Assembly (NCBI RefSeq): GCF_003417465.1
Contig: NZ_QVMV01000027.1
Location: forward strand, 62,001-126,000
Source of the DNA: Wenzhouxiangella sp. 15190
Lineage (GTDB): Bacteria; Pseudomonadota; Gammaproteobacteria; Xanthomonadales; Wenzhouxiangellaceae
DNA: 64,000 bases
Reading direction: 5' to 3'
The notes below the pieces were generated by a model. The model searched no databases, had not been told where the DNA came from, and saw only the letters and a program-made list of their open reading frames with translations. The position numbers were made by a program, and so were the translations under genes. This document shows, piece by piece, positions 1-64,000 of the stretch (position 1 is the first letter of the stretch; every line of letters begins with the position of its first letter).

Positions 1-1
1 C

Positions 2-3000
2 CGTCACACGGTGATCGCACTGATCATTGCCGCCCTGGTGCTGGGGCTGCAGGCACGCTACGAACTGCCGGTGCGCCTGTTTCCCGACACCGATCCGCCG
101 ACGGTCACCGTCATCACGCAGTTTCCCGGCATGGCCGCGGCCGACGTGGACAATGACCTGACCCGGCTGCTGGAAGAAGAGTTCGCCAGCCTCGACGGAA
201 TCACCAGCATCAGTTCCAGCAGCCAGATCGGCCTGTCGGTAGTGCGTGCGGAGTTCGACTTCGAAACCACCTCGGCCCTGGCCGCCGTCGATGTACAAAA
301 CGCCATCGGACGCGTTCGCCAGGCGTTGCCAGGCGGCATCGAAGAACCGCAGGTGCTGGAATTCTCCACCGCCGACAAACCGATCGTGACCCTGGCGCTG
401 GTCTCCGGGGCACTGCCCGTCGAGCAGGTACGCGAGCTGGCCGACAACGCGGTGCGCGATCGGCTCGAGCGCGTGGCGGGCGTGGCCGCGGTCGACATCT
501 TCGGGGGGCACAAGCTCGAACTGCACGTGGCCATCGACCGCGATCGGCTCGATGCCGCCGGCCTCGACACCGACCGGGTGATGGCCGCCCTCGATGACTG
601 GAACCTGAGCGCGCCCGGCGGGCGCATCAACGAGGGCCGGCGCGAGGCGGTGGTGCGCTTTGACGCGCCCCTGGCTTCGGCCGAGGACGCCGAGAACATC
701 GTGCTCAAGGCCACCGACAGCCGTTTCGTGCGCCTGGGCGATGTTGCCGAAGTGGAACTCACGCCCGGCGAGCAACGCTCGGCGTATCGTCACAACGGAC
801 GCCAGGCCATCGCCGTGCAGATCCTCAGACGCGACGATGCCAATACCGTCGAGGTAGCCGCCGGCGTGCGCGAGGCGGTCGACGAACTCGCCAGGGAGCT
901 GCCCGAGATCGAGCTCGTGATTGCCGACGACGATTCGGTCTTCACCGAAAAGGTCATCGACGACATGACCAGCACGGTGATGGTGGCCGTCGCCCTGACC
1001 ATGATCGTCGTACTGTTGTTTCTGACCAATTGGCGCCAGGCGCTGATCATCGCGCTGTCGATACCCGCCGCTTTCCTGAGCACCTTCATGCTGATGCAGA
1101 TGGCGGGCCTGGATCTCAACATGGTCAGCATGTCGGCACTGATCCTGGCCATCGGCCTGCTGGTCGACGACGGCATCGTCATCCTCGAGAACATTCACCG
1201 TCACTTGAGCGAGCGCGATGTCGGCAGCACCCGCGCGGCCATGGACGGCACCGGCGAGATTCTCGGCGCCAAGCTCGGCGGCTCGCTCACGACCCTGGGC
1301 GTACTCGTGCCGTTGATCTTCATGGGCGGGTTCATCGGTGAGCTGTTCCGGCCACTGGCGATGACGCTGGCCTTCGCCCTGGCTTCGTCGTTCGTCATGG
1401 CCGTCACCCTCATTCCGCTGCTGGCGGTGTGGTGGCTCAAGCCCGCCGACCCCGAGGCATCGCCGGGACGCATCGCCGGCGCCCTGGACCGGGCCATGCG
1501 GGCCACCCGTCATGGCTATCTGTCGGCCCTGTGGACCGCGCTGCGCCACCCCGTCATCACGCTGAGCCTGGCCGCCGTACTGCTGGTGGCGAGTTTCGGC
1601 ATGCTGCGCCTGATCGGCAGCGAGATGCTGCCGCGCTTCGACTCGGGCAGCTTCCAGGTTCTTGTCGACACGGTGCCGGGCACCCCGGTCGAGGAGACGA
1701 TGGCGACCCTCGGCGTGGTCGAGGACACGCTGGTCGGCCGCGAAGAGGTGCTCGACGTCGGCATCCGTGTCGGCCACGAACCGGGTGCCCGTTCGATGGG
1801 CCAGCGCGGGGCGATGAACCCCAACCAGGCCGAGGTGACCGTGAGCCTGGTGCCGCGCACCGAGCGCGAGCCCAGCCAGTGGGAAATCATGGACGAGGTC
1901 CGCCGTGTCCTCGAACAGACCCCGGGCGTGATGCTGGGCGTGCCCCAGGAAATGGGCGGCACGGCGCGCAGCAGCACCGCCGCGCCCGTGGTGGTGCGCA
2001 TCTCCGGCTACGACCCGGCCAGGCTCGACGAAACCGGCACCCGAGTGCTCGATCACCTGGCCGGCATTCCGGGCATGACCGACCTGTACAAGGACTGGTC
2101 ACTGGACACCCCGGAAGTACGGGTTCATCTCAACGAGGACCGCGTCAGCGAACTGGGACTGAGCGCGCGTCGCACGGCCGCGGCGGTGCATCGTGCCATC
2201 GACGGTCATGTCGCCACCCGCTACCGACAGCCGCCGCGACGTGACCTGGACGTGGTGGTGCGCTACCGCCCCGAGCAGCGGGAGCAGATCGACGATCTCG
2301 AAAACATCGTCATTCGAACACCGGCCGGCAGCGTGCCGCTGCGCGAGATCGCCTCGCTGGAAACGGCCAGGGGGCCGCGCATTCTCACCCGCGAGGACGG
2401 CCTGCGTACACTCGAGATTCTCGGCTACCACGCCGGGCGGCCGTTGTCGGCGGTCGTTGCCGACGTGGGTGAACGCCTGGCCACCTTCGACCCGCCGTCC
2501 GGTCTCGAAGTCGCGCTGGTCGGCGAGCAGGAAGACTTCGGCGAGGCTCGTGCGCGCATGATGAACGCGCTGATGCTTTCGGCGTTGGCCGTCTACCTGC
2601 TGCTGGTGGTGCAGTTCTCCAGCTTCGCCCACCCGATCACCATCATGGTGGCAGTCCCCCTGCAATTCATCGGCGCGGCATCGGCCCTGCTGATTGCCGG
2701 AAAGTATGTCTCCATGTCGGCGCTGCTGGGCATGATTCTGCTGGTCGGCATCGTGGTCAACAACTCGATCATCCTGCTCGACCTGGCACGGCAGCGAGTG
2801 GCATCCGGCGCAAGCCCGGCACGGGCCGTCGGCGTGGCCGTGGCCACCCGCCTGCGCCCGATCCTGATGACCGCGTTGTCGACCATCGCCGGCATGCTGC
2901 CGCTGGCACTGGAGATGGCCGTCGGGGCGGAGCGCTTCTCGCCGATTGCCACGGTGATCATCGGCGGCATCATTACCGCCACCGTGCTGACCATGGTGGT

Positions 3001-3040
3001 GGTGCCGACCCTGTTCGTGTTGGTGCAACGATTCACGTAG
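2..3040 (+). CDS. RND efflux pump inner-membrane permease (5' end cut off)
   Basis: AcrB/MexF-type proton-driven transporter of the inner membrane, normally paired with a periplasmic adaptor and an outer-membrane channel. The frame is open from base 2 through a GTG at 11, and the visible 1009 residues begin inside the first membrane helix, so only about 10-15 residues are missing. The two-fold repeat of the family is intact: porter segments, then membrane helices near residues 315-460, then a second half with helices near 500 and 845-1000. The helix-4 Asp pair that relays protons is seen in LLVDDGIVILENIHRH. The adaptor gene would be expected upstream, outside the window. The substrate cannot be read from sequence; export of drugs or organic compounds is inferred from the family. 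Confidence 0.93.
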   Translation, partial: RHTVIALIIAALVLGLQARYELPVRLFPDTDPPTVTVITQFPGMAAADVDNDLTRLLEEEFASLDGITSISSSSQIGLSVVRAEFDFETTSALAAVDVQNAIGRVRQALPGGIEEPQVLEFSTADKPIVTLALVSGALPVEQVRELADNAVRDRLERVAGVAAVDIFGGHKLELHVAIDRDRLDAAGLDTDRVMAALDDWNLSAPGGRINEGRREAVVRFDAPLASAEDAENIVLKATDSRFVRLGDVAEVELTPGEQRSAYRHNGRQAIAVQILRRDDANTVEVAAGVREAVDELARELPEIELVIADDDSVFTEKVIDDMTSTVMVAVALTMIVVLLFLTNWRQALIIALSIPAAFLSTFMLMQMAGLDLNMVSMSALILAIGLLVDDGIVILENIHRHLSERDVGSTRAAMDGTGEILGAKLGGSLTTLGVLVPLIFMGGFIGELFRPLAMTLAFALASSFVMAVTLIPLLAVWWLKPADPEASPGRIAGALDRAMRATRHGYLSALWTALRHPVITLSLAAVLLVASFGMLRLIGSEMLPRFDSGSFQVLVDTVPGTPVEETMATLGVVEDTLVGREEVLDVGIRVGHEPGARSMGQRGAMNPNQAEVTVSLVPRTEREPSQWEIMDEVRRVLEQTPGVMLGVPQEMGGTARSSTAAPVVVRISGYDPARLDETGTRVLDHLAGIPGMTDLYKDWSLDTPEVRVHLNEDRVSELGLSARRTAAAVHRAIDGHVATRYRQPPRRDLDVVVRYRPEQREQIDDLENIVIRTPAGSVPLREIASLETARGPRILTREDGLRTLEILGYHAGRPLSAVVADVGERLATFDPPSGLEVALVGEQEDFGEARARMMNALMLSALAVYLLLVVQFSSFAHPITIMVAVPLQFIGAASALLIAGKYVSMSALLGMILLVGIVVNNSIILLDLARQRVASGASPARAVGVAVATRLRPILMTALSTIAGMLPLALEMAVGAERFSPIATVIIGGIITATVLTMVVVPTLFVLVQRFT

Positions 3041-3159
3041 GTCCGAAGCCCCCGTACGGCCTTGTCGGGGCGCCTTTCCGGCGAATCTTGACACCGTCGT
3101 GATACCGGCTTCGTATGCTAAAGTGAATCCATTGCAACGACCGCGTTTCCGGGGACTCA

Positions 3160-3888
3160 ATGCCAGTGACCAATACAGCCGTCGACCTGGAACAGGTTCG
3201 GCGTCAATGTGCCCGATGCGATCTTCGTGAACTCTGTCTCCCGGCAGGCCTGGAGAGTGCCGATGTCGACCGTGTCGATCAGATGGTGGCCGACCGTACC
3301 AACCTGGCCGCCGGCGACACGCTCTACCATGCCGGCTCACCGTTTCGGGCGCTGTACGTGATCAAGACGGGTGCCTTCAAGGCGCAGACTGTCTCCGAGG
3401 GCGGCGAGCTGCAGATACTCGGGTTTCATCTACCCGGCGAAATCATGGGCTTCGACGCGCTGGCCGGCGAACGCCACCAGTGCAGCGCGGAGGCGCTCGA
3501 GGTCTCCAGCGTCTGCCGCCTGCCTTATGCCGAGCTCGAGCGGATCTGTGCGACCGTCCCCGGCCTGCAGCGACAATTCATGCGCCTGGTCAGCCGCGAG
3601 ATCGGTGACGACCACGACCATATGGCCATGATGGGTCGCAACCAGGCCATCAGCCGGCTGGCGCTTTTCCTGCACAACCTGAGCAAGCGCCAGAGTCGTC
3701 TGGGACGCAGTTCCGATCATTTGACGCTGAGCATGTCCCGCGCCGACCTCGCCAATTATCTCGGCCTCGTCCTCGAAACCGTCAGCCGCCTCTTCGGCCG
3801 GTTGCAGGAGATGGGACTTATCGAAGTGCGCAGGCGCGAGGTCAAGATTCTCGACATGGCCAGTCTCAAGGAGCTCGGCGACAACTGA
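3160..3888 (+). CDS. fnr: Fnr/Anr-type oxygen-sensing transcription regulator
   Basis: CRP/FNR-family activator of 242 residues. Four cysteines match the [4Fe-4S] ligands of E. coli FNR: C17, C20 and C26 in the N-terminal stretch CARCDLRELC, and C119 (equivalent to C122). A cNMP-like beta-roll spans about 35-150. The C-terminal helix-turn-helix carries LETVSRLFGR, whose E..SR triad reads TTGAT half-sites. The cluster assembles without oxygen, allowing dimerisation and DNA binding; aerobically the protein should be inactive. The gene stands alone between the RND gene and the porin. The promoter is unclear: TTGACA at 3088 and TATGCT at 3114 are 20 bases apart, too wide for a good sigma70 site. 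Several matching boxes elsewhere in the window make it a likely local master regulator. Confidence 0.95.
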   Translation: MPVTNTAVDLEQVRRQCARCDLRELCLPAGLESADVDRVDQMVADRTNLAAGDTLYHAGSPFRALYVIKTGAFKAQTVSEGGELQILGFHLPGEIMGFDALAGERHQCSAEALEVSSVCRLPYAELERICATVPGLQRQFMRLVSREIGDDHDHMAMMGRNQAISRLALFLHNLSKRQSRLGRSSDHLTLSMSRADLANYLGLVLETVSRLFGRLQEMGLIEVRRREVKILDMASLKELGDN

Positions 3889-3896
3889 ACGCCACT

Positions 3897-3910
3897 TTGA
3901 TGCGGGTCAA
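3897..3910 (+). promoter_or_regulatory. Fnr box with class II promoter for the porin gene
   Basis: TTGAT-GCGG-GTCAA matches the Fnr consensus at 9 of 10 half-site positions. Its centre is 3903.5. A -10 candidate CATACT lies at 3933-3938, predicting a start at 3945, exactly 41.5 bases from the box centre, the classic class II activation distance. It lies directly between fnr and the porin at 3971. Confidence 0.75.
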
Positions 3911-3970
3911 ATACAACTTTTGGAACAGCGGACATACTGGCTCCAGTCTTGATGCACTCGGGAGCCAGCC

Positions 3971-5146
3971 ATGCATTCGCCGATCCGCTACAGCCTTGTA
4001 TTCGTCCTGGCGCTGTCCGGCGCCACGGCAGCCGCCGAAACCGATGATTGGCGACCCTCACTCGACCTCCGCTACAGGCTCGAACTGGTTGATGACGACC
4101 GCTTTGTCGAAGACGCCACCGCCTCGACGCTGCGCGCACGCATCGGGCTGATCAGCCCCGACTGGTCGGGCTGGCAATTCGGCATCACGGGCCACGCCAA
4201 CCAGCATGTCGGCAGCGAGGACTTCAACTCCACCGCCAATGGCCGTACTGCTTATCCGGTCGTCGCCGACCCCGATGATGAAAACATCTCCGAGGCCTGG
4301 GTCGGTTATGCGCGGCCGGAAGGCTTTGCAATCAGGGCCGGCCGGCAGCGGCTGATCGAAGACAATGTGCGTTTTCTGGGCAACGTCGGTTTCCGCCAGC
4401 TCGAACAGACCTTCGATGCCGTGACCGTGGGCCTGGAACCCGGCGACTGGCGCGTGGATCTGCGCTGGATCGACAAGGCCCATCGCGTCTTCGGTCCCTC
4501 CAACCCCAACGACCTGCTGGCCGAGGCGGATCTCAACACCTGGATGGGCACCCTCGCCCGTCCGCTGGGTGAAAACACGCTCGCGCTCTACGCCCACCGT
4601 ATCGCCTACGACGACCGCGCGGCTTCGCACCGCAACCTGGGCCTGCGCCTGACCGGCCCGCTACCCGGCACGCAGGATTTCAGCTATCGCCTCGAATTCG
4701 CCCGCCAGGACGGCATCCGCGAACTCGACGACGTCGACGGCCAGAACTACCTCCATGCTCGTTTGGGCCAGAAACTGGACGGCTGGCACTGGTTCGCCGG
4801 CCACGAACGCCTCGGCGGCGACGGCGAATACGCTTTCCAGACGCCACTGGCCACCCTGCACGCCCACAACGGCTGGACGGATCAGTTCCTTGCCACCCCG
4901 ACCGATGGCCTGATCGACACCTACGTGGCGGCGGGAACGCAACTGGGGCAGTGGACCGGCCTGGTCAAGCTGCACGACTTCCGCAGCGATCGGCGCTCAC
5001 GGCAGTACGGCCGCGAGTACGGCCTGATGATCAAACGCCCACTGGTCGACTGGCTCTCGTTCGAACTCAAGGCCGCAAAGTTCGACGGCGACGACAACCG
5101 CGCCGACGTGCAAAAGGTGTGGTTCACCCTCAACGGAAACTGGTAA
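3971..5146 (+). CDS. Outer-membrane beta-barrel porin, alginate-export-like family
   Basis: 391-residue exported protein with a signal peptide (residues 1 to about 22, cleavage after ATAAA). The mature part is made of alternating-polarity strands with aromatic ends such as DLRYRLEL, ISEAWVGYARP and YGREYGLMIKRP, and it ends in Trp (LNGNW), as outer-membrane barrels often do with a terminal aromatic. The pattern fits the alginate_export (AlgE-like) porin family; alginate itself is unlikely because no alginate genes are near. A well-placed Fnr box upstream suggests expression under low oxygen, so passage of an anaerobic substrate such as an oxyanion is possible but only inferred. The start follows from the signal peptide; no strong ribosome site is seen. 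Confidence 0.75.
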   Translation: MHSPIRYSLVFVLALSGATAAAETDDWRPSLDLRYRLELVDDDRFVEDATASTLRARIGLISPDWSGWQFGITGHANQHVGSEDFNSTANGRTAYPVVADPDDENISEAWVGYARPEGFAIRAGRQRLIEDNVRFLGNVGFRQLEQTFDAVTVGLEPGDWRVDLRWIDKAHRVFGPSNPNDLLAEADLNTWMGTLARPLGENTLALYAHRIAYDDRAASHRNLGLRLTGPLPGTQDFSYRLEFARQDGIRELDDVDGQNYLHARLGQKLDGWHWFAGHERLGGDGEYAFQTPLATLHAHNGWTDQFLATPTDGLIDTYVAAGTQLGQWTGLVKLHDFRSDRRSRQYGREYGLMIKRPLVDWLSFELKAAKFDGDDNRADVQKVWFTLNGNW

Positions 5147-5170
5147 GGAGCGTCCTTAGGCACCACACCC

Positions 5171-5229
5171 GTTTCGAACATTCAAATTTCGGTCATTAGA
5201 ATTTGTTTGGTACTTGGTGCTTGGAATTT
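5171..5229 (+). repeat. Single arm of a dispersed AT-rich intergenic repeat
   Basis: AT-rich text beginning GTTTCGAACATT and running through AATTTGTTTGGTACTTGGTG closely resembles the right arms of the elements at 25004-25066 and 63661-63720. Only one arm is present here, so no long hairpin forms. It fills the space between the convergent porin and exonuclease genes and contrasts with GC-rich surroundings. Confidence 0.6.
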
Positions 5230-5246
5230 CGAATTTTTAAATCCGC

Positions 5247-5966
5247 CTATAGCCACCACTCCGAAACTACATCATTCGGACTGCCATGGTAGGCAACCTG
5301 CGCCTGGAACAACTCGGCGGTCGCCAGTGCATCGGTCAGCGCGTGATGCGGTGAATACGCCGGCAGCCGGTAGCGGTGCCGCGCATCGGCCAGCCTCAGC
5401 GACACCCGGCGGCCGCCGAACCAGGTCATCGGGTTGAGCGTCGGGCGCTGCGTGACGATCTTTTCGATCTGCAGCGTGTCGACGAGCGGGAACATGAGAC
5501 CTTCCCCGAAGCGGCGCAGGAAGGCGTTATAGAGAAAGCGCCGCTCGATGGCGTGATAGTGCACCACGGCCACCCGGCCGGAAAGCGCCTCGAGCAGTTC
5601 GTCGGCGACGTCTTCCAGGTCCGGGGCATCGGTGATTTCGTGGTGCGTGATGTGGTGAATGGTGATCGAGTGCGCGTCGATCTCGCGACGCGGCCTGAGC
5701 ACCCGGTAGTAGCCTTGGGCCGGGCGGATACGCCGGAGTGAAAACGGCACCATACCGATACTGACAATCCCGTGGCGCTTCGGGTCGAGTCCGGTCGTCT
5801 CGAGATCGAGCGCAACCATCGGCACGTCGGCAAGCGTTGTATCGGCTGCGAGCGCCCCGCGGCGATAATAATCGCGAATCAGCGCCACGCCACTCTGCCC
5901 GGCCAGCTCGCCGAAACGCGCCTGCCAGTCAACCGGAGACCGCGAGGCCTTCCTGCGCGGAAACAT
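5247..5966 (-). CDS. DnaQ-like 3'-5' exonuclease (DEDDh)
   Basis: 239-residue exonuclease-domain protein related to DNA polymerase III epsilon. D54 and E56 form ExoI (VALDLETTGLD), the middle Asp motif is in PLVDTLQIEK, and ExoIII is HHALTDALATAELF, giving a DEDDh metal site. An N-terminal extension of about 45 residues precedes the domain. It lacks the polymerase III clamp/alpha-binding tail, so it is more likely a repair or turnover exonuclease than the proofreading subunit. The start MFPRRK lies 2 bases after the stop of the nucleotidyltransferase gene, so the two form an operon; this pairing of DUF294/CBS protein with a DnaQ-like exonuclease is common in gammaproteobacteria. Confidence 0.85.
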   Translation of the reverse strand: MFPRRKASRSPVDWQARFGELAGQSGVALIRDYYRRGALAADTTLADVPMVALDLETTGLDPKRHGIVSIGMVPFSLRRIRPAQGYYRVLRPRREIDAHSITIHHITHHEITDAPDLEDVADELLEALSGRVAVVHYHAIERRFLYNAFLRRFGEGLMFPLVDTLQIEKIVTQRPTLNPMTWFGGRRVSLRLADARHRYRLPAYSPHHALTDALATAELFQAQVAYHGSPNDVVSEWWL

Positions 5967-5968
5967 CA

Positions 5969-7882
5969 CTAGCGCGTCCGCACCGGCCGGTAGCGGAAGC
6001 GGATGAACTTCTGGGCATTGGCCAGCACCTTGAAAGCATCCTTGAGGCTGCGCCGCTCGAAGGCCGACAGGGTTTCGGGATCGATGTTGTTGTTGGCCTC
6101 GCCGCCGCGTTCGGCATCCCAGGCCTGGTGGCGCGCCCGCACCATGGCGATGAACTCCAGCGAATCGCGCAGATCCGCGGCCATGCTCGCGGTCAGGTAA
6201 CCGGCGGCCACCGTGTCTTCGAGCCGGCGGAACGAGTTCTGCGACTGTGAGCCGGCCGCCAGGGCATGCACCCGGATGACGTCGACCAGCGGTGCGGTGC
6301 CCCGACGCTTGAGGTTGATCGAGTTCTCGTGACGCCCGCCTTGTTCGAGCACAAAGTCGCGGAAAAACCCCAGCGGCGGCGTGCGATTGTTGGCGTTGAT
6401 CGCCAGGCAACCCAGAAACGCCGGCTCGGCGCTGGCCTCCCTGGAAATCAATGCGTTGAGCTCGTCGGCCATGCTGGTCACGCCGGCCACACCGTCGAGG
6501 TCGAAAAAGATCGAGCTGTGCAGCAAGCGCTCGGCGTTGGGACGATGGATCCACTCCATGAACTGCTTCTTCCACACCGACAGTGGCTGCCGCCATTTCT
6601 TGTTGGTGGCCATGATGTCGCCCGTGCAGTAGACGTAACCGGCCCGATGCAGGCCGTCGCTGACGAACTGGGCCAACTCCTGGAAATATTCGTCATGGGC
6701 GCCGGGGTCGAAGTCGTCGTCCAGGACCATGGCATTGTCCTGGTCGGTGTAGAGAAACTGCTCGTCACGGGCCATCGATCCCAGCGCGAGAAAGCAGTAA
6801 GGCACCGGCGGCGGCCCGAGCTTTTCCTCGCCCAGCTCGAGCAGGCGCTGCTTGAAGGTTCTGCCGATGGTGGCCATGGCCGAGCCGATCATGTGGGAAT
6901 TGGCATCCTCGTTGACCATGCGGATGAAGGTCGCCGCCACCGAAGGCTTCAGTTCCTCGAGTTCCTCGTGCGAGTTGCAGTGGAAGATGTTGCGAACCAC
7001 GAACAGACTGTTCTGTGTTTCGTGGTGAATGATGTCGGCCAGATCGAGCACGCCGACGGGCCGGTGATGATCGAGCACGGGCAGGTGATGCACGTTCTCG
7101 CGCAGCATCACCAGCAAGGCATCGAACAGGAACTGGTCGCGCTGCACGCTGGCGACGTTGCCCGACATCGCCTCACCCACCGCCGTGGACGGCGGTAGCC
7201 CCTCGGCCACGATGCGCCTTCGCAGATCGCTGTCGGTGAGAATGCCGGCAAGCACCAGGTTGTCGTCTTCACCCTCGACAGTATCTTCGACCACGAGAAC
7301 CGAGGTAACCCGCTCTTCGGTCATCAATCGCGCCGCGTCCTCGACGCTTGCCGAGACACTGACCGTCACGGGAGGGTGGCGGATCAGCTTGCCGGTGCGC
7401 AGGGTCAGCAGGGGGTTGTCGCCGGCCTGCTGCTGCGCGGCCTGCCTGAGCCGGGTGCGATCCTCCACTTCGACGTAGTCGGCGAAGGCGACGTTGCTGT
7501 CGAAAAGCCGGCGAAACAGATCGCCGGGAATGAAATAGATGAGCGTGTCCTCGAGCGCTCGCGCGGGAAACCGGGCGGGCTTGTCACTGAGCAGCCCGAG
7601 CTGGCCGAAGATGTCACCCTCGCCCAGGCGATTGTAGAGTTCGCCGCTGCGGCGGAACAACTCCACCGATCCGCTGCGAATGTAGTGCAGATCGTGGATT
7701 TCGTCGCCCAGGCTGACGATGTCGGTGCCGGCGCGGTAATAGTTCACCTCGATCGAGCAGGCCACCTCTTCGAGTTCTTCCTCCGTCAGGAAACTGAAGG
7801 GCTCGCGCCCTTTCAGATGCTCGCGAAACTCGACCTGCTCGATTTCCATCCCGTATTGCCCCGCGTCGATGAACGCTTTCAT
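5969..7882 (-). CDS. cNMP-binding / CBS / DUF294 nucleotidyltransferase-like protein
   Basis: 637-residue cytoplasmic signalling protein. Order of domains: cyclic-nucleotide-binding roll (about 20-140), paired CBS domains (about 155-285), a DUF294 nucleotidyltransferase-like core (about 300-450) with the GSMARDEQ...TDQDNAMV signature of the polymerase-beta fold, and a DUF294 C-terminal helical domain (about 480-620). It resembles GlnD-type uridylyltransferases in the core, so transfer of a nucleotide to a protein partner in response to small-molecule levels is possible but not established. The start [10 protein letters not shown] was chosen over far upstream Met codons because those extend through the divergent SDR gene. 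It is the first gene of an operon with the exonuclease. Confidence 0.85.
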
Positions 7883-7896
7883 GGTACCGCGCTGCG

Positions 7897-7925
7897 TTGA
7901 GTGGTCGCGTTCACCCGGCGATAAT
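7897..7925 (+). promoter_or_regulatory. Sigma70 promoter giving a leaderless SDR transcript
   Basis: TTGAGT (7897-7902), a 17-base spacer and GATAAT (7920-7925) predict a start at 7932, which is the A of the SDR start codon. No ribosome-binding site is possible upstream, so the mRNA would be leaderless. Confidence 0.6.
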
Positions 7926-7931
7926 GCTGGC

Positions 7932-8702
7932 ATGAATGATTCGACAACTGATTTGTGGTCCCTTACGGGTTGTCGCGCTCTGGTTACGGGTGCGAGCCGC
8001 GGCATCGGCCTGGCGGTTGCCCGCTCGCTGTGCGAGCGCGGTGCGGAGGTGTGGATGACGGCGCGCGGCCGGGAACGGCTGAATGCGGCCGCGGATGCGT
8101 TGACGTCGGAAGGCTGGAAGGTCCACGCCCTGGCCGCCGACGTGACCGATGCCGGGGCGCGCGAGGCATTGCTGGACGACCTCGACGAACCGCTGCATAT
8201 CCTCGTCAACAACGCCGGCTACAACATCCGCAAGCCGGCGCTGGACTACACCGAAGATGAACTGCGCGGCATTCTCGACACCAACCTGGTGGCCAGCTTC
8301 GAGCTCGCCCGCGCCGCCCATTCCAGGCTGAAGGCAGCCGGGTCGGCCAGCGTGGTGAATCTATCGTCGGTAGCCGGCCTGAAGCATCTTCGCACCGGCG
8401 CACCCTATGCCATGAGCAAGGCGGCCATGAACCAGATGACGCGCAATCTCGCCGCCGAATGGGCCGGCGACGGCATCCGCGTCAACGCCGTCGCGCCCTG
8501 GTACATCGACACACCGCTAGCGAAGCAGGTGCTCGACGATCCCGATTTCCTGGCCGACGTACTCTCGCGCACCCCGCTCAAGCGCATCGGCCGCCCCGAA
8601 GAGGTTGCGGCAACGGTCGCCTTCCTGTGCATGCCGGCGGCCGGCTACATCACCGGCCAGACACTGCCGGTCGACGGCGGCTTCAGCATCTACGGGTTCT
8701 GA
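7932..8702 (+). CDS. Short-chain dehydrogenase, tropinone-reductase-like
   Basis: 256-residue classical SDR with a Rossmann fold. The dinucleotide motif TGASRGIG is at 19-26, NNAGYN near 93-98, the catalytic Ser in NLSSVAG (145/146), and YAMSK gives Y159 and K163. The tail [19 protein letters not shown] is typical of the family. Overall it resembles the tropinone-reductase-like group of NADPH-linked ketone/alcohol oxidoreductases; the substrate is unknown. It is transcribed divergently from the nucleotidyltransferase gene, and the promoter at 7897 appears to begin transcription at the start codon. Confidence 0.9.
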
Positions 8703-8788
8703 GCGACGCAGCGCGAGCCCTCGGCCGGTGCACATGATCGGGTGAACGGTCCGCTACAATGCCAGGCCCATTCAATGATCGGGGCGGT

Positions 8789-9901
8789 ATGGCCTTACTG
8801 GCGTTCTACCTGTTTCTTGCCGTCGGCGTCTCCTTCCTCTGCTCGATTCTGGAAGCGGCTCTATTGAGCATTACGCCGGCCCATATTGCCGTACTCAACG
8901 AACGCGGCAGCCGCGCGGGCAAGCGGCTCAGACGGCTCAAGCGCGACATCGACCAGCCACTGTCGGCCATCCTCAGCCTCAACACGGTGGCGCACACATT
9001 CGGGGCCGCCGGCGTCGGCGCCCAGGCGCAGGTGGTCTTCGGCCAGGCGTGGCTGAGCCTCGCCTCGGCCGTCGTCACCCTGCTGATCCTGGTCTTTTCC
9101 GAGATCATTCCCAAGACCCTGGGGGCGACCCATGCCAAGGCCCTCGCCGGCTTCACCGCGGCCACCTGCATCGTGCTGATCTACCTCACCTGGCCGCTGG
9201 TGCAGCTTTCGAAGCTGATCACCCGCTGGCTGGCGAAAGACAAGTCGGCCCCGACAGTCAGCCGCGAAGAATTCCGCGTACTAGCACAGACGGGTTCGCG
9301 CGAGGGCGTGTTCGAAGAAGAAGAGTCGAACATCTTCGCCAACCTGATCCGCTTCAGCGCCATCCGCGTCGAGGACATCATGACACCGCGCATGGCCGTG
9401 TTGATGCTGCGCTGCGACCAGACGGTCAGCGAGATCATGGATTCGTCGACGGCCATGAGCTTCTCGCGTTTTCCCGTCTACGGCGAATCCGACGAGGACA
9501 TCCGCGGCTACGTGCTCAAGACCGATATCATGCTGACACAGGCTCAGGGGCACGGCGACACACCCCTGGAAGAACTCAAGCGCGAAGTTCTTTTCGTGCC
9601 CGAGTTCGTGTCGCTGCAGAACCTCTTCAGCCAACTGCTGGCCCGCCAGGAGCACTTTGCCGTGGTGGTCGACGAGTACGGTGGCCTGGCCGGCGTGGTT
9701 ACCATGGAAGACGTCCTCGAAACCCTGCTGGGCATGGAGATCGTCGACGAGAGCGACACCGTCGAAGACCTGCGCCATGCCGCGCGGGAAAAATGGAAAG
9801 CCCGGGCCCGCAAGCTGGGCATGGACTGGCCGCCGCCGGAGGAAGACGGCGACCGGGAATCACCGAAACCCGGACAAGAGGAGCGAAGCGATGAAGACTA
9901 A
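8789..9901 (+). CDS. CNNM/CorC-type membrane protein with CBS pair
   Basis: 370-residue inner-membrane protein: DUF21 (CNNM) helices in about 1-150 followed by a Bateman CBS pair (about 195-320, with EDIMTPRMAVLML) and a short charged tail; the CorC_HlyC end domain seems to be missing. Family members are linked to Mg2+/Co2+ efflux or tolerance, and older annotations call them hemolysins. MALLAF at 8789 is preferred over the ATG at 8759 because a -10-like TACAAT sits at 8755-8760 and would overlap that codon, and because a GGGGCGG stretch precedes 8789. Its end overlaps the next gene by 11 bases, implying co-translation. Confidence 0.85.
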   Translation: MALLAFYLFLAVGVSFLCSILEAALLSITPAHIAVLNERGSRAGKRLRRLKRDIDQPLSAILSLNTVAHTFGAAGVGAQAQVVFGQAWLSLASAVVTLLILVFSEIIPKTLGATHAKALAGFTAATCIVLIYLTWPLVQLSKLITRWLAKDKSAPTVSREEFRVLAQTGSREGVFEEEESNIFANLIRFSAIRVEDIMTPRMAVLMLRCDQTVSEIMDSSTAMSFSRFPVYGESDEDIRGYVLKTDIMLTQAQGHGDTPLEELKREVLFVPEFVSLQNLFSQLLARQEHFAVVVDEYGGLAGVVTMEDVLETLLGMEIVDESDTVEDLRHAAREKWKARARKLGMDWPPPEEDGDRESPKPGQEERSDED

Positions 9902-10403
9902 GATTGTCAGCCTGTTGGGTGTGTTGTTACTGCTCGGCGCCTGCGCGACGACGCAGGAGACCGTGCGCTGGCCCGAAATCGACGGGGCACACACACCCGC
10001 TTCCAACCGCATGATCATCGGCCAGCCGACCCCCGCCGAATTGGTGGCGGCTGAAAGAGCCGGGGTACAGCACGTGGTCAACGCCCGTGATATCGGCGAA
10101 TTCGAGGCCTGGGACGAAGGCGAACTGGTCGATTCCCTGGCCATGACCTACCACCGCGTACCGATCGGCAGCGCCGACGACCTCGACCGCGAAGCCGTGG
10201 CCGCTTTCGACCGCATCCTGGCCGAGATCGGCGACGCTCCGGCCCTGCTGCACTGCGCCTCGGGCAACCGCATCGGGGCTCTTTACGCCCTGCGCGCGGC
10301 CTGGATCCAGGGTGAAGACGCGGAATCGGCCATCGAGATCGGCAAAGCCCGCGGCCTGACCAGCCTGGAAGCGCCGGTGCGCGAAAAGCTCGCCGACGAG
10401 TGA
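9891..10403 (+). CDS. Lipoprotein with dual-specificity-phosphatase-like domain
   Basis: 170-residue lipoprotein: lipobox LLLGAC with C18 as the lipidated residue, then a small tyrosine-phosphatase-like fold (DUF442/BLH-like) carrying HCASGNR, i.e. the HCX5R loop with catalytic C122 and R127. The start is supported by GAGGAG just upstream and by the 11-base overlap with the CNNM gene. Being anchored at the envelope, it probably acts in the periplasm; a phosphatase role or a sulfur-transfer role are both possible for the family, and the substrate is unknown. Confidence 0.75.
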   Translation: MKTKIVSLLGVLLLLGACATTQETVRWPEIDGAHTPASNRMIIGQPTPAELVAAERAGVQHVVNARDIGEFEAWDEGELVDSLAMTYHRVPIGSADDLDREAVAAFDRILAEIGDAPALLHCASGNRIGALYALRAAWIQGEDAESAIEIGKARGLTSLEAPVREKLADE

Positions 10404-10404
10404 C

Positions 10405-11274
10405 TCAGTTCATGCCCGCTTTTCCCTGCCAGTAACCGCTGACCGAAGCAGGCTGGGGCTGGACCGGTTCGCCCGCCAGGGCTGCTCGAAAGCGTTCGAT
10501 CACCGCGGACATTTCCAGTTGCTGCGGCGACAGGCGCAGGATATCGATACCGTCCGCTGCGAGGGCTTCGGCGTGCGGACTCAGATCCTGGACGGCGCCC
10601 GACTGCACCTGGATACCGTTCATGTTGAGGAAAGGCTGGTCCTCACGGGTTCTGACCATCTGCCCCTCGGGATGGTCGATGCAGACGAAGCCGCACTGGT
10701 CCTTGCCGCGGCCGACCGAGCGAGCGGTGAAGCAGCGCGCCGAATGAGACAGGGGAATCCGGCCGTAGGCAAGCAACTCGATTTCAGGACGATTGGTTGC
10801 ATCGCCGCGAAGCGAGGCGAGGTGCGCACGATCCAGCTCCACCGGCGCAACCATGCGAAACAGCCCGGCTTCTTGCAGCAGGGCCAATGCTCGGTGGTTG
10901 TAGATGTTCACACCCTGACCGGCGACGAAGGGTACGCCGAGTTCGCGGCACAACTCGATCGCCGACAGATCGCCGGCCTCGACGGCAAACTCGCCGTTTT
11001 CCACGATGCGCTTGCACATCGACAGTTCGGAGGCCGCTTCGATCAGCGTCAGGGTCGACAGCACCACTTCGTGACCGGCTTCGGCGAGCTCCCGACCCAG
11101 CGCCATCCAGTCGTCGAGCCGCAGTTCACGACGTTTTGAACACACCGTCTCGCCCAGGTAGATAATGTCGACCGGCTCCCCGGCCATCGACTCGTAGAAA
11201 GCGAGCGTCTTATCCCGCGGCCAGAAGTACTGTAGTGGTCCCAGGGAAAGCTTCATCGATGTCGATTCACTCAT
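10405..11274 (-). CDS. ubiV: UbiV, O2-independent ubiquinone hydroxylation protein
   Basis: 289-residue U32-peptidase-like protein. Counting from MKLSLG, cysteines at 39, 175, 188 and 192 line up with the [4Fe-4S] ligands of E. coli UbiV (39, 180, 193, 197); the motifs are ETVCSKRR and RCFTARSVGRGKDQCGFVC. UbiV forms a heterodimer with UbiU that hydroxylates the ubiquinone ring without oxygen, with UbiT as accessory. Start is ambiguous between 11274 (MSESTS) and 11256 (MKLSLG, where E. coli UbiV begins); neither has a strong ribosome site. It follows ubiU on the same strand after 147 bases that contain an inverted repeat. Confidence 0.92.
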   Translation of the reverse strand: MSESTSMKLSLGPLQYFWPRDKTLAFYESMAGEPVDIIYLGETVCSKRRELRLDDWMALGRELAEAGHEVVLSTLTLIEAASELSMCKRIVENGEFAVEAGDLSAIELCRELGVPFVAGQGVNIYNHRALALLQEAGLFRMVAPVELDRAHLASLRGDATNRPEIELLAYGRIPLSHSARCFTARSVGRGKDQCGFVCIDHPEGQMVRTREDQPFLNMNGIQVQSGAVQDLSPHAEALAADGIDILRLSPQQLEMSAVIERFRAALAGEPVQPQPASVSGYWQGKAGMN

Positions 11275-11301
11275 GATCGGCTTGTCCATTCAAGATGCAA
11301 C

Positions 11302-11393
11302 CACTGAAAGCACGGAAGCGCACGGAAGTTTTTGCTTGACCGTTTCGGTCGTCGCACTGCCTTACCCGTAATGGTGTTTCCGTGCCTTCAGTG
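11302..11393. repeat. Inverted repeat between ubiU and ubiV
   Basis: CACTGAAAGCACGGAA (11302-11317) and TTCCGTGCCTTCAGTG (11378-11393) are inverted copies matching at 15 of 16 positions, separated by 60 bases. The left arm is followed by a further CACGGAA and the right by CTTCCGTGG, so the complementarity is loosely repeated. It could form a long hairpin in the ubiUV transcript or be a dispersed repeat. Confidence 0.6.
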
Positions 11394-11421
11394 TCTTCCG
11401 TGGTTCCAGGAATTTGGATTC

Positions 11422-12423
11422 TCACTGCCAGGCGCGCTGGTAAGGTCCCAGAGTGACCTGGCTGCCTTCGGACAGGCGCGTCAGTTCGCTCTGCCATTCG
11501 GGCTCGGTGGCAAAGGCTTCCGGATCGGCTTCGAGCCGGTCGATCGCTTCGCGCCAGATGCGCGCGACCGTACCGACGTAGGCCGGGCTGCGTTGGCGAC
11601 CCTCGATCTTGACGGCCGATATGCCGGCCGCCTTCAACCGCGGCAGCAGTTCGAGGGTATTGAGGCTGGTCGGTTCCTCGAGCGCATGGACGATCTCGTC
11701 GCTGACCTGGTAGCGGCCCTTGCAAAGCACCGGATAGCCCGCGGGTTCGTCGTCGGAAAAACGGTCGATCAGCACGCCATTGAGCCGCGCGGTCTTGCCT
11801 TCGGGCGTGTCTTCCCAGGCGACGAACTCGGCCGGCGAGCAGACCCCCGCCAGGTTGGGCGACTTGCCCGTGACATAGCTGGAGAGCTGGCAGCGGCCCT
11901 CGACCATGATGCACAGGCTGCCGAAGGCGAAGACTTCGAGTTCAACCGGCGTTTTGCGCGCCAGCTGTTCGACCTGCTGGATGGCCAGAACACGCGGCAG
12001 CACGGCGCGGGAAATGCCGAATTGCTCGTGAAAGAACTTCAGCGCGGCCGCCGTCGTCGCCGAACCCTGCACGGACAGGTGCCGGCGGATACCGGGGTGT
12101 TTGCGCGCGGCGTAGTCCATCACCGCCATCTCGGCGATGATCAGCGCGTCCACCCCCAGATCGGCCGCCCGGTCAACGGCCGAGTACCACTGCGACAGCC
12201 GATCGGAAGTCGGATAGGTATTGAGTGCGACATAGACCTGGCAGCCGCGCGAGCGTGCATGCGTCAGCGCCTTGTCGATGTCGCGATCGGAGAAGTTCAG
12301 TCCCGGAAATGCGCGCGCATTGGTGGCGTCACGGAATCCCAGGTAGACGGCGTCGGTGCCGTTGTTCACCGCCTCGGTCAAGGCCGGCAGGGAACCGGCC
12401 GGGCAGACGAGCTTGATGGGCAT
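11422..12423 (-). CDS. ubiU: UbiU, O2-independent ubiquinone hydroxylation protein
   Basis: 333-residue U32-family protein. C171, C178, C195 and C234 sit at a constant +2 offset from the four [4Fe-4S] ligands of E. coli UbiU (169, 176, 193, 232); motifs are SLCIMVEGRC and LAGVC. With UbiV and UbiT it supports anaerobic ubiquinone synthesis using prephenate as oxygen donor in E. coli. The start MPIKLV at 12423 gives the family N-terminus; an upstream Met at 12456 adds an atypical leader. An Fnr box 63 bases upstream fits the known Fnr control of ubiUV in E. coli. Confidence 0.94.
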   Translation of the reverse strand: MPIKLVCPAGSLPALTEAVNNGTDAVYLGFRDATNARAFPGLNFSDRDIDKALTHARSRGCQVYVALNTYPTSDRLSQWYSAVDRAADLGVDALIIAEMAVMDYAARKHPGIRRHLSVQGSATTAAALKFFHEQFGISRAVLPRVLAIQQVEQLARKTPVELEVFAFGSLCIMVEGRCQLSSYVTGKSPNLAGVCSPAEFVAWEDTPEGKTARLNGVLIDRFSDDEPAGYPVLCKGRYQVSDEIVHALEEPTSLNTLELLPRLKAAGISAVKIEGRQRSPAYVGTVARIWREAIDRLEADPEAFATEPEWQSELTRLSEGSQVTLGPYQRAWQ

Positions 12424-12485
12424 TGCAATCAGGCCGTGCGAATGTTGAAGACGCAACAGGATGACTCGCAGGCCACCGATTGTCC

Positions 12486-12499
12486 TTGATGGCCGTCAA
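12486..12499 (-). promoter_or_regulatory. Fnr box upstream of ubiUV
   Basis: TTGAT-GGCC-GTCAA, a near-consensus Fnr box, overlaps the last codons of the aminotransferase gene and lies 63 bases upstream of ubiU. A class II start would fall at 12451 on the minus strand with a weak -10 (CATCCT, minus strand, 12463-12458). The site is stronger than the -10. Confidence 0.6.
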
Positions 12500-13692
12500 C
12501 CCGGCCCACCGGCATCCCGGATGGCGTCGACCGCTTCCAGGATGCGCCCGGGTTCATCGAGGGAATTGGGCCAGTGCGGCGAGAAGCGGATCCAGCCGTC
12601 GGGACTGGCGCAGGCAATGCCGTGGTCAGCCAGCGCCTGTACCCAGGCGGGCGCCTGTGCGGCATCCTCGGGACGAACGCTCAGAATGCCGGAACGCCCG
12701 TCAGCCCGGTTCATTCGCGCCGACTCGAAACCGCGCTCGACCAGTCCCGGCTCGAGCGCGTCGTGCCAGGCCTGTACATGCTCGAAGATGCGCTCGATGC
12801 CGATCGTCTCGAGCACAGCGAGACCGGCTTCCAGGCCGGCGGCACCGAGCGTGTTGGGGGTACCGGCCTCGGCCATCAGGGCACCGGCGCGAAACGGCCG
12901 GTCGTAGCGAAGTTCGCCGGGCGCACGGGACAGGAAAGCGAAGGCGTCTTCGTGGCTGAGCCAGCCGGCCATGTTCGGCTCCAGCGCCGATGCACGCGCC
13001 GGCGCGACATGGAGAAAACCGACCCCCTCCGGCGCCATCAGCCACTTGTGACTGCCGCAGGCGAGGTAGTCGATGCCCAGCGTCTCGACATCCAGCGGCA
13101 CGATGCCGGCCGCCTGGATCGCGTCGACGAACAATTCCGTCTGGTAACGCCTGCACAACTCGCCCATGGGCTCGAGCGGCATGCGCTGGCCGGTGGTGAA
13201 CTGCACCGCGCTGACCGCTACCAGGCGCACACCACGCTTCAACTCGGCTTCGAAACGCTCGAGCGCCGCATCCCGGTCGACGCGGAAATCGTCGGCCTTG
13301 AGCCAGACCAGTTCGAGCCCGTAACGCCGAGCCGCCTGCTGCCAGGGCGTGATATTGGTGGGAAACTCGCCGTCGAAGACCAGCACCCGATCGCCCGCTT
13401 GCCAGGGCAACCCCTGCGCGATGGCGATGATCCCCGCCGAGGTATTGGCCGTCAGCGCCACGCTGTCGGCGGGCGCACCGATCAGCCGGGCGAGGGATTC
13501 GCGCAGGCGTTCGCGCCGCGCCACCTCCTCGACATACCAGGCCATGCCCTGCTCGGCATAACCGGCCAGCACGGCATCGACCGCTGCACGCACGAGCTCC
13601 GACGGCGGCGACAGCGAGGCGTGGTTGGCATAGACGTCCGTTCGCAGCGACGGGAAAAGCGCCCGACTGCCGGGTCTGGGCTTTGGGTTCAC
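12496..13692 (-). CDS. Class V aminotransferase / cysteine-desulfurase-like PLP enzyme
   Basis: 398-residue fold-type I PLP enzyme. The Schiff-base lysine is K216 in ACGSHKWLMAPEG, the PLP-contacting Asp is in ELFVDAIQAAG, and TANTSAG near 81-87 holds the phosphate. Overall it resembles the isopenicillin-N-epimerase/CsdA-like branch of class V enzymes. No obvious persulfide cysteine loop is visible near the C-terminus, so cysteine desulfurase activity is not assured; a kynureninase- or epimerase-like role is possible. Translation starts at a GTG (13692). It is upstream of ubiU on the same strand with a 72-base gap containing an Fnr box. Confidence 0.75.
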   Translation of the reverse strand: MNPKPRPGSRALFPSLRTDVYANHASLSPPSELVRAAVDAVLAGYAEQGMAWYVEEVARRERLRESLARLIGAPADSVALTANTSAGIIAIAQGLPWQAGDRVLVFDGEFPTNITPWQQAARRYGLELVWLKADDFRVDRDAALERFEAELKRGVRLVAVSAVQFTTGQRMPLEPMGELCRRYQTELFVDAIQAAGIVPLDVETLGIDYLACGSHKWLMAPEGVGFLHVAPARASALEPNMAGWLSHEDAFAFLSRAPGELRYDRPFRAGALMAEAGTPNTLGAAGLEAGLAVLETIGIERIFEHVQAWHDALEPGLVERGFESARMNRADGRSGILSVRPEDAAQAPAWVQALADHGIACASPDGWIRFSPHWPNSLDEPGRILEAVDAIRDAGGPG

Positions 13693-13784
13693 TTGTGATT
13701 GCCTCCACTCGTGTTCGGTAATCCTCCGGCGACCACCACTTTACCGGACGGACGTCACCTTTCGGGCCCCACCAGCTTCAGCGA

Positions 13785-15266
13785 TCATCCGATCCCGGCA
13801 AGGCCCGGGATCGACTGCATCAGGGCTTCGACGCGCTTTTCCACCTCGGGGTCGGGCACGATCGCGTCCGGCCAGGCGCGCGTCGTCTCGGCCGGCCATT
13901 TGCGGGTGGCATCCAGACCCAGCTTCGAACCCAGGCCCGGTTCAGGGCCGGCGAAGTCAAGCGCATCGACCGGTGTACGCTCGACCAGCATCGAGTCGCG
14001 CCCCGGATCGACATGGTTGGCAATGGCCCAGAGCACCTCGTTGCCGTCGCGGATGTCGATATCGGCATCGAACACGATGACGAACTTGGTATAGGTGAAC
14101 TGCCGCAGATACGACCAGACGCCCATCATCATCCGGCGCGCATGGCCTGGATAGCGCTTGTCGATCGAGACCAGGGCGATGCGATAGGAACAGGCGGCCG
14201 GCGGCAGGTAGAAATCCCGCACCTCGGGAAAGATGCCGCGCAGGATCGGCACGAAGAGGTCGTTGAGTGCCGAAGCAAGAATCGACGGCTCGTCGTGCGG
14301 CGACTGGCCCATGAAGCTGCCCTGGTAGATGGCGCCATCACGCAGCGAAACCCGCTCGACGGTAAAAACGGGATAGCGGCCCCGGGCGTTGTAGTGGCCG
14401 GTATGGTCGCCGAACGGGCCCTCGATCGCCGTGTCGCCGGGATGGATGTGCCCCTCGAGCAGTATTTCGGTACCGGCCGGTACCTCGAGTCCGCTCAGCG
14501 ATGCACGCACGACCTCGCTTCGCGCACCTCGCAGCAGGCCGGCAAACTGCATCTCCGAGAGGGTATCCGGCACCGGCGAGACGGCCGCCAGGGTGGTGGC
14601 CGGGTCGGCGCCGATGGCGACTGCCAGCGGAAAGGGTTTGTCCGGGTGGTTTTGCTGCCACTCGGCGAAGTCCTGGGCGCCGCCGCGGTGGGCGAGCCAG
14701 CGCATGATCACCCGGTTGCGGCCGATCAGCTGTTGCCGGTAGATACCAATGTTCTGGCGCCCCAGGCGGGCGTTGTGCGTAATGACCAGACCGAGCGTGA
14801 TCAGCCGCCCGGCGTCGCCCGGCCAGCACTGCTGGATGGGCAGCTGTTCCAGATCGATGTCGCCGTCCTTCAGCACGTTGTCCCGAAATACGCCATGCTC
14901 GACGCGCTTCGGCGCCATCAACGCGATCTGGCCCAGCTCGGGCCAGTCCGACAGCGCCGACTTCAGCGAACGCGGCAAGCGCGGCTGCTGCAGGCGGGCC
15001 AGCAATTCGCCGAGTTCCTCGAGCCGGCTGATCGGCCGTCCGCCCAGCACCGCCTCGATGCGGCGTCGGTGCCCGAACAGGTTGAGCAACAGGGGATGCC
15101 CGCTGCCGGCAGGATTGTTCATCAACAGCGCCGGCCCCTTCGCCGCCTGCACGCGCCGCGCCAGCGCCGTGACCTCGAGGATGGGATCGACCGGCTCGTC
15201 GACCTCGACCAGATCCTCCCGGGCAGTCAGATCGGACAGAAATCCACGCAGATCGCGATAGGGCAT
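13785..15266 (-). CDS. ubiD: UbiD, prenylated-FMN 4-hydroxy-3-polyprenylbenzoate decarboxylase
   Basis: 493 residues, almost the size of E. coli UbiD (497). It removes the carboxyl group from the ubiquinone precursor using prenylated FMN made by UbiX. The typical order is present: N-terminal domain opening with YRDLRGFLSDL, the prFMN-binding split-barrel centre with NIGIYRQQLIGRNR and HRGGAQDF, and a C-terminal part with FGDHTGHYN near the E-R-E catalytic residues. Start chosen at MPYRDLRG, the conserved family N-terminus, rather than an upstream in-frame Met at 15356. Its place beside ubiU/ubiV suggests a ubiquinone cluster. Confidence 0.95.
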   Translation of the reverse strand: MPYRDLRGFLSDLTAREDLVEVDEPVDPILEVTALARRVQAAKGPALLMNNPAGSGHPLLLNLFGHRRRIEAVLGGRPISRLEELGELLARLQQPRLPRSLKSALSDWPELGQIALMAPKRVEHGVFRDNVLKDGDIDLEQLPIQQCWPGDAGRLITLGLVITHNARLGRQNIGIYRQQLIGRNRVIMRWLAHRGGAQDFAEWQQNHPDKPFPLAVAIGADPATTLAAVSPVPDTLSEMQFAGLLRGARSEVVRASLSGLEVPAGTEILLEGHIHPGDTAIEGPFGDHTGHYNARGRYPVFTVERVSLRDGAIYQGSFMGQSPHDEPSILASALNDLFVPILRGIFPEVRDFYLPPAACSYRIALVSIDKRYPGHARRMMMGVWSYLRQFTYTKFVIVFDADIDIRDGNEVLWAIANHVDPGRDSMLVERTPVDALDFAGPEPGLGSKLGLDATRKWPAETTRAWPDAIVPDPEVEKRVEALMQSIPGLAGIG

Positions 15267-15455
15267 GTCACAGCTCCAGCCTGAACCGCACAAGCCTACT
15301 GCGCCCGGCCCCGGGCTTCCTTGTTGGCCGTCAAGTCGGCCGAATGCTCGCAGCAAGCCCGATAGAATCCCCCGCTCTTGCGCAGGGTCAAAGCGGGGTT
15401 CGACACGGGGTCTAAACTGACCGTGTATCGCAATCGTTCAAAAGGGGAATTCGCG

Positions 15456-16592
15456 ATGGACTCGACCAGGTCGGCCGCCGAAAGCCTGCCGGAAACGCAC
15501 AGTGAGCAGCGGAACATTGCGCACACCATGGCGCTGGCGGTAGCCGGCCTCGCGCTTTTGATCGTTCCCTCTTACCAGTTCGTGGAATGGCAGCTCGATC
15601 AGGCCAGTGCGGAACATCTGTGGCTGCACGCCCAATGGCGCTCACTGGTGGTCGTCGCGGCGCTCGCGACCCTTGCGTGGTGCTTCACACATCCGGACGG
15701 TCGCGGCGCGCCAGTCGTGCTCAGGCTGCTCAGCCTGAGCATCATGTGCATGATGTTCGGCATGTTCGCCAGTGACTACCTGCATGAAGCAGACTCACTC
15801 GGGCGAATGGTGCAAGGGCTGATCATGACCACGTTCGCGGTCTCCCTGGTCTCACTGCGCGGCGGGCGCGAGCTGCTCGTGCTGTTCGGCCTGCCGTTTG
15901 CGGGCACGATGATCGGACTCTACGCACTGGGCGCTTCGCTGCACGACGTTGTCGTGACCCTGTTCGACCCGCTGATGATGGCCGTGATCGCCCTGACCAT
16001 TTCGGAAATCTTCTATCGGACGAGGATTCGCATACTGGTTCTCGATGAGCAACTGAGACAACTGGCAACGACCGACGCCCTGACCGGACTGGGCAACCGA
16101 CGGCAAGTCGAGAACCAGATCGCCGTGGAGATGGCCCGAGCCAGGCGTCACGACTCGACGTTCGCTTTGATCCTGGGCGACCTCGACCACTTCAAGAACG
16201 TCAACGACCGCTTCGGTCACAGCACGGGGGACGCCGTACTGTCCGAGATCGGCCGAATCCTGCGTTCGAATATCCGTGTGGAGGACCGTGCGGTGCGCTG
16301 GGGCGGCGAGGAATTCCTGATCCTGCTGCCTGCCACCGGGCGCGACGAAGCGATGGCGGTCGCCGAGAAGATTCGCTCGATCATTGCCGAATCGCCGCTG
16401 CACTGCGACGGCCATGAAGTCCCGGTGACCATCAGCTTCGGTGTGGCTGCCTTCAACGGCGAAAGCGATGTCGCCGACCTGATCAAGCGCGCCGACGCGG
16501 CCATGTATCGCGCCAAGCGCAAAGGCCGAAACCGCGTGTGCGCGGCCAATGGCGACACCAATGCCGATGCGGACCGGCCGCTGATCGCATAG
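15456..16592 (+). CDS. Membrane diguanylate cyclase (GGDEF family)
   Basis: 378 residues. Six hydrophobic segments lie in about 25-190 (an MASE-like membrane sensor), then a short coil, then a complete GGDEF domain with the active-site loop WGGEEF and the downstream motif DAAMYRAKRKGRNRV. It should make c-di-GMP from two GTP at the inner membrane. The inhibitory-site RxxD pattern is not obvious before the loop. The start ATG at 15456 follows AAAGGGGAA, a good ribosome site; the upstream extension is rejected. It is a single gene, divergent from ubiD. Confidence 0.9.
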   Translation: MDSTRSAAESLPETHSEQRNIAHTMALAVAGLALLIVPSYQFVEWQLDQASAEHLWLHAQWRSLVVVAALATLAWCFTHPDGRGAPVVLRLLSLSIMCMMFGMFASDYLHEADSLGRMVQGLIMTTFAVSLVSLRGGRELLVLFGLPFAGTMIGLYALGASLHDVVVTLFDPLMMAVIALTISEIFYRTRIRILVLDEQLRQLATTDALTGLGNRRQVENQIAVEMARARRHDSTFALILGDLDHFKNVNDRFGHSTGDAVLSEIGRILRSNIRVEDRAVRWGGEEFLILLPATGRDEAMAVAEKIRSIIAESPLHCDGHEVPVTISFGVAAFNGESDVADLIKRADAAMYRAKRKGRNRVCAANGDTNADADRPLIA

Positions 16593-16703
16593 CAGGCAGC
16601 CGCGTATCAATATCGACAGCCGGCCAGGGTCTCGCTGTTGGCCTGCCTTGTGCTGGGGGGTGCGCTAGACTGGTCATTCGTTTGGCATGTAGCAGGCATC
16701 CCC

Positions 16704-17879
16704 ATGAAACACCTCGTCTCCGCATTGATCCTCGCAACCGCCCTGTCGCTGGCATCGACCGCCCAGGCGGCCCTGCCCGGCGGCATCAGCGGCCACTGGT
16801 ACAACCCCGACCAATCCGGACACGGCCTTTCGGTCACCCTTGCCAATCCGGAACTCGCCATCGTCGTCTGGCATGTTTTCGACACAGACGGCAATCCGAT
16901 GACGCTCTACATCGAGGGCGAAGTCTCCGGCCGTACGATCGAGGGAACGGCCTACGCGCCAAAGGGCATGCGTTTCGGCATGTTCGATCCCGCGGATTTC
17001 GAAGCGCCGCAATGGGGCGAAGTCGATCTCGAGTTCGACAATTGCGTGGAGGCGACCCTGCGCTGGGACTCATCGGATCCTGCCTTCGGCAGCGGCTCGA
17101 TGCCAGTGGAGCGGCTGGCCTTTACCCACGGCCTGGACTGCAAGCCGCCATCAACCGGTGATGTACCGGCCGGCCTGTACAACGGAAGAACCCAAGCCGA
17201 AGACCGCATCGACGAGGACTTCCAGGCCGTGGTCGATCTCGAGGGTCGGCTCTGGGGCATGGACCGCGGCAGGAATCCCATCCCCAGCCCGATGTGGGTC
17301 GGCGGCCGCCTGCCCTGGGTGGTGCTGGGCCGGCCGGTCGATGCGAACTCGTCATTCGAATACGAAGGCCGGGCCAGCAAGATGTACTGGACCTTTCCCT
17401 GGTCCGAAGTCCGCGACCACTTCGCCGCAAGCGGAGAGTGGTTCGGCCCGACTGGTGGTGGCGAGCTGCGGTGGCTGGACGGCGACAGCCGTGAATGGAC
17501 GCTGACCTGGTCGCCGGCCACCGAAACCGACAAGTCGCTGGTCGCGCCGCTGACGCTTTCGGCACTGGCCGGTCGCTACGAGGTGCCGATGAGCGACCAG
17601 ACCCCGGGCGGCGCCACGGGCTGGCTTGAAATCGGCGCCGACGGCAGTCTGTGCATCGAAATGCCGGCCTCCTACGGCAACACGGACAAGGCGTGTCACT
17701 TCACCGGCCAAGTTCGCCTGCCCGACGGCGATGCGGGCCTGGTGGATTTCGAGACGGGCACTTACCACGGCCGCGGATACATGGCTGACGGTCCCGATGG
17801 CCTTGAACTTGTGCTTGTCGGCGATGATCACCTCGGCAACAAAGGCGGCTTCGGCCTGGTGGCTTATCCGGAATCCTGA
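16704..17879 (+). CDS. Secreted protein with N-terminal SGHWYNP domain, function unknown
   Basis: 391 residues with a clear signal peptide (1-22, cleavage after AQA). The first 130 residues carry a domain I recognise from many secreted gammaproteobacterial proteins: GHWYNPDQSGHG, then VVWHVFDTDGNPMTLYIEG, then GTAYAPKGMRFGMFDP and a late DCxxATLRWDS-like strand (here DNCVEATLRWDS). The rest is beta-rich with no known motif, including two Cys (C345, C355 region) that may pair. No catalytic residues can be named. It stands alone between the cyclase and the convergent dadA-like gene. Confidence 0.6.
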   Translation: MKHLVSALILATALSLASTAQAALPGGISGHWYNPDQSGHGLSVTLANPELAIVVWHVFDTDGNPMTLYIEGEVSGRTIEGTAYAPKGMRFGMFDPADFEAPQWGEVDLEFDNCVEATLRWDSSDPAFGSGSMPVERLAFTHGLDCKPPSTGDVPAGLYNGRTQAEDRIDEDFQAVVDLEGRLWGMDRGRNPIPSPMWVGGRLPWVVLGRPVDANSSFEYEGRASKMYWTFPWSEVRDHFAASGEWFGPTGGGELRWLDGDSREWTLTWSPATETDKSLVAPLTLSALAGRYEVPMSDQTPGGATGWLEIGADGSLCIEMPASYGNTDKACHFTGQVRLPDGDAGLVDFETGTYHGRGYMADGPDGLELVLVGDDHLGNKGGFGLVAYPES

Positions 17880-17908
17880 CCCCGCTCAGGGTCAACAACC
17901 CTCAAACA

Positions 17909-19168
17909 TCAGCGGGAAGGATCGTAGGGCAACAAATCGATTTCCGGCGTGCGCCCTGCGATGCGGTCAGCCAGGGCACAAGCACTGCCGCAGGCCATGG
18001 TCCAGCCCATCGGGCCGTGCCCGGCATTGAGGTACAGGCCCTCGATGCGCGTGGCCCCCAGCAGCGGGCGACCATCGGGGGTGACCGGGCGCAACCCGGC
18101 CCATAACCGACCCGCGGCCGGCGTGAAGTGATCGGCCAGCGCCGGCAGCAAGTTGCGCGCATTGTCCAGCAGGACGTCCATTCTCGCCGGCGGAATGGCG
18201 CGGTGATGACCGGCGAAATCAGCCAGCCCGGCGATTCTCAGGCCGCGCTCGCCCAGGCGCAGCGTCACGAAACGACGCGCGGTATCGAGCAGGGGCAGCG
18301 CCGGCAAGGACTCGGCATCTTCCAGTTCGAAGGTCGCCGAGTAGCCGCGCACGGGCTGGATGGGTACCCGGATGCCGAGCGGGCGGAGCAATTCCGTCGT
18401 TTCCGGGCCGGCGGCGATCACACAGGCGTCCGCCGGAATCGTCTCGTGATCGGTTTCGACCGCCGTCAATTGTTGCTTGTCACAGACGATCCGGCGAATG
18501 GATTCGCCAAGCCGCATTTGCGCGCCCTGCCGCTCGGCCTCTTCGGCGACACCTTGCGCGAAGAACGCCGCGTCACCCGACTCGTGTGTTGGGTAAAACA
18601 GCCCGCCCGCCAGCTGATCGGCCACGGGTGCCAGTGCCGGTTCGCGCGCGACGACGGCTTCGGCATCGAGCGGCTCGACCTCGCCCAGGCCGGCAATCAG
18701 TTCACGGCGCATCGCCAGGGCCCGATCGAAGGCCGGACGGGAGAAGTAGAGCTGCATGGACCCGGCCGTGGTTTGCGCGTAGTCGATGGCATAGCGTTCC
18801 CGCCAGTCGCGCAACCGATCCAGCGAGTACAGGCCCAGGCGGATGTTGGCGCGCGCGTTGGCCACGAAGCGCGCGCGGCGCGACTGCGCCAGAAAACGAA
18901 TACCCCAGCGGCCGAGCCCCGGCAGCCGCTGCGGTGGTAGCTGCCACGGCGCATCGGCCCGCCCCATGTATTTCAGCAGGCTGCCCGCCAGGCCGGGGCC
19001 ATTCCACGGCTCGGAATGCAGCGGCGTGATACCGCCGCCGTTGGCGTGGCTGCTCGCCTCGGCCACCCGTTCGCGCTGATCGATCAGCGTCACCTCGAAT
19101 CCGCGCTCGACCAGCGCCAGCGCCGTGCAGGCCCCGACCACGCCGGCACCGATGACCGTTACCCGCAT
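17909..19168 (-). CDS. dadA: D-amino-acid dehydrogenase-like FAD oxidoreductase
   Basis: 419-residue DAO-family flavoprotein. The dinucleotide motif GAGVVGACTA is at 7-16, the second FAD element ANGGGITPLHSEPW follows, and the C-terminal GLRPVTPDGRPLLG plus NAGHGPMGWTM are typical of the DadA small-subunit family, which oxidises D-amino acids to 2-oxo acids and passes electrons to the quinone pool. Size and motifs fit DadA (about 430 residues). Its start overlaps the end of the GlcD-like gene by 10 bases, so both are co-transcribed. Confidence 0.85.
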   Translation of the reverse strand: MRVTVIGAGVVGACTALALVERGFEVTLIDQRERVAEASSHANGGGITPLHSEPWNGPGLAGSLLKYMGRADAPWQLPPQRLPGLGRWGIRFLAQSRRARFVANARANIRLGLYSLDRLRDWRERYAIDYAQTTAGSMQLYFSRPAFDRALAMRRELIAGLGEVEPLDAEAVVAREPALAPVADQLAGGLFYPTHESGDAAFFAQGVAEEAERQGAQMRLGESIRRIVCDKQQLTAVETDHETIPADACVIAAGPETTELLRPLGIRVPIQPVRGYSATFELEDAESLPALPLLDTARRFVTLRLGERGLRIAGLADFAGHHRAIPPARMDVLLDNARNLLPALADHFTPAAGRLWAGLRPVTPDGRPLLGATRIEGLYLNAGHGPMGWTMACGSACALADRIAGRTPEIDLLPYDPSR

Positions 19169-20613
19169 GACGAGTTGCCGTGGCCGCCTTTGGTGAGGAT
19201 CTTGCCGGGATTGAGCAACCCCTCGGGGTCGAAGGCGGATTTGAGCCGCCGCATCAAGCCGAGCCGCACGGTGTCTCCGCGCAAGGCCAGTTCTTCGGCA
19301 CGCAGCTGGCCGATACCGTGCTCGGCGGCAATCGAACCACGGTGGCGCATCACGGCATCGAACACGATGCGGTTGCAGTCGGCTTCCAGGGCCCTGAACA
19401 CCTCGGGATCCATGCCTTCGGGCTGGCTGAGATTGAAGTGCAGGTTGCCGTCGCCGACGTGTCCGAACACGCAGGCTCGGATGCCGGGAACGCGCTCGGC
19501 CAGGGCGCTACAAGTCTCGTCGACAAACTCGGGGATGGCGGCCACCGGCACCGAGATGTCGTGCTTGAGGCTGACCCCGCCGATCTTCTGCGCCGGCGAA
19601 ACGGACTCGCGCAGACGCCACAGGCTGTCTGCCTGGATGTCGTTGCCGGCGACCACGGTGTCGGCCGCAACGCCTTCGTCGGCGGCGCGTTCGAGTGAAC
19701 GGGCACAGGCGTCGCGCAACCAATCACCGGCGACGGCCGTGTCGGCCTGCAGTAGCAGGTACCAGGGATGCTCACGCACAAGCGGGTCGTGCGCGTCGGG
19801 CAGGTAGTCGAGCACGAAGTCCATCGCCAGGCGCGGCATCAGTTCCAGCGCCGAGATGGTTTCGCCAAGGTGTCGCCGCAACAGGCGCAACAGGGTCAAT
19901 GTGGATGGTAGATCGGCAACACCCATCAGCGCGGTCATGCTCTGCCTTGGGGCGGAAACCAGGTTGAGCGAGGCGGCGGTGATGATGCCCAGGGTCCCCT
20001 CCGAGCCGATGAAAAGCTGGTTGAGATCATAGCCGCTGTTGTCCTTTCTCAAACCCTTGAGCCCGTCGAGTATCCGGCCGTCGGCGAGCACGACCTCGAG
20101 GCCCAGAACCTGCTGGCGCATGTTGCCGTAGCGAATGGTGAGGTGACCGCCGGCATTGGTGGCGATATTGCCGCCAATGGTCGCCGTGCCCTCCGAGGCG
20201 AGGCTCATGGGGAAAAGCAGTCCGGCCGCGGCGGCGGCCTCCTGGACCCGGGCGAGCGGACAGCCGGCCTCGGCGATCAGGCTGGCGCCGTCGGCGTCGA
20301 CGCGGCGGATTTCGCGCATGCGTTCGAGGCTGATGACCACCTCTTCGTGCGGACTGCGCACGCACTGACCGCCCACCAACCCCGTATTGCCACCACGCGG
20401 CACGATGACCAGACCGGCTTCGTGACACAGCGTCAGCGCAGCCGACACCTGCTGGGTGGTTGCCGGACGCAGGTAGGCCAGCGGCAGGTCGCGATAGCGC
20501 CCACGGGGCTCACCCACCCGTTCGGCCAGGTCGGCCGGATCGCTGATGACGGCCTCGTCGCCCAGAAGACGACGCAAACGCCCGATTACCGCCGCCGAGT
20601 CCTGACCATTCAT
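19159..20613 (-). CDS. GlcD-like FAD-linked 2-hydroxyacid dehydrogenase
   Basis: 484-residue member of the vanillyl-alcohol-oxidase-type flavoproteins. FAD_binding_4 covers about 40-180 with [12 protein letters not shown] and [12 protein letters not shown]; the FAD-oxidase C domain follows with [12 protein letters not shown], whose His pair lies at the metal-assisted active site, and the end [11 protein letters not shown]. Relatives oxidise D-2-hydroxyglutarate, D-lactate or glycolate; substrate is not decided here. Start MNGQDSA was taken because the extra upstream residues run across the ferredoxin promoter region. First gene of a two-gene unit with the dadA-like gene. Confidence 0.88.
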
Positions 20614-20637
20614 GTCGCTATTATCCCAGATCGACAA

Positions 20638-20660
20638 AACATGTATTTTGCATGCATGAT
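20638..20660 (+). promoter_or_regulatory. NsrR-like inverted repeat upstream of fdxA
   Basis: An 11-1-11 inverted repeat: left half AACATGTATTT (10 of 11 to the AAGATGyATTT half-site), right half matching about 7 of 11. It sits between the divergent GlcD-like gene and fdxA, about 40 bases before the ferredoxin start. The match is suggestive only. Confidence 0.4.
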
Positions 20661-20699
20661 ATGCTGCACGCCAACACCGGAACGATTGGAGGTGCAACC

Positions 20700-21023
20700 G
20701 TGACCTTCGTTGTCACCGAAAACTGCATCAAATGCAAGTACACCGACTGCGTGGAAGTCTGTCCCGTGGACTGTTTTCACGAGGGGCCGAACTTTCTTGT
20801 GATCGATCCGGAAGAATGCATCGACTGTACCCTGTGCGAACCCGAGTGTCCGGTCGATGCAATCTACCCCGAAGACGACGTTCCGGCCGATCAGCGGCAG
20901 TTTCTCGAGATCAACGCCGAGCTCTCGCGCGAGTGGCCGGTCATCACGGAGATGAAGCCCGCGCCGGACGACGCCGAAGAATGGGAGGATGTACCGGGCA
21001 AGCTGAAGCACCTCGAACGCTGA
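20700..21023 (+). CDS. fdxA: 7Fe ferredoxin (FdxA type, [3Fe-4S][4Fe-4S])
   Basis: 107 residues, the same size as Azotobacter vinelandii ferredoxin I and very close in sequence. Cysteines at 9, 12, 17, 21, 25, 40, 43, 46 and 50 reproduce the FdI set shifted by one, giving one [3Fe-4S] and one [4Fe-4S] cluster plus a free Cys near the cluster; the long C-terminal half ending GKLKHLER is also conserved. Start is GTG at 20700, supported by GGAGG eight bases upstream and by the conserved TFVVTENC start; an upstream ATG at 20652 would add a non-homologous leader and overlap the operator-like repeat. Cytoplasmic electron carrier. Confidence 0.95.
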
Positions 21024-21097
21024 GGGGCCAGTACCGTGCGAACCCCCGACCGAATCGGTAGTCTGTAACACTCAGGCCCCGCAAGGAAACACCATAG

Positions 21098-22411
21098 ATG
21101 ATGCGAGCGATACTGGGCGCCGCAACGGTGCTGTGGCTGGCCGGATGTACCTGGACGGTCGACATGCGATCGAACGAGGAAGACGCTGAAGATGACGCGC
21201 CCGATTCCTTTTTCGTCGAGGCCGAGCTATTCCATCCCGAACGTCTCGCCCTGCCGGCTGATGCCGAAATGCTCGTCGCCGTCGATGCCGTCGGTCGCGA
21301 AGGCCGCACTACCCTGACGCGTTTCAGCACGCACCTGGAGGGCCATCAGGTTCCGATCCCACTCGGGTTTTCGGTCGAACCCGAAAGTGACTCTCCCGTG
21401 CTCTACGAATTGAGCGCGGCCATCCTTTCCGATGAGCGGCTGTTGCGACTGACCGGACCGACACTCGTCCTGCCGCGGGAAGGCACGGCGCGGATGGGAA
21501 GGATTCACCTGCACCATCCGATCGAGATGGGCTTCGGACAGGGCTGGCAGTGCGACTCGGCGACGCTGATGTTCGGCGCGGTCGGCGAGCGGATCTTTCT
21601 GGCGGTCGACCACCAGCTCCATCCCCTCGAACCGGTACCGGCCGCTTCCGGCGTGCGCTACGAGTCGCAGGACGACGATGAAATCGGTATTCACGAAAAG
21701 GGCGGCGAGGTCGTGTTCATTCGCGGCGAAGAAACCCTGTCCGACTGCCACCGTGTCACGGCCCTCGAGCCGCCGCTGTCCGGCGGAGGCAACGAGCCCG
21801 GCTGGCGGATCGAGCTCGACGAAGAGCGCATCGAACTGACCAGCGACTACGGCGAAACCTTTACGACGGCGAGCATGATCCAGACCGGTTCGAGCGCGAT
21901 GACGACACGCTTTCGGGGCATGGGCGAGCACGGCCCGATACTGGCGGCTTTCCGCCGCGCCGTCTGCCGCGACTCGGCGACCGGGATGCCGCACCCCTAT
22001 TCAGTCGAGGTGCAATTCGAGGGCGGCCGGCTGGACGGCTGCGGGGGGCGGCCGCGGGACTTGCTGGTTGACACGGACTGGCGCGTCACCCGACTCGGTG
22101 AACAAGCAGTTCCCGAAACAGGGGAAGACGAAGAGGAAATCGCAATGACGATCGAGTTCGACGCCGAGGGTCGTGTCAGCGGCCATGCGGCCTGCAATCA
22201 GTACACGGCGGGATATGAACTGAGTGGGGAGGGTCTTTCGATCGACACGGTGGCGGCGACCAGGATGGCCTGCGCCGAGCCGCGCATGTCCCTGGAGCAT
22301 CGTTTCCTGAACATGCTGGCCCAGGTGCAACGCTTCGATATCGGCCAGCAAGGCGAGCTCGTACTGATCGGCCCGGACGGGCAAATGACGGCAGTGCAAC
22401 GAGACCCGTAG
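21098..22411 (+). CDS. Lipoprotein with YbaY-like, lysozyme-inhibitor-like and META domains
   Basis: 437 residues, lipobox LAGC with C17 lipidated. Three parts can be seen: a YbaY/YscW-like domain (about 35-150, with rhythm LPADAEMLVAVDAVG and LVLPREGTARMG), a central domain with CDSATLMFGAVGERIFLAVD resembling the MliC/membrane-bound lysozyme inhibitor fold, and a C-terminal META/HslJ domain (about 325-430) with GHAACNQYTAGYE and TRMACAEPRMSLEHRF. Such fusions are envelope-stress or lysozyme-tolerance proteins; the role is inferred from the domains. AAGGA precedes the ATG. Confidence 0.75.
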   Translation: MMRAILGAATVLWLAGCTWTVDMRSNEEDAEDDAPDSFFVEAELFHPERLALPADAEMLVAVDAVGREGRTTLTRFSTHLEGHQVPIPLGFSVEPESDSPVLYELSAAILSDERLLRLTGPTLVLPREGTARMGRIHLHHPIEMGFGQGWQCDSATLMFGAVGERIFLAVDHQLHPLEPVPAASGVRYESQDDDEIGIHEKGGEVVFIRGEETLSDCHRVTALEPPLSGGGNEPGWRIELDEERIELTSDYGETFTTASMIQTGSSAMTTRFRGMGEHGPILAAFRRAVCRDSATGMPHPYSVEVQFEGGRLDGCGGRPRDLLVDTDWRVTRLGEQAVPETGEDEEEIAMTIEFDAEGRVSGHAACNQYTAGYELSGEGLSIDTVAATRMACAEPRMSLEHRFLNMLAQVQRFDIGQQGELVLIGPDGQMTAVQRDP

Positions 22412-22449
22412 TTCGCCCTGGCCGCCACTGCCCGGCCGGCTCTTCGCCT

Positions 22450-23037
22450 TCAGGCGCCCTTTCGGCCCAGCGATTCGAGCCGCTTCAGCCAGCGTTTGCG
22501 GCCGCGATCGTTCTTGCCCGCCACGCCGCCGACGAAGCAACGACGAACCGGCCTGATACCGCAGAAATGCAGGATGTTGCGCTTGAGGTTGCGGTAGCCA
22601 TGGGCGCCGAAAAACCAGCGATAGACCGGACCGGGCATGCCCATGGTGATCACCACGCGTGCCGACTTGCCCTTGAGATAGCGCTCGCCGATCCCTTCGC
22701 GTGCCTCCGCGGCAAACGCGAAGCCGGGACGCATTACCTGCTCCAGGAAGGCCTTGACCCGTGCCGGCAAGGTACCCAGCCAGAGCGGGAAGAAGAACAC
22801 CAGGTGGTCGGCGTCCCGGATCTTCGCCTGGGCCGGTTGCAACGACTCGGGGATCTCGCCGTCGGTCCACTCTTTCTCGCTGGAGAGCATGGGGTAATCG
22901 AGATCGGCCAGGCGCACTTCCTCGACGCGATGGCCTGCGGACTCGGCCCCCTTTCGGTAGGCATCGGCCAGGGCATGGCCGAAATGCCCGCCGGCCGGGT
23001 CGGGGTGACCCTGGATGATCAGGATGCGCCGGCTCAT
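22450..23037 (-). CDS. Flavodoxin-fold NAD(P)H:quinone oxidoreductase
   Basis: 195-residue NQO1/KefF/MdaB-family flavoprotein. It opens with ILIIQGHPDPAGGHFGHAL, the FMN phosphate region, has DHLVFFFPLWLGTLPARVKAFLEQV, the family signature, and G-rich GMPGPVYRWFFG at the substrate side. It should reduce quinones by two electrons using NAD(P)H. Its start overlaps the stop of the UbiM-like gene by 4 bases (ATGA-type), so the two are translationally coupled, linking it to ubiquinone or quinone protection. Confidence 0.85.
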   Translation of the reverse strand: MSRRILIIQGHPDPAGGHFGHALADAYRKGAESAGHRVEEVRLADLDYPMLSSEKEWTDGEIPESLQPAQAKIRDADHLVFFFPLWLGTLPARVKAFLEQVMRPGFAFAAEAREGIGERYLKGKSARVVITMGMPGPVYRWFFGAHGYRNLKRNILHFCGIRPVRRCFVGGVAGKNDRGRKRWLKRLESLGRKGA

Positions 23038-24248
23038 TGCCCGCTGCCCCGCACTAAAGCCAGCGGCCCTGGAAAACCGCCTTTTCCGGTCAGTTGACGA
23101 GCCACGGCCTGGCGGAAGGGGGCGACGCGGTTGGCAACCCGCAACGCCGACCGGCGCAGGATCCGGGCCGGCAGTCGATCGTCGGTGTAGAGACCAACGA
23201 CCGAAGCGGTCGCCAGGTACAGCGGCAGGCTGGCCAATCGGTGACGGCGTTGGTAGGCCTTCAATACCGCGAGTTGCGAAACCGGCTGCCCGCGGCCGGC
23301 CGCACGTTGCATCTCACCCGAGAGAATGTCGATTCCGGTCAGGCCGAGATTGAATCCGTGTGCGGTCACCGGGTGCATGCCCACGGCGGCGTCGCCAACG
23401 GCCGCCAGGCGCTCGGCCACCAGCCGGTCGGGCCACACGCCCACCAGCGGATAGAGGTGGCGCTGGCCTTCGAGGCGCATCGCACCGAGGCGATCCCGGT
23501 ACATGCCCGTTACTTCACGATTGAAGTCGGCCTCGTCGACTTGGGACAGCCTTCGCGCCTGTTCGTGGGGCAGCGTGATCACCGCCGATGCACGCCGGCC
23601 GTTGAGCGGCAGAAGGGCGAGGGTGCGGTCGTAGCCGAACCACTCCCAGGCAACGTGCTCGTGATCCTGTTCCAGCGCGACCCGCGCCAGCAGCATGCTA
23701 CGGCCGAAGTCGCGCATGCGCGCGCCGATGCCGGCCGCCCGCCGCAGACCCGAGAAACGCGAATCGGCGGCGATGACCAGGCCGGCCTCGACCGACCGTC
23801 CATCCGAAAGGCCCAGCCGCCGCCCCGCTGCCGAGAGCTCGGTGGTGTCCACGGTCACGCCCGTGTCGACTTCGACGCCTTTCTGGTCGGCGACCGCCTC
23901 CCAGGCGGCTCGGCGAATGTGGTGATTGGACACCAGGGTGCCGAGTCGCTCATGCCCGCCGTCGGCATGGGTGATGCGCATGGGACGGGCCGATTCGCCG
24001 TCGAAGACCGCCGCGTCGCGCAACTCGCTGAGCGATTCCGGATCCAGCCGTTGCCAGACTCCAATTCGCTCGAGTACCGCCTGCGAGGCGTGGGTCAGGG
24101 CGATTTCGCGTCCGTCCTCGGCCGGGCAGGCCAGTGATTCCTGCGGGCTGGCGTCAAACAGGCGGATATCCAGGCCCATTCCATCGAGGGCACGGGCAAG
24201 ACACAGGCCGGCGGGTCCGGCGCCGACAATCGCCACATCACACTTCAT
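23034..24248 (-). CDS. ubiM: UbiM-like FAD monooxygenase of ubiquinone synthesis
   Basis: 404-residue UbiH/UbiF/UbiM-family flavin hydroxylase. FAD motif GAGPAGLCLARAL is at 10-22; the PHBH-family DG motif is in VIAADSRFSGLR, and the third motif GDAAVGMHPVTAHGFNLGL is clear. The N-terminal DGREIALTHASQAVLERIGVW pattern is that of UbiM, a multi-position ring hydroxylase in Neisseria and others, rather than UbiH or UbiF; assignment within the family is moderately sure. It uses oxygen, so it complements the oxygen-free UbiTUV route. Start MKCDVAIVG. Operon with the quinone reductase; an Fnr-like box lies upstream at 24309. Confidence 0.8.
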   Translation of the reverse strand: MKCDVAIVGAGPAGLCLARALDGMGLDIRLFDASPQESLACPAEDGREIALTHASQAVLERIGVWQRLDPESLSELRDAAVFDGESARPMRITHADGGHERLGTLVSNHHIRRAAWEAVADQKGVEVDTGVTVDTTELSAAGRRLGLSDGRSVEAGLVIAADSRFSGLRRAAGIGARMRDFGRSMLLARVALEQDHEHVAWEWFGYDRTLALLPLNGRRASAVITLPHEQARRLSQVDEADFNREVTGMYRDRLGAMRLEGQRHLYPLVGVWPDRLVAERLAAVGDAAVGMHPVTAHGFNLGLTGIDILSGEMQRAAGRGQPVSQLAVLKAYQRRHRLASLPLYLATASVVGLYTDDRLPARILRRSALRVANRVAPFRQAVARQLTGKGGFPGPLALVRGSGQ

Positions 24249-24308
24249 TGTCGAGAGTCTCAGGGCTGGGTTGGCAAATGAGACTAGCACGCCGCAAGGG
24301 GCGTGAAA

Positions 24309-24322
24309 TTGACATCAATCAG
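24309..24322 (-). promoter_or_regulatory. Fnr-like box upstream of ubiM
   Basis: On the minus strand CTGAT-TGAT-GTCAA, 8 of 10 to the Fnr half-sites. A class II start would be at 24274, with a -10 candidate TAGTCT (minus strand, 24286-24281). It could instead act on the zinc-finger gene at 24422, where no -10 fits. Confidence 0.4.
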
Positions 24323-24421
24323 GCAAGCCGATGGGCCCTGAAAAGACGCACGAAGCACCACCAGGGAGCGCAAACGGGTACCATATCGCCTTTGAACCGT
24401 ATCGATTTCGGAGAGCACTCG

Positions 24422-24727
24422 ATGGTCGCCAAGCGCAAGGAAGGTGAACTCGAACCGGCCTGCCGGCAGGAAGAGTACGAGGTTGGCTGGGAAGATCTGC
24501 CGCTTTCGTGCCCGACCCCGGCAATGAAGGTCTGGAACGCCCACCCACGTGTCTACGTACCGGTCCACCGCTCCGGACGCGAGATGTGCGAGTACTGCGG
24601 CGCGGTCTTCGTGCTGCACGACCCCGAGCCCGATCAGCCCATGCCGATGTTCGACAACGTGGAAATCGAGGACGCTTTCCGGCACGCCCAGCAGCGCGTT
24701 CGCGACGAGCGCGGTCAATCCGACTAA
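24422..24727 (+). CDS. Zinc-finger (zf-CHCC, NDUFS6-like) small protein
   Basis: 101 residues with a zf-CHCC domain in the middle: C30, H41 and the pair C56/C59 (SCPTP, NAHPRVYVPV, EMCEYCGAVF) form the likely metal site. The fold is shared with the NDUFS6 accessory subunit of complex I. Bacterial versions are common in alpha-, beta- and gammaproteobacteria; their role is not settled. The N-terminal lysine-rich start at 24422 was chosen because the domain lies wholly downstream and upstream residues look unrelated. Single gene. Confidence 0.8.
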   Translation: MVAKRKEGELEPACRQEEYEVGWEDLPLSCPTPAMKVWNAHPRVYVPVHRSGREMCEYCGAVFVLHDPEPDQPMPMFDNVEIEDAFRHAQQRVRDERGQSD

Positions 24728-24737
24728 GAGATCACAC

Positions 24738-25080
24738 GCCAACGAGCACCGGCTAAAGCCGATGGCTTGCTGTTACTGCTCAAAGCCGGATCGATCGGCC
24801 ATACGGCCGACTGGTTGAAGCACCAAATCACAAGCACCAATTTTCAAACAATTCTCAATGAACGAAATTCCAATGACCCAAACCGCGAGGGGGGCAGATC
24901 ACGCCACTTGCCGCAATCTAGGGCCGGCTCGGCTCTTACCGACCTTGCAATTGGGTGCCTGCACCTGCCCATGCACACAAGCCTGGCACTTCGGCTCCAT
25001 GCCCGTTTCGGTCATTAAAAATTCGGTCCTTCGAGATTTGTTTGGCAATTGCTGATTGGGATTTGGAATTTTTTAAGCTC
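24738..25080. repeat. Long dispersed repeat element with imperfect inverted arms (copy A)
   Basis: Fills most of the 402-base gap between the zinc-finger gene and DUF488; I see no gene here. It opens with GCCAACGAGCACCGGCTAAA, then a left arm (24821-24884) and a right arm (25004-25066) that are imperfect inverted copies of each other, with about 120 bases between. The same head and the same arms occur in the copy at 63494. A short hairpin (TCCCC-TATC-GGGGA, 25114-25127) follows just before the convergent DUF488 stop and may end transcription. Confidence 0.75.
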
Positions 25081-25129
25081 GATCCATCGCCTAAAAGCGA
25101 GGGGGTTTTAGGATCCCCTATCGGGGACT

Positions 25130-25525
25130 TTAAAGCATCTCTTCCAGTATTTCGCGGAGTACGACTGCCTGGTTGTGCTCCGGATCCTTCGCACCGAACA
25201 GCAGCGTGACGGGACCTGACGCGGCCAGCTCGGCCAGCTCCTTGAGCTTGTCACGCTGGTCGTCTCCCTCGAGCTCCTTGCGGTATTTCTGCTTGAACGC
25301 GGCCCACAGTTTCGGGTCGTGGCCGAACCACTTTCTCAGTTCGGTCGAGGGCGCCAGCTCCTTGAACCAGTAGTCGAGACCGGCCTGGTCCTTCGAAATC
25401 CCACGCGGCCAGATGCGGTCGACGAGCACGCGCGTACCTTCGGTTTCGCCCGGTTCATCATAAATCCGACGCAAGCGGATCTCCGGATGGGTCACGGGAC
25501 ACCTCCTGTTGGCGTATTCACTCAT
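25130..25525 (-). CDS. DUF488 family protein (YeaO-like)
   Basis: 131-residue DUF488 protein. The family core RVLVDRIWPRGISKDQAGLDYWFKEL is obvious at about 32-60 (shown in part: VDRIWPRGISK), followed by WFGHDPKLWAAFKQKYRKEL and the closing LLFGAKDPEHNQAVVLREIL. The family is small, cytoplasmic and of unknown function; a role in stress or heavy-metal response is only suggested by context in other genomes. The start overlaps the threonine dehydratase stop by 4 bases, so the two are coupled. Confidence 0.85.
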   Translation of the reverse strand: MSEYANRRCPVTHPEIRLRRIYDEPGETEGTRVLVDRIWPRGISKDQAGLDYWFKELAPSTELRKWFGHDPKLWAAFKQKYRKELEGDDQRDKLKELAELAASGPVTLLFGAKDPEHNQAVVLREILEEML

Positions 25526-26751
25526 GCAGCCAGGACACGTGCGCTCAGGCCCTGTTCCCGCAAACGTTCAAGCAACTGCTGCTGATGTTGCGAATCGCGG
25601 GTTTCCAACTCGAGTGTAATTTCCGTCAAGCCGACCGGCACATGCGTTTCACCGCGGCGGTGGCGCACCTCGCGCACGTTCATGCCCAGTTCGGCCACCT
25701 GCGCGATCAGGCCAGAGAGGCTGCCCGGACGATCCGGGAGGGTCACGGCGATACTCAGCAGCCGGCCACTGGCGCTGAGACCGAAATCGATCGAGCGCCC
25801 GACCAGGGACATGTCGATATTGCCGCCTGAGATAACGCAGGCGACCCGTTCGTCGACACCCAGTTCGATGCGGCCGTCGAGCAGCGCGGCCAGGCCGACC
25901 ACGCCGGCGCCTTCGCCGATGGTGCGGGTCGTCTCCAGCAGGGTGACGATGGCCCGTGCGATGGCGTTGTCGTCGACGGTCACGATTTCATCGACGTACT
26001 CGCCGATCACCTGGCGGGTGAGCTTGCCCGGCGCCTTGACGCTGATGCCGTCGGCGATGGTGCGCGAGCCCGGCTGGACCGCTTCGAACTCGCCGTCGTC
26101 GAGAAAGTGCCGCCAGGGGGCAACGGCCTCAGCCTGTACACCGACGAGACGAATGTCCGGGCGCTGCAGCTTGAGCGCCAGGGCGATGCCCGACAGCAGG
26201 CCACCGCCGCCGAGGCACACGACCGCCGTCGTCATCTCCGGCATGGACTCGAGCATTTCCAGGCCGCAACTCGCCTGGCCGGCGATGATGTCCCAGTCGT
26301 CGTAGGGCGATATGAAGGCCAGTCCCTGCGCTTCGGCCAGTTCGTGTGCGCGCTCGGTGGCTTCTTCCAGCGTGGTGCCGATCTGCTCGATGCGCGCACC
26401 CAGCGAGCGGCAGGCCGCCACCTTGGTCATCGGCGCAGTCTCGGGCATGACCACGGTGGCCGGAATTTCGCGGCTGCGCGCGGCCCGCGCGACGGCCTGG
26501 GCATGGTTGCCCGCCGAAGCCGCCACCACGCCAGCGGGGCGTTGACCGCCTGTGTCGAGTCGGGCCAGCTTGTGGCTGGCGCCGCGAAACTTGAACGATC
26601 CGGTGAGCTGCAGGTTTTCGTGCTTGAGTCGCAACTCGGCGCCCAGGCGCGAGGACAGGGCTTCGCTGTGTTCCAGCGGTGTGTGTGTGACCTGGTCGCG
26701 AATGCGATCGCGCGCCGCGATCAGGTCTTCAAGGTCGAGTTCGACGGCCAT
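25522..26751 (-). CDS. ilvA: Threonine dehydratase with C-terminal ACT domain
   Basis: 409-residue fold-type II PLP enzyme that deaminates threonine to 2-oxobutanoate, first step of isoleucine synthesis or threonine breakdown. The PLP lysine is K54 in TGSFKFRGA; ASAGNHAQ holds the substrate, and VCLGGGGLLSG binds the phosphate. A single ACT domain (about 330-409) gives the 400-residue form found in many bacteria, shorter than the two-ACT-like E. coli IlvA (514). Feedback control by isoleucine or valine is possible through the ACT domain. Start MAVELDLEDL chosen; upstream Met at 26808 lies in an atypical extension. Confidence 0.9.
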   Translation of the reverse strand: MAVELDLEDLIAARDRIRDQVTHTPLEHSEALSSRLGAELRLKHENLQLTGSFKFRGASHKLARLDTGGQRPAGVVAASAGNHAQAVARAARSREIPATVVMPETAPMTKVAACRSLGARIEQIGTTLEEATERAHELAEAQGLAFISPYDDWDIIAGQASCGLEMLESMPEMTTAVVCLGGGGLLSGIALALKLQRPDIRLVGVQAEAVAPWRHFLDDGEFEAVQPGSRTIADGISVKAPGKLTRQVIGEYVDEIVTVDDNAIARAIVTLLETTRTIGEGAGVVGLAALLDGRIELGVDERVACVISGGNIDMSLVGRSIDFGLSASGRLLSIAVTLPDRPGSLSGLIAQVAELGMNVREVRHRRGETHVPVGLTEITLELETRDSQHQQQLLERLREQGLSARVLAA

Positions 26752-26779
26752 GGGCGGATTGCTGCGTAAGGAACTTCGC

Positions 26780-27079
26780 CTATTCTGACACCGACCCAGG
26801 AGGTTCATGGCGGTCGAGGCGCTCCAGCAACTCGGCGGCGCGCGCCTGCAAAGCCCGGTAGCCGCTCTCCCACGCGCCTTCGCGCGGGCTGGTACGCGCC
26901 AGGCGCAGGATCAGATCGCGCATTTTCGCGTTGTCGGCCTGAAGTTGCCGATAGGCTTCGGCATGGACCAGCTCGACGGCACGGTCCTGGCAGATGCCCA
27001 GACACGGCTGCGGCGCCTCGATGCGGCCGCAGCCCGTGCATTCCCAAGCCTTGAACGGGGCTTCGATCGGGTTCGACAT
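26780..27079 (-). CDS. Small cysteine-motif protein divergent from nnrS
   Basis: 99 residues. The N-terminus holds a compact metal-binding-like motif: C14, C17, C26 and C30 in WECTGCGRIEAPQPCLGIC. The rest (about 35-90) is predicted helical with heptad-like leucines. I recall similar APQPCLGVC proteins beside nnrS or denitrification genes in other proteobacteria, but cannot confirm that here. It faces nnrS across a 71-base space containing an NsrR-like operator, so both may respond to nitric oxide. The four cysteines could bind zinc or an iron-sulfur/iron-nitrosyl centre; this is inference. Confidence 0.65.
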   Translation of the reverse strand: MSNPIEAPFKAWECTGCGRIEAPQPCLGICQDRAVELVHAEAYRQLQADNAKMRDLILRLARTSPREGAWESGYRALQARAAELLERLDRHEPPGSVSE

Positions 27080-27127
27080 GGCTTGCTGCTCCCGGCGCCG
27101 CTTGTGACGCCCGCGCTTGGAGGTGAC

Positions 27128-27150
27128 TAGATGTATGTAGAATACATATT
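27128..27150 (+). promoter_or_regulatory. NsrR-like operator overlapping the nnrS promoter
   Basis: The best NsrR-type site in the window: an 11-1-11 inverted repeat matching about 18 of 22 positions, containing the perfect palindrome TATGTA-GAA-TACATA. A -10 candidate TAGAAT (27138-27143) lies inside it and predicts a start one base before the nnrS ATG, so repressor binding would block the promoter and the message would be essentially leaderless. Confidence 0.6.
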
Positions 27151-28305
27151 ATGCCAGATTCCTCGCATGTCCAGTCCGGGCCGGCCGCCGGGTCGACCCG
27201 GGTCGTTACCGAGACCCGGCTCTTTCCGCTGGCGGCGCTCTACGGGGCGCTCAGCGTACCGGCGTTCGTGCTCGGCTGGACCGGCTTGTTGCCGACGCTG
27301 CCCGGCTTGCGCACGCCGGCCGGCCATGCCCACGAGTTGCTCTTCGGCTATGCGCTGGCGGTGGTGGCGGGATTTCTGATCAACCGGGTATCCGCACCGC
27401 GTCTCGCCCTGATGATGGTCCTGTGGCTGGGCGCGCGCCTGGCTTTCCTGTTCATGCCGGGCAGTCTGCCGGCCATTGCGCTCAACCTCGGCTTCGCCGC
27501 GCTGGTCGCGGCGACCGCCGCGCCACGCTTCATGAAGGCGGCCAAGAAGTGGCGCAACCGCCTCACCGGTCCACTGGTTCTGGCAATCTGCGCGGCGGCG
27601 GCCGGCTTTCAGCTGCTGTCGTTCCACGGCGGGGGCCTTCTCAGCTACCTGCTGCTGGGCGAAGCGGTGGTGCTGTTCGCGATGCTGATGCTGTTCTTCG
27701 GGGGCCGACTGATCGCCCCGGCCGCGGCGGGTGTTATCGAAGGTGCGGGGGGAACGCTGACCGCGCGTGTGCAGCCGAATATCGAAGGCGCCATCCTGCT
27801 GGCGATGATTGCCGCGGCCGGGACCGCGTTCATTCCCGCTGCGGGGCCGGTCCACGGCCTTTTACTCGTTGTCACCGGCACGCTGGCCCTGGTGCGCCTG
27901 GGCCGCTGGCAATTGTGGCTGTGCCGGCGGCGGGCCGACCTGCTCTGCCTCGGCGTCGGCTATGCCTGGCTTGGTATCGGGCTGTTGCTGCTGGGCGCGG
28001 AGCGGGGTTTCGGCATCGGCCTGCCCGCCAATGCCGCCACCCATGCCATCACCGTCGGCGCGCTGGGTACCCTGACGACCAGCGTGATGTTGCGCACACG
28101 CTTGCTGCGCCTGCGTATTCCGCTCGACCAGGTCGGCGGATACTTTGCCGTTATGACCGTGCTGGTCTCGCTGGCCGCGCTGGCGCGCCTGCTCGGGGGT
28201 GCGAGCCACGCCGGCCTGCTGCTGGCAGCGGTCGCCTGGTCGTCAGCGCTGCTGGTGCTGTTCGCCCTGCTGCAGCGCTTTCGTCAGCGAGTCCAGCCCG
28301 GCTGA
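27151..28305 (+). CDS. nnrS: NnrS, heme-copper membrane protein of nitric oxide response
   Basis: 384-residue inner-membrane protein with about 12 hydrophobic helices. The family signature GHAHELLFGYALAVVAGF is at 57-74 with heme/copper-ligand His candidates, and THAITVGALGTLTTSVMLRT later is also characteristic. NnrS lowers nitrosative stress and is controlled by NO sensors (NsrR, NnrR or NorR) in known bacteria. Start ATG at 27151 has no ribosome site; a -10-like hexamer ends 7 bases upstream, so leaderless translation is likely. Neighbours are a Cys-motif protein (divergent) and a decarboxylase (convergent). Confidence 0.93.
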   Translation: MPDSSHVQSGPAAGSTRVVTETRLFPLAALYGALSVPAFVLGWTGLLPTLPGLRTPAGHAHELLFGYALAVVAGFLINRVSAPRLALMMVLWLGARLAFLFMPGSLPAIALNLGFAALVAATAAPRFMKAAKKWRNRLTGPLVLAICAAAAGFQLLSFHGGGLLSYLLLGEAVVLFAMLMLFFGGRLIAPAAAGVIEGAGGTLTARVQPNIEGAILLAMIAAAGTAFIPAAGPVHGLLLVVTGTLALVRLGRWQLWLCRRRADLLCLGVGYAWLGIGLLLLGAERGFGIGLPANAATHAITVGALGTLTTSVMLRTRLLRLRIPLDQVGGYFAVMTVLVSLAALARLLGGASHAGLLLAAVAWSSALLVLFALLQRFRQRVQPG

Positions 28306-28445
28306 TCGAAGAACTCGGGGTAGGCCTGCAAAACCCGGTGCAATTCCTCGTGGCGGCCATCGGGCTGGCCAGGGCCAGGCTGACGCTCGCGATCGGGGTG
28401 CCCGGTTTGTACATGATGATTCGTCCTTTTCGGCGAATGATTCAT
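28284..28445 (-). CDS. Possible 53-residue protein coupled to the PLP decarboxylase
   Basis: A short open frame (53 residues) whose ATG overlaps the decarboxylase stop codon in the arrangement ATGA. Its last part, HEELHRVLQAYPEFFDQPGW, looks protein-like and uses mostly G or C in third positions. It overlaps the 3' end of convergent nnrS by 22 bases. I recognise no family. The tight overlap argues for translation, but short length and lack of known homologs leave it uncertain. Confidence 0.4.
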   Translation of the reverse strand: MNHSPKRTNHHVQTGHPDRERQPGPGQPDGRHEELHRVLQAYPEFFDQPGWTR

Positions 28446-30457
28446 CCCGGCTGATCACGCATGGCCTGCCGCACCAGTTCGGCCAGGTGGCGGCAATAGC
28501 GGTCGAGATAGTTCATCCCTTCATCGTGGCCGGACAGCCAGGGATTCATCAGCGTGTGGCGCAGCAGGAAAATGCTGTCGGCCTGCTCGCCGGAGTCGTC
28601 CGGTTCGTCGACGAAGGTGGACGGGTCCAGGTCGAGTTCGGCCATGAGTCGTTCGGCGGCGCGCTCGCCCAGCTTGTGACGATGAACCACGGTGCGCGAG
28701 CCGAAGAACTCGCGTGAGTGGATATCGACTTCCTCGCCCACGCTCAGGTGCTCGTATAACCGCCGGCCGAAGGCATTCATGCGCGCCAGCGAGCGGTTTC
28801 CGCTCGGGTTGATGGCCAGGCAGACCAGGTTGGTGTCGGGCTCGAAGGGCAGAACGACACGGGCGACGCCGGCAAGCTCGTCGCGCAACTGGTCGATGTG
28901 CTCGAAAAAGTACTCGCAGTTGCGAATAGTCTCGGCGCACAGCCGACCGAAGTTATCCGCATCGAGCGGCAGCACCCGATGGCTCAACCAGGCCCCGGCG
29001 GCGGCCGCGCCGGGCTTGGAGCCTTCGAGAATGTACTGGCCGAGGTTGCGGAAGCGGCGCTCGTACTCGGAATCGGGGACCGTCTCGGCATCATCGAAGA
29101 CATAGGCCGCCTTCTGGCTGATGAAGTCGGTCATGCCGCGGTTGCGCGCGACATAGGCGCCGCAACCGAAGGGCACGTAGCCGAGCTTGTGCGGGTCGAC
29201 GGTGACCGAGTCGACATGCCTGAGCGCGGCGAACGCCTTGTAAACCGGCTCGGAAGGAAACAGGTGGAAGCGTCGCCGCATCTCGGCGTGGTCAAGCAGG
29301 GTCCCGTCCGGGCGATGGAACATGCTGGCCAGGTAGCCGCCCCAGGCGGCGTCGACGTGGATGGCGAACTCCATTCCCTCGCGGCGCCAGCGCTGGCGGG
29401 CGGCGACGATCTCGTGGACGGGGTCGATGGAACCGAACTCGGTGGTGCCGAGAATGCCGACGACGGCCAGGACCGGGCGGCGCTCGTCGGCCAGGCGCGC
29501 CAGCGCATCGTCGAGCGCCTTCGAATCCAGTCGCATGCGCTCGTTGACGGCCACGGGCTCGAGGTTGGCCGCGCCCAGGCCCAGCAGCTTGAGCGCCTTC
29601 TCCCAGGAGTAGTGCGCGGTATCGGCGACCAGCACGACGGGCGTTCCCAGCTCCGGGTGGCGAAGATGGAACTCGGCCATGCCCAGATACTCGACCCGCT
29701 CGGACTCGATCCGGCGCGCCAGGTCCCGCGCCTGGCGTCGATCAAGCTGGTGATCGATGCTCGCCAGCACTTCGCGCCGCAATCGAATGACGTGGTCGAC
29801 CGAAAGATTGAAGAGCACGTGATCGGGGGCGTGAACGAAATCCTCGGGCCCATGCTTGAGCGCACCGGGGTCGAACCCGGCCTCGCGCAGGGCGATCGCG
29901 GCCGCCAGGGGCCAATAGCGCACGGCCCGGAAGTACCACAGCGATTCGTCGTTGGCGATGGTGCCGCCGGAGGTGGCATGGCCCCAGGCGCAGGGCTCCT
30001 GCTCGGGATCGGTGTTGAAACCGAACATCGCGGCCAGTTGCCGGCCCAGCTCCAGCTCCAGCGGTAGCGTCACCGGCGAGGCCTCGTCGGTGACGTGATT
30101 GGGGTTGTAGAGCGTGGTCACCAGCTGCGCGATCAGGCCCGGCAGCAGCAGGTCGGAGGCCATGTGCCCGATATAGCGCGGGTTGAAAAAGGGCGCGGAA
30201 TTTTTCAGCCGGGCGGTCAATCCATGAAGCTCGGTCTTCATGCGGCCGACGAAGCGCCGGTATTCCGGGCCGGTATCGGCCAGCACCGGGATCTGCGGCC
30301 GGTCTTCGGGATGGATATTGCGGCGCCAATAGACATGGTCGCGCAACAACTCGACGAGCACCTTCTCCAGCAACTCGTTGTTCTCGGCGTAGGAACCGAG
30401 AAACAGCGGGCTGAGCCAGTCGACCAGCTCGTCTTCTTCCTGCCTTCTCATGTTCAT
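28442..30457 (-). CDS. Large PLP-dependent decarboxylase (glutamate/tyrosine-decarboxylase family)
   Basis: 671-residue group II decarboxylase, longer than GadB (about 466) through N- and C-terminal extensions. The PLP lysine is K424 in VDPHKLGYVPFG; HVDAAWGGYLASM (367-379) supplies the Asp and stacking contacts, and GHATSGGTIANDES (159-172) binds phosphate. This long branch of putative decarboxylases has no settled substrate; an amino acid is expected. Its start codon is only 16 bases from a perfect Fnr/Dnr box shared with the divergent dnr-like gene, so oxygen- or NO-linked control is likely, though the box is too close to act as a class II activator site here. Confidence 0.85.
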   Translation of the reverse strand: MNMRRQEEDELVDWLSPLFLGSYAENNELLEKVLVELLRDHVYWRRNIHPEDRPQIPVLADTGPEYRRFVGRMKTELHGLTARLKNSAPFFNPRYIGHMASDLLLPGLIAQLVTTLYNPNHVTDEASPVTLPLELELGRQLAAMFGFNTDPEQEPCAWGHATSGGTIANDESLWYFRAVRYWPLAAAIALREAGFDPGALKHGPEDFVHAPDHVLFNLSVDHVIRLRREVLASIDHQLDRRQARDLARRIESERVEYLGMAEFHLRHPELGTPVVLVADTAHYSWEKALKLLGLGAANLEPVAVNERMRLDSKALDDALARLADERRPVLAVVGILGTTEFGSIDPVHEIVAARQRWRREGMEFAIHVDAAWGGYLASMFHRPDGTLLDHAEMRRRFHLFPSEPVYKAFAALRHVDSVTVDPHKLGYVPFGCGAYVARNRGMTDFISQKAAYVFDDAETVPDSEYERRFRNLGQYILEGSKPGAAAAGAWLSHRVLPLDADNFGRLCAETIRNCEYFFEHIDQLRDELAGVARVVLPFEPDTNLVCLAINPSGNRSLARMNAFGRRLYEHLSVGEEVDIHSREFFGSRTVVHRHKLGERAAERLMAELDLDPSTFVDEPDDSGEQADSIFLLRHTLMNPWLSGHDEGMNYLDRYCRHLAELVRQAMRDQPG

Positions 30458-30472
30458 CGATGATCCGGTTTA

Positions 30473-30486
30473 TTGATTTTGATCAA
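30473..30486 (+). promoter_or_regulatory. Perfect Fnr/Dnr box upstream of the dnr-like gene
   Basis: TTGAT-TTTG-ATCAA is a perfect consensus match. The centre (30479.5) is exactly 41.5 bases before the start predicted by the -10 candidate TTTACT (30509-30514), so class II activation of the dnr-like gene is likely. The same box lies 16 bases from the decarboxylase start codon on the other strand. Confidence 0.85.
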
Positions 30487-30487
30487 A

Positions 30488-30510
30488 AAGAAGTATCCTA
30501 GATACTGTTT
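30488..30510 (+). promoter_or_regulatory. NsrR-like inverted repeat between Fnr box and -10 of the dnr-like gene
   Basis: AGTATC-CTA-GATACT is a perfect palindrome with the GTAT...ATAC spacing of NsrR sites; over 22 positions about 15 fit. It lies between the Fnr box and the -10, an ideal place for repression. Confidence 0.45.
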
Positions 30511-30566
30511 TACTGGCTATACGTCAATTTCGGCTCGCCGGGCGGGCCGTTCAAGGAAATCCTGCC

Positions 30567-31274
30567 ATGAACAACATCCGCCATCCCACCCGGGATGAAT
30601 TGCACCAGTTTCCGCTGCTGTCGGGGCTCGACGAGACCGAATCGCAACGTGTATTGACCAAGGCACGTGTGGTCACCGTAGCCCGCGGTGAGCACTTGTT
30701 CCACCACGGCGACCCCGCCCGGCGCATCTGGTTGTGTCGTACGGGGCAACTCAAGCTCTTCCGACTGTCCGATGCGGGGCAGGAGAAGATCATCGCCATT
30801 ATCAACCCGGGGCGCAGCTTTGCCGAGGCCACGCTTTTCATGCCCCAGCGAGTGTATCCGGTGCACTGCGCCGCAATTAAACCCAGCGAACTGGTCGGAT
30901 TCGACGCCGACGACCTGGTCAAGACCTTCCACAACGACGCGGAAGCCTGCTTCCGCCTGCTCGGCACGCTGAGCCGACGCATGCACGAGAAGATCAACCA
31001 GATCGAATCGCTGGCACTGCAGAACGCTCATTTGCGCGTGGCTCATTACCTACTCGATGAGTACCGGCGCCGGGACGAACCGAAGACCTTCCGCCTGGAG
31101 TCGAGCAAGAAGCATATCGCCGGGCTGCTGGCCGTCCAGCCGGAGACGCTGTCACGCAGCCTTACCGCGCTGCAGCGCGAGGGCGTGCTCGACATGGACA
31201 CGCGCTACATCACCATCAACGACCCCGAAAGACTCGAAAGTATCGCTCGCGGTGCTCTCGCAACGCCGCACTGA
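30567..31274 (+). CDS. dnr: Dnr-type CRP/FNR-family regulator (NO-responsive candidate)
   Basis: 235 residues, clearly of the Dnr branch: it has the cNMP-like roll (about 18-130), a long dimer helix with MHEKINQIESLALQNAHLRV, and a helix-turn-helix with QPETLSRSL, whose E..SR reads the same TTGAT half-sites as Fnr. Unlike Fnr it has no N-terminal cysteine cluster. Pseudomonas DNR binds heme and activates denitrification genes when NO is present; the same sensing is inferred here. The upstream perfect Fnr box suggests the usual cascade Fnr to Dnr. The convergent ctaA gene ends 13 bases downstream. Confidence 0.88.
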   Translation: MNNIRHPTRDELHQFPLLSGLDETESQRVLTKARVVTVARGEHLFHHGDPARRIWLCRTGQLKLFRLSDAGQEKIIAIINPGRSFAEATLFMPQRVYPVHCAAIKPSELVGFDADDLVKTFHNDAEACFRLLGTLSRRMHEKINQIESLALQNAHLRVAHYLLDEYRRRDEPKTFRLESSKKHIAGLLAVQPETLSRSLTALQREGVLDMDTRYITINDPERLESIARGALATPH

Positions 31275-31287
31275 CTGAAAGCAGGAA

Positions 31288-32355
31288 TCAGTCGGCAGCC
31301 GCCAGGCGCCCGGAGTGGGCGGCATCGTGAACGCGCGGGTGACTGACGCGGTAGTCGACGGCGATCACCGCCCCCAGCACCAGCACGGCCACGCCCTGGT
31401 GCAATGTACCCAGCACCACCGGCACATAGAGCATCAGGGTGGCAATGCCCAGCAGCACCTGAATGCCGACAATGCCCACCAGGATGTGAAAGGCGCGCCG
31501 AGCGCCGGCATCGAGGGCATACCTGCGCTGTTGCCACCAGGCGGCAAATGCCACGGTCATGGTGGACAGGGCCAGCACACGGTGCATGAACTGCACCATC
31601 GCCGGGTTCTCGAAGAAATTGCGCCACAGCGGTTCCAGCCCGAGAATCCCGTCGGGAATCCACTGACCGGCCATGAGCGGGAAGTCGTTGTAGACAAAGC
31701 CGGCGCGCAGGCCGGCGACGAAGGCGCCGACGAATACCGTCAACGCGGTCATCACCAACAGCACGATGGTCCAACGCCGCATGGAGTGCGGCCGATGCGC
31801 GGCCGGCATCAGCAGGCCCAGGGCCAGGCGGAACATGAAGGCGAAGATGATCAGGGCCAGGCTCAGATGCGCGGCCAGACGGTAGGGACTGACCCGGGGA
31901 ATGTCGATTAGGCCGCTTTGGACCATGTACCAGCCCATCCAGCCCTGCAGGGCGCCCAGACCGAGGATGCCGAGTAGCGGCCAGCGAAGCCGCCGCGGAA
32001 TCCACCCGCGCCACCAGAACCAGGCCAGCGGCAGGGCGAAAACCAGGCCGAGTGAGCGCGCCAGCAGGCGATGACCGAATTCGAACCAGTAGATCACCTT
32101 GAAGTCGTCGAGCGACATGCCACGGTTGACCTTCTGGTATTCGGGGCTGGCGCGGTAGGCGTCGAACTCGCGCATCCAGCGCTCTTCGGTGGTCGGCGGA
32201 ATCACGCCGGTGACCGGCTGCCATTCGACCATGGAAAGGCCCGAGCCGGTCAGTCGCGTGGCCCCGCCGAGCATGACCAGGGAAAACAGCACCAGGCAGC
32301 AGACCAGAAGCCAGATGCCGATGCGACGCTGATGATGTCGTTCGATGAGGTTCAT
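31288..32355 (-). CDS. ctaA: CtaA/Cox15 heme A synthase
   Basis: 355-residue eight-helix membrane protein that oxidises the heme O methyl to give heme A. Four conserved histidines are seen: FEFGHRLLAR, YRLAAHLSLAL, QFMHRVLAL and LGTLHQGVAVL, the heme ligands of the two half-domains. The opening LVMLGGATRLTGSGLSMVEW is the family N-terminal signature. Only 3 bases separate its start from the DUF1566 gene, so it is in that unit and probably uses the divergent Fnr-controlled promoter region facing the heme-copper operon. Its presence, with CtaB, implies heme A for a neighbouring or distant oxidase. Confidence 0.93.
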   Translation of the reverse strand: MNLIERHHQRRIGIWLLVCCLVLFSLVMLGGATRLTGSGLSMVEWQPVTGVIPPTTEERWMREFDAYRASPEYQKVNRGMSLDDFKVIYWFEFGHRLLARSLGLVFALPLAWFWWRGWIPRRLRWPLLGILGLGALQGWMGWYMVQSGLIDIPRVSPYRLAAHLSLALIIFAFMFRLALGLLMPAAHRPHSMRRWTIVLLVMTALTVFVGAFVAGLRAGFVYNDFPLMAGQWIPDGILGLEPLWRNFFENPAMVQFMHRVLALSTMTVAFAAWWQQRRYALDAGARRAFHILVGIVGIQVLLGIATLMLYVPVVLGTLHQGVAVLVLGAVIAVDYRVSHPRVHDAAHSGRLAAAD

Positions 32356-32358
32356 GAT

Positions 32359-32988
32359 CTAGTTCGTTTCAGTGGCCTGTGCATGGTTTCTGACCAGGCG
32401 AACCGCCTTGGCCTCGGACTTGAGGTCGGCCCGATCCAGGCCGTTGCCGAAGTCCACTGCCCAGGCGCTTTGCGGGTAAAGGCGGAAAGTCTCGCCGGTC
32501 CAGTATTCTCCCGCATTCGCTCCGGGGAAGTATGCCGGATCCACGATCAGGCCGGTCTCGCGCCGTTCGGCTTCACCCAGCGACATCAGTTCCTCACGAC
32601 TCGGCAGCCGCCAGTCGGTGAAACCGCACAGGCTTTGCTCGTTGACGGCCGCGACCAGCGACTGCGTGTCGCAGCTCGATCTCCGGCACTCCCCGCCGTC
32701 TGCCAGTCCCGGTTCGCTCATGTGCCGCTGACGGTCGGTGCTGTACCAGGTGTAGCGATTGTCCCGATCGTGCAAACCATTGTCGTCGTGAACCTGCCAC
32801 ATCAGGCCAACGGCTGGATCGAGCACGCAGCGATGCGGACCCGGATCATCGGGCGAGAGTATATTTCCGGACGCATCAATACGTTGCCAGTTTTCGGACG
32901 GCAACGGCTGCTCGACGCGCTCGTCGCAACCGGCGATCAACCCCAACAGGAGCGCCAGCGCGGCGGGCGGGTAAACGTATCGTGACAT
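32359..32988 (-). CDS. DUF1566 (Lcl-domain) lipoprotein
   Basis: 209-residue lipoprotein with lipobox LIAGC (C21 lipidated). The main part is a DUF1566/Lcl C-terminal domain, recognisable by GLMWQVHDDNG, then CGFTDWRLPSREELMSL, then PDYF-like DPAYFPGANAGEYWTGE and the closing DLKSEAKAVRLVRN. Its role is unknown; C-type-lectin-like folds are often binding domains. It is the first gene of a minus-strand pair with ctaA and is divergent from the heme-copper operon across 218 bases holding two Fnr boxes and an NsrR-like repeat, so it likely belongs to the same response. Confidence 0.75.
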   Translation of the reverse strand: MSRYVYPPAALALLLGLIAGCDERVEQPLPSENWQRIDASGNILSPDDPGPHRCVLDPAVGLMWQVHDDNGLHDRDNRYTWYSTDRQRHMSEPGLADGGECRRSSCDTQSLVAAVNEQSLCGFTDWRLPSREELMSLGEAERRETGLIVDPAYFPGANAGEYWTGETFRLYPQSAWAVDFGNGLDRADLKSEAKAVRLVRNHAQATETN

Positions 32989-33049
32989 GCCAATTTCTCC
33001 TTGATCAGGCTGGGACCGGCGAGATTAGCCGCCGGCTGGACAACGCGGG

Positions 33050-33063
33050 CTGACCTGGATCAA
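33050..33063 (-). promoter_or_regulatory. Fnr/Dnr box 1, placed for the DUF1566-ctaA promoter
   Basis: CTGAC-CTGG-ATCAA, 8 of 10 to consensus. Measured on the minus strand it lies 41.5 bases from the start predicted by TAATCT (minus strand, 33027-33022), so it suits the DUF1566-ctaA unit. It could also assist the rightward promoter from a distance. Confidence 0.55.
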
Positions 33064-33086
33064 TTGCCGTCGGTGACACGAAAAGC

Positions 33087-33100
33087 TTGACGGTCATCAA
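33087..33100 (+). promoter_or_regulatory. Fnr/Dnr box 2, placed for the NO reductase operon
   Basis: TTGAC-GGTC-ATCAA, 9 of 10 to consensus. The -10 candidate TAAACT (33124-33129) puts the start at 33136, 42.5 bases from the box centre, within the working range for class II activation. It lies 120 bases before the first gene. Confidence 0.7.
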
Positions 33101-33156
33101 TGAACCTGTCTGCAGCCCGGCTCTAAACTTTGCGGCCAGGACATCATCCGCGCTAA

Positions 33157-33179
33157 AACATGCATTTAATATACCTTAT
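33157..33179 (+). promoter_or_regulatory. NsrR-like repeat in the leader of the NO reductase operon
   Basis: Left half AACATGCATTT fits the NsrR half-site at 10 of 11 positions, right half at about 6 of 11. It lies downstream of the predicted start and before the ribosome site, where a bound repressor would block elongation. Confidence 0.5.
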
Positions 33180-33206
33180 TTGTGGCTTGCAAGAGGAGGG
33201 CGCGCC

Positions 33207-33392
33207 ATGAGCGATTCACAAAACGACCGGGACACCGAAGCTCGTGAACCGGAAGAAGAGCAGGAACGGCTGCCGACCATGCAGCGCATTCTCGACAACC
33301 CGTTTCTGCTGCTGTTTCTCGGCGTCACGATTCCGACCGTGACTTACATCATCTGGGGCGTGATGAACATCGTCACCGTCCCCATCGGCTGA
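33207..33392 (+). CDS. Small single-helix subunit of the heme-copper enzyme
   Basis: 61 residues: a charged N-terminus rich in Asp and Glu, then one membrane helix (about 33-55, LLLFLGVTIPTVTYIIWGVM). It resembles the tiny accessory subunits (IIa/IV) of ba3-type heme-copper enzymes. The ATG at 33207 has an excellent AAGAGGAGG site; an upstream in-frame Met at 33087 lies inside the Fnr box and is rejected. It is the first gene of the ten-gene operon, 15 bases before subunit II. Confidence 0.7.
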   Translation: MSDSQNDRDTEAREPEEEQERLPTMQRILDNPFLLLFLGVTIPTVTYIIWGVMNIVTVPIG

Positions 33393-33407
33393 TCGAGGGA
33401 GCAAGCC

Positions 33408-33953
33408 ATGAGTGCCATTCAACCGCCTGCCAAACGCGTGTGGTGGAAGCAGCCGGTCGATCGTGTCGAGATCGTCTGGATCGCCATCGCGCTCGTCTGG
33501 TGCCTGATCATGTTCCTGTTCATGCCCTACTGGCATGTCTACGGCGAGCAGAACTACTCCGGCGAAGCCTACCGCGTCAATCCGCAGGATTACGTCGCAA
33601 AGGTCAACGAGTTCGTCGAGGAGTACACGGTCCGGCGCGAGACCGACCAGCAGATTCCGGTGGTTCGCCCGCCGGCCGGCGGCGATGTCTACCTGCTCGC
33701 CCGACTCTGGCAGTGGTACCCGATCCTCGAACTCGAGGCCGGTGAAACCTATCGCTTCCACGTCTCCTCGGCCGACTGGCAACACGGCCTGTCGATCCAG
33801 CCGATCAACATCAACTTCCAGGTCCTGCCCGGCTACGACATGGTGCTCAACGTCACCCCGACCGAGCCCGGCGAGTACGCGGTGGTGTGCAACGAGTACT
33901 GCGGCGTGATGCATCACACGATGATGAGCCGCATCTACGTCGTCGACAACTGA
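33408..33953 (+). CDS. CuA-containing subunit II of a heme-copper NO reductase/oxidase (NorS-like)
   Basis: 181 residues with one membrane helix (about 22-40) and a periplasmic cupredoxin domain. The CuA ligands are complete: H126, then C161, E163, C165, H169 and M172 in CNEYCGVMHHTM. The single N-terminal helix and short length match ba3-type and sNOR-type subunit II. It should take electrons from cytochrome c in the periplasm and pass them to subunit I. It begins 15 bases after the small subunit and ends 20 bases before subunit I. The name norS would apply if the enzyme is sNOR. Confidence 0.9.
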   Translation: MSAIQPPAKRVWWKQPVDRVEIVWIAIALVWCLIMFLFMPYWHVYGEQNYSGEAYRVNPQDYVAKVNEFVEEYTVRRETDQQIPVVRPPAGGDVYLLARLWQWYPILELEAGETYRFHVSSADWQHGLSIQPININFQVLPGYDMVLNVTPTEPGEYAVVCNEYCGVMHHTMMSRIYVVDN

Positions 33954-33973
33954 TTCAAGCGAGGGATCCCGTC

Positions 33974-35680
33974 ATGCAACCCCAATTCCGTACCTGTCCC
34001 GATACCGGGCTCGTGTTTCACCGGCCGGCCGAGAACCTGATCAAGGCCAATGCCGTCGCCGCGGTGGTCTTCCTGGCCGTCGGCGGCCTGCTCGGCCTGC
34101 TGGTCGCGCTGACACGCTGGCCAGCGGTGCAGATCCTCAACGCCGAAGACTTCTATACCGTGCTCACCGGCCACGGTGTGGTCATGCTGTTGGTCTGGAT
34201 CCTGTTCTTCGAGGTGGCGCTGCTGTATTTCTGCTCCTCGGTGCTGCTCAGATGCCGCATCGCAACGCCGAGGCTGGGCTGGGTGGCCTTCGCGCTCATG
34301 ATCATCGGCGCGGCCATTACCTCCTGGGCCATCATCGACGGCTCCTCGAGCGTGATGATGACCTCCTACGTCCCCATGCCGGCCGCACCGAGCTTCTACT
34401 TCGGGCTGATCCTGTTCGCCGTCGGCGCCCTGATCGGGGTGTTCATGTTCTTCGGGACGCTCGCCATCGCCCGCGACGAGAAGACCTACGAAGGCTCGAT
34501 CCCGCTGGTGACATTCGGCGCGCTGACCGCGGCCATCCTGGCGGTGTTCACCATCGCCTGCGGCGCCATCATCCTGATTCCGACCTGGCTGTGGTCGATC
34601 GGCTACATCAGCGAGATCGATCCACTCATGTACCGCCTGGTCTGGTGGGGGCTGGGCCATACCTCTCAGCAGATCAACGTCGCCGCGCACGTGTCCGTCT
34701 GGTATGCCGTGGCCGCCATCGTCTTCAACGCCAAGCCGATGTCGGAGAAGGTCAGCCGCGGCGCCTTCTTCCTCTACATCCTGTTCATCTCGGTCGCCTC
34801 GGCCCACCATTTGCTCGGCGACCCGGGCCTGAGCACGGAATGGAAGATCTTCAACACCAGCTACGTGATGTACCTGGCGGTGCTCGCCAGCCTGGTTCAC
34901 GGCCTGACCGTGCCCGGCTCGATCGAGGTCGCCCAGCGTGAGAAGGGCCACAACAAGGGCCTGTTCGAATGGCTCAGAAAGGCGCCCTGGGGCAACCCGG
35001 TGTTCTCCGGCATGTTCCTGTCGCTGGTGGGTTTCGGCTTCATCGGCGGCATTTCCGGTGTGGTGATGGGCAGCGAGCAGGTCAACTTCCTGATCCACAA
35101 CACCATCTACGTGCCCGGTCACTTCCACGCCACGGTCGTGCTCGGCACCACGCTCGCCTTCATGGCCATGAGCCTGTGGCTGGTGCCGGTGCTGTTCCGG
35201 CGCAAGCTGTTCATGCCCGGCCTGGCCAAATGGCAGCCCTGGCTGTTCGGCATCGGAACCGCACTGCAGACCTTCTTCATGATGGGCGCGGGCACCCTGG
35301 GCGTGTCGCGCCGCCACTGGGACATGGCCTTTACCGGTTCGGCCTTCGAATGGACCTACCCGGGCATGGCCTACACCATGATGGCACTCAACGGCATCAG
35401 CGCGATCATCGCCGTGCTCGGCGGCATCGCCTTCGTGGTCGTCATCGTCGGTACAGTACTGTTCGGCCAGAAGACCAGCCCGGCCGAATACTCGGCCACT
35501 CGCCCGGGCATCCTGCTTGGACCGGCCGAGTCGCTTTCCGGTCACAGCCACGTCGGCCTGGGCGTGAAGGGCTTCCCGGCACCGGGCACTTTCGTGCTGG
35601 CGATGTTCCTGCTGCTCATCTTCGTCGTCTACTTCTTCGTCAACTACGGCTACCTGGCCTCGGTCTGGCGGTTCAGCTAA
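33974..35680 (+). CDS. Heme-copper subunit I lacking the cross-linked Tyr (NorY/sNOR-like)
   Basis: 568 residues, about 12-14 membrane helices. Heme and copper ligands are all present: low-spin heme H67 and H385, high-spin heme H383 (VPGHFHATVVLG), CuB H229 and the pair H278/H279 (SVASAHHLLGDPG). At the fourth residue after H229, where O2 reductases have the cross-linked Tyr (HPxVY), this protein has Q233 (GHTSQQIN). Loss of that Tyr is the hallmark of heme-copper NO reductases, and the set CuA subunit plus Tyr-less subunit I plus SenC is that of sNOR (norSY-senC). O2 reduction is therefore unlikely but not excluded. Start ATG at 33974; the upstream frame runs through subunit II. Confidence 0.88.
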   Translation: MQPQFRTCPDTGLVFHRPAENLIKANAVAAVVFLAVGGLLGLLVALTRWPAVQILNAEDFYTVLTGHGVVMLLVWILFFEVALLYFCSSVLLRCRIATPRLGWVAFALMIIGAAITSWAIIDGSSSVMMTSYVPMPAAPSFYFGLILFAVGALIGVFMFFGTLAIARDEKTYEGSIPLVTFGALTAAILAVFTIACGAIILIPTWLWSIGYISEIDPLMYRLVWWGLGHTSQQINVAAHVSVWYAVAAIVFNAKPMSEKVSRGAFFLYILFISVASAHHLLGDPGLSTEWKIFNTSYVMYLAVLASLVHGLTVPGSIEVAQREKGHNKGLFEWLRKAPWGNPVFSGMFLSLVGFGFIGGISGVVMGSEQVNFLIHNTIYVPGHFHATVVLGTTLAFMAMSLWLVPVLFRRKLFMPGLAKWQPWLFGIGTALQTFFMMGAGTLGVSRRHWDMAFTGSAFEWTYPGMAYTMMALNGISAIIAVLGGIAFVVVIVGTVLFGQKTSPAEYSATRPGILLGPAESLSGHSHVGLGVKGFPAPGTFVLAMFLLLIFVVYFFVNYGYLASVWRFS

Positions 35681-35683
35681 ACC

Positions 35684-36610
35684 ATGGCGCGCCAGCACGC
35701 ACAAACGCAGACCCTGCCGGCGGTCGCCCCCGACGTGGCGCGACCCCGGCCGGGCCTGCTGTCCATCGCGCTGACCCTGTTCAAGGTCCGCATCGGGTCG
35801 GCGATCACGCTCTCGGCCCTTGGCGGCGCCGTGCTGGCCGGCGGCGGCTGGCCAGCGGCGGCCGATACCATCATCCTCGCCCTGTCGGTCCTGCTGGCGG
35901 CTTCGGGGGCCGGCGCCTTCAACCATTACTGGGATCGGGACATCGACGCAGTCATGGGCCGAACGCGCAAGCGCCCCTTCGTCAACGGCACGCTCGAGGC
36001 ACACACCGGCTGGCCGGTGGCCTTCCTGGCGATGATCGCGGCCGGCTCGATCCTCGGCGGTTGGTGGTTCAACCCGGCCTCCGGCCTGTTCGTGGCCGCC
36101 GGTGCGCTCACCTACGCGCTGGTCTATACCGTATGGCTCAAGCGCCGCAACGATTGGAACATCGTCATTGGCGGCGCGGCCGGAAGCTGGGCGGTACTCG
36201 CCGGCGCGGCCGCCACCGGCCGGATCGCCGATCCGGACGTGATGCTGCTCGCCGCCGTCCTGTTTCTCTGGACGCCCTCGCATTTCTGGTCGCTGGCGAT
36301 CGTCATCGCCGAAGACTACCGGCGTGCCGGCGTGCCGATGCTGCCGGTCACTCGCGGCATCAACACGGCGGTGCGCTGGAACCTGATCAACACCGCGATG
36401 CTGGTTACCGCCACACTATGGCTGACCGCACGCAGCGGCTCGATGCTGGTCTGGCTGCTGGCCGGAACCGGCGCGGCCTGGCTGGCCTGGACCACCCTGC
36501 TGATGGCGCGCGAGCCGTCCGCACCTCGTGCGATGACAGCATTCAAGGCCTCCCTCATCCAGCTCGGCCTGCTGCTGGCCGGCTTGTTTGCCATGCACGC
36601 GGTGCCATGA
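35684..36610 (+). CDS. ctaB: CtaB protoheme IX farnesyltransferase (heme O synthase)
   Basis: 308-residue UbiA-family membrane prenyltransferase. The first Asp-rich motif NHYWDRDIDAVMGRTRKRP is textbook heme O synthase, and the second region with LFLWTPSHFWSLAI follows. It adds a farnesyl chain to heme B. Only 3 bases separate it from subunit I and none from SenC, so it is an integral member of the operon. With ctaA nearby, this suggests that the operon's enzyme carries heme A or O rather than only heme B, which is notable if the enzyme is an NO reductase. Confidence 0.94.
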   Translation: MARQHAQTQTLPAVAPDVARPRPGLLSIALTLFKVRIGSAITLSALGGAVLAGGGWPAAADTIILALSVLLAASGAGAFNHYWDRDIDAVMGRTRKRPFVNGTLEAHTGWPVAFLAMIAAGSILGGWWFNPASGLFVAAGALTYALVYTVWLKRRNDWNIVIGGAAGSWAVLAGAAATGRIADPDVMLLAAVLFLWTPSHFWSLAIVIAEDYRRAGVPMLPVTRGINTAVRWNLINTAMLVTATLWLTARSGSMLVWLLAGTGAAWLAWTTLLMAREPSAPRAMTAFKASLIQLGLLLAGLFAMHAVP

Positions 36611-37414
36611 ATGAACTGGGCTGCCCCCGGAAGACTCGCCCCGGCGCTGCTGGCGTTCGGGCTCCTGCTGCCGACCGCCGGCGTCTTCGCCGCCCGCGGT
36701 GATGCGCTCGAGATCAGCCAGGAAGCCATCGGCAACCGCGTTTCCGACCTGACCCTGATCGACAGCAACGGCGAGCGGCTGAAGCTGCACGATCTGCTCG
36801 AGCGGCCGCTGGGCATCAGCCTGATCTACACCGGCTGCGCGCATTCGTGCAGCGTCACCACGCGCTATCTCGACCGGGTTGTCCAGACCGCACGCGAGGC
36901 GATGGGCGAGGACAGCTTCGGCATGCTCACCATCGGCTTCGATCACGGCGTCGACACGCCCGAGTCGATGGCCAATCACGCCCGGCGTCACGGCGTTAAC
37001 GATCCCGACTGGCAGTTCGTCGTCGCCGAACGAAGCGATGAACTCGAGCGGCTGATCGAACAACTGGGTTTCGTGTACACGCCGAGCCCACGCGGCTTCG
37101 ACCACACCGTGCAGGTCAGCCTCCTCGATCGCGACGGCACGCTCTACCGGCAGATCTACGGCGAGACCTTCGAGGCACCGAAGCTGGTCGAGCCACTCAA
37201 GGACCTGGTCTGGCGCCGGCCGAAAAGCGAACAGGGACTGCTGGCCGGCATCGGCGAACGGATTCGCCTGTTCTGTACCGTCTACGATGCGCGCGGCGAC
37301 CGCTACTACTTCGACTACTCGATGTTCATCGGCCTGGGCCTGGGTGGCCTCTTCCTGCTGCTCGTCGGCGGCTGGACCGGCCGGGAAGTGCTCAAGCGCC
37401 GGGGGTCAGAATGA
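36611..37414 (+). CDS. senC: SCO1/SenC copper chaperone with C-terminal membrane anchor
   Basis: 267 residues. A signal/anchor helix (1-27) precedes a thioredoxin-fold SCO domain with copper-binding C76 and C80 (TGCAHSC; the family usual is CPxxC, here the Pro is replaced by Ala) and the third ligand His in GFDHTVQVS. A second helix near 236-256 anchors the C-terminus, so the domain faces the periplasm between two helices. It should load CuA or CuB of the enzyme. It starts immediately after the ctaB stop and overlaps the next gene by 4 bases. Confidence 0.88.
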   Translation: MNWAAPGRLAPALLAFGLLLPTAGVFAARGDALEISQEAIGNRVSDLTLIDSNGERLKLHDLLERPLGISLIYTGCAHSCSVTTRYLDRVVQTAREAMGEDSFGMLTIGFDHGVDTPESMANHARRHGVNDPDWQFVVAERSDELERLIEQLGFVYTPSPRGFDHTVQVSLLDRDGTLYRQIYGETFEAPKLVEPLKDLVWRRPKSEQGLLAGIGERIRLFCTVYDARGDRYYFDYSMFIGLGLGGLFLLLVGGWTGREVLKRRGSE

Positions 37415-38988
37415 GTTCCGCGCAAGCCCGACCGAGACCCGTCTGGCCGGCGCGCGCTCTGGCCCGTGGCGAATCGGTGCTGTCGAATGCCTTTGGAGGC
37501 GCCGCCAATCCTTTCCACCATCTCGGCGCACTGGCCATCTATTGCCTGTACATCGCGCTGGTCACCGGCATCTACCTGTTCGTTTTCTACAGCACCAACC
37601 TCGAAGGCGCCTGGCGCTCGGTCGAAGCCATCACCCACGAGCAGTGGATCATCGGCGGCGTCATGCGCAGCCTGCACCGCTACAGCTCGGATGCTGCCGT
37701 GCTGCTGCTGGCGCTGCACATGCTGCGCGAGTTAGTGCGATTGCGCCACACCGGGGCGCGCTGGTTCTCCTGGCTGACGGGCATGCCGCTGATCTGGATC
37801 GTGCTCATCTTCGGCATTTCCGGCTACTGGATGGTCTGGGACCAGCTTGCCGCCTGGGTCGCCACGGCCAGCGCGCGACTGCTCGACTGGCTGCCGATCT
37901 TCAGCGATCCGATGGGCAGCAGTTTCGTCAGCAACAAAACCGTCAGCGGCCGGCTTTTCACCCTGATCGGCTTCATTCATCTGGTCGGTCTACCGATCAT
38001 CCTGGTTCTGGGCATCTGGTTTCACTTGCTGCGCGTGCGCTACCCCCGCATTCACCCGACGCGCAAGCTCATGCTCGGCAGCCTCGCCGGCCTGCTGGTG
38101 CTGTCGCTGGTCGTGCCGGTGACCAGCCATGCCCCGGCCGACCTGGAGGCCGTGCCCGGCGTACTGGCCATCGACTGGTTCTACCTGGCCGTTTTTCCAT
38201 TGCAGTCGCTGTCCTCACCCGGCACGATCTGGCTGGCCGGCACCGGGGGCACCCTGCTGCTGGCCGCGCTGCCGTGGATCCTGCCGCGCCGGCGCCAGCC
38301 GGTTGCCGAGGTTCACCTTCCGGACTGCACGGGCTGTGGCTTCTGCGCCGAGGACTGCCCCTACGGCGCGATCGACATGGTGCCGCGCACGGACGGTCGC
38401 AACTTCGAACTCGAGGCCAGGGTCAACGCCTCGCTGTGCGTGTCATGCGGTATCTGCACCGGTTCCTGCCCCTCATCGTCGCCGTTTCGCCAGCGCACAC
38501 CGCTGACGACCGGCATCGAGATGCCGCACTTCACCATGGACGACTTCCGGAACGAGCTCGACCGTGCCCGCGACTCGGAACTCACCGGTGACCGGATCCT
38601 GGTCTTCGGCTGCGACCACGGCGTGGACGTGGAAAAGGCCGAGATCGGGACCGCCCACAGCATGGTGCTGCCTTGTGTCGGCCTGCTGCCGCCGCCCGGC
38701 ATCGATTACGCGCTGCGCAACAGCGGCTACGCCGGCGTGGCCGTGGCCGGCTGCGCCGACTGCGACTGTCATCACCGACTGGGTGAGCGCTGGACGCAGG
38801 AGCGCATCGAGCGGGAACGCCAGCCCGGCCTGCGCAAGCGCGTGCCGCGGGAACGCCTGTTCACGTTCTGGGCCAAACCCGGGCAGGAGAAGGATCTGAG
38901 CCTGCGTCTTGAGGCGTTTTCGGCGGGCCTGGACAAGGCCTCGGCACCGGAAGCACCGCGGCTGGCCATTCGGAGGACCGGCACATGA
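37411..38988 (+). CDS. Cytochrome b6 / 2[4Fe-4S] ferredoxin / MvhD-like fusion protein
   Basis: 525 residues in three parts. Residues 35-230 are a cytochrome b6-like membrane domain with two b-heme pairs: H89/H103 and H190/H205, the b6-type spacing. Residues 300-356 are a bacterial ferredoxin with two CxxCxxCxxxCP motifs (C306-C309-C312-C316 and C343-C346-C349-C353). Residues 395-456 resemble the MvhD/FrhD delta-subunit fold with GCDHGVD, LPCVGLLP and AGCADCDCHHRLG. The last two parts should face the cytoplasm. Such a protein could move electrons between a soluble donor and membrane hemes or quinone. I know no characterised protein with this order. It overlaps both neighbours by 4 bases (ATGA). 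Confidence 0.85.
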   Translation: MSSAQARPRPVWPARALARGESVLSNAFGGAANPFHHLGALAIYCLYIALVTGIYLFVFYSTNLEGAWRSVEAITHEQWIIGGVMRSLHRYSSDAAVLLLALHMLRELVRLRHTGARWFSWLTGMPLIWIVLIFGISGYWMVWDQLAAWVATASARLLDWLPIFSDPMGSSFVSNKTVSGRLFTLIGFIHLVGLPIILVLGIWFHLLRVRYPRIHPTRKLMLGSLAGLLVLSLVVPVTSHAPADLEAVPGVLAIDWFYLAVFPLQSLSSPGTIWLAGTGGTLLLAALPWILPRRRQPVAEVHLPDCTGCGFCAEDCPYGAIDMVPRTDGRNFELEARVNASLCVSCGICTGSCPSSSPFRQRTPLTTGIEMPHFTMDDFRNELDRARDSELTGDRILVFGCDHGVDVEKAEIGTAHSMVLPCVGLLPPPGIDYALRNSGYAGVAVAGCADCDCHHRLGERWTQERIERERQPGLRKRVPRERLFTFWAKPGQEKDLSLRLEAFSAGLDKASAPEAPRLAIRRTGT

Positions 38989-39503
38989 AAGCGCTCGCAC
39001 TCAGCGGACAGGGTCTGACCTGGGCGGTGCTGGCCGCGCTCGTCGGCCTGTTCGGACAGGGGCCGTCGTTTACGCCATACGAGCCCGGACAGGCACTGAT
39101 CAAGCTGTCGATGGCGCATTTGCCCGAGCGGCTCGAGCCCTGCCGGCAACTGAGCGAAGCCGAGCGCGAGGCGCTGCCCCCGACACGGCGCGTCGAGGAA
39201 GTGTGCGGACGCGAGCGGGCGCCGACCCGCTTCGAACTGCGTCTCGACGGCGAGCTGTTGGTCGCCGAGACGGTTGAACCGGCCGGGTTGTCCAGCGGTG
39301 GCCGCTCCTACTACCTCGAGTATCTGCCGGTCGATCCGGGTCGCTACACGGTCACGGTCCGGCTGGCCGATACCCCTCGCACGACGGGCTTCGACCTCGA
39401 GCGTGAAATGAATCTGGACCTGAATGCCGGCGAGTCGGCGCTGATCGAGATCGGCGACGACGGCGTGTCGCTCGGCGGTGTTGAAACGGAGGAATCGTCA
39501 TGA
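38985..39503 (+). CDS. Exported protein of unknown function in the heme-copper operon
   Basis: 172 residues with an N-terminal hydrophobic signal or anchor (about 8-26) and a soluble part expected in the periplasm. Two cysteines (C53, C74) could pair. The C-terminal half has a beta-sandwich feel (GRSYYLEYLPVDPGRYTVTV). I recognise no family. ATGA overlaps with the genes before and after it show that it is made together with the cytochrome b fusion and the second heme-copper-like subunit, so it may be a periplasmic part or assembly factor of that complex. Confidence 0.65.
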   Translation: MKALALSGQGLTWAVLAALVGLFGQGPSFTPYEPGQALIKLSMAHLPERLEPCRQLSEAEREALPPTRRVEEVCGRERAPTRFELRLDGELLVAETVEPAGLSSGGRSYYLEYLPVDPGRYTVTVRLADTPRTTGFDLEREMNLDLNAGESALIEIGDDGVSLGGVETEESS

Positions 39504-40897
39504 ACTCATCGAACTGGAACCTGGCCGTCCCCTCGGATTTCCGCGGCCGGCTGGCGCGCGCCTGGCTGCTGACGGCCGTCGGCGCGCTGCTGATTTCCGG
39601 GCTGTTCGTCATCCTGATCGTTGCTTCGCGCACGCCCGGAGTAGAGCAGCTGTTTCCGCTCAAGAACTTCTTTCACCTGGCCATCGTCGTGCACGTGGAC
39701 TTCTCCGTGCTGGTGTGGTTCGCCGCCTTCGGGGCGGTGATGTGGACCCTGGTCAGTACACCAGCGGCTCGCCGCAGTGCCTGGCTCGGCCTGGGCCTGG
39801 TCATCGCCGGCTCGGTCTTGCTGGCCGCCTCGCCGTTCAGGCCGGGCGAGGCGATCATGAGCAACTACGTGCCGGTACTCGACAACACCCTGTTCCTTTC
39901 GGGTCTCTCGGTACTCGGCATCGGCGTGCTGGTGAGCAGTCTGCGCACGCTGTTCAACCCCCTGCCGGGCAGCATCCAGCCGGCCGAAGCCGGCGTCATG
40001 CGCTTCGGCGTGCAAACCGGCGTGATCGCCCTGGTACTGGCCGGCGGACTGCTGCTGTGGTCGCTGTTCGCGCTGCCGCCCTGGCTTGACGGTGCCCAGT
40101 ACTACGAGGTGCTGTTCTGGGGCGGCGGGCACGTGCTGCAGTTCGCGTGGGTACAGTTCATGCTGGTCGCCTGGTTGTGGCTGGCGGCCGCCGCCGGCCT
40201 GCGCTTTCTCGTCGGACCGCGCCTGGTGCTGGGCCTGCTGCTGGCCGGGGTGTTGCCGGCGTTTCTGGCCGTCTGGGGCTATCTGTACTTCGAGGTCGGC
40301 GGTCCCGGCCATCGCACGTTCTTCATCTGGCTGATGGCCGCCGGCGGCGGCCTGGCGGCGGGCCCACTGGGCCTGGCGCTGGTGCTCGGCTGGATGCGCA
40401 GCCAATCCACGGCCGACTCGCGCCAGCGTGGCCTGCGCACGGCTCTGCTGTTCTCCATCGGCCTGTTCGGCCTCGGCGGCGCGCTGGGTTTCCTGATCGA
40501 CGAGTCCAACACCATCGTGCCGGCCCACTACCACGGCTGCATCGTCGCCATCACCCTGACTTTCATGGCGCTTTCGCTGCATCTGCTGCCTCGTTTCGGC
40601 TTTGCCCCGGCAGGCGAACGCCTGACCCGGCTGATGCCCTGGGTCTACGGCGGCGGCCAGGTGCTGCACGTCTTCGGCCTGGCATTGGCCGGGGGCCACG
40701 GCGTGCAGCGCAAGACCGCGGGTGCCGCCCAGGGCCTCGAGGGCCTGGCGCAAGTGGGCGGCATGGCGGTGATGGGCGCCGGCGGGCTGATCGCCATCAT
40801 CGGCGGCATCCTGTTCCTGATCGCCTTCGCTCGCGCGCTGATTTCGCGTGCTCCCGGTATTGACGTCCACATCGACAAGGCGCCGCACCATGCTTGA
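39500..40897 (+). CDS. Divergent heme-copper-like subunit I (second paralog)
   Basis: 465 residues, about 12 membrane helices. Heme positions survive: H65 (VVHVDFSVLVWF) and H345 for a low-spin heme and H343 (VPAHYHGCIV) for a second heme. The CuB site is altered: H211 is present in FWGGGHVLQF, but helix 7 has a single His (GGPGHRTFFIW, H271) instead of the HH pair, and there is no Tyr four residues after H211 (F215). A third-metal ligand could be supplied by another residue such as E265, or the metal may be lost. It may be an unusual NO reductase, an electron-transfer heme protein, or a quinol-binding partner of the cytochrome b fusion. It overlaps both neighbours. Confidence 0.8.
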   Translation: MNSSNWNLAVPSDFRGRLARAWLLTAVGALLISGLFVILIVASRTPGVEQLFPLKNFFHLAIVVHVDFSVLVWFAAFGAVMWTLVSTPAARRSAWLGLGLVIAGSVLLAASPFRPGEAIMSNYVPVLDNTLFLSGLSVLGIGVLVSSLRTLFNPLPGSIQPAEAGVMRFGVQTGVIALVLAGGLLLWSLFALPPWLDGAQYYEVLFWGGGHVLQFAWVQFMLVAWLWLAAAAGLRFLVGPRLVLGLLLAGVLPAFLAVWGYLYFEVGGPGHRTFFIWLMAAGGGLAAGPLGLALVLGWMRSQSTADSRQRGLRTALLFSIGLFGLGGALGFLIDESNTIVPAHYHGCIVAITLTFMALSLHLLPRFGFAPAGERLTRLMPWVYGGGQVLHVFGLALAGGHGVQRKTAGAAQGLEGLAQVGGMAVMGAGGLIAIIGGILFLIAFARALISRAPGIDVHIDKAPHHA

Positions 40898-41093
40898 GGT
40901 CCTGCTCTTCGGCGTGTTCGTCCTGCTCGCCTATTTCGTGGCTCACCATGCCGTCATGGCCCTGGAGCGGCGCCACGGCCGGCCGCTGGGATTGTGGCGG
41001 ACGCTGTGGTTTTTCCTGATCTTTCTTGCGCTGCTGCTGGCAGCCCAATGGCTCACCCCGTATCTGCTGAACCTGGGAGGCACGAACCCGTGA
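40890..41093 (+). CDS. Small two-helix membrane protein
   Basis: 67 residues with two hydrophobic segments (about 3-22 and 37-58) joined by a basic loop (ALERRHGRPLG). It starts 8 bases inside the end of the heme-copper-like gene and ends 4 bases into the ferritin-like gene, so it is clearly part of the coupled operon. I recognise no family; size and place suggest a small structural subunit of the membrane complex. Confidence 0.65.
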   Translation: MLEVLLFGVFVLLAYFVAHHAVMALERRHGRPLGLWRTLWFFLIFLALLLAAQWLTPYLLNLGGTNP

Positions 41094-41560
41094 TCGACGA
41101 CCTGGAACGATTCCTGCGCCTGGCGGCGAAGCTCGAAGCCGACGCCGCCGACGGCTATGCCCGGCTGGCCGAAATCATGCGACCCGACGGGCACCATGAA
41201 GTGGCCGACATGTTCGCCAAGTTCGGCGAGTTCTCACGGCTGCACCTGGCCGAAGTCCGCGAACTGCAAAAGGACGAGCTCGACCGCGAGTTCGACCCGC
41301 GCGTCGACGAGCCGGAGTGGCCGGACGCCCACAGCCCCGAAAACCCCTTGGCACTGGCGCCGCTGACCGACATCACGCCGAAAGGCGCCATCGACATGGC
41401 GCTCGAGACCGAGCGGCGGGCCTGCGACTTCTATTCGGCCGTGGCCGGCCAGACCCGCTCGGATCGCGTCCAGGAGCTGGCTCAGATGTTCGCTGAGGAA
41501 GAAGGTGAGCACGTCGAGCACCTGCAGCGCTGGCTCGGGCGCCTGGACAGCCCGCAATAG
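41090..41560 (+). CDS. Ferritin-like / rubrerythrin-type di-iron protein
   Basis: 156-residue four-helix protein. Possible di-iron ligands are E16, E47 with H52 (EFSRLHLAE), E106 (ALETERRACDFY) and E138/H141 (EEEGEHVEHL); the last motif is the ExxH of the rubrerythrin family. No C-terminal rubredoxin cysteines exist. It begins with GTG at 41090, overlapping the previous stop by 4 bases (GTGA), which decides the start. Peroxide or NO detoxification, or iron supply to the hemes and clusters of the operon, are possible. Last gene of the ten-gene operon. Confidence 0.8.
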   Translation: MIDDLERFLRLAAKLEADAADGYARLAEIMRPDGHHEVADMFAKFGEFSRLHLAEVRELQKDELDREFDPRVDEPEWPDAHSPENPLALAPLTDITPKGAIDMALETERRACDFYSAVAGQTRSDRVQELAQMFAEEEGEHVEHLQRWLGRLDSPQ

Positions 41561-41563
41561 GTG

Positions 41564-41569
41564 TATAAT
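41564..41569 (+). promoter_or_regulatory. TATAAT -10 candidate for the cytochrome c unit
   Basis: A perfect TATAAT right after the ferritin-like stop codon. TGGACA upstream is only 14 bases away, too close for a normal -35, so an activator may be needed. It would serve the cytochrome c-SCO-ubiT unit. Confidence 0.4.
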
Positions 41570-41676
41570 GGATTCATGTTTATCGGCGGGTTCAGGATGC
41601 GTTCATGGTAACCGTCCCGTCGAGCATTAGAATGTAGCAACGCACAACCTAATGACCTGACTTAAGGAGAGTCGAA

Positions 41677-42027
41677 ATGCGTGTTCTGATTACCGCCCTG
41701 GTTCTTTCCGCCGGCAGCCTGCTGGCCCATTCCGCCCTGGCGGCCGATGCCGCCGCGGGCGAGGCCAAGTTCAAGCAGCTCTGCTCCACCTGCCACGGCC
41801 AGTCCGGCCAGGGCGACGGCCCGGCTTCTGCCAGCCTCAACCCGCAACCGCGCGACATGAGCGACAGCGAGTGGCAGGAATCGGTGGACGATGACCACAT
41901 TCGCACCGTCATCAAGGACGGCGGAGCGGCTGTCGGCCTGGCAGCGACCATGGCCCCGTTCGGCCATTCTCTGAACGATGAGGACCTGGACAACCTGGTC
42001 GCCTACATCCGCAGTCTCGACGACTGA
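41677..42027 (+). CDS. Periplasmic monoheme cytochrome c
   Basis: 116 residues: signal peptide (1-22, ALA cleavage), one heme motif C36-C39-H40 (CSTCH) and the likely sixth ligand M92 (ATMAPFG) of a class I cytochrome. The pattern GDGPASASLNPQPRDMSD is usual in c-type domains of oxidase and alternative-complex partners. It starts after AAGGAG. Its place directly after the heme-copper operon makes it the natural electron donor to the CuA subunit. Confidence 0.92.
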   Translation: MRVLITALVLSAGSLLAHSALAADAAAGEAKFKQLCSTCHGQSGQGDGPASASLNPQPRDMSDSEWQESVDDDHIRTVIKDGGAAVGLAATMAPFGHSLNDEDLDNLVAYIRSLDD

Positions 42028-42059
42028 AACCTTAGACGGTCTCCGTGTTTGGCAAGGGC

Positions 42060-42713
42060 ATGAAGATCCGACGCATCCGACTGATCGTCGCGCTCGTCCT
42101 GCTTATGGCCGTGACCCTGGCGACCGGGCTGCTGGTCGGGCGGACGCCGCCCGCCGGCACGGGCTGGGGTTCGGCCGAGCCGGACGTCCGTGCCGTGATG
42201 TGGCCCGAACCACTGCCCCTGGCCGACGTCGAGCTCGAAACCCAGCACGGCGCGCCCTTCACCCGGTCCGACCTGGAAGGGCAGTGGAGCCTGATGTTCT
42301 TCGGCTATCTGCAGTGTCCGGACGTTTGCCCCACCAGCCTGTCGGCGATGCGCGAAATGCGCCAGCTGCTCGCCCAGCGCGACGGCAACGATGACTTGCA
42401 GTATTACTTCGTCTCGGTCGATCCGATCAACGACGATCCGGCCGAAATGGTCGACTACCTTGCAGGCTTCGACCCGGGCTTCATCGGGCTGCATGGCCCG
42501 AAGCAGCAGATCCGCAGCCTGGCCGACAGCATGGCCGTCAAGTTCGAGCGTTTCGAGAACGACAGCGGCTATGTCAGCATCGATCACACCAGTTCGGTGA
42601 TGATGATCGACCCCAGTGGCCGGATGGTCGGCGCTCTGCCGCCACCGCTGGTGCCCGAACAGATGGTCCGGCGCTACCTGGACCTTAGAAATTACCTGGA
42701 GAACGCGCCATGA
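42060..42713 (+). CDS. SCO1/SenC family protein (second copy)
   Basis: 217-residue copper chaperone with an N-terminal membrane anchor (about 5-23) and a periplasmic thioredoxin fold. The copper pair is in CPDVCPTSLS, the regular CPxxC form, and the third ligand His is in YVSIDHTSSVMMID. A GTG at 42045 would add five residues; ATG at 42060 (MKIRR) is preferred for its basic start before the anchor. Two SCO proteins in one island, one without the Pro and one with it, suggest separate copper targets. It overlaps ubiT by 4 bases. Confidence 0.88.
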   Translation: MKIRRIRLIVALVLLMAVTLATGLLVGRTPPAGTGWGSAEPDVRAVMWPEPLPLADVELETQHGAPFTRSDLEGQWSLMFFGYLQCPDVCPTSLSAMREMRQLLAQRDGNDDLQYYFVSVDPINDDPAEMVDYLAGFDPGFIGLHGPKQQIRSLADSMAVKFERFENDSGYVSIDHTSSVMMIDPSGRMVGALPPPLVPEQMVRRYLDLRNYLENAP

Positions 42714-43237
42714 ACCCTGCCGGCTCGCTTCCCCATCCGCTCGATGGCATCGCCCGCCGCATGCCGCCGCCGGGTTTGGTCGCCCTGCCGCTGAGGATTT
42801 GCCCGCCGCCGATCCAGCGACATATGCTCGAGCGGATTCTCAACCGGGTTCTGGCCGCAATGATCGCCGACGGCGAATTCGACTTCCTGGCCGGGCGGCG
42901 ACTGGCCATCGAGGTCAGCGACATGCGATTGCGCTGGGTCGTCACCGCCGGCGAAGATCGGCTCGAGACGGTCGGCGGCCAGGAAGCGGCGGACAGCACG
43001 ATCCGCGGACGGGCGCTGGAATTCGTGTTGCTGGCCTCCAGGCTGGAAGACCCCGACACCTTGTTCTTCCAGCGCCGTCTGGAAGTGACCGGGGATACCA
43101 GCATCGGCCTGACCACCCGCAACCTGCTGGACCGAATGCCGATCGAGGACATGCCCCTGCCGCTGCGCATCGTACTCAACCGTGCCGGTCGGTTCGCGCA
43201 GCGAATCCGTCGCCAGAAGGCCGAACGCACAGCCTGA
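42710..43237 (+). CDS. ubiT: UbiT, SCP2-domain accessory factor of anaerobic ubiquinone synthesis
   Basis: 175 residues with an SCP2 lipid-binding domain (about 40-145), the same layout and size as E. coli UbiT (YhbT). The core LRWVVTAGEDRLETVGG, followed by RLEDPDTLFFQRRLEVTGDT, is typical of that family. UbiT holds the isoprenoid quinone precursor and is required with UbiU and UbiV when oxygen is absent. It overlaps the SCO gene by 4 bases (ATGA), so in this organism it is tied to the NO respiration island rather than to ubiUV 30 kb away. Confidence 0.88.
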   Translation: MNPAGSLPHPLDGIARRMPPPGLVALPLRICPPPIQRHMLERILNRVLAAMIADGEFDFLAGRRLAIEVSDMRLRWVVTAGEDRLETVGGQEAADSTIRGRALEFVLLASRLEDPDTLFFQRRLEVTGDTSIGLTTRNLLDRMPIEDMPLPLRIVLNRAGRFAQRIRRQKAERTA

Positions 43238-43253
43238 CGCCTCCGGACGTTCC

Positions 43254-44123
43254 TCAAGCCTCCGTCAACCGACCCTCCCTGTATTCCTCCACCGCGCGCT
43301 CGATCTCCTCGCGCGTGTTCATCACGAAGGGTCCGTACTGGGCCACCGGCTCGCCGAGGGGCCGGGCCGCCAGAAGAAGCAGGCGCGCACCTTTGTCTCC
43401 CGCAGCAATCCGTACGCGCTCGCCGTCGCCCAGAATGCCGGCGGCCCGATGCGGCAGTGATCGGCCGGCGATCTCGGCCGCTCCGTCGTACAGATAGGCA
43501 AAGGCGCTGTGACCCGGTGTCACCGGCAGCTCGATCTCGGTCGAGGGCTCGAGGTGCACGTCGAGATAGAGCGGATCGGTTGCCATGCGGCCGTCCTCGC
43601 CGTTGACCGGCCCCGCGATGGTTCGTCCGTCCAGCGCCAGGCGCCCGGCGATGACGCGAACCGCCCCGGCGGGCAACTCGATCGTCGGAATCGCATCGGA
43701 CGGAATGTCGCGATAGTCTGCCGGCTTCATTTTCTCGGCCGCCGGCAGGTTGATCCACAGCTGAAAACCGCGCATGCGTCCCTCCGACTGTTGCGGCATC
43801 TCGGAGTGAATCACGCCGCGGCCGGCCGTCATCCACTGCACGCCGCCGGGCCCGAGATCGCCGGTGTTGCCCAGGTGATCGCGGTGCTGCATACGCCCTT
43901 CGAGCATGTAGGTGACCGTCTCGAAGCCGCGGTGCGGGTGCGGTGGGAAGCCGGCGAGATAGTCGTCCGGATTGTCGGAATAGAATTCGTCGAGCATCAG
44001 AAACGGATCGAGCCGGACATCGTCATTGGCCTGCTGGCCGAGGCTTCGCCGCAGTTTGACGCCGGCGCCGTCGGAAGTGGGCAGCGATTCGATGATGCGT
44101 TCGAGTGTTCGGGTGGTGGTCAT
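43254..44123 (-). CDS. Pirin family protein
   Basis: 289-residue bicupin. The N-terminal pirin domain has the metal motif PPHPHRGFETVTYMLEG (His pair) and a later HSEMPQ, giving the three-His/one-Glu iron site; the C-terminal pirin_C domain follows from about 180. Bacterial pirins include quercetinases and redox-linked regulators. It lies 23 bases downstream of the azoreductase gene on the same strand, a common pairing with a divergent LysR regulator in quinone/electrophile defence. Confidence 0.92.
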   Translation of the reverse strand: MTTTRTLERIIESLPTSDGAGVKLRRSLGQQANDDVRLDPFLMLDEFYSDNPDDYLAGFPPHPHRGFETVTYMLEGRMQHRDHLGNTGDLGPGGVQWMTAGRGVIHSEMPQQSEGRMRGFQLWINLPAAEKMKPADYRDIPSDAIPTIELPAGAVRVIAGRLALDGRTIAGPVNGEDGRMATDPLYLDVHLEPSTEIELPVTPGHSAFAYLYDGAAEIAGRSLPHRAAGILGDGERVRIAAGDKGARLLLLAARPLGEPVAQYGPFVMNTREEIERAVEEYREGRLTEA

Positions 44124-44146
44124 GATGGCTTCTCCTCGACGGCCTT

Positions 44147-44749
44147 TCAGGCCGTCAGTTGTTCAATGGCTTCGGCCGCTTGCATTCGGGACTGTTCGGC
44201 CTGCTCGGGGCCCATCGCCAGGCCCTCGGCATAGGTGAAGCGGATATCGCGAATGCCCAGCATGTTGAAGAACATGCGTACCAGCGGTGTCTGGGTATCC
44301 TTTTCCGTACCCTGGTAATGGCCGCCCCGGGCGGCGAGGACATATAGCGGCTTGTCGTCGATCAGACCCTTGGGCCCGTTCTCGGAATAGCGGAAAGTCA
44401 CCCCGGCACGGGCGACATGATCCATCCAGGCCTTGAGCGTCGACGGCACCGAGAAGTTGTACATGGGCAGGCCTAGCACGACTTCGTCGGCCGATTTCAA
44501 CTCGGCAATCAGGGAATCCGAGACTGCCGTGGCGCCGTGCTGTTCGGGCGTGCGCTCGGCCGAGTCGACCTGGAAGCCCTTGAAGGCCTCCGCGCTCAGG
44601 TGCGCAATGGGCTCAAGCGCCAGGTCGCGGCACAAGACCTGGCCATCGGGATTGTTCTTGCGCCAGCGCGCGGTGAAGGCGTCAGCGAGTTGGCTGGACT
44701 GACCCTGACCGTTGAACAGGCTCGACTTGATGACGAGTAGTGTTTTCAT
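44147..44749 (-). CDS. azoR: FMN-dependent NADH-azoreductase / quinone reductase
   Basis: 200-residue flavodoxin-fold enzyme. SSLFNGQGQSSQLAD binds FMN phosphate, PMYNFSVPSTLKAWMDHVARAG is the strongest family signature, and ARGGHY contacts the flavin. AzoR enzymes reduce azo dyes and, more physiologically, quinones by two electrons. The start is MKTLLVIKSS at 44749, preceded by GGGAGAT. It is first in the unit with pirin and divergent from the LysR gene; an inverted repeat lies in its leader. Confidence 0.92.
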   Translation of the reverse strand: MKTLLVIKSSLFNGQGQSSQLADAFTARWRKNNPDGQVLCRDLALEPIAHLSAEAFKGFQVDSAERTPEQHGATAVSDSLIAELKSADEVVLGLPMYNFSVPSTLKAWMDHVARAGVTFRYSENGPKGLIDDKPLYVLAARGGHYQGTEKDTQTPLVRMFFNMLGIRDIRFTYAEGLAMGPEQAEQSRMQAAEAIEQLTA

Positions 44750-44778
44750 GTGTTCTATCTCCCGTTGAGTGAGGGACA

Positions 44779-44810
44779 AGAAGTCAGGCATCAGGGTCGG
44801 CCTGACTTCT
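44779..44810. promoter_or_regulatory. Perfect 11-bp inverted repeat upstream of azoR
   Basis: AGAAGTCAGGC (44779-44789) and GCCTGACTTCT (44800-44810) are perfect inverted copies with a 10-base gap, 21 bases centre to centre, i.e. two helical turns. It is a good dimer operator candidate for the divergent LysR regulator or a leader hairpin of azoR. Confidence 0.6.
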
Positions 44811-44877
44811 CTGATTAACTGGCCTCAGGTTACATTTGATGGAGTCGACTAAAAAGCGCAAAATATTGGCTATATCA

Positions 44878-44892
44878 TTCGAGTTATTCGAA
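44878..44892 (+). promoter_or_regulatory. T-N11-A type LysR site at the start of the LysR gene
   Basis: TTCGA-GTTAT-TCGAA is a perfect palindrome of the LysR-type T-N11-A form, ending two bases before the regulator's start codon. It suits autorepression. Confidence 0.5.
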
Positions 44893-44893
44893 C

Positions 44894-45790
44894 ATGGAGC
44901 ATACGAAGATCTCGCTGGAGCAGTGGCGCGCACTGGTGGCGGTGGTCGAGGCCGGCAGCTATGCGGCGGCGGCCGAGGCCGTCAACAAGTCGGCGTCAAC
45001 GCTCAACTATGCCATCGACCGGATCGAGACCCTGCTGGGCCTGGAACTGTTTCACATCGAGGGGCGACGGGCCGTGCTTACGGCGTCCGGCCGGACCCTG
45101 TATCGGCGCGCAAAAGCGCTGCTGGACGAATCCGGCCAACTCGAACGACTGGCCGGACGGCTGGCCGCCGGCGAAGAGGCCGAACTGCGACTGGCCGCCG
45201 AGATCATTTTTCCCACCTGGCTGCTGCTGGAATGCCTGGATGCGCTGTCGGCGGATTTCCCGAACATGCGCATTCAGCTCCACGAGTCGGTGCTCGGCGG
45301 CACCAGCGAGTTGCTCACCCGCGGCGCGGTGGACCTGGCCATCGCTTCGTCGGTTCCGCCGGGCTTCGTCGGCGATCCCCTGATGCGCCTGCGTTTCATC
45401 GCCGCAGCCGCGCCGCATCACCCACTTCACCAGCTCGATCGAAGCCTCACCCTGGATGACCTCCGACAGCATCGGCACCTGGTGATTCGCGACAGCGGTA
45501 GCCAGCCGGCTTCGAGCGCGGCCTGGGAAGTGAGCGAAAAACGCTGGACAGTGACCAGCAAGGCGACCTCCATCCGGGCCGCCTGCATGGGCCTGGGATT
45601 CGCGTGGTATGCCGAGGACATCATCCGGCAAGAACTCGACAGCGGCCAGCTCCAGCCGTTGCCGCTGGAGAAGGGCCGAGAGCGTGACGCCACGCTCTAT
45701 CTGGTGTTCGCCGACGCCGACGGCGCCGGACCGGGTACCCGCCGCCTGGCCGAACTGCTCCAGCAGCAGCCGAGGAGCCGGAAAATGTAA
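44894..45790 (+). CDS. LysR-family transcription regulator
   Basis: 298 residues: an N-terminal winged helix (about 6-65, AVVEAGSYAAAAEAVNKSAS as the helix-turn-helix) and a substrate-binding domain (about 92-290). Divergent placement from azoR-pirin is the usual layout for a LysR regulator and its target; the inducer is probably a quinone or other electrophile, by analogy. It may also bind its own promoter through the palindrome just before the start. Start ATG at 44894; no strong ribosome site. Confidence 0.9.
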   Translation: MEHTKISLEQWRALVAVVEAGSYAAAAEAVNKSASTLNYAIDRIETLLGLELFHIEGRRAVLTASGRTLYRRAKALLDESGQLERLAGRLAAGEEAELRLAAEIIFPTWLLLECLDALSADFPNMRIQLHESVLGGTSELLTRGAVDLAIASSVPPGFVGDPLMRLRFIAAAAPHHPLHQLDRSLTLDDLRQHRHLVIRDSGSQPASSAAWEVSEKRWTVTSKATSIRAACMGLGFAWYAEDIIRQELDSGQLQPLPLEKGRERDATLYLVFADADGAGPGTRRLAELLQQQPRSRKM

Positions 45791-45846
45791 ACTGTGCAAC
45801 GGATTGAGTACGCCTTCACCTTCATAGCCCGTAAAGCGAGAACACC

Positions 45847-46404
45847 ATGGCAAGAACCGAATCCTCCATGCTGCCGCTGGGTACGCCGGCACCCGACTTC
45901 AAACTCCCCGACACCATCAGCGGCGAAACGCTGAGCTTCGAGGAGATCGCCGGGTCGCACGCCACGCTGGTGATGTTCATCTGCAACCACTGCCCGTTCG
46001 TCAAGCACGTGCTCGACGAACTGGTTCGCCTGGGCAACGACTACGATCGGGACCGGGTGGGCATGGTCGCCATCAGCAGCAACGACGTCACGGGTTATCC
46101 GCAGGACCGTCCCGAACGGATGACGGAGCTGGCTCGCTCGAAGCACTTCCCGTTTCCGTATCTATTCGACCAGTCCCAGAACGTCGCGCGCGCCTTCAAC
46201 GCCGCCTGCACACCGGACTTCTACATCTTCGACGCCGATCGCCGCCTGGTCTATCGCGGCCAGCTCGACGACTCCCGACCCGGCAACGACAAGCCCGTCA
46301 CGGGCAAGGACGTGCGCACGGCGCTCGACGCACTGCTGGCCGGTCAGCCGGTAGCGGAAGAGCAGAAGCCCTCGATCGGGTGCAATATCAAGTGGCGCGA
46401 ATGA
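45847..46404 (+). CDS. Thioredoxin-fold peroxiredoxin-like (redoxin/AhpC-TSA) protein
   Basis: 185 residues. A thioredoxin fold with C46/C49 in FICNHCPFVKH, and a cis-Pro region in ACTPDFYIFD. This CNHCPF branch is a widespread thioredoxin-family group whose substrate is not known; thiol-disulfide or peroxide reduction is expected. No signal peptide, so cytoplasmic. Single gene after the LysR regulator, followed by an inverted-repeat spacer. Confidence 0.85.
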   Translation: MARTESSMLPLGTPAPDFKLPDTISGETLSFEEIAGSHATLVMFICNHCPFVKHVLDELVRLGNDYDRDRVGMVAISSNDVTGYPQDRPERMTELARSKHFPFPYLFDQSQNVARAFNAACTPDFYIFDADRRLVYRGQLDDSRPGNDKPVTGKDVRTALDALLAGQPVAEEQKPSIGCNIKWRE

Positions 46405-46497
46405 AGGGTTTCCGGTTTAGGGTTTACGGTTTCCGGGTCATCGTTGCGTCAAGGGTGGATCCCCTCCGTTAACCGTAACCCGTAAACCGTAAACCCA
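46405..46497. repeat. Imperfect inverted repeat of GGGTTTACGG units
   Basis: Left arm about 46405-46437 holds GGGTTT, GGTTTAGGGTTTACGGTTT; right arm about 46468-46497 holds the complementary CCGTAACCCGTAAACCGTAA. The units are themselves near-repeats (GGTTTACG), so the arms pair in several registers. It separates the redoxin gene from hrpB. Confidence 0.6.
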
Positions 46498-46506
46498 ATC
46501 CCACTC

Positions 46507-48924
46507 ATGCTCCCCATCGACGCCGTCCTTCCGGAACTGCTCGACACTCTGGAGCAAGGCAACACGGCGCTCCTGCAAGCGCCGACCGGCAGTGGCAAGA
46601 CCACCCGGGTGCCGCTGGCATTGCTGGAGGCGGTCTGGCGGAAAGACCGGCGCATTCTCCTGCTCGAGCCTCGACGGCTGGCCGCCCGATCAGCGGCGCG
46701 CTTCATGGCCGGCCGGCTGGGCGAATCCGCCGGCGACACCGTCGGCTACCGCACTCGGCTGGATACCCGCGTGTCGGCCGCAACCCGCATCGAGGTCGTG
46801 ACCGAAGGCATCCTCACGCGCATGATCCAGTCCGACCCGGCCCTGTCGGACTACGCCGCCGTGATCTTCGACGAATTTCACGAGCGCTCACTCCATGCCG
46901 ACCTTGGGCTGGCCCTGGTGCGCGAATCGCAACAAGCGCTTCGCGACGACCTGCGCCTTCTCGTGATGTCGGCCACCCTGGCCAGTGAGCGGCTCTCCAC
47001 GCTGCTGGGCGACTGTCCGGCCGTCGTCGCCGAAGGGCGCAGCTTTCCGGTCGAGCTGAGCTACCGGCCGCCACTTAGGCGCCAGGCCAGCATGGAGGCG
47101 CACGCCGCTGCCGTCGTGCGCGAAGCCCTCGACAACGAGACCGGATCGATCCTCGTATTCCTGCCGGGGATGCGCGAGATTCGTCGGGTGGCCGAGCGCC
47201 TGGAGGACGGCCTGCCCGAGAATGCACAACTCCACCTGCTGCACGGGCAACTGAGCCCGGGTGAACAGGACGAGGCCATTCGACCGGCGGCACCCGGCGC
47301 ACGCAAGATCGTTCTGGCCAGCGCCATCGCCGAATCCAGCCTGACCATCGAGGGCATCCGTGTCGTGATCGACGCCGGCTGGCAACGCCGGGCGCGCTTC
47401 GATCCCAACAGCGGCATGACGCGGTTGGTCACCGAACGGGTCTCGAAGGCTTCGGCCGAGCAGCGACGCGGGCGCGCCGGGCGTCTGGAACCCGGTCACT
47501 GCTACCGGCTCTGGAGTGAATCGGAGCAGGACCGGCTGCAGCCGCAGGCATCCCCGGAGATCGTCTCCGCCGACCTGGCACCGCTGGTGCTCGAGCTGGC
47601 GCAGTGGGGCGTGAGCGATCCGGCCGGCATGGACTGGCTGGACCCGCCGCCAGCGGCATCGTGGAACCAGGCCGTGGAACTGCTGCAGGCCCTCGACGCG
47701 CTTGACGAAGAAGCCCGCATCACCGCAGAAGGGCGCGCCATGCTCGAGCTGGGTCTGCACCCGCGGCTGGCGCACATGGTTCTGTCGGGGCGCCGACTCG
47801 GCCTGGCGCGTACCGCAGCCGAATTGGCGGCCCTGCTCAGCGAGCGCGACATCGGGGGATTCGACGAGGTGGACATCGCCCTGCGCCTGACCCGCCTGCG
47901 CAAGGCCGGCAGACGGGCCCGCGGCATGCTGGCGCGAATCCGGCAGGCAGCCGATCGGCTGGCCGGCAAGCACCGCGACGAAGCTGCAGCGGACTACGGC
48001 ATCGGCACCCTGCTGGCCTGCGCCTGGCCGGACCGCATCGGGCAGGCGCGCGAAGGACAACGCGGGCGCTTTCTGCTCAGTAACGGCCGCGGCGCCTTCG
48101 TCGATGCCGCCGACCCGCTGGCCGGCAGCGAATTCCTGGTTGCCTGTGATCTCGACGGACAGGCGCGCGAGGCGCGCGTTTACCTCGCCGCCGGAGTCAC
48201 ACGCGATGAAATCGAAGCAGTCCTCGGAGACCATGTCCGGACCCTCGAGTCGGCCGACTGGGACGAGCGGCGGGGAACCGTGGTGGCGAGACGCGAGCGC
48301 CGATTGGGCGCCCTGGTACTCGAGTCGACCGAGCTGCAACGACCTGACCCCGAAACCCTCCAGCTCGGCCTGCTGGCCGCGGTTCGAACAAAGGGGCTGG
48401 CGGCACTGCCCTGGACCGATTCAGCAAGGCAACTCCAGGCCCGGGTGAGCTTGCTGCGCTCATTGTGGCCCGGTGACTGGCCGGATTTGGGCGACGAAGC
48501 CCTGGCCGACACGCTCGAGCAGTGGCTTGCACCCTGGCTGGCCGGAATGAGCCGCTGGCAGGATATCCAGGCCCTCGACCTTGTTGCCGTTCTATCCAGC
48601 CTGATCGGACACGATCGGCTACGGCAACTCGACGAACTGGCACCGAAGCGCCTGACACTGCCCGACGGCCGCCAGGCGAAGCTGGATTACCGCTCGGACA
48701 ACCCGCCGTCGCTGCGGGTCAAGCTGCAGGCGATGCTCGGCTGCCGGGACACACCGACCGTGGCCCGGGGCCGCGTTCCGGTGCAACTGCACCTGCTCTC
48801 CCCGGCGGACCGACCGCTGGCGGTCACCGCGGACCTGGCAAGCTTCTGGGACAATGTCTACCCCGACGTCCGCAAGGACATGCGCGGTCGCTATCCCAAG
48901 CACCACTGGCCGGAGAAACCCTGA
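46507..48924 (+). CDS. hrpB: HrpB, DEAH-box ATP-dependent helicase
   Basis: 805 residues, the usual HrpB size. Walker A is APTGSGKTT (25-33), the DEAH-type box is DEFHERSL, SATL gives motif III, and motif VI is QRRGRAGR. The helicase core is followed by HA2 and an HrpB-specific C-terminal domain ending KDMRGRYPKHHWPE. HrpB proteins act on RNA or surface functions in gammaproteobacteria, with no settled substrate. Single gene, convergent with the GGDEF-EAL gene. Confidence 0.95.
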   Translation: MLPIDAVLPELLDTLEQGNTALLQAPTGSGKTTRVPLALLEAVWRKDRRILLLEPRRLAARSAARFMAGRLGESAGDTVGYRTRLDTRVSAATRIEVVTEGILTRMIQSDPALSDYAAVIFDEFHERSLHADLGLALVRESQQALRDDLRLLVMSATLASERLSTLLGDCPAVVAEGRSFPVELSYRPPLRRQASMEAHAAAVVREALDNETGSILVFLPGMREIRRVAERLEDGLPENAQLHLLHGQLSPGEQDEAIRPAAPGARKIVLASAIAESSLTIEGIRVVIDAGWQRRARFDPNSGMTRLVTERVSKASAEQRRGRAGRLEPGHCYRLWSESEQDRLQPQASPEIVSADLAPLVLELAQWGVSDPAGMDWLDPPPAASWNQAVELLQALDALDEEARITAEGRAMLELGLHPRLAHMVLSGRRLGLARTAAELAALLSERDIGGFDEVDIALRLTRLRKAGRRARGMLARIRQAADRLAGKHRDEAAADYGIGTLLACAWPDRIGQAREGQRGRFLLSNGRGAFVDAADPLAGSEFLVACDLDGQAREARVYLAAGVTRDEIEAVLGDHVRTLESADWDERRGTVVARRERRLGALVLESTELQRPDPETLQLGLLAAVRTKGLAALPWTDSARQLQARVSLLRSLWPGDWPDLGDEALADTLEQWLAPWLAGMSRWQDIQALDLVAVLSSLIGHDRLRQLDELAPKRLTLPDGRQAKLDYRSDNPPSLRVKLQAMLGCRDTPTVARGRVPVQLHLLSPADRPLAVTADLASFWDNVYPDVRKDMRGRYPKHHWPEKP

Positions 48925-48959
48925 ACCCGATGCCGGCATCGCCCCGGCCCGGCACCCCA

Positions 48960-51065
48960 TCACGAACCCCGGAGCGGCGAAACCGCCGAGTTGCGCCGCG
49001 CGTGAGTCGAGACGAGCTCTTCGAGGGGTAGCGGCCGGCCGTGCACGTAGCCCTGTGCGAAATCGACTCCGATTTCACGCAGCAGTTTGAGCGTTTCAGT
49101 GTCCTCCACGAACTCCGCCACGGTCTTCATGTCCAGCTCGTGAGCGATGTCGTTGATGGCGCTTACCATCGCGAGGTCGGCCGAATCCCGGGCCATGTCG
49201 CGCACGAAGATACCGTCGATCTTGACCAGGTCGACGGGCAGTCGTTTGAGGTAGCCGAAGGATGAAAGCCCCGTGCCGAAATCATCCAGTGCAAAGCGGC
49301 ACCCCATCGCCCGGAGTCGATTGATGAAGACACGAGCCTGCGCGAGATTCTGCACGGCCGCGGTCTCGGTCACTTCAAAGCACAGGGCAGAAGCAGGAAT
49401 GGAGTGTCCCCGGTCCAGCCAGTTGGAAACCTGCGCGATCAATTCCTCGTCGCCGAGGCTCAGCCCCGACAGGTTGATCGCACACGACGAAACGATATCG
49501 GCCAGGCCCGCATCGGCCTCGAGCCAGTCAAGCGTGTGTTTCACCACCCAGCGATCAATGCGATGCACCAGGTTGTATCTTTCGGCCGCCTCCAGGAATT
49601 CTCCCGGCGGCAGGATGCGGCCTCGCTCATCGAGCATGCGAACGAGAATCTCGAAATGAAGGCCCTCTTTTTCACCGGCGCCCAAAGGCACGATCGGCTG
49701 GGCGTACAGTTGCAGTCGATCCTGATCGAGCGCGGCCTGGATGCGGCTCACCCACTGCATGTCGCCGCGAACTTGCTCGCTTGCGAAGCGATCCACGCTG
49801 CCAATGTAGTAGCTGCCCCTGCCCTTGTCCTTCGCCCGATAGCAGGCAGCATCGGCGATTCCGAGGGCATCCGAGGCGCTCTGCAATTCCGCGGAAAGCT
49901 CGACCAGCCCCATACTGACCTGAACCCCGAAGCGTTCGCCACCGGAATCGAAACGCACCGTCGTCATTTCGTCCTGCAGTCGGGCGGCGATCGACTCAAG
50001 CGTCTCGTCGCCGGCCAATTCGAACAGCACGGCGAACTCGTCACCACCGACGCGGGCTGCGCAGACGATCTCCGGCAAGGCATCGCCTACCCGGTCGGCA
50101 ACAATGCCCAGCAGTTCATCCCCGGCAAGATGGCCCTGCGTGTCGTTGATCACGCGCAGGCTGTCGACGTCGAGCAGCGCGACGGCGTACCTTCCGCCGC
50201 GCCGGCGAATGGCACGCAACGCCCTTTTCAACTCCACTTCGAAGCCGTGGCGGTTCAACAGGCCGGTCAATGCGTCATGGTCGGACAGGAAGGCGAGACG
50301 TTCGGAGTGTTCACGCAGTCGATGGGTCATCGCCTCCATTTCCCGACCCAGCTCGGCCAGTTCGTCCCGGCCGCGGATGTGCAGGGGCTGTTCGAAGTTC
50401 CCCTTGGCGACCTCCCGGACCGCACCGATCAGCGCATCGATTCTCCGAAGCAACAGCGAACGCAAGAGGGCCCAGAAAGCGAGGGCGATCATCGACACGA
50501 TGGCAGCCCAGCCCAGCATCCTCGAGGCCAGGTTGCTGCGCCCGCGTGCCAGTTCGTGAGACAGGTCGGTCACGACGAAAAGGCTTCCGACGCGATTGGG
50601 TATGAGCTCCCCGGCCGACATGCGCATGTGCAATGGAAAGCGTCCGGTCAAGCGGCTACTGCCGACCAGGCGGATCAGAATCTCGCCCGGTCGATCCGCC
50701 TCCGGCAGGATATCGCGGAGATCCTGCGTTCGATCCCAGTCGCCAAAGGCTTGCCCAACGGCCCTCGCGTCGGAGGCATAGCGGATGGTTCCGTCAGGCG
50801 CCACGACGTAGACGGCGGCGACAACCGGGCTGGACGCGGATCGCTCGATGGCGGCCCGGACCTCGGCGGTATTGCGGTCCCTCAACGCCGCCTCGATTCC
50901 GGCAGCCGCGAAATTGGCCGTCGATCGCAGCTGGATTTCGGCAAGACGCAGGACATTGCTCTGCAGTTGCCGGTACTCGAAAAACCAACCGGTGGCGACG
51001 ATCAGCAGACCTGCTGCCAGAATCAACAGGGGAACCACGTATCTCAGCGGCCAGCGCGAATTCAT
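48960..51065 (-). CDS. Membrane GGDEF-EAL c-di-GMP signalling protein with HAMP
   Basis: 701 residues: membrane helix (about 6-28), periplasmic sensor (about 30-160), second helix (about 172-195), HAMP (about 195-250), GGDEF (about 265-425, VGGDEFAVLF intact) and EAL (about 445-690). The EAL signature is FEILVRM, and DDFGTGLSSFGYL with LPVDLVKID keeps the metal-binding Asp pair, so both cyclase and phosphodiesterase activity are possible. Start MNSRWPL at 51065 overlaps the solute-binding lipoprotein stop by 4 bases (ATGA), arguing that the lipoprotein feeds the periplasmic sensor. Confidence 0.92.
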   Translation of the reverse strand: MNSRWPLRYVVPLLILAAGLLIVATGWFFEYRQLQSNVLRLAEIQLRSTANFAAAGIEAALRDRNTAEVRAAIERSASSPVVAAVYVVAPDGTIRYASDARAVGQAFGDWDRTQDLRDILPEADRPGEILIRLVGSSRLTGRFPLHMRMSAGELIPNRVGSLFVVTDLSHELARGRSNLASRMLGWAAIVSMIALAFWALLRSLLLRRIDALIGAVREVAKGNFEQPLHIRGRDELAELGREMEAMTHRLREHSERLAFLSDHDALTGLLNRHGFEVELKRALRAIRRRGGRYAVALLDVDSLRVINDTQGHLAGDELLGIVADRVGDALPEIVCAARVGGDEFAVLFELAGDETLESIAARLQDEMTTVRFDSGGERFGVQVSMGLVELSAELQSASDALGIADAACYRAKDKGRGSYYIGSVDRFASEQVRGDMQWVSRIQAALDQDRLQLYAQPIVPLGAGEKEGLHFEILVRMLDERGRILPPGEFLEAAERYNLVHRIDRWVVKHTLDWLEADAGLADIVSSCAINLSGLSLGDEELIAQVSNWLDRGHSIPASALCFEVTETAAVQNLAQARVFINRLRAMGCRFALDDFGTGLSSFGYLKRLPVDLVKIDGIFVRDMARDSADLAMVSAINDIAHELDMKTVAEFVEDTETLKLLREIGVDFAQGYVHGRPLPLEELVSTHARRNSAVSPLRGS

Positions 51066-52036
51066 TGCCGGGCCGCCTGCTCCACGATCGACGATTCGAT
51101 CATTGGTGTCAGGTCCGGAGCGCTGACCAGCATGCCCGCTTCCGTCATGATTCGGCACTGTTTCTCGAGTGCATCGAGCAGCTTGCGGGTGTCACCGGTC
51201 ATCATGTCGAGGTTGGCCGTCAGATCGAATACTTCGACGCCGGCCATCGCCAGGCTGAAGTGCTCCGCTGAAATGGCCTGGCGCCGCGCCATGGTCCGGA
51301 TGGTAGCCGCAGGATCGCTGCGGTACATCGAGATGGCTCGGTCGAGTCCGCGAACCAGTTTCACGAGGGCGGTGCGGTGCGCATCGATCGTGCGCTCATT
51401 GACCACGACCACGTCCAGGATTTCGTAGGGAATGGACTTGCTGTTGAACAACTCGATTGCCCCCTGATCCAACAGTTGGCTGCGGGTGGGTTCGTAGGTC
51501 ACGACCGCATCGATCTCCCGGTCGCTCCAGGCGTTGAATTGACCCGCCGTATCGATATTGACGATTTCGACTTCGTCGCGCTCGAGACCGAGTTCATCGA
51601 GCGCCCTGACCAGCGTGTACATGCCGAGCGGGGCGACTTCGACGCCGATGCGAGCGCCCTTCAGGTCTTCGGCGTCGACACCCGGCCGGGCGAGCAAGGC
51701 ATCCCCGCCAAGGCTTACATCGATGAAATAGATGATCCGGGTGTCGCCAACTTCGTTCAGTGTGCTCACGGCGAAGTGGCTGGTGATGAACATGACATCG
51801 ACCAGGCCGTAACGGAAGCTGCGAACCAGCTCCGACGGCGTCTGGAAACCGACCAGACGGAAATCCTCGGGATCGAGCAGGTCTTCCTCGAGGGCCAGGT
51901 AGGCCAGGTCGTAGGGCGGCCACGCCAGAACCCCCACCCGAAGCGGCTCCTCGGGCGCCTTGCACGCCGTCGCCGCCAGGCCGCAGGCGGCGATCAGGCC
52001 TGCAATCAGCAAGCGGGCTACGGCGGTGCATAGCAC
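51062..52036 (-). CDS. Orphan NrtA/SsuA-like solute-binding lipoprotein
   Basis: 324 residues. Lipobox AATAC with C25 lipidated, then a type II periplasmic-binding-protein fold of the NMT1/SsuA type (RVGVLAWPPYDLAYLALEE, then GARIGVEVAPLGMYTLVRAL). No ABC permease or ATPase gene is near. Instead it is coupled by a 4-base overlap to the GGDEF-EAL gene, so it is probably a ligand sensor subunit, not a transporter part. Start is GTG at 52036. Ligand unknown; sulfonates, nitrate/nitrite or pyrimidines are seen in relatives. Confidence 0.82.
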   Translation of the reverse strand: MLCTAVARLLIAGLIAACGLAATACKAPEEPLRVGVLAWPPYDLAYLALEEDLLDPEDFRLVGFQTPSELVRSFRYGLVDVMFITSHFAVSTLNEVGDTRIIYFIDVSLGGDALLARPGVDAEDLKGARIGVEVAPLGMYTLVRALDELGLERDEVEIVNIDTAGQFNAWSDREIDAVVTYEPTRSQLLDQGAIELFNSKSIPYEILDVVVVNERTIDAHRTALVKLVRGLDRAISMYRSDPAATIRTMARRQAISAEHFSLAMAGVEVFDLTANLDMMTGDTRKLLDALEKQCRIMTEAGMLVSAPDLTPMIESSIVEQAARQ

Positions 52037-52478
52037 GGGAAGTGCGTAAGTGGTGATGGCGTCTCACCTCGGTCGGACGATCCAATCAGTCTAGCGCAAG
52101 CAGCTCATGCTCGACGAATATGCCCCATCCCTCGAGGCCCGGCAAGACAGTCGATCTGCGCAGTCATTCCGGCTGCGGCGCCTGCGCCGCATGGCCGACT
52201 TCGCAGCTGCAGCGGTGCCCCGGCGGCCACCGTCAGCCGCGCACTCGCTACGTTTTGTAGAGGTTCCTTCATCCGATCACTGAAGGACCGGGTTGATTGT
52301 GACTCCGGCCCACGACCGGATGGGTGTCCTGGGCCAGGGTTACAATAGGCGTGAGTACCACGCAGGTTGGCACAATTGCGTGGCTGATCACGTTAAGTGC
52401 TGACAGATTCGTCAGTTGAGACATATCGATTGAATGCACCGGGCGCGGCCCGGCTTCCCCAAACCCGAGGAGTTACAC
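52037..52478. other. 442-base intergenic region without a recognised gene
   Basis: No coding frame is convincing. I see a hairpin TCCTTCA-N9-TGAAGGA (52265-52287), a second one CCACGCA-N12-TGCGTGG (52358-52383) and a -10-like TACAAT at 52341. A small RNA or a leader for the DUF3617 gene is possible but unsupported; no known riboswitch core is visible. Confidence 0.35.
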
Positions 52479-52913
52479 ATGATTGCACGCACGCTTGCCG
52501 CGGCCCTGGCACTTGGCCTGGCCACCATCGCCATGGCCGAGACGCCCAACATCGAGCCCGGCCTGTGGAAATATGAAAACAACATGACTTTCTCCGGCGA
52601 TGTACCGATCCCGGATCAAAACCAGACCAGCGAAGAATGCGTCACCACCGAGGACATCGCCGAGGGCGATGCCTTTCTCGACGACGTCGACGAGTGCGAG
52701 ATCACGCACAAGGATCTTCGCCGCGACGGCATGGACTACTCGATGGTCTGCACCCAGCCCGATGGCACGCAGATGACCATGGACGCCGAAATGCAGTTCA
52801 ACGGCGATTCCGCCAGCGGCACCATCGACGGCAACATGGAAACGCCGATGGGCGCCATGCAGATGACCATCAATGTCTCCGGACAACGCATCGGGGATTG
52901 TCCGGCCAACTAA
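52479..52913 (+). CDS. DUF3617 periplasmic protein
   Basis: 144 residues with a signal peptide (1-20, cleavage after AMA) and a DUF3617 domain: EPGLWKYENNMTF at the start, TSEECVTTEDI with the first Cys, and a closing GDCP pair partner; four Cys probably form two disulfides. The family is common in gamma- and alphaproteobacteria with no known function. GAGGAG lies seven bases before the ATG at 52479. A strong terminator follows 25 bases downstream. Confidence 0.85.
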   Translation: MIARTLAAALALGLATIAMAETPNIEPGLWKYENNMTFSGDVPIPDQNQTSEECVTTEDIAEGDAFLDDVDECEITHKDLRRDGMDYSMVCTQPDGTQMTMDAEMQFNGDSASGTIDGNMETPMGAMQMTINVSGQRIGDCPAN

Positions 52914-52937
52914 ACCGGCACAGTCCACTCATTGACG

Positions 52938-52970
52938 AAAGAGCCGGGCACTGCCCGGCTCTTTGCTTTT
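52938..52970 (+). terminator. Intrinsic terminator after the DUF3617 gene
   Basis: AAAGAGCCGGGCA and TGCCCGGCTCTTT form a perfect 13-bp stem with a minimal loop, followed by GCTTTT. It is the clearest Rho-independent terminator in the window and could work in both directions. Confidence 0.85.
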
Positions 52971-52973
52971 TGG

Positions 52974-53257
52974 ATTGTCCACAGATGAACACAGATACAC
53001 ACAGATGGAGAAAATTAAGTAACAGGCCATCGGTGGATCCGCCAGGCACAACGGCATCCCGAAACGCTGCTGCTCAGTGATCAACAGGCGATACCGGTTC
53101 CACGGAATATTTATCGTTGCCTGTTTGCAGAATTTCGCAATCTGCGGACCTGAGAACAACCAATCTGGGAATGGCTATCCGGCCGACTATCGCCCCCGAC
53201 CGCCTACCGATGACCCTTGTTTTTATCTGTGTGTATCTGTGTTCATCTGTGGACAAT
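52974..53257. mobile_element. MITE-like element with perfect 33-bp terminal inverted repeats
   Basis: Arms at 52974-53006 and 53225-53257 are perfect inverted copies over 33 bases; each is built from units ACAGATGAAC, ACAGATACAC and ACAGAT. The 218-base centre has no gene. No clear target duplication is visible (flanks GG and TC). Size and structure suggest a miniature inverted-repeat element or a long transcribed hairpin. It fills the space between the convergent DUF3617 and speE genes. Confidence 0.65.
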
Positions 53258-53272
53258 TCAGGGTTTTAAAGC

Positions 53273-54112
53273 TCAAGGCAACTGCGTCGCCAGTGCCCCC
53301 ACGTGCACGCCGGGGTTGAAATAGCGCGTGGCGATGCCGGCCGCTTCGAAGCGCTCGGGGCTGACCGGTTCGATCTCGCCACCCTTGCGCGCCTGGGTGA
53401 CCGACCACCAGCCCGAGGGGTAGCAGGGCTGCGGAAAGCCCAGGGTGCGGATGGTGGTGAAGCCGGCCTTTTCCATGTTGTCGCGGATGCCGCCGATGAG
53501 CTTCTGGTGCAGCAAGGGCGATTCGCTCTGCTGCAGGAACAGGCCGCCGTCGGCCAGGGCTGAATAACAGTCGGCAACGAACTCCGGGCCGAACAGGCCC
53601 TCGGCCGGCCCGATGGGATCGGTGGAGTCGACGATGATGACGTCCACGCTGCCGGGTTCGAGATGCTTGACGTGCGCCAGGCCGTCATCGAAGCGCAGCT
53701 CGGCGCGCGGGTCACCATTGCGCTCGCACAATTCGGGAAAATGCTTTTCGGACAGGCGCGTGACCTGCTCATCGATTTCCACCTGGGTGCAGCGCTCGAC
53801 ATTGTCATGGGCCAGCACTTCCCTGAGCGTGCCGCAGTCGCCGCCGCCGATAATCAGCACGCGCTTCGGGTCGGGGTGCGAGAACAGGGCGGGATGACTC
53901 ATCATCTCGTGGTAGAGGAAATTGTCGCGCGTGGTCAGCATGACGAAACCGTCGATGACCATCAGGTTGCCCCAGTGCGTCGTGCGATAGACATCGATGG
54001 TCTGATAGTCGGTGATTTCACGCGCCAGGTGCGCCTCGATGGACCAGGACTCGGCACTGCCGGCCTCGGAGTTCGTCTCGGTAAACCACTTGCGGTCGGT
54101 CGGAAGCGTCAT
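53273..54112 (-). CDS. speE: Spermidine synthase
   Basis: 279-residue aminopropyltransferase. Motifs: LIIGGGDCGTLREVL binds decarboxylated S-adenosylmethionine, VDSTDPIGPAEGLFG is the signature with the catalytic Asp, and CYPSGWWSVTQARK is at the C-terminal side. It makes spermidine from putrescine. It faces speA divergently across 76 bases, so the two polyamine genes share a regulatory region; speD and the agmatine enzymes are not in the window. Confidence 0.95.
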   Translation of the reverse strand: MTLPTDRKWFTETNSEAGSAESWSIEAHLAREITDYQTIDVYRTTHWGNLMVIDGFVMLTTRDNFLYHEMMSHPALFSHPDPKRVLIIGGGDCGTLREVLAHDNVERCTQVEIDEQVTRLSEKHFPELCERNGDPRAELRFDDGLAHVKHLEPGSVDVIIVDSTDPIGPAEGLFGPEFVADCYSALADGGLFLQQSESPLLHQKLIGGIRDNMEKAGFTTIRTLGFPQPCYPSGWWSVTQARKGGEIEPVSPERFEAAGIATRYFNPGVHVGALATQLP

Positions 54113-54175
54113 GTTTCGGTCGCGGTGATTGGATCAGCCCAGATGTTAACCCGTATGCCGCCCACGTTCGCCCGT

Positions 54176-54181
54176 TACAAT
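54176..54181 (+). promoter_or_regulatory. TACAAT -10 for a near-leaderless speA transcript
   Basis: TACAAT ends 7 bases before the predicted start at 54188, one base before the speA ATG (54189). No ribosome site fits between. The -35 is not recognisable. Confidence 0.45.
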
Positions 54182-54188
54182 CGCCCTC

Positions 54189-56051
54189 ATGAATAATGAC
54201 GCGAATGCCCGCGCCCGCCGCCGCTACGCCGTCGATCGCTGGTCGGAGGGCTACTTCGATCTCGACGATCAAGGTCGGCTGCTCGCCCTTCCCGACCGGG
54301 AACATCGGCTCGTCCTGACCGAGATTGTCGAGCGCGCCCGCCGTGATGGCCTGCGCCTGCCCATGCTGCTGCGCTTTCCCGACATCCTGCGCGCCCGCGC
54401 CGGGCAACTGCGCACGGCTTTCGATACAGCCATCGCCGAACACGACTACGAAGGCGGTTACTCGCCGGTCTACCCGATCAAGGTCAACCAGCAGGCCAGC
54501 GTGGTCCGTACGCTCGCCGAAATCGAAGGCCTGGGCCTGGAAGTCGGCAGCAAACCCGAACTGATCACGGCCCTGGCCGTCAGTCGCCCGGGGACGCTTA
54601 TCATCTGCAACGGCTACAAGGACGCCGCCTACATCCGCCTGGCCCTGAGCGGGGTCAAGATCGGTCTAAAGCCGCTGATCGTCATCGAAAAGCCCGGCGA
54701 GTGGCCGGTGATCCAGCGCGAGGCAAAACGCCTGGGCGTCACGCCGGAAGTCGGTGTGCGGCTTCGCCTGTCCTCGCTGGGCACCGGCAACTGGCAGAAC
54801 ACCGGCGGCGAACGCGCCAAGTTCGGCCTGGCCGCCAGTCAGCTCCTGGGGCTGGCCGAATCGATGCGCGAAACCGGCTGCCTGGACTGGCTGACGCTGC
54901 TGCATTTCCACATGGGCTCACAGATTTCCAACCTGCGCGATATCCAGCGCGGGGTGCGGGAAGCCGGACGTTACTTCACCGAACTGGTGGCAGCCGGCGT
55001 CGACATCCGGCGGCTCGATATCGGGGGCGGACTCGGCGTGGATTACGAGGGGGGCGGGACGCGCAGCTTCTGCTCGATGAACTACTCCGTGGGCCAGTAC
55101 GCCCAGGCCATCGTCGGCGGCATCGCGGAGCTGTGTCGCGAACACGAACTGGCGATGCCCGACCTGGTGTCCGAATCCGGCCGGGCGCTGACCGCCCACC
55201 ATGCCGTGCTGGTGACCAATGTCACCGCCACCGAAACCCTGCCACGGGACGCCGACGCCGGCAGCGACGACGAGTCGGCCGTCATCCGCGGCCTGGCCGA
55301 GGTACTGTCCCAGGTCGACGAGCGCGAGCCCGAAGAGAGCTTCCTGGAAGCCGAGCACCTGCTCGAGGAAGGCCGCAACCTGTTTCTCTACGGTGACCTG
55401 CCGCTGGCCGAGCGCGCACGACTCGAGCCGATGTACAACGCCATTCTCGATCGCGTGGTCGCCCACCTCGACCCCGAGCATCGCCGCCACCGAGAGCTGG
55501 GCGAACGCATCGGTTACCAGCTCTCGGCCAAGTATTTCATCAACCTGTCGATCTTCCAGTCGTTGCCCGATATCTGGGCCATCGACCAGGTCTTTCCCAT
55601 CCTGCCGCTGAACCGGCTCGACAAGGAACCGACCGAGCGCGCTGTGCTGGAAGACCTGACCTGCGATTCCGACGGCCGCATCGATCGCTACGTCGAACGC
55701 GGCCTGCTCGAGCCGACGTTGCCGGTTCACCGCATCGAGCCTGACGAAACCTACCTGCTGGGCATCTTCATGGCCGGCGCCTATCAGGAAACCCTGGGCG
55801 ACATTCACAACCTCTTCGGCGACACCGACAGCATCGACGTCCATATAGAGAACGGCGGCTTCCGCCTCGAGAACGCCCGTGCCGGCGACAGTGCCGACAG
55901 GCTCCTGGAGATGGTCGGCTACAATCCGCAAGAATTGGTTAAGGCCTGCAATGCCCGTGTGGCCGCCGCCGGCCTGCCGCGCGAGGAGGCTGACGCGCTC
56001 GAACGTCTGCTGGCCGACGGCCTGTCGGCCTATACCTATCTGGACGTTTGA
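54189..56051 (+). CDS. speA: Biosynthetic arginine decarboxylase
   Basis: 620 residues, close to E. coli SpeA (about 658). Alanine-racemase-type barrel with the PLP lysine K98 in PVYPIKVNQQ, the GxGxG-like phosphate loop in LDIGGGLGVDYEG, and VSESGRALTAHHAVLV further on. It turns arginine into agmatine, the entry to putrescine. The ATG at 54189 seems to begin the message itself. Divergent from speE. The 3' end runs into short tandem repeats. Confidence 0.95.
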   Translation: MNNDANARARRRYAVDRWSEGYFDLDDQGRLLALPDREHRLVLTEIVERARRDGLRLPMLLRFPDILRARAGQLRTAFDTAIAEHDYEGGYSPVYPIKVNQQASVVRTLAEIEGLGLEVGSKPELITALAVSRPGTLIICNGYKDAAYIRLALSGVKIGLKPLIVIEKPGEWPVIQREAKRLGVTPEVGVRLRLSSLGTGNWQNTGGERAKFGLAASQLLGLAESMRETGCLDWLTLLHFHMGSQISNLRDIQRGVREAGRYFTELVAAGVDIRRLDIGGGLGVDYEGGGTRSFCSMNYSVGQYAQAIVGGIAELCREHELAMPDLVSESGRALTAHHAVLVTNVTATETLPRDADAGSDDESAVIRGLAEVLSQVDEREPEESFLEAEHLLEEGRNLFLYGDLPLAERARLEPMYNAILDRVVAHLDPEHRRHRELGERIGYQLSAKYFINLSIFQSLPDIWAIDQVFPILPLNRLDKEPTERAVLEDLTCDSDGRIDRYVERGLLEPTLPVHRIEPDETYLLGIFMAGAYQETLGDIHNLFGDTDSIDVHIENGGFRLENARAGDSADRLLEMVGYNPQELVKACNARVAAAGLPREEADALERLLADGLSAYTYLDV

Positions 56052-56094
56052 AGTGTGAAGTGTGAAGTCAGATCACGTATCACGGACCACGGAC
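56050..56094 (+). repeat. Short tandem repeats at the speA 3' end
   Basis: GAAGTGT occurs 2.7 times in a row (56050-56068), and CACGGAC occurs twice (56081-56094) after a related CACGTAT. The first copies overlap the speA stop codon. Low-complexity text of the same style as the other intergenic repeats here. Confidence 0.6.
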
Positions 56095-56125
56095 CAGGAA
56101 GCATTAAACAAGGGATCACAACGGA

Positions 56126-56989
56126 ATGAAAACGGGCTGGATTGGACTCGGTGCCATGGGCGAGCCCATGGCGGGGCATCTCCTCGACCACGGCCATCTT
56201 GCGGCCGTGTGGAATCGCTCGGGCGAGAAAGCAAAGAAATTCGCCTCTGAGCGCCAAGGAGTAACGGCGGCGGATTCACCCGCGGCGCTGGCAGCTGAGG
56301 TGGACGTGATCTGCCTGTGCGTATCGGCCGACGACGACCTGCGCGAAGTCGTGTCGGCCATGCGCGATTCACTGCGCGCCGGCCAGGTCGTGATCGACCA
56401 TTCCACCGTGGCCCCGGCAACCGCCCGGCAGCTTGCCGCCGACCTGGCCGAGCTCGGCGTGGCCTTCATCGATGCGCCCGTCACCGGCGGCGTGGAGGGC
56501 GCGAAGAACGGGCAACTGGCCATCATGGCCGGCGGTGAAAAGGAGGATGTCGAACGGGTACGCACGGTCATGGACAGCTATGCCCGGGTGATGCACCACC
56601 TCGGCCCCTCCGGCGCCGGCCAGTCGGCCAAGGCCGTCAACCAGCTGATGGTCGCCGGCATCGCCGAAGCCGTGTGCGAGTCGCTGGCGCTGATGGAACG
56701 CCTGGACCTGCCGCGGGAGCCGATGCTGGAACTGCTCGGCGGCGGTGCGGCCGGCAACTGGTTCCTGGACAAGCGCGGCCGGACCATGCTGGAAGACTCT
56801 TATCAAACCGGTTTCGACCCCAGGCTGCTGCTCAAGGATCTCAAGATCTGCGATCACCTGTGCCGGGAGGCCGGTTTCGACTCGGCCGTGCTGGCCCAGG
56901 CCCTGGACGATTACCAGCGGCTCATCGACGGCGGCGAAACCGGCCGCGATATTTCGGCCCTGTATCGGATCAAGAGCCGGCAAGCATAG
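56126..56989 (+). CDS. 3-hydroxyisobutyrate-dehydrogenase-like NAD(P) enzyme
   Basis: 287-residue beta-hydroxyacid dehydrogenase. GLGAMGEPMAGHL (7-19) is the dinucleotide motif, FIDAPVTGGVEGAKNGQLAIM the substrate-binding signature, and GQSAKAVNQLMVAG carries the catalytic Lys. The C-terminal helices end LYRIKSR. The family covers 3-hydroxyisobutyrate, tartronate semialdehyde and succinic semialdehyde enzymes; the substrate cannot be decided here. Single gene after speA. Confidence 0.9.
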   Translation: MKTGWIGLGAMGEPMAGHLLDHGHLAAVWNRSGEKAKKFASERQGVTAADSPAALAAEVDVICLCVSADDDLREVVSAMRDSLRAGQVVIDHSTVAPATARQLAADLAELGVAFIDAPVTGGVEGAKNGQLAIMAGGEKEDVERVRTVMDSYARVMHHLGPSGAGQSAKAVNQLMVAGIAEAVCESLALMERLDLPREPMLELLGGGAAGNWFLDKRGRTMLEDSYQTGFDPRLLLKDLKICDHLCREAGFDSAVLAQALDDYQRLIDGGETGRDISALYRIKSRQA

Positions 56990-57059
56990 AGTCGCAGGCT
57001 TCGTTGGGCTTATACTCGGTCCAGGTGACAAGGGGTTAACCGATCGTCCGGGTGAACCC

Positions 57060-58358
57060 ATGCCAAATCAACGCTACCTGCTTCTCGGCCTCGCCTTTCT
57101 CGCCGCCGGGGCCACCGCCCAGATTCCTACCGACGTAACCCTGGACCCGGCTTTCAACGGCGAATCCTTTGCAACACCCGTCGCGTTGCGGCATGCCGGC
57201 GACGGAAGCGGGCGCAAGTTCGTGGTCGAACGCGCCGGCACGATTCACGTTGTCGATGACACCGGAACCAAGCTGGCCACACCCTTCCTGGACCGTTTCG
57301 AACACGCCGTGGACCTGTCCGGCGAAGGCGGCCTGCTGGGTCTGGCATTCCATCCGGACTACCTGAGCAATGGCCGGTTCTACGTCTACTACACCTGGAA
57401 CAACGGCACCGGCATGATCAGCCGCGTCGCGGAGTTCACCGTCAGCACCGATCCCGACGTGGCGGACCCGGGCAGCGAGCGCGTCATCCTGGAAGTGCCC
57501 CAGCCCTACACCAACCACAACGGCGGCGACCTCCACTTCGGTCCCGACGGCTATCTCTGGATCGGCCTGGGCGACGGCGGCAGCGGCAACGATCCCTGCA
57601 ACCGGGCGCAGACCCTGAATCCGGACAATCTCGAGAGCGGATGCGGCAATCATCCCCTGACAGCGGAACAAGCGCTGCTGGGCAAGATGCTGCGCATCGA
57701 CGTGGACACCGCCACGGGCGCCGGCGAAAACAACCTGTGCGGGGCCAACGCCGACGGCTCGGCCGCCTACTCGATTCCCGCCGACAACCCCTGGGTGACA
57801 GCGGTATTCCGGGACCGCTTCGGACTGCCCCCGCAGTCCCTGGGTGTGACCGGCGGCGAGTGCGCCGAAACCTGGGCCTACGGTCTGCGCAACCCCTACC
57901 GGTTCAGCTTCGATCGCGATAACGGCGATCTATGGATCGGCGACGTCGGCCAGAGCACCTGGGAAGAGATCGACCTTGAACGGGCCAGCGACCCCGGCGG
58001 CGACAACTACGGCTGGAGAATCTGCGAAGCCAGCTACGAGCGCGGCTCGACCACGCAGGAATGCACGCTGACACCCCATCACGCCCCGGTCCACGAATAT
58101 CTCAATGCCGACGACAATTGCTCCGTCACCGGCGGCTTCCGCTATCGCGGACCGGTCACCTCGTTGCAGGGGCGCTATGTGTTCGGCGATTTCTGCAGCG
58201 GCCGGATCTGGTTTATGCAGGACAGCGGGGGAGGCTCGTTCTCGGTCGAGGAATTCGGCCTCGCCGACGGACGCATCTACGGCTTCGGCGAGGACGAAGC
58301 CGGCGAACTCTACGTACTGCTGGGCAACTCGATCCAAGTTTTCAACGGTACTCGGTAG
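57060..58358 (+). CDS. Secreted PQQ-dependent sugar dehydrogenase-like beta-propeller
   Basis: 432 residues: signal peptide (1-20, ATAQ cleavage) and a six-bladed beta-propeller of the GSDH/Hip family. Signatures: GEGGLLGLAFHPDY, NHNGGDLHFGPDGYLWIGLGDGG and ETWAYGLRNPYRFSFD. Such proteins oxidise aldoses or other alcohols with PQQ and calcium in the periplasm, yet many family members have no proven substrate. Extra cysteines (C180-C195 region, C233, C271) suggest disulfides. ATG at 57060 is chosen for the signal peptide. Confidence 0.85.
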   Translation: MPNQRYLLLGLAFLAAGATAQIPTDVTLDPAFNGESFATPVALRHAGDGSGRKFVVERAGTIHVVDDTGTKLATPFLDRFEHAVDLSGEGGLLGLAFHPDYLSNGRFYVYYTWNNGTGMISRVAEFTVSTDPDVADPGSERVILEVPQPYTNHNGGDLHFGPDGYLWIGLGDGGSGNDPCNRAQTLNPDNLESGCGNHPLTAEQALLGKMLRIDVDTATGAGENNLCGANADGSAAYSIPADNPWVTAVFRDRFGLPPQSLGVTGGECAETWAYGLRNPYRFSFDRDNGDLWIGDVGQSTWEEIDLERASDPGGDNYGWRICEASYERGSTTQECTLTPHHAPVHEYLNADDNCSVTGGFRYRGPVTSLQGRYVFGDFCSGRIWFMQDSGGGSFSVEEFGLADGRIYGFGEDEAGELYVLLGNSIQVFNGTR

Positions 58359-58371
58359 CCGAAGCCTCGGA

Positions 58372-59496
58372 TCATTCGTCACCCAGCAGCGTGCGAATCT
58401 GCTTTTCCTCGGCCAGGCCGTCGCGGTAGCCCAGGTCGATGAGTTCGCGGCAGTACTCCGCCTCGAACAGCAGATAGCTCGGCAGCCGGCCGCCGCCCCA
58501 GGCACCCACGCCCTTGAGCAGGGTGCGCACGCTGGCCGGAATGCGGTGACGGTGACGCATCGCGATTTCCCGGACATCTCTTGAGGGCTGGATCAGCAAC
58601 GTCTCGATGGGCCGCAAACCGGTCAGGTCACGACGCTCCTCGGGCACCTGTTCGAGGGTGCGGTTTATGCGCTCGAGCCGGGCCAGGTCGTTGTTGAGAT
58701 AGTCCATGAAGATGACGTCGAGCAGGTAGGCGCCGATATCGCCGAGCGAGGGATAATGTACATCCTCGGCGGGTTCCGGGTCGGGGCGCTCATCGCGTGT
58801 GCCGATGATCAGCATGCGTTCGGCACCCATCCGGATCGGCGGGCTCAACGGGGTGGTATGGCGCATGCCGCCATCGCCGAAGTATTCGTGGCCGATACGC
58901 CTGGCCGGAAACAGCAGTGGCAGGGCCGAACTGGCCAGCAGATGGTCGGGGTGAATGGCCGCACGGCGACCGATGCGCTTGCCCTTGTGCCATCCCTTGA
59001 TCGATTCATCCGCCTGGAAAAACGTCACCGCGCGCCCGGACGTGTAGCCGGAGGCGGTCACCATCAATGCCTTTAGCAAGCCGCTTTCCACGGCCCGCTC
59101 GATGCCTTCCACGTCCAGTTCGCGCGCAAGCAGCTGCCCCAGCGGTTGATTGTCGAGCAGCGATCTCGGATTGCCCACACCGAGGCCGCCGAGGGTCATC
59201 GAGGCAAGCCAGTGCAGGCCGCAGCCCAGGTTGTGCAGCCAGCCCGTGCGGTAGATGTGGTGGCAGCGGAAATTGCCCCAGAAATGCTCCAGGCGCATCG
59301 CACCGTCGGCAAAGTCCTCGGCGTGGCTGGCCATGACCGCGGCGTTGATTGCACCCGCGGACGTACCGGTAATGATGGGAAACGGCGTTCTGCGGTTTGG
59401 AAGCAGTTCGGCGACGGCCTTGAGCACGCCCACCTGGTAGGCGCCGCGCGCCCCGCCGCCGGGCAGGACCAGGGCCGCGTGCGACTCGGCCGTCAT
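58372..59496 (-). CDS. Patatin-like phospholipase
   Basis: 374 residues. The oxyanion loop GGGARGAYQVG (13-23), the nucleophile S46 in GTSAG and the Asp of the DGG motif (YFGDGGMRH) form the catalytic dyad of the patatin family. The N-terminus has no signal peptide, so it acts in the cytoplasm or at the inner membrane face. A C-terminal extension of about 130 residues follows the dyad, as in RssA-like and related bacterial forms. Overlaps the start of nothing; its start overlaps the SPOR gene end by 4 bases, so it is coupled to it. Confidence 0.9.
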   Translation of the reverse strand: MTAESHAALVLPGGGARGAYQVGVLKAVAELLPNRRTPFPIITGTSAGAINAAVMASHAEDFADGAMRLEHFWGNFRCHHIYRTGWLHNLGCGLHWLASMTLGGLGVGNPRSLLDNQPLGQLLARELDVEGIERAVESGLLKALMVTASGYTSGRAVTFFQADESIKGWHKGKRIGRRAAIHPDHLLASSALPLLFPARRIGHEYFGDGGMRHTTPLSPPIRMGAERMLIIGTRDERPDPEPAEDVHYPSLGDIGAYLLDVIFMDYLNNDLARLERINRTLEQVPEERRDLTGLRPIETLLIQPSRDVREIAMRHRHRIPASVRTLLKGVGAWGGGRLPSYLLFEAEYCRELIDLGYRDGLAEEKQIRTLLGDE

Positions 59497-60038
59497 CCGC
59501 CCTTGAGCACCATGGCCTCGAAGCCGTTGTCGACGAGCCGCCGCCGCGCGCCGTCAGCCTCGCGGGCACTGTCGAAAGGCCCCACGCGCACGCGGTGCCA
59601 GGTCACGTCGTCGACGGTGACCGACTGAACCTTCGCTTCGAGACCCAGCAGGGTCACCTTGGCGCGCTGGCTTTCGGCGTCCTCGCCGGAGCGGAAGGAG
59701 CCGACCTGGAGCACGTAGGGCCCCTGGCTGGCCGCCTCGTTGTCTCGTTCACGGGCACGCTCGGCGATTTCTTCCTGGGGCACGACCACTTCGCGCTCGG
59801 GTAGCACGGTAAAGAAATCGTACTGGCGGCTGCGTTCACCGGCCACTTCCTCCTCGGCGATCGGCGGCTCGTCGCGGCCGGATGGCTGCGCCGTTTCCTG
59901 CGCATCGTCGCGGCCGGGCAAGTAACCGCCCAGCCATGCCAGGGTGGCCAGTACCAGGCCGCAGACCAGGCCGGCTCCGAAGGTGAGCAGCCCGCCGGTG
60001 GCCGGAGAACTGCCTCGTTTTGCCTGGCGCCTGGCCAC
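59493..60038 (-). CDS. SPOR-domain membrane protein (FtsN-like)
   Basis: 181 residues: short basic cytoplasmic start, one membrane helix (about 16-38), an acidic linker, and a C-terminal SPOR domain (about 106-178) with GPYVLQVGSFRSGEDAESQR and the repeat HRVRVGPFDSAREAD. SPOR domains bind denuded septal peptidoglycan, so a cell-division or wall-remodelling role is likely. Placed 2 bases after argS on the same strand, the common argS-ftsN-like order of gammaproteobacteria. Confidence 0.9.
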   Translation of the reverse strand: MARRQAKRGSSPATGGLLTFGAGLVCGLVLATLAWLGGYLPGRDDAQETAQPSGRDEPPIAEEEVAGERSRQYDFFTVLPEREVVVPQEEIAERARERDNEAASQGPYVLQVGSFRSGEDAESQRAKVTLLGLEAKVQSVTVDDVTWHRVRVGPFDSAREADGARRRLVDNGFEAMVLKGG

Positions 60039-60039
60039 G

Positions 60040-61797
60040 CTACATTTCCTCCGGCGCGGACACGCCGATCAGGTCGAGCCCGTTGCGCAGAACCTGGCCG
60101 ACGGCCGTGACCAGGTTGAGGCGCGCATTGCGCACGTCCTCGTCGTCAACGAGGAAAGGCGTTGCGTTGTACCAGGAGTGGAAACCGGCAGCGAGCTCGT
60201 GCAGGTAGTGGGCGATCACGTGGGCCGCCCGCTGGCGTGCCGCGGACTCGATCAGTTCCGGGAAACGGCCGACCATGCGCAGCAGTTCCTGCTCCTGGTC
60301 GGTCTCCAGTCGCTCGACCGCCACCTCGCCGATCGCCTGGTTGTGGCGCAGGCCGCGGCTGTCGAGTTCGCGGAACACGCTCTTGATACGCGCATGCGCG
60401 TACTGGATGTAATAGACGGGATTCTCGTTGGCGCGCGACTTGGCCAGGTCGAGATCGAAGTCCAGATGCTGTTCGTGCGAACGCATGACGTAGAAATAGC
60501 GCGCGGCATCGTTGCCGACTTCCTCGCGCAGCTCGCGCAGGGTCACGAAACTGCCTGAGCGCGTCGACATCTGCACCTTCTTGCCGCTGCGATAGAGCAC
60601 GGCGAACTGCACGAGCTGGAATTCCAGGCGGTCGGGATCCTCGTCAAGTCCGCGGGCGGCCGCCTTCAGGCGCGGCACGTAGCCGTGATGGTCGGCACCG
60701 AATACGTAAAGCGAGGTGCCGCTGCAACGGTCCAGCTTGTCGAGCAGGTAAGCCACGTCGGAGGCGAAATAGGTGGTGCGGCCGTTTTCGCGCACGACCA
60801 CGCGATCCTTGTCGTCTCCGAGCTCGGTGGCCTTGAACCAGGTCGCACCATCCTGCTGGTAGAGCCAGCCCTGTTTATCGAGTTTTTCCAATGCACGCGC
60901 CAACGCCCCGCTCGATTCGAGTTCACGCTCGGAAAACCAGCGCTCAAAATCGACGCCGAAGGCGGCCAGGTCCTCGCGGATGTCGTCGACCATGGATTCG
61001 AGGGCGGCCTTGAAGCAGGCCTCGTAACCGCGCTCGCCGAGCATTTCGCGGGCGCGGGCAATGAGGGCGTCGACGTGCTTTTCCGAATCGCCCTCCGGGG
61101 CGTCCTCGGGAAGGCCCTCGGCCACCTTCATGCCGGGGTGGCGCAGGTCGTCACCATGGCGCTCGCGTACTTCGCGCGCGATTTCGTAGATGTAGTCGCC
61201 GCGATAGCCATTGGCCGGAAAGCCGACCTTTTCGCCGCTGAGTTCGAGATAGCGCAACCAGACCGAGACGGCCAGGATGTCCATCTGGCGGCCGTGGTCG
61301 TTGACGTAGTACTCGCGATGAACGCGATGGCCGGCGGCCCGGAGAATGTTGGCCAGGCTGGCGCCGTAAGCGGCCCCTCGTCCATGACCCACGTGCAGCG
61401 GACCGGTCGGGTTGGCACTGACGAATTCGATCAGGATGTCCTCGCGACTGCCTTCGGGCGCATGGCCATAGCGATCACCCTGGGCCAGGATGTCGCGCAG
61501 GACGACCTTGAGATAGTGGCTACTGGCGAAAAAGTTCAGAAACCCGGGTCCGGCCACTTCCACACGCGCCACACGCTTGGATGTGGGCAGACGCTGCCGC
61601 AACTTTTCGGCCAGTTCACGTGGTGGCATCGAGGCCGGCTTGGCCAGTACCATTGCGATATTGCTGGCATAGTCGCCGTGGCTGCGATCGCGGGTATGCT
61701 CGATCTCGATGGCGGGGTCGATGTCCGCGGGCAGCTGGCCCTCGCGTTTGAGATAGCCCAGGGCCTGGCTGATCAATTCCTCGATGTGGGCGCGCAT
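60040..61797 (-). CDS. argS: Arginyl-tRNA synthetase
   Basis: 585-residue class I synthetase. The Arg-S N-terminal domain opens with HIEELISQALGYLKREG; the HIGH motif is HVGH (135-138, in PTGPLHVGHGRG); the KMSKS region is replaced by KKVQMSTRSG, as is usual for ArgRS; and the C-terminal DALR anticodon domain ends with LIGVSAPEEM. Start MRAHIEEL was chosen by homology; the upstream frame runs across the DnaA-box region. Heads a unit with the SPOR and patatin genes. Confidence 0.97.
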   Translation of the reverse strand: MRAHIEELISQALGYLKREGQLPADIDPAIEIEHTRDRSHGDYASNIAMVLAKPASMPPRELAEKLRQRLPTSKRVARVEVAGPGFLNFFASSHYLKVVLRDILAQGDRYGHAPEGSREDILIEFVSANPTGPLHVGHGRGAAYGASLANILRAAGHRVHREYYVNDHGRQMDILAVSVWLRYLELSGEKVGFPANGYRGDYIYEIAREVRERHGDDLRHPGMKVAEGLPEDAPEGDSEKHVDALIARAREMLGERGYEACFKAALESMVDDIREDLAAFGVDFERWFSERELESSGALARALEKLDKQGWLYQQDGATWFKATELGDDKDRVVVRENGRTTYFASDVAYLLDKLDRCSGTSLYVFGADHHGYVPRLKAAARGLDEDPDRLEFQLVQFAVLYRSGKKVQMSTRSGSFVTLRELREEVGNDAARYFYVMRSHEQHLDFDLDLAKSRANENPVYYIQYAHARIKSVFRELDSRGLRHNQAIGEVAVERLETDQEQELLRMVGRFPELIESAARQRAAHVIAHYLHELAAGFHSWYNATPFLVDDEDVRNARLNLVTAVGQVLRNGLDLIGVSAPEEM

Positions 61798-61850
61798 GTT
61801 TTGCCAAACTGCGGAAACAGCAGGTATTGTAACGAGGCGCACGGGGCTTG

Positions 61851-61906
61851 TGATCGCAAGTGATCGCAAGGTTATCCACAGCACCTGTGGAAAAGTGTGT
61901 GAACAA
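61851..61906. promoter_or_regulatory. DnaA-box cluster with 10-bp tandem repeat
   Basis: TGATCGCAAG occurs twice in tandem (61851-61870), directly followed by a perfect DnaA box TTATCCACA (61872-61880), then two one-mismatch boxes on the other strand (TTTTCCACA at 61886-61894, TTGTTCACA at 61898-61906). Two GATC sites lie in the repeat. An AT-rich stretch follows from about 61985 to 62020. Together they fill the 306-base space between argS and yrdA, in which no gene is seen. Confidence 0.55.
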
Positions 61907-62103
61907 GTCCGGGAAGAAGGCGCCGAAAGCCCGTCGGCACCGCATCCGGAGCAGATTGAGCAGTTTTTCGGCATTCCTGAAACCCGATTAAAAACAGGTA
62001 TTTAGATAAAACAAATAGATTGACGGGCAACTGAAACGCGTTAAGCCCCTGTTTCTTTTACAGCGGGATGACGATGTGTATAAGATCAAGAGGGAATCAT
62101 GCC

Positions 62104-62652
62104 GTGAAGCGCAATCTGAGGCCCTGGCAGGGCTCGCAACCCACGCTGGGAGACCGGATCTGGGTCGACCCCGATGCGAGTGTCATCGGCCGGGTCGAGT
62201 TGGCCGATGATGTATCGATCTGGCCCGGCGCGGTCCTGCGCGGCGACGTGAACGTCATTCGGGTGGGTGCGCGCACCAATATCCAGGACGGCACGATCTG
62301 TCACGTCACCCACGACGGCCCCTACACACCCGGCGGCCTGCCGCTGGAATTGGGCGCGGACATCACGGTCGGTCACGGCGCCATCCTGCACGCCTGCAGT
62401 ATCGGCGACCGCTGCCTGATCGGCATGGGTGCGCTGGTGCTCGACGGCGCCGAAATCGCCGAGGACGTCATGCTCGCCGCCGGCAGCCTGGTCAGCCCGG
62501 GCAAGCAGTTGTCCGCGGGCTGGCTGTATCGGGGTCGCCCGGCCGAGCCCGTACGCGAGCTTTCCGAGCGGGAACTGGAAATGCTGCGCTATTCGGCCGA
62601 GCATTACGTGCACCTGAAAGACCGCTATCTGAAAGAAGGGGAAAACGCATGA
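62104..62652 (+). CDS. yrdA: Gamma-carbonic-anhydrase-like protein (YrdA/PaaY family)
   Basis: 182 residues of left-handed beta-helix. Metal-binding His are in CHVTHDGPY and GHGAILHAC, as in YrdA and gamma-carbonic anhydrases; the repeats IRVGARTNIQDGTI and IGDRCLIGMGALVLDGAEI show the hexapeptide pattern. The start is the GTG at 62104, with GAGGGA at the right distance, giving the family N-terminus; an upstream ATG (62068) lies before that site. It overlaps the aldo-keto reductase start by 4 bases. Confidence 0.93.
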   Translation: MKRNLRPWQGSQPTLGDRIWVDPDASVIGRVELADDVSIWPGAVLRGDVNVIRVGARTNIQDGTICHVTHDGPYTPGGLPLELGADITVGHGAILHACSIGDRCLIGMGALVLDGAEIAEDVMLAAGSLVSPGKQLSAGWLYRGRPAEPVRELSERELEMLRYSAEHYVHLKDRYLKEGENA

Positions 62653-63488
62653 ACGATGTGCCGACAATCGCGGCAAACGGCGTCAATATGCCGGCCCTGG
62701 GCTTCGGCACATTCGAGCTCGACGAGGCCACAGTGGAAGAAATCCTGCCGCACGCCCTCGAACTCGGCTACCGCCACATCGACACGGCCCAGATCTACCG
62801 CAACGAATCCGCCGTCGGGCGCGCCATCAAGCGCGTGGGTGTTCAGCGCGAAGACCTTTTCATCACCACCAAGGTCTGGGTCGACCAGTACGAACCGGCC
62901 GCATTCATCCGGTCGGTGCAAGGCAGCCTCGAGCGTCTTCAGACCGACTACGTGGATCTGCTGCTGCTGCACTGGCCGGTGTTCGGCGGTCACGGCATGA
63001 ACCCCACGCTGGAGGCGCTGATGCGCGCGCGGCGTGACGGCCTGACCCGCCATATCGGCATCAGCAACTTCACCATCGACCAGACCGAACAGGCCGTAGC
63101 GTTCTGCGGCGAGGGTCAGCTGGCGACCAACCAGGTCGAGTACCACGTCTATCTGGGCCAGGACCGGTTGCGGCGGGTCCTGGCGCGCCACAACCTGATC
63201 CTGACCGCCTACATGCCTCTGGCCAAGGCGCGCACGGTCAACGATCCGGTGCTTTGGGAAATCGGGGAACAGTACGGCAAGACGGCCGCCCAGGTGGCGC
63301 TACGCTGGCTGGTCGAGCAGGACCGCGTGGCGGCGATTCCCGCCACCTCGAACCCGCATCACGCCGCGACCAACTTCGACATTTTCGATTTCCAGCTCAG
63401 CGAGGCCGACCAGGAGCGCATCGCCGGCCTGGAGAAGAAGCGCCGAATCTGCAAGCCGGAAGCGCTGTCACCAGAGTGGGATGACTAG
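62649..63488 (+). CDS. Aldo-keto reductase
   Basis: 279-residue TIM-barrel AKR. The catalytic tetrad is visible: Asp in HIDTAQIY, Tyr in the same motif (AQIYRNES), Lys in ITTKVWVDQY, and His in LLLLHWPVF; the NADPH pocket is IPATSNPHHAATNF. It resembles the DkgB/YafB-type 2,5-diketo-gluconate reductases or methylglyoxal reductases. It is coupled to yrdA by a 4-base ATGA overlap. Convergent with the SPFH gene. Confidence 0.93.
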   Translation: MNDVPTIAANGVNMPALGFGTFELDEATVEEILPHALELGYRHIDTAQIYRNESAVGRAIKRVGVQREDLFITTKVWVDQYEPAAFIRSVQGSLERLQTDYVDLLLLHWPVFGGHGMNPTLEALMRARRDGLTRHIGISNFTIDQTEQAVAFCGEGQLATNQVEYHVYLGQDRLRRVLARHNLILTAYMPLAKARTVNDPVLWEIGEQYGKTAAQVALRWLVEQDRVAAIPATSNPHHAATNFDIFDFQLSEADQERIAGLEKKRRICKPEALSPEWDD

Positions 63489-63493
63489 CGTCT

Positions 63494-63745
63494 GCCAACG
63501 ACTATCCGCTGAAGCCGCTGGCTTGCCGTTGACGCTCGAAGCCGGATCGATTGGCCATGAGGAAGCACCAAATCACAAGTACCAATTTACAAACAAATCT
63601 CGAAGGACCGAATTTTCAATGACCGAAACGAATCGGGGCGCTTCGAATGCCTGAGGTCATGTTTCGATCATTCGGACATTGAAACATTGGTCCTTGTTTG
63701 AGAATTGGTGCTTGGAAATTGAGAATTTCCAGGCCGGGCCATTGC
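63494..63745. repeat. Long dispersed repeat element with imperfect inverted arms (copy B)
   Basis: Second copy of the element at 24738. It opens with GCCAACGACTATCCGCTGAA and shares the head text, then a left arm (63566-63629) and an inverted right arm (63661-63720) with only about 30 bases between. It occupies the 316-base space between the convergent aldo-keto reductase and SPFH genes; no gene is seen in it. A small hairpin TCGGGA-A-TCCCGG follows just downstream. Confidence 0.75.
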
Positions 63746-63804
63746 CGAAGCGTTAACGGGCCCCTAGATCGGGAATCCCGGACAACCCGGCGGGAATCGC
63801 CTTT

Positions 63805-64000
63805 TCAGTCCTTCTTCTTCTCACCGCCGAGGGCATCCATTACGCCCAGGAAGGGCTTCACGAAATCGAGCGGCATCGGGAAGATGATGGTCGAGTTCTG
63901 CTCGCCGCCGATCTCGGTCAGGGTCTGCATGTAGCGTAGTTGCAGGGCACCCGGCGCCTCGGCCAGCTTGGTGGCCGCCTCGACCAGCTTGACGGAGGCC
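63805..64000 (-). CDS. SPFH/stomatin-like (slipin) protein, C-terminal fragment
   Basis: Only the last 65 residues fall inside the window. Reading from the edge: VKLVEAATKLAEAPGALQLR, then YMQTLTEIGGEQNSTIIFPM, and an end GEKKKD. The RYMQTLTEI...STIIFPMPLD pattern is the conserved C-terminus of bacterial slipin/band-7 proteins, which form oligomeric rings at the inner membrane, often with an NfeD partner. The gene begins beyond base 64000. Confidence 0.85.
   Translation of the reverse strand, partial: ASVKLVEAATKLAEAPGALQLRYMQTLTEIGGEQNSTIIFPMPLDFVKPFLGVMDALGGEKKKD

Follow-up and report, generated by a model that had tools for sequence, protein, structure and literature searches.

A ten-gene operon in Wenzhouxiangella joins an apparent eNOR-type nitric oxide reductase to a conserved cytochrome b-FlpD partner module

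Within the window, i.e., the whole 64 kb stretch of DNA analyzed, the open-frame list places ten forward-strand genes (g1-g10) at 33207-41560, each of which overlaps its neighbor or sits at most 20 bp from it. Internal starts were chosen for g1, g3, g9 and g10, the longest frames beginning at 33087, 33887, 40848 and 40994, respectively. With these starts, the genes from 37411 onward overlap by 4, 4, 4, 8 and 4 bp, the last two overlaps (g8/g9 and g9/g10) being contingent on the choices made for g9 and g10, and the widest earlier gap is 20 bp. Among 30 genomes of the genus, the other six that encode the NO reductase (NOR) subunit conserve this gene order as far as their contigs extend, and on account of this recurrence the arrangement is not attributable to chance. 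The ten-gene operon with 4 to 8 base overlaps from 37411, as drawn in the original prediction, therefore stands. Pfam and NCBIfam models recognize, in order, no family, CuA (COX2), COX1, heme O synthase and SCO/SenC in g1-g5, and cytochrome b with Fer4 and FlpD, no family, COX1 (42.6 bits), no family and a rubrerythrin/ferritin-like domain in g6-g10. These matches bear out the CuA subunit, CtaB, SenC, cytochrome b/ferredoxin/MvhD fusion and ferritin-like protein that had been predicted. Genes for a small cytochrome c (g11, 41677..42027, forward; Pfam) and a second SCO protein (g12, 42045..42713, forward; Pfam SCO1-SenC, 129 bits) trail the ten in an order kept across the genus (41677-42713). 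Upstream, and also kept in the genus, lie two divergent reverse-strand genes, coding for a heme A synthase, CtaA (31288..32355; Pfam COX15-CtaA, 365 bits), and an Lcl_C-domain protein (32359..32988; PF07603) with a start that looks lipoprotein-like by eye. A promoter and terminator scan was uninformative (0 promoters with 1.1 expected; four terminator-like sites with 5.1 expected).

The first half of the operon looks like an eNOR-type NO reductase. It opens with a single-TM subunit of 61 aa (g1, 33207..33392, forward), defined by its open frame and relatives and without a family match. The CuA subunit II (g2, 33408..33953, forward; Pfam and an 18-row alignment) holds H126, C161, E163, C165, H169 and M172 in all 18 rows, and these residues match the CuA ligand pattern. 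In the heme-copper subunit I (g3, 33974..35680, forward; Pfam, alignments and tree), the six ligand histidines (H67, H229, H278, H279, H383 and H385) are invariant in 17 rows, and the TM6 Tyr position, fixed by alignment to the ba3 oxidase, is occupied by Gln233 in 17/17 rows, which confirms the Tyr-less subunit I foreseen from the sequence. According to Table A4 of PMC8756737, the part of that source used here, Gln at this position is the mark of eNOR and Asn that of sNOR. Since Gln rather than Asn is present, the assignment favors eNOR; the predicted sNOR-like enzyme is rejected as such, and what stands of that claim is the joining of a CuA-containing NOR-type module to a membrane redox module. 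By the same residue, g3 lacks both the cross-linked TM6 Tyr of B-type O2 reductases and the active-site TM6 Glu of cNOR and qNOR. Phylogenetically, g3 clusters (98/94 support) with proteins of Thermus and Thermomicrobium that also bear Gln, in a comparison set devoid of biochemically proven eNORs, and the Tyr-bearing B-type enzymes fall apart from this group. The window genome additionally encodes, as a separate gene, a Glu-bearing NorB of a canonical-looking cNOR, hence the eNOR would not be its sole NOR. Completing this half are a heme O synthase, CtaB (g4, 35684..36610, forward; TIGR01473, 227 bits, above cut-off), and a SCO/SenC-like protein whose C-terminal part includes a hydrophobic stretch (g5, 36611..37414, forward; Pfam SCO1-SenC), in which C76 and C80 vary within an 18-row alignment.

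The second half begins with g6 (37411..38988, forward; Pfam, alignments and profile), a b6-type cytochrome b extended by a 2x[4Fe-4S] and an FlpD/MvhD domain. Its b-heme ligands, His 89/103/190/205, are kept in 22/22 g6 rows, in the Defluviimonas g6 and in three reductase fusions, and a Qo-like region is retained. None of the ten operon products has a Rieske match in Pfam, and no c1/f gene is found among the operon genes. In the FlpD part, for which a profile search found MvhD, C422, C448 and C453 are invariant in both alignments A4 and A7 and line up with the MvhD cysteines, and C401 is invariant in A4, some A7 rows ending before it; a PDB search with a single sequence of this part matched only an artificial protein. 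No other FlpD was found in the window genome. The same cytochrome b family is also fused to flavodoxin/FAD/NAD-binding domains (locus L085) or Fer2/FAD/NAD-binding domains (L157, L177), these three loci, one of which lies outside an eNOR operon, being the only ones in which such fusions were seen; in two eNOR loci the fusion is a second cytochrome b copy with an NAD(P)H-reductase-type module in place of the FlpD tail. Because modules of this type replace FlpD, the C-terminal modules of the g6 family look like inputs for electrons from the cytosol. The fusion copy of L085 and the g6 gene are identical over 873 bp, which could reflect recent duplication or an artifact of assembly. The adjacent g7 (38985..39503, forward; alignment and structure/fold work) encodes a TM-anchored, presumably periplasmic β-sandwich with two invariant cysteines, which accompanies the cytochrome b-FlpD protein in 52/52 loci. 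The best hits of its fold search were carbohydrate-binding and Ig-like folds (best E 2.7e-3), and a Pfam search at E 5 gave 17 families, each in at most 4 of 24 members, the best (4e-4) being an unrelated domain in one member.

The association of the two halves reaches far beyond this strain, as a survey of other genomes establishes. Subunit g3 and g6 occur together in 33 of 369 sampled class genomes and each alone in one, both exceptions stopping at contig edges; for g3, a 230-bit match in G391 was removed, reducing 35 genomes to 34. In the phylum sample, 33 of the 121 genomes of the g6 search remained besides G000 once matches below 100 bits, which cover the cytochrome b part only and were taken as bc1, had been dropped. 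Of these 33, 28 contain g3, the other five being 69-96% complete, as against 1 of 47 g6-negative genomes, picked by handle number and not randomly. The pair g6-g7 lies apart from g1-g5 in G186 and G297 and adjoins nirS instead of g1-g5 in G433 and G451. The Thermus and Thermomicrobium eNOR-like loci (the loci as such, rather than whole genomes) are without g6-g7, so that g6 may be dispensable for some eNORs. Overall, g6-g7 is a conserved partner of g3, and a strain-specific joining of two operons is rejected, since the linkage recurs across the genus, the class and wider genomes. The nearly one-to-one co-occurrence also weakens the earlier suggestion of two separate NO/O2-handling systems. As had been supposed, the second half was not found as a described complex in the literature searched, the PNAS 2024 eNOR paper lying outside it; what is new here, provisionally, is the joining of an eNOR to the g6-g7 partner module.

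The HCO-fold protein g8 (39500..40897, forward; alignments, tree, and the COX1 match) is an optional companion of the operon, occurring in 46 of the 369 genomes of the class, G389 (E 9e-4) having been removed from an initial 47. Its heme ligands H65, H343 and H345 are invariant in 43/43 rows of alignment A6, which excludes five rows (L015, L089, L105, L111 and L113), and the TM6 His (H211) is also present; the broader 48-row set has one departure, L111, with Tyr in place of the TM2 His. The TM7 CuB His pair is complete in 0/48 rows, L111 keeping the first only. At the Tyr position, Phe is found in the window protein and in 43/48 rows, Tyr in three (L081, L083 and L085), and Leu and Gly in one each. 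On the missing TM7 pair, an ordinary second NO or O2 reductase is rejected, and of the predicted second heme-copper-like subunit the heme ligands survive and the TM7 CuB pair does not. In six g8 rows a His lies no more than four columns away from the TM7 pair; this, like the three Tyr-bearing rows, complicates a simple view of the protein. No g8 was found in a plasmid search, and among 22 g8 genes apart from the operon none is preceded by a 10/10 Fnr/Dnr box and one by a 9/10 box. A two-helix protein of 67 aa follows (g9, 40890..41093, forward), keeping its place across the genus and in a single MAG labeled Ectothiorhodospiraceae; weak opposite-strand g9 matches in L079 and L082 were treated as chance. 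The last of the ten genes encodes a rubrerythrin/ferritin-like, diiron-type protein (g10, 41090..41560, forward, GTG start chosen; Pfam Rubrerythrin, 37 bits), and in other loci a hemerythrin is the diiron protein instead.

The operon sits in an NO/denitrification setting. A Crp/Fnr-family regulator (30567..31274, forward; Pfam), which we take to resemble Dnr in spite of no family model bearing that name, combines a Crp-type HTH with a cNMP-like domain, has Cys only at 57, 101 and 128 and is without an FNR-type N-terminal Cys cluster. It adjoins the operon in six other genus loci that extend that far (L012, L013, L016, L039, L040, partly, and L043), and its own neighbor is a gene for an NO-associated NnrS family protein (27151..28305, forward; Pfam NnrS, 175 bits). 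A motif scan places Fnr/Dnr-type boxes ahead of the regulator gene (TTGAT-N4-ATCAA, 30473..30486) and 106 bp upstream of g1 (TTGAC-N4-ATCAA, 33087..33100), the 64 kb holding four such boxes against 0.08 expected. A 10/10 box lies upstream of g1 in 34/42 related loci, as compared with 62/1680 random windows, which were drawn from the same loci and may include the true box, and 1/1680 shuffles; four of the 42 have no upstream site better than 7 or 8 of 10. Further, nirS (at least 40% identity) is present in 15/60 loci having g3 or the cytochrome b.

Taken together, we lean, with some reserve, toward an operon encoding an eNOR-type NO reductase, its assembly factors and a dedicated electron-input partner. 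At low O2 with NO or nitrite, a Dnr/Fnr-type regulator would bind the upstream box and switch the operon on. The small TM subunit g1, the CuA subunit g2 and the catalytic g3 would constitute the reductase, for which g4 and g5 would serve as heme and copper assembly factors, and g3 would reduce NO to N2O. The cytosolic 2x[4Fe-4S]/FlpD domain of g6 could be loaded by a reduced donor in the cytosol and pass the electrons through the two b hemes to the periplasmic side, where they might be delivered to quinone, at an altered Qo-like site, or straight to the CuA protein, with g7 as the putative periplasmic partner of g6. The copper-free g8, with its heme ligands, and the diiron proteins would be accessory, perhaps in NO/O2 handling. 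A more ambitious version, which is rather doubtful, has g6-g7 and g1-g3 forming one membrane complex in which the b-type cytochrome carries electrons of cytosolic Fe-S or NAD(P)H directly across the membrane to the CuA site of the NOR, g8 being an HCO-fold heme subunit devoid of copper; if true, this would be a heme-copper reductase having its own cytosolic electron entry.

Of the competing explanations, the best placed, though improbable, is that g6-g7 are an assembly or maturation factor in which cytosolic electrons reduce periplasmic copper, or else an intermediate such as a thiol or heme, alongside the supply of heme O and copper by g4 and g5. The pair mostly comes directly after the SCO gene g5, often with ctaB/ctaA, and NAD(P)H-module swaps would suit any transmembrane reductase. 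In cbb3 oxidase assembly, CcoG/CcoH comprise a cytosolic ferredoxin membrane protein and a TM-anchored periplasmic β-sandwich, and the ferredoxin domain and anchored β-sandwich of g6-g7 are reminiscent of this CcoG/FixH layout in general architecture; g6 differs in its b hemes and FlpD. However, g6 has both b-heme sites complete and keeps a Qo-like region, which exceeds the needs of a metal reductase, FixH is absent from the weak Pfam hits of g7, and g6-g7 may adjoin nirS rather than g1-g5. Less probable still is a role of the operon in microaerobic respiration, with its first half acting as an O2 reductase of high affinity. The B-type fold and CuB ligands of g3 are compatible with this, and a further COX1-family gene of the genome, taken as ccoN, likewise has an exact box 90 bp away, so that the box alone is no proof of an NO role. 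An O2 role has, moreover, been argued for the sNOR of Nitrosomonas in the part of PMC6967387 drawn on here. Against it, g3 lacks the cross-linking Tyr and has an invariant Gln, the context includes nnrS, the Dnr-like gene and nirS, and a denitrifier without another recognized NOR appears to carry the operon (see below). FlpD/MvhD domains transfer electrons between cytosolic redox proteins, and a reversed g6, passing quinol or periplasmic electrons through the b hemes and Fe-S/FlpD to a cytosolic acceptor, e.g., for biosynthesis, would fit its MvhD-like domain and the proximity of g6-g7 to nirS and a heme d1 gene in G433, but is very unlikely, as the modules that replace FlpD in the other fusions are of the NAD(P)H-reductase type and a low-potential acceptor fed from quinol needs energy, with no Rieske or bifurcating partner among the operon genes.

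Denitrification yields N2O at the step of NO reduction, and in the accepted picture NORs are fed by cytochrome c or quinol. If proteobacterial eNOR operons carry a dedicated electron-input cytochrome, as in the eNOR-plus-partner reading favored above, this picture is incomplete. The genes of eNORs are easily overlooked, since annotations label subunit I an oxidase, and the operon may explain NO handling by some denitrifiers without textbook enzymes, for the spotting of which the cytochrome b-FlpD protein and g7 offer a marker set; the g8 family represents an HCO-fold branch lacking the CuB site. As described in the consulted part of PMC7691419, Wenzhouxiangella AB-CW3 denitrifies without a recognized NOR and has two extra HCO-family enzymes. 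The genus genome G024, taken as AB-CW3, carries the operon including both HCOs; hence AB-CW3 appears to possess it, and the operon is a concrete candidate for its missing NOR.

With respect to known systems, g1-g3 would resemble eNOR in the Gln at the Tyr position, the six ligand histidines and the CuA subunit, and the loci of the Thermus and Thermomicrobium eNOR-like relatives differ from the present operon in the absence of g6-g7 and g8. The sNOR of ammonia oxidizers (norSY-senC) is similar in its CuA subunit, B-type subunit I and SenC, and differs in having Asn where g3 has Gln. The cytochrome b of bc1/b6f shares with g6 the four b-heme histidines and the cd-helix region, but has PEWY where g6 has a DWFY-type motif, works with Rieske and c1/f, and lacks the cytosolic 2x[4Fe-4S]-FlpD tail that g6 adds. 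The top NCBIfam match of the g6 cytochrome b is the ExtP b-type cytochrome of a selenite/tellurite operon (NF040969), at 104 bits far below the cut-off of 290 of a model that spans the cytochrome b part only. Finally, MvhD/FlpD of heterodisulfide reductase-hydrogenase complexes share the C-terminal domain and its cysteines with g6, in which this domain is instead fused to a cytochrome b.

The ten genes at 33207-41560 (here g1 to g10) constitute an eNOR operon, which in the sampled Proteobacteria almost always comes with a cytochrome b partner. They lie on the forward strand as the original prediction had laid them out, with gaps of no more than 20 bp in the earlier part and overlaps of 4, 4, 4, 8 and 4 bp from 37411 onward; for genes 1, 3, 9 and 10, internal starts were picked within longer open frames. 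Family searches recovered the same domains as had been described from the sequence. The host genome (3.13 Mb) is 99.8% complete, and the four named relatives with g8, the second heme-copper oxidase (HCO)-like protein, are all MAGs (three Wenzhouxiangella sp. and one Ectothiorhodospiraceae bacterium).

Inspection of the alignment of g3, the HCO subunit I, shows that all six ligand histidines are kept and that a glutamine occupies the position of the cross-linked tyrosine (H229 to Q233, 17 of 17 rows), a position verified by comparison with the ba3 oxidase. A table of this TM6 position in PMC8756737 gives glutamine as the mark of eNOR and asparagine as that of sNOR; hence, the earlier reading of the first half as sNOR-like is not borne out. 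In a tree of 36 proteins, none of them a biochemically proven eNOR, g3 clusters with glutamine-bearing Thermus and Thermomicrobium proteins (support 98/94), separate from the tyrosine-bearing B-type enzymes of Haloarcula, Natrinema, Deinococcus, Geobacillus, Methylobacterium and Caballeronia. The CuA ligand set is complete in g2, and PMC11388526 counts eNOR among the biochemically characterised NORs. Sequence and context together lend good support to the assignment of the g1-g3 operon as an NO reductase, which is very probably correct.

The joining of g3 to the second half of the operon, for which the original prediction had proposed a co-occurrence check, is found well beyond this strain, in genus, class and phylum samples. 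In the genus, g3 occurs at 79% identity or more in seven of 30 genomes (three further matches, at 24-25% identity, were counted as other HCOs) and g8 in six of 30; g6, a fusion of cytochrome b, two [4Fe-4S] clusters and FlpD, is present in six of the seven with g3, and the seventh, G013, stops within g5. Of 369 class genomes, 33 carry both g3 and g6, the exceptions being one genome with g3 alone (G293, contig end after g3) and one with g6 alone (G244, contig end in g5). In the phylum sample, 28 of the 33 genomes that have g6 also have g3, as does one of the 47 that lack g6. Cytochrome b is present in 39 of 45 loci with g3; in four of the remaining six the contig breaks off, and the genomes of the other two (G186, G297) have g6-g7 elsewhere. 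The gene for g7, a TM-anchored, presumably periplasmic protein, accompanies the cytochrome b-FlpD protein in 52 of 52 loci.

The g8 gene is found in 46 of the 369 class genomes and in 28 of the 34 with g3. Four of the six others (G140, G196, G243, G257) have a hemerythrin after g7, G361 lacks hemerythrin as well, and the contig of G293 stops short; a Defluviimonas plasmid likewise carries g1-g7, then hemerythrin. By locus, hemerythrin follows g7 in the operons of L144, L161-L163, L165, L182, L183 and L189, and in Wenzhouxiangella the ferritin-like, diiron-type g10 stands near the place that hemerythrin takes elsewhere. Three loci (L154, L155, L156) have the cytochrome b-FlpD gene in two tandem copies. 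At L150 and L158 (genomes G433 and G451), g6-g7 adjoin nirS genes, with g1-g5 absent from the fetched stretch and g3 located elsewhere in both genomes.

The g6 protein retains four b-heme histidines, the FlpD cysteines and a further eight cysteines, enough for two [4Fe-4S] clusters; no other FlpD protein was found in the host genome. At locus L085 (genome G185), two genes (3675-6224 and 10653-12254) are identical over 873 bp of cytochrome b and diverge at their C-termini, one with a flavodoxin/FAD-/NAD-binding module and the other with the 2x[4Fe-4S]-FlpD part; this pair could reflect a natural module swap, gene conversion or an assembly effect. In L157 and L177, cytochrome b runs on into Fer2, FAD- and NAD-binding domains, the L177 fusion (6586-8571) being at a separate locus of G111 outside any eNOR operon. 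On account of this module swapping, we infer that the C-terminal part of g6 probably serves as a cytosolic electron-input module, a reading that we modestly favor as the best of several. Its main rival is an assembly role for g6 and g7. The predicted structure of g7 is a helix with a beta-sandwich (pLDDT 93.2, good confidence), and neither a fold search of the PDB nor Pfam gave a convincing relative. The second half had been called an unfamiliar combination, and no description of it or of the cytochrome b partner was found in the literature searched, outside which the main eNOR paper lay; the novelty of the partner is provisional.

The AlphaFold model of g8 (pLDDT 91.7) predicts an HCO fold, and every one of 43 alignment rows keeps H65, H211, H343 and H345. 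The TM7 histidine pair occurs in none of the 48 rows of a wider set, and therefore no CuB site is expected; L111 has only the first histidine of the pair and also misses the TM2 histidine. The tyrosine position is held by Phe in 43 of these rows, Tyr in three, Leu in one and Gly in one, the tyrosine-bearing homologues (L081, L083, L085) being nonetheless without the TM7 pair. Eighteen genomes have g8 without eNOR, with ctaA, ctaB or SCO nearby in eight of 14 loci fetched, and no Fnr/Dnr box at 10/10 precedes any of 22 copies apart from the operon. One may guess at a function as a heme-only electron carrier or as a gas/heme sensor.

Upstream of g1, at a distance of 106 bp, is an exact TTGAY-N4-RTCAA box. 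In 42 related loci, the best site upstream of the operon reaches 10/10 in 34 and 9/10 or better in 38, as compared with 10/10 in one of 1680 shuffles and in 62 of 1680 random windows, which were drawn from the same loci and may include the true box. A Crp/Fnr-family gene without the FNR cysteine cluster (30567-31274) has its own box, and in each of the other six genus loci that extend to this point, one of them cut by a contig end, its homologue adjoins the operon. The box and this protein fit Dnr, and possibly also Fnr. Upstream lie nnrS (27151-28305) and, between it and the Dnr-like gene, a minus-strand tyrosine-decarboxylase-like gene (28442-30457), which is a neighbour of the dnr homologue at L013 and L039 as well. 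Another Crp/Fnr-type gene (3160-3888), with several N-terminal cysteines and Fnr-like by eye, is followed by a box at 3897-3910; a further box is at 12486.

At 40% identity or more, nirS is present in 15 of 60 loci bearing g3 or cytochrome b. In the host genome itself there are nirS (63% identity across 518 aa), a nirK-like gene below the cut-off, and a NorB with the TM6 glutamate, which has a box in front and adjoining open frames that look by eye like norC, norQ and norD. A search for NosZ in this genome matched only the CuA part of g2. Genome G024 carries the operon with both g3 and g8 (L016); it is inferred to be AB-CW3, a Wenzhouxiangella reported to denitrify without a recognised NOR, and these would then be the two HCOs meant in PMC7691419. 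That paper states that AB-CW3 did not grow with nitrite and turned nitrite into N2O at a much lower rate.

On plasmid 4 of Thermus thermophilus NAR1 (L146), an eNOR-like gene with the TM6 glutamine (9992-11677) has an annotated cd1-kind nitrite reductase about 4.5 kb away; TM10 of the eNOR-like protein reads HFK, so that its low-spin heme histidine appears to be replaced by lysine. PMC7694296 reports no NO reductase genes for this strain. As loci, the eNOR-like versions of Thermus and Thermomicrobium differ from the proteobacterial operon in being without g6-g8. The g6 partner itself matches structures of cytochrome b6 and MvhD in profile searches, and differs from the PEWY cytochromes b in having a DWFY-type motif in place of PEWY.
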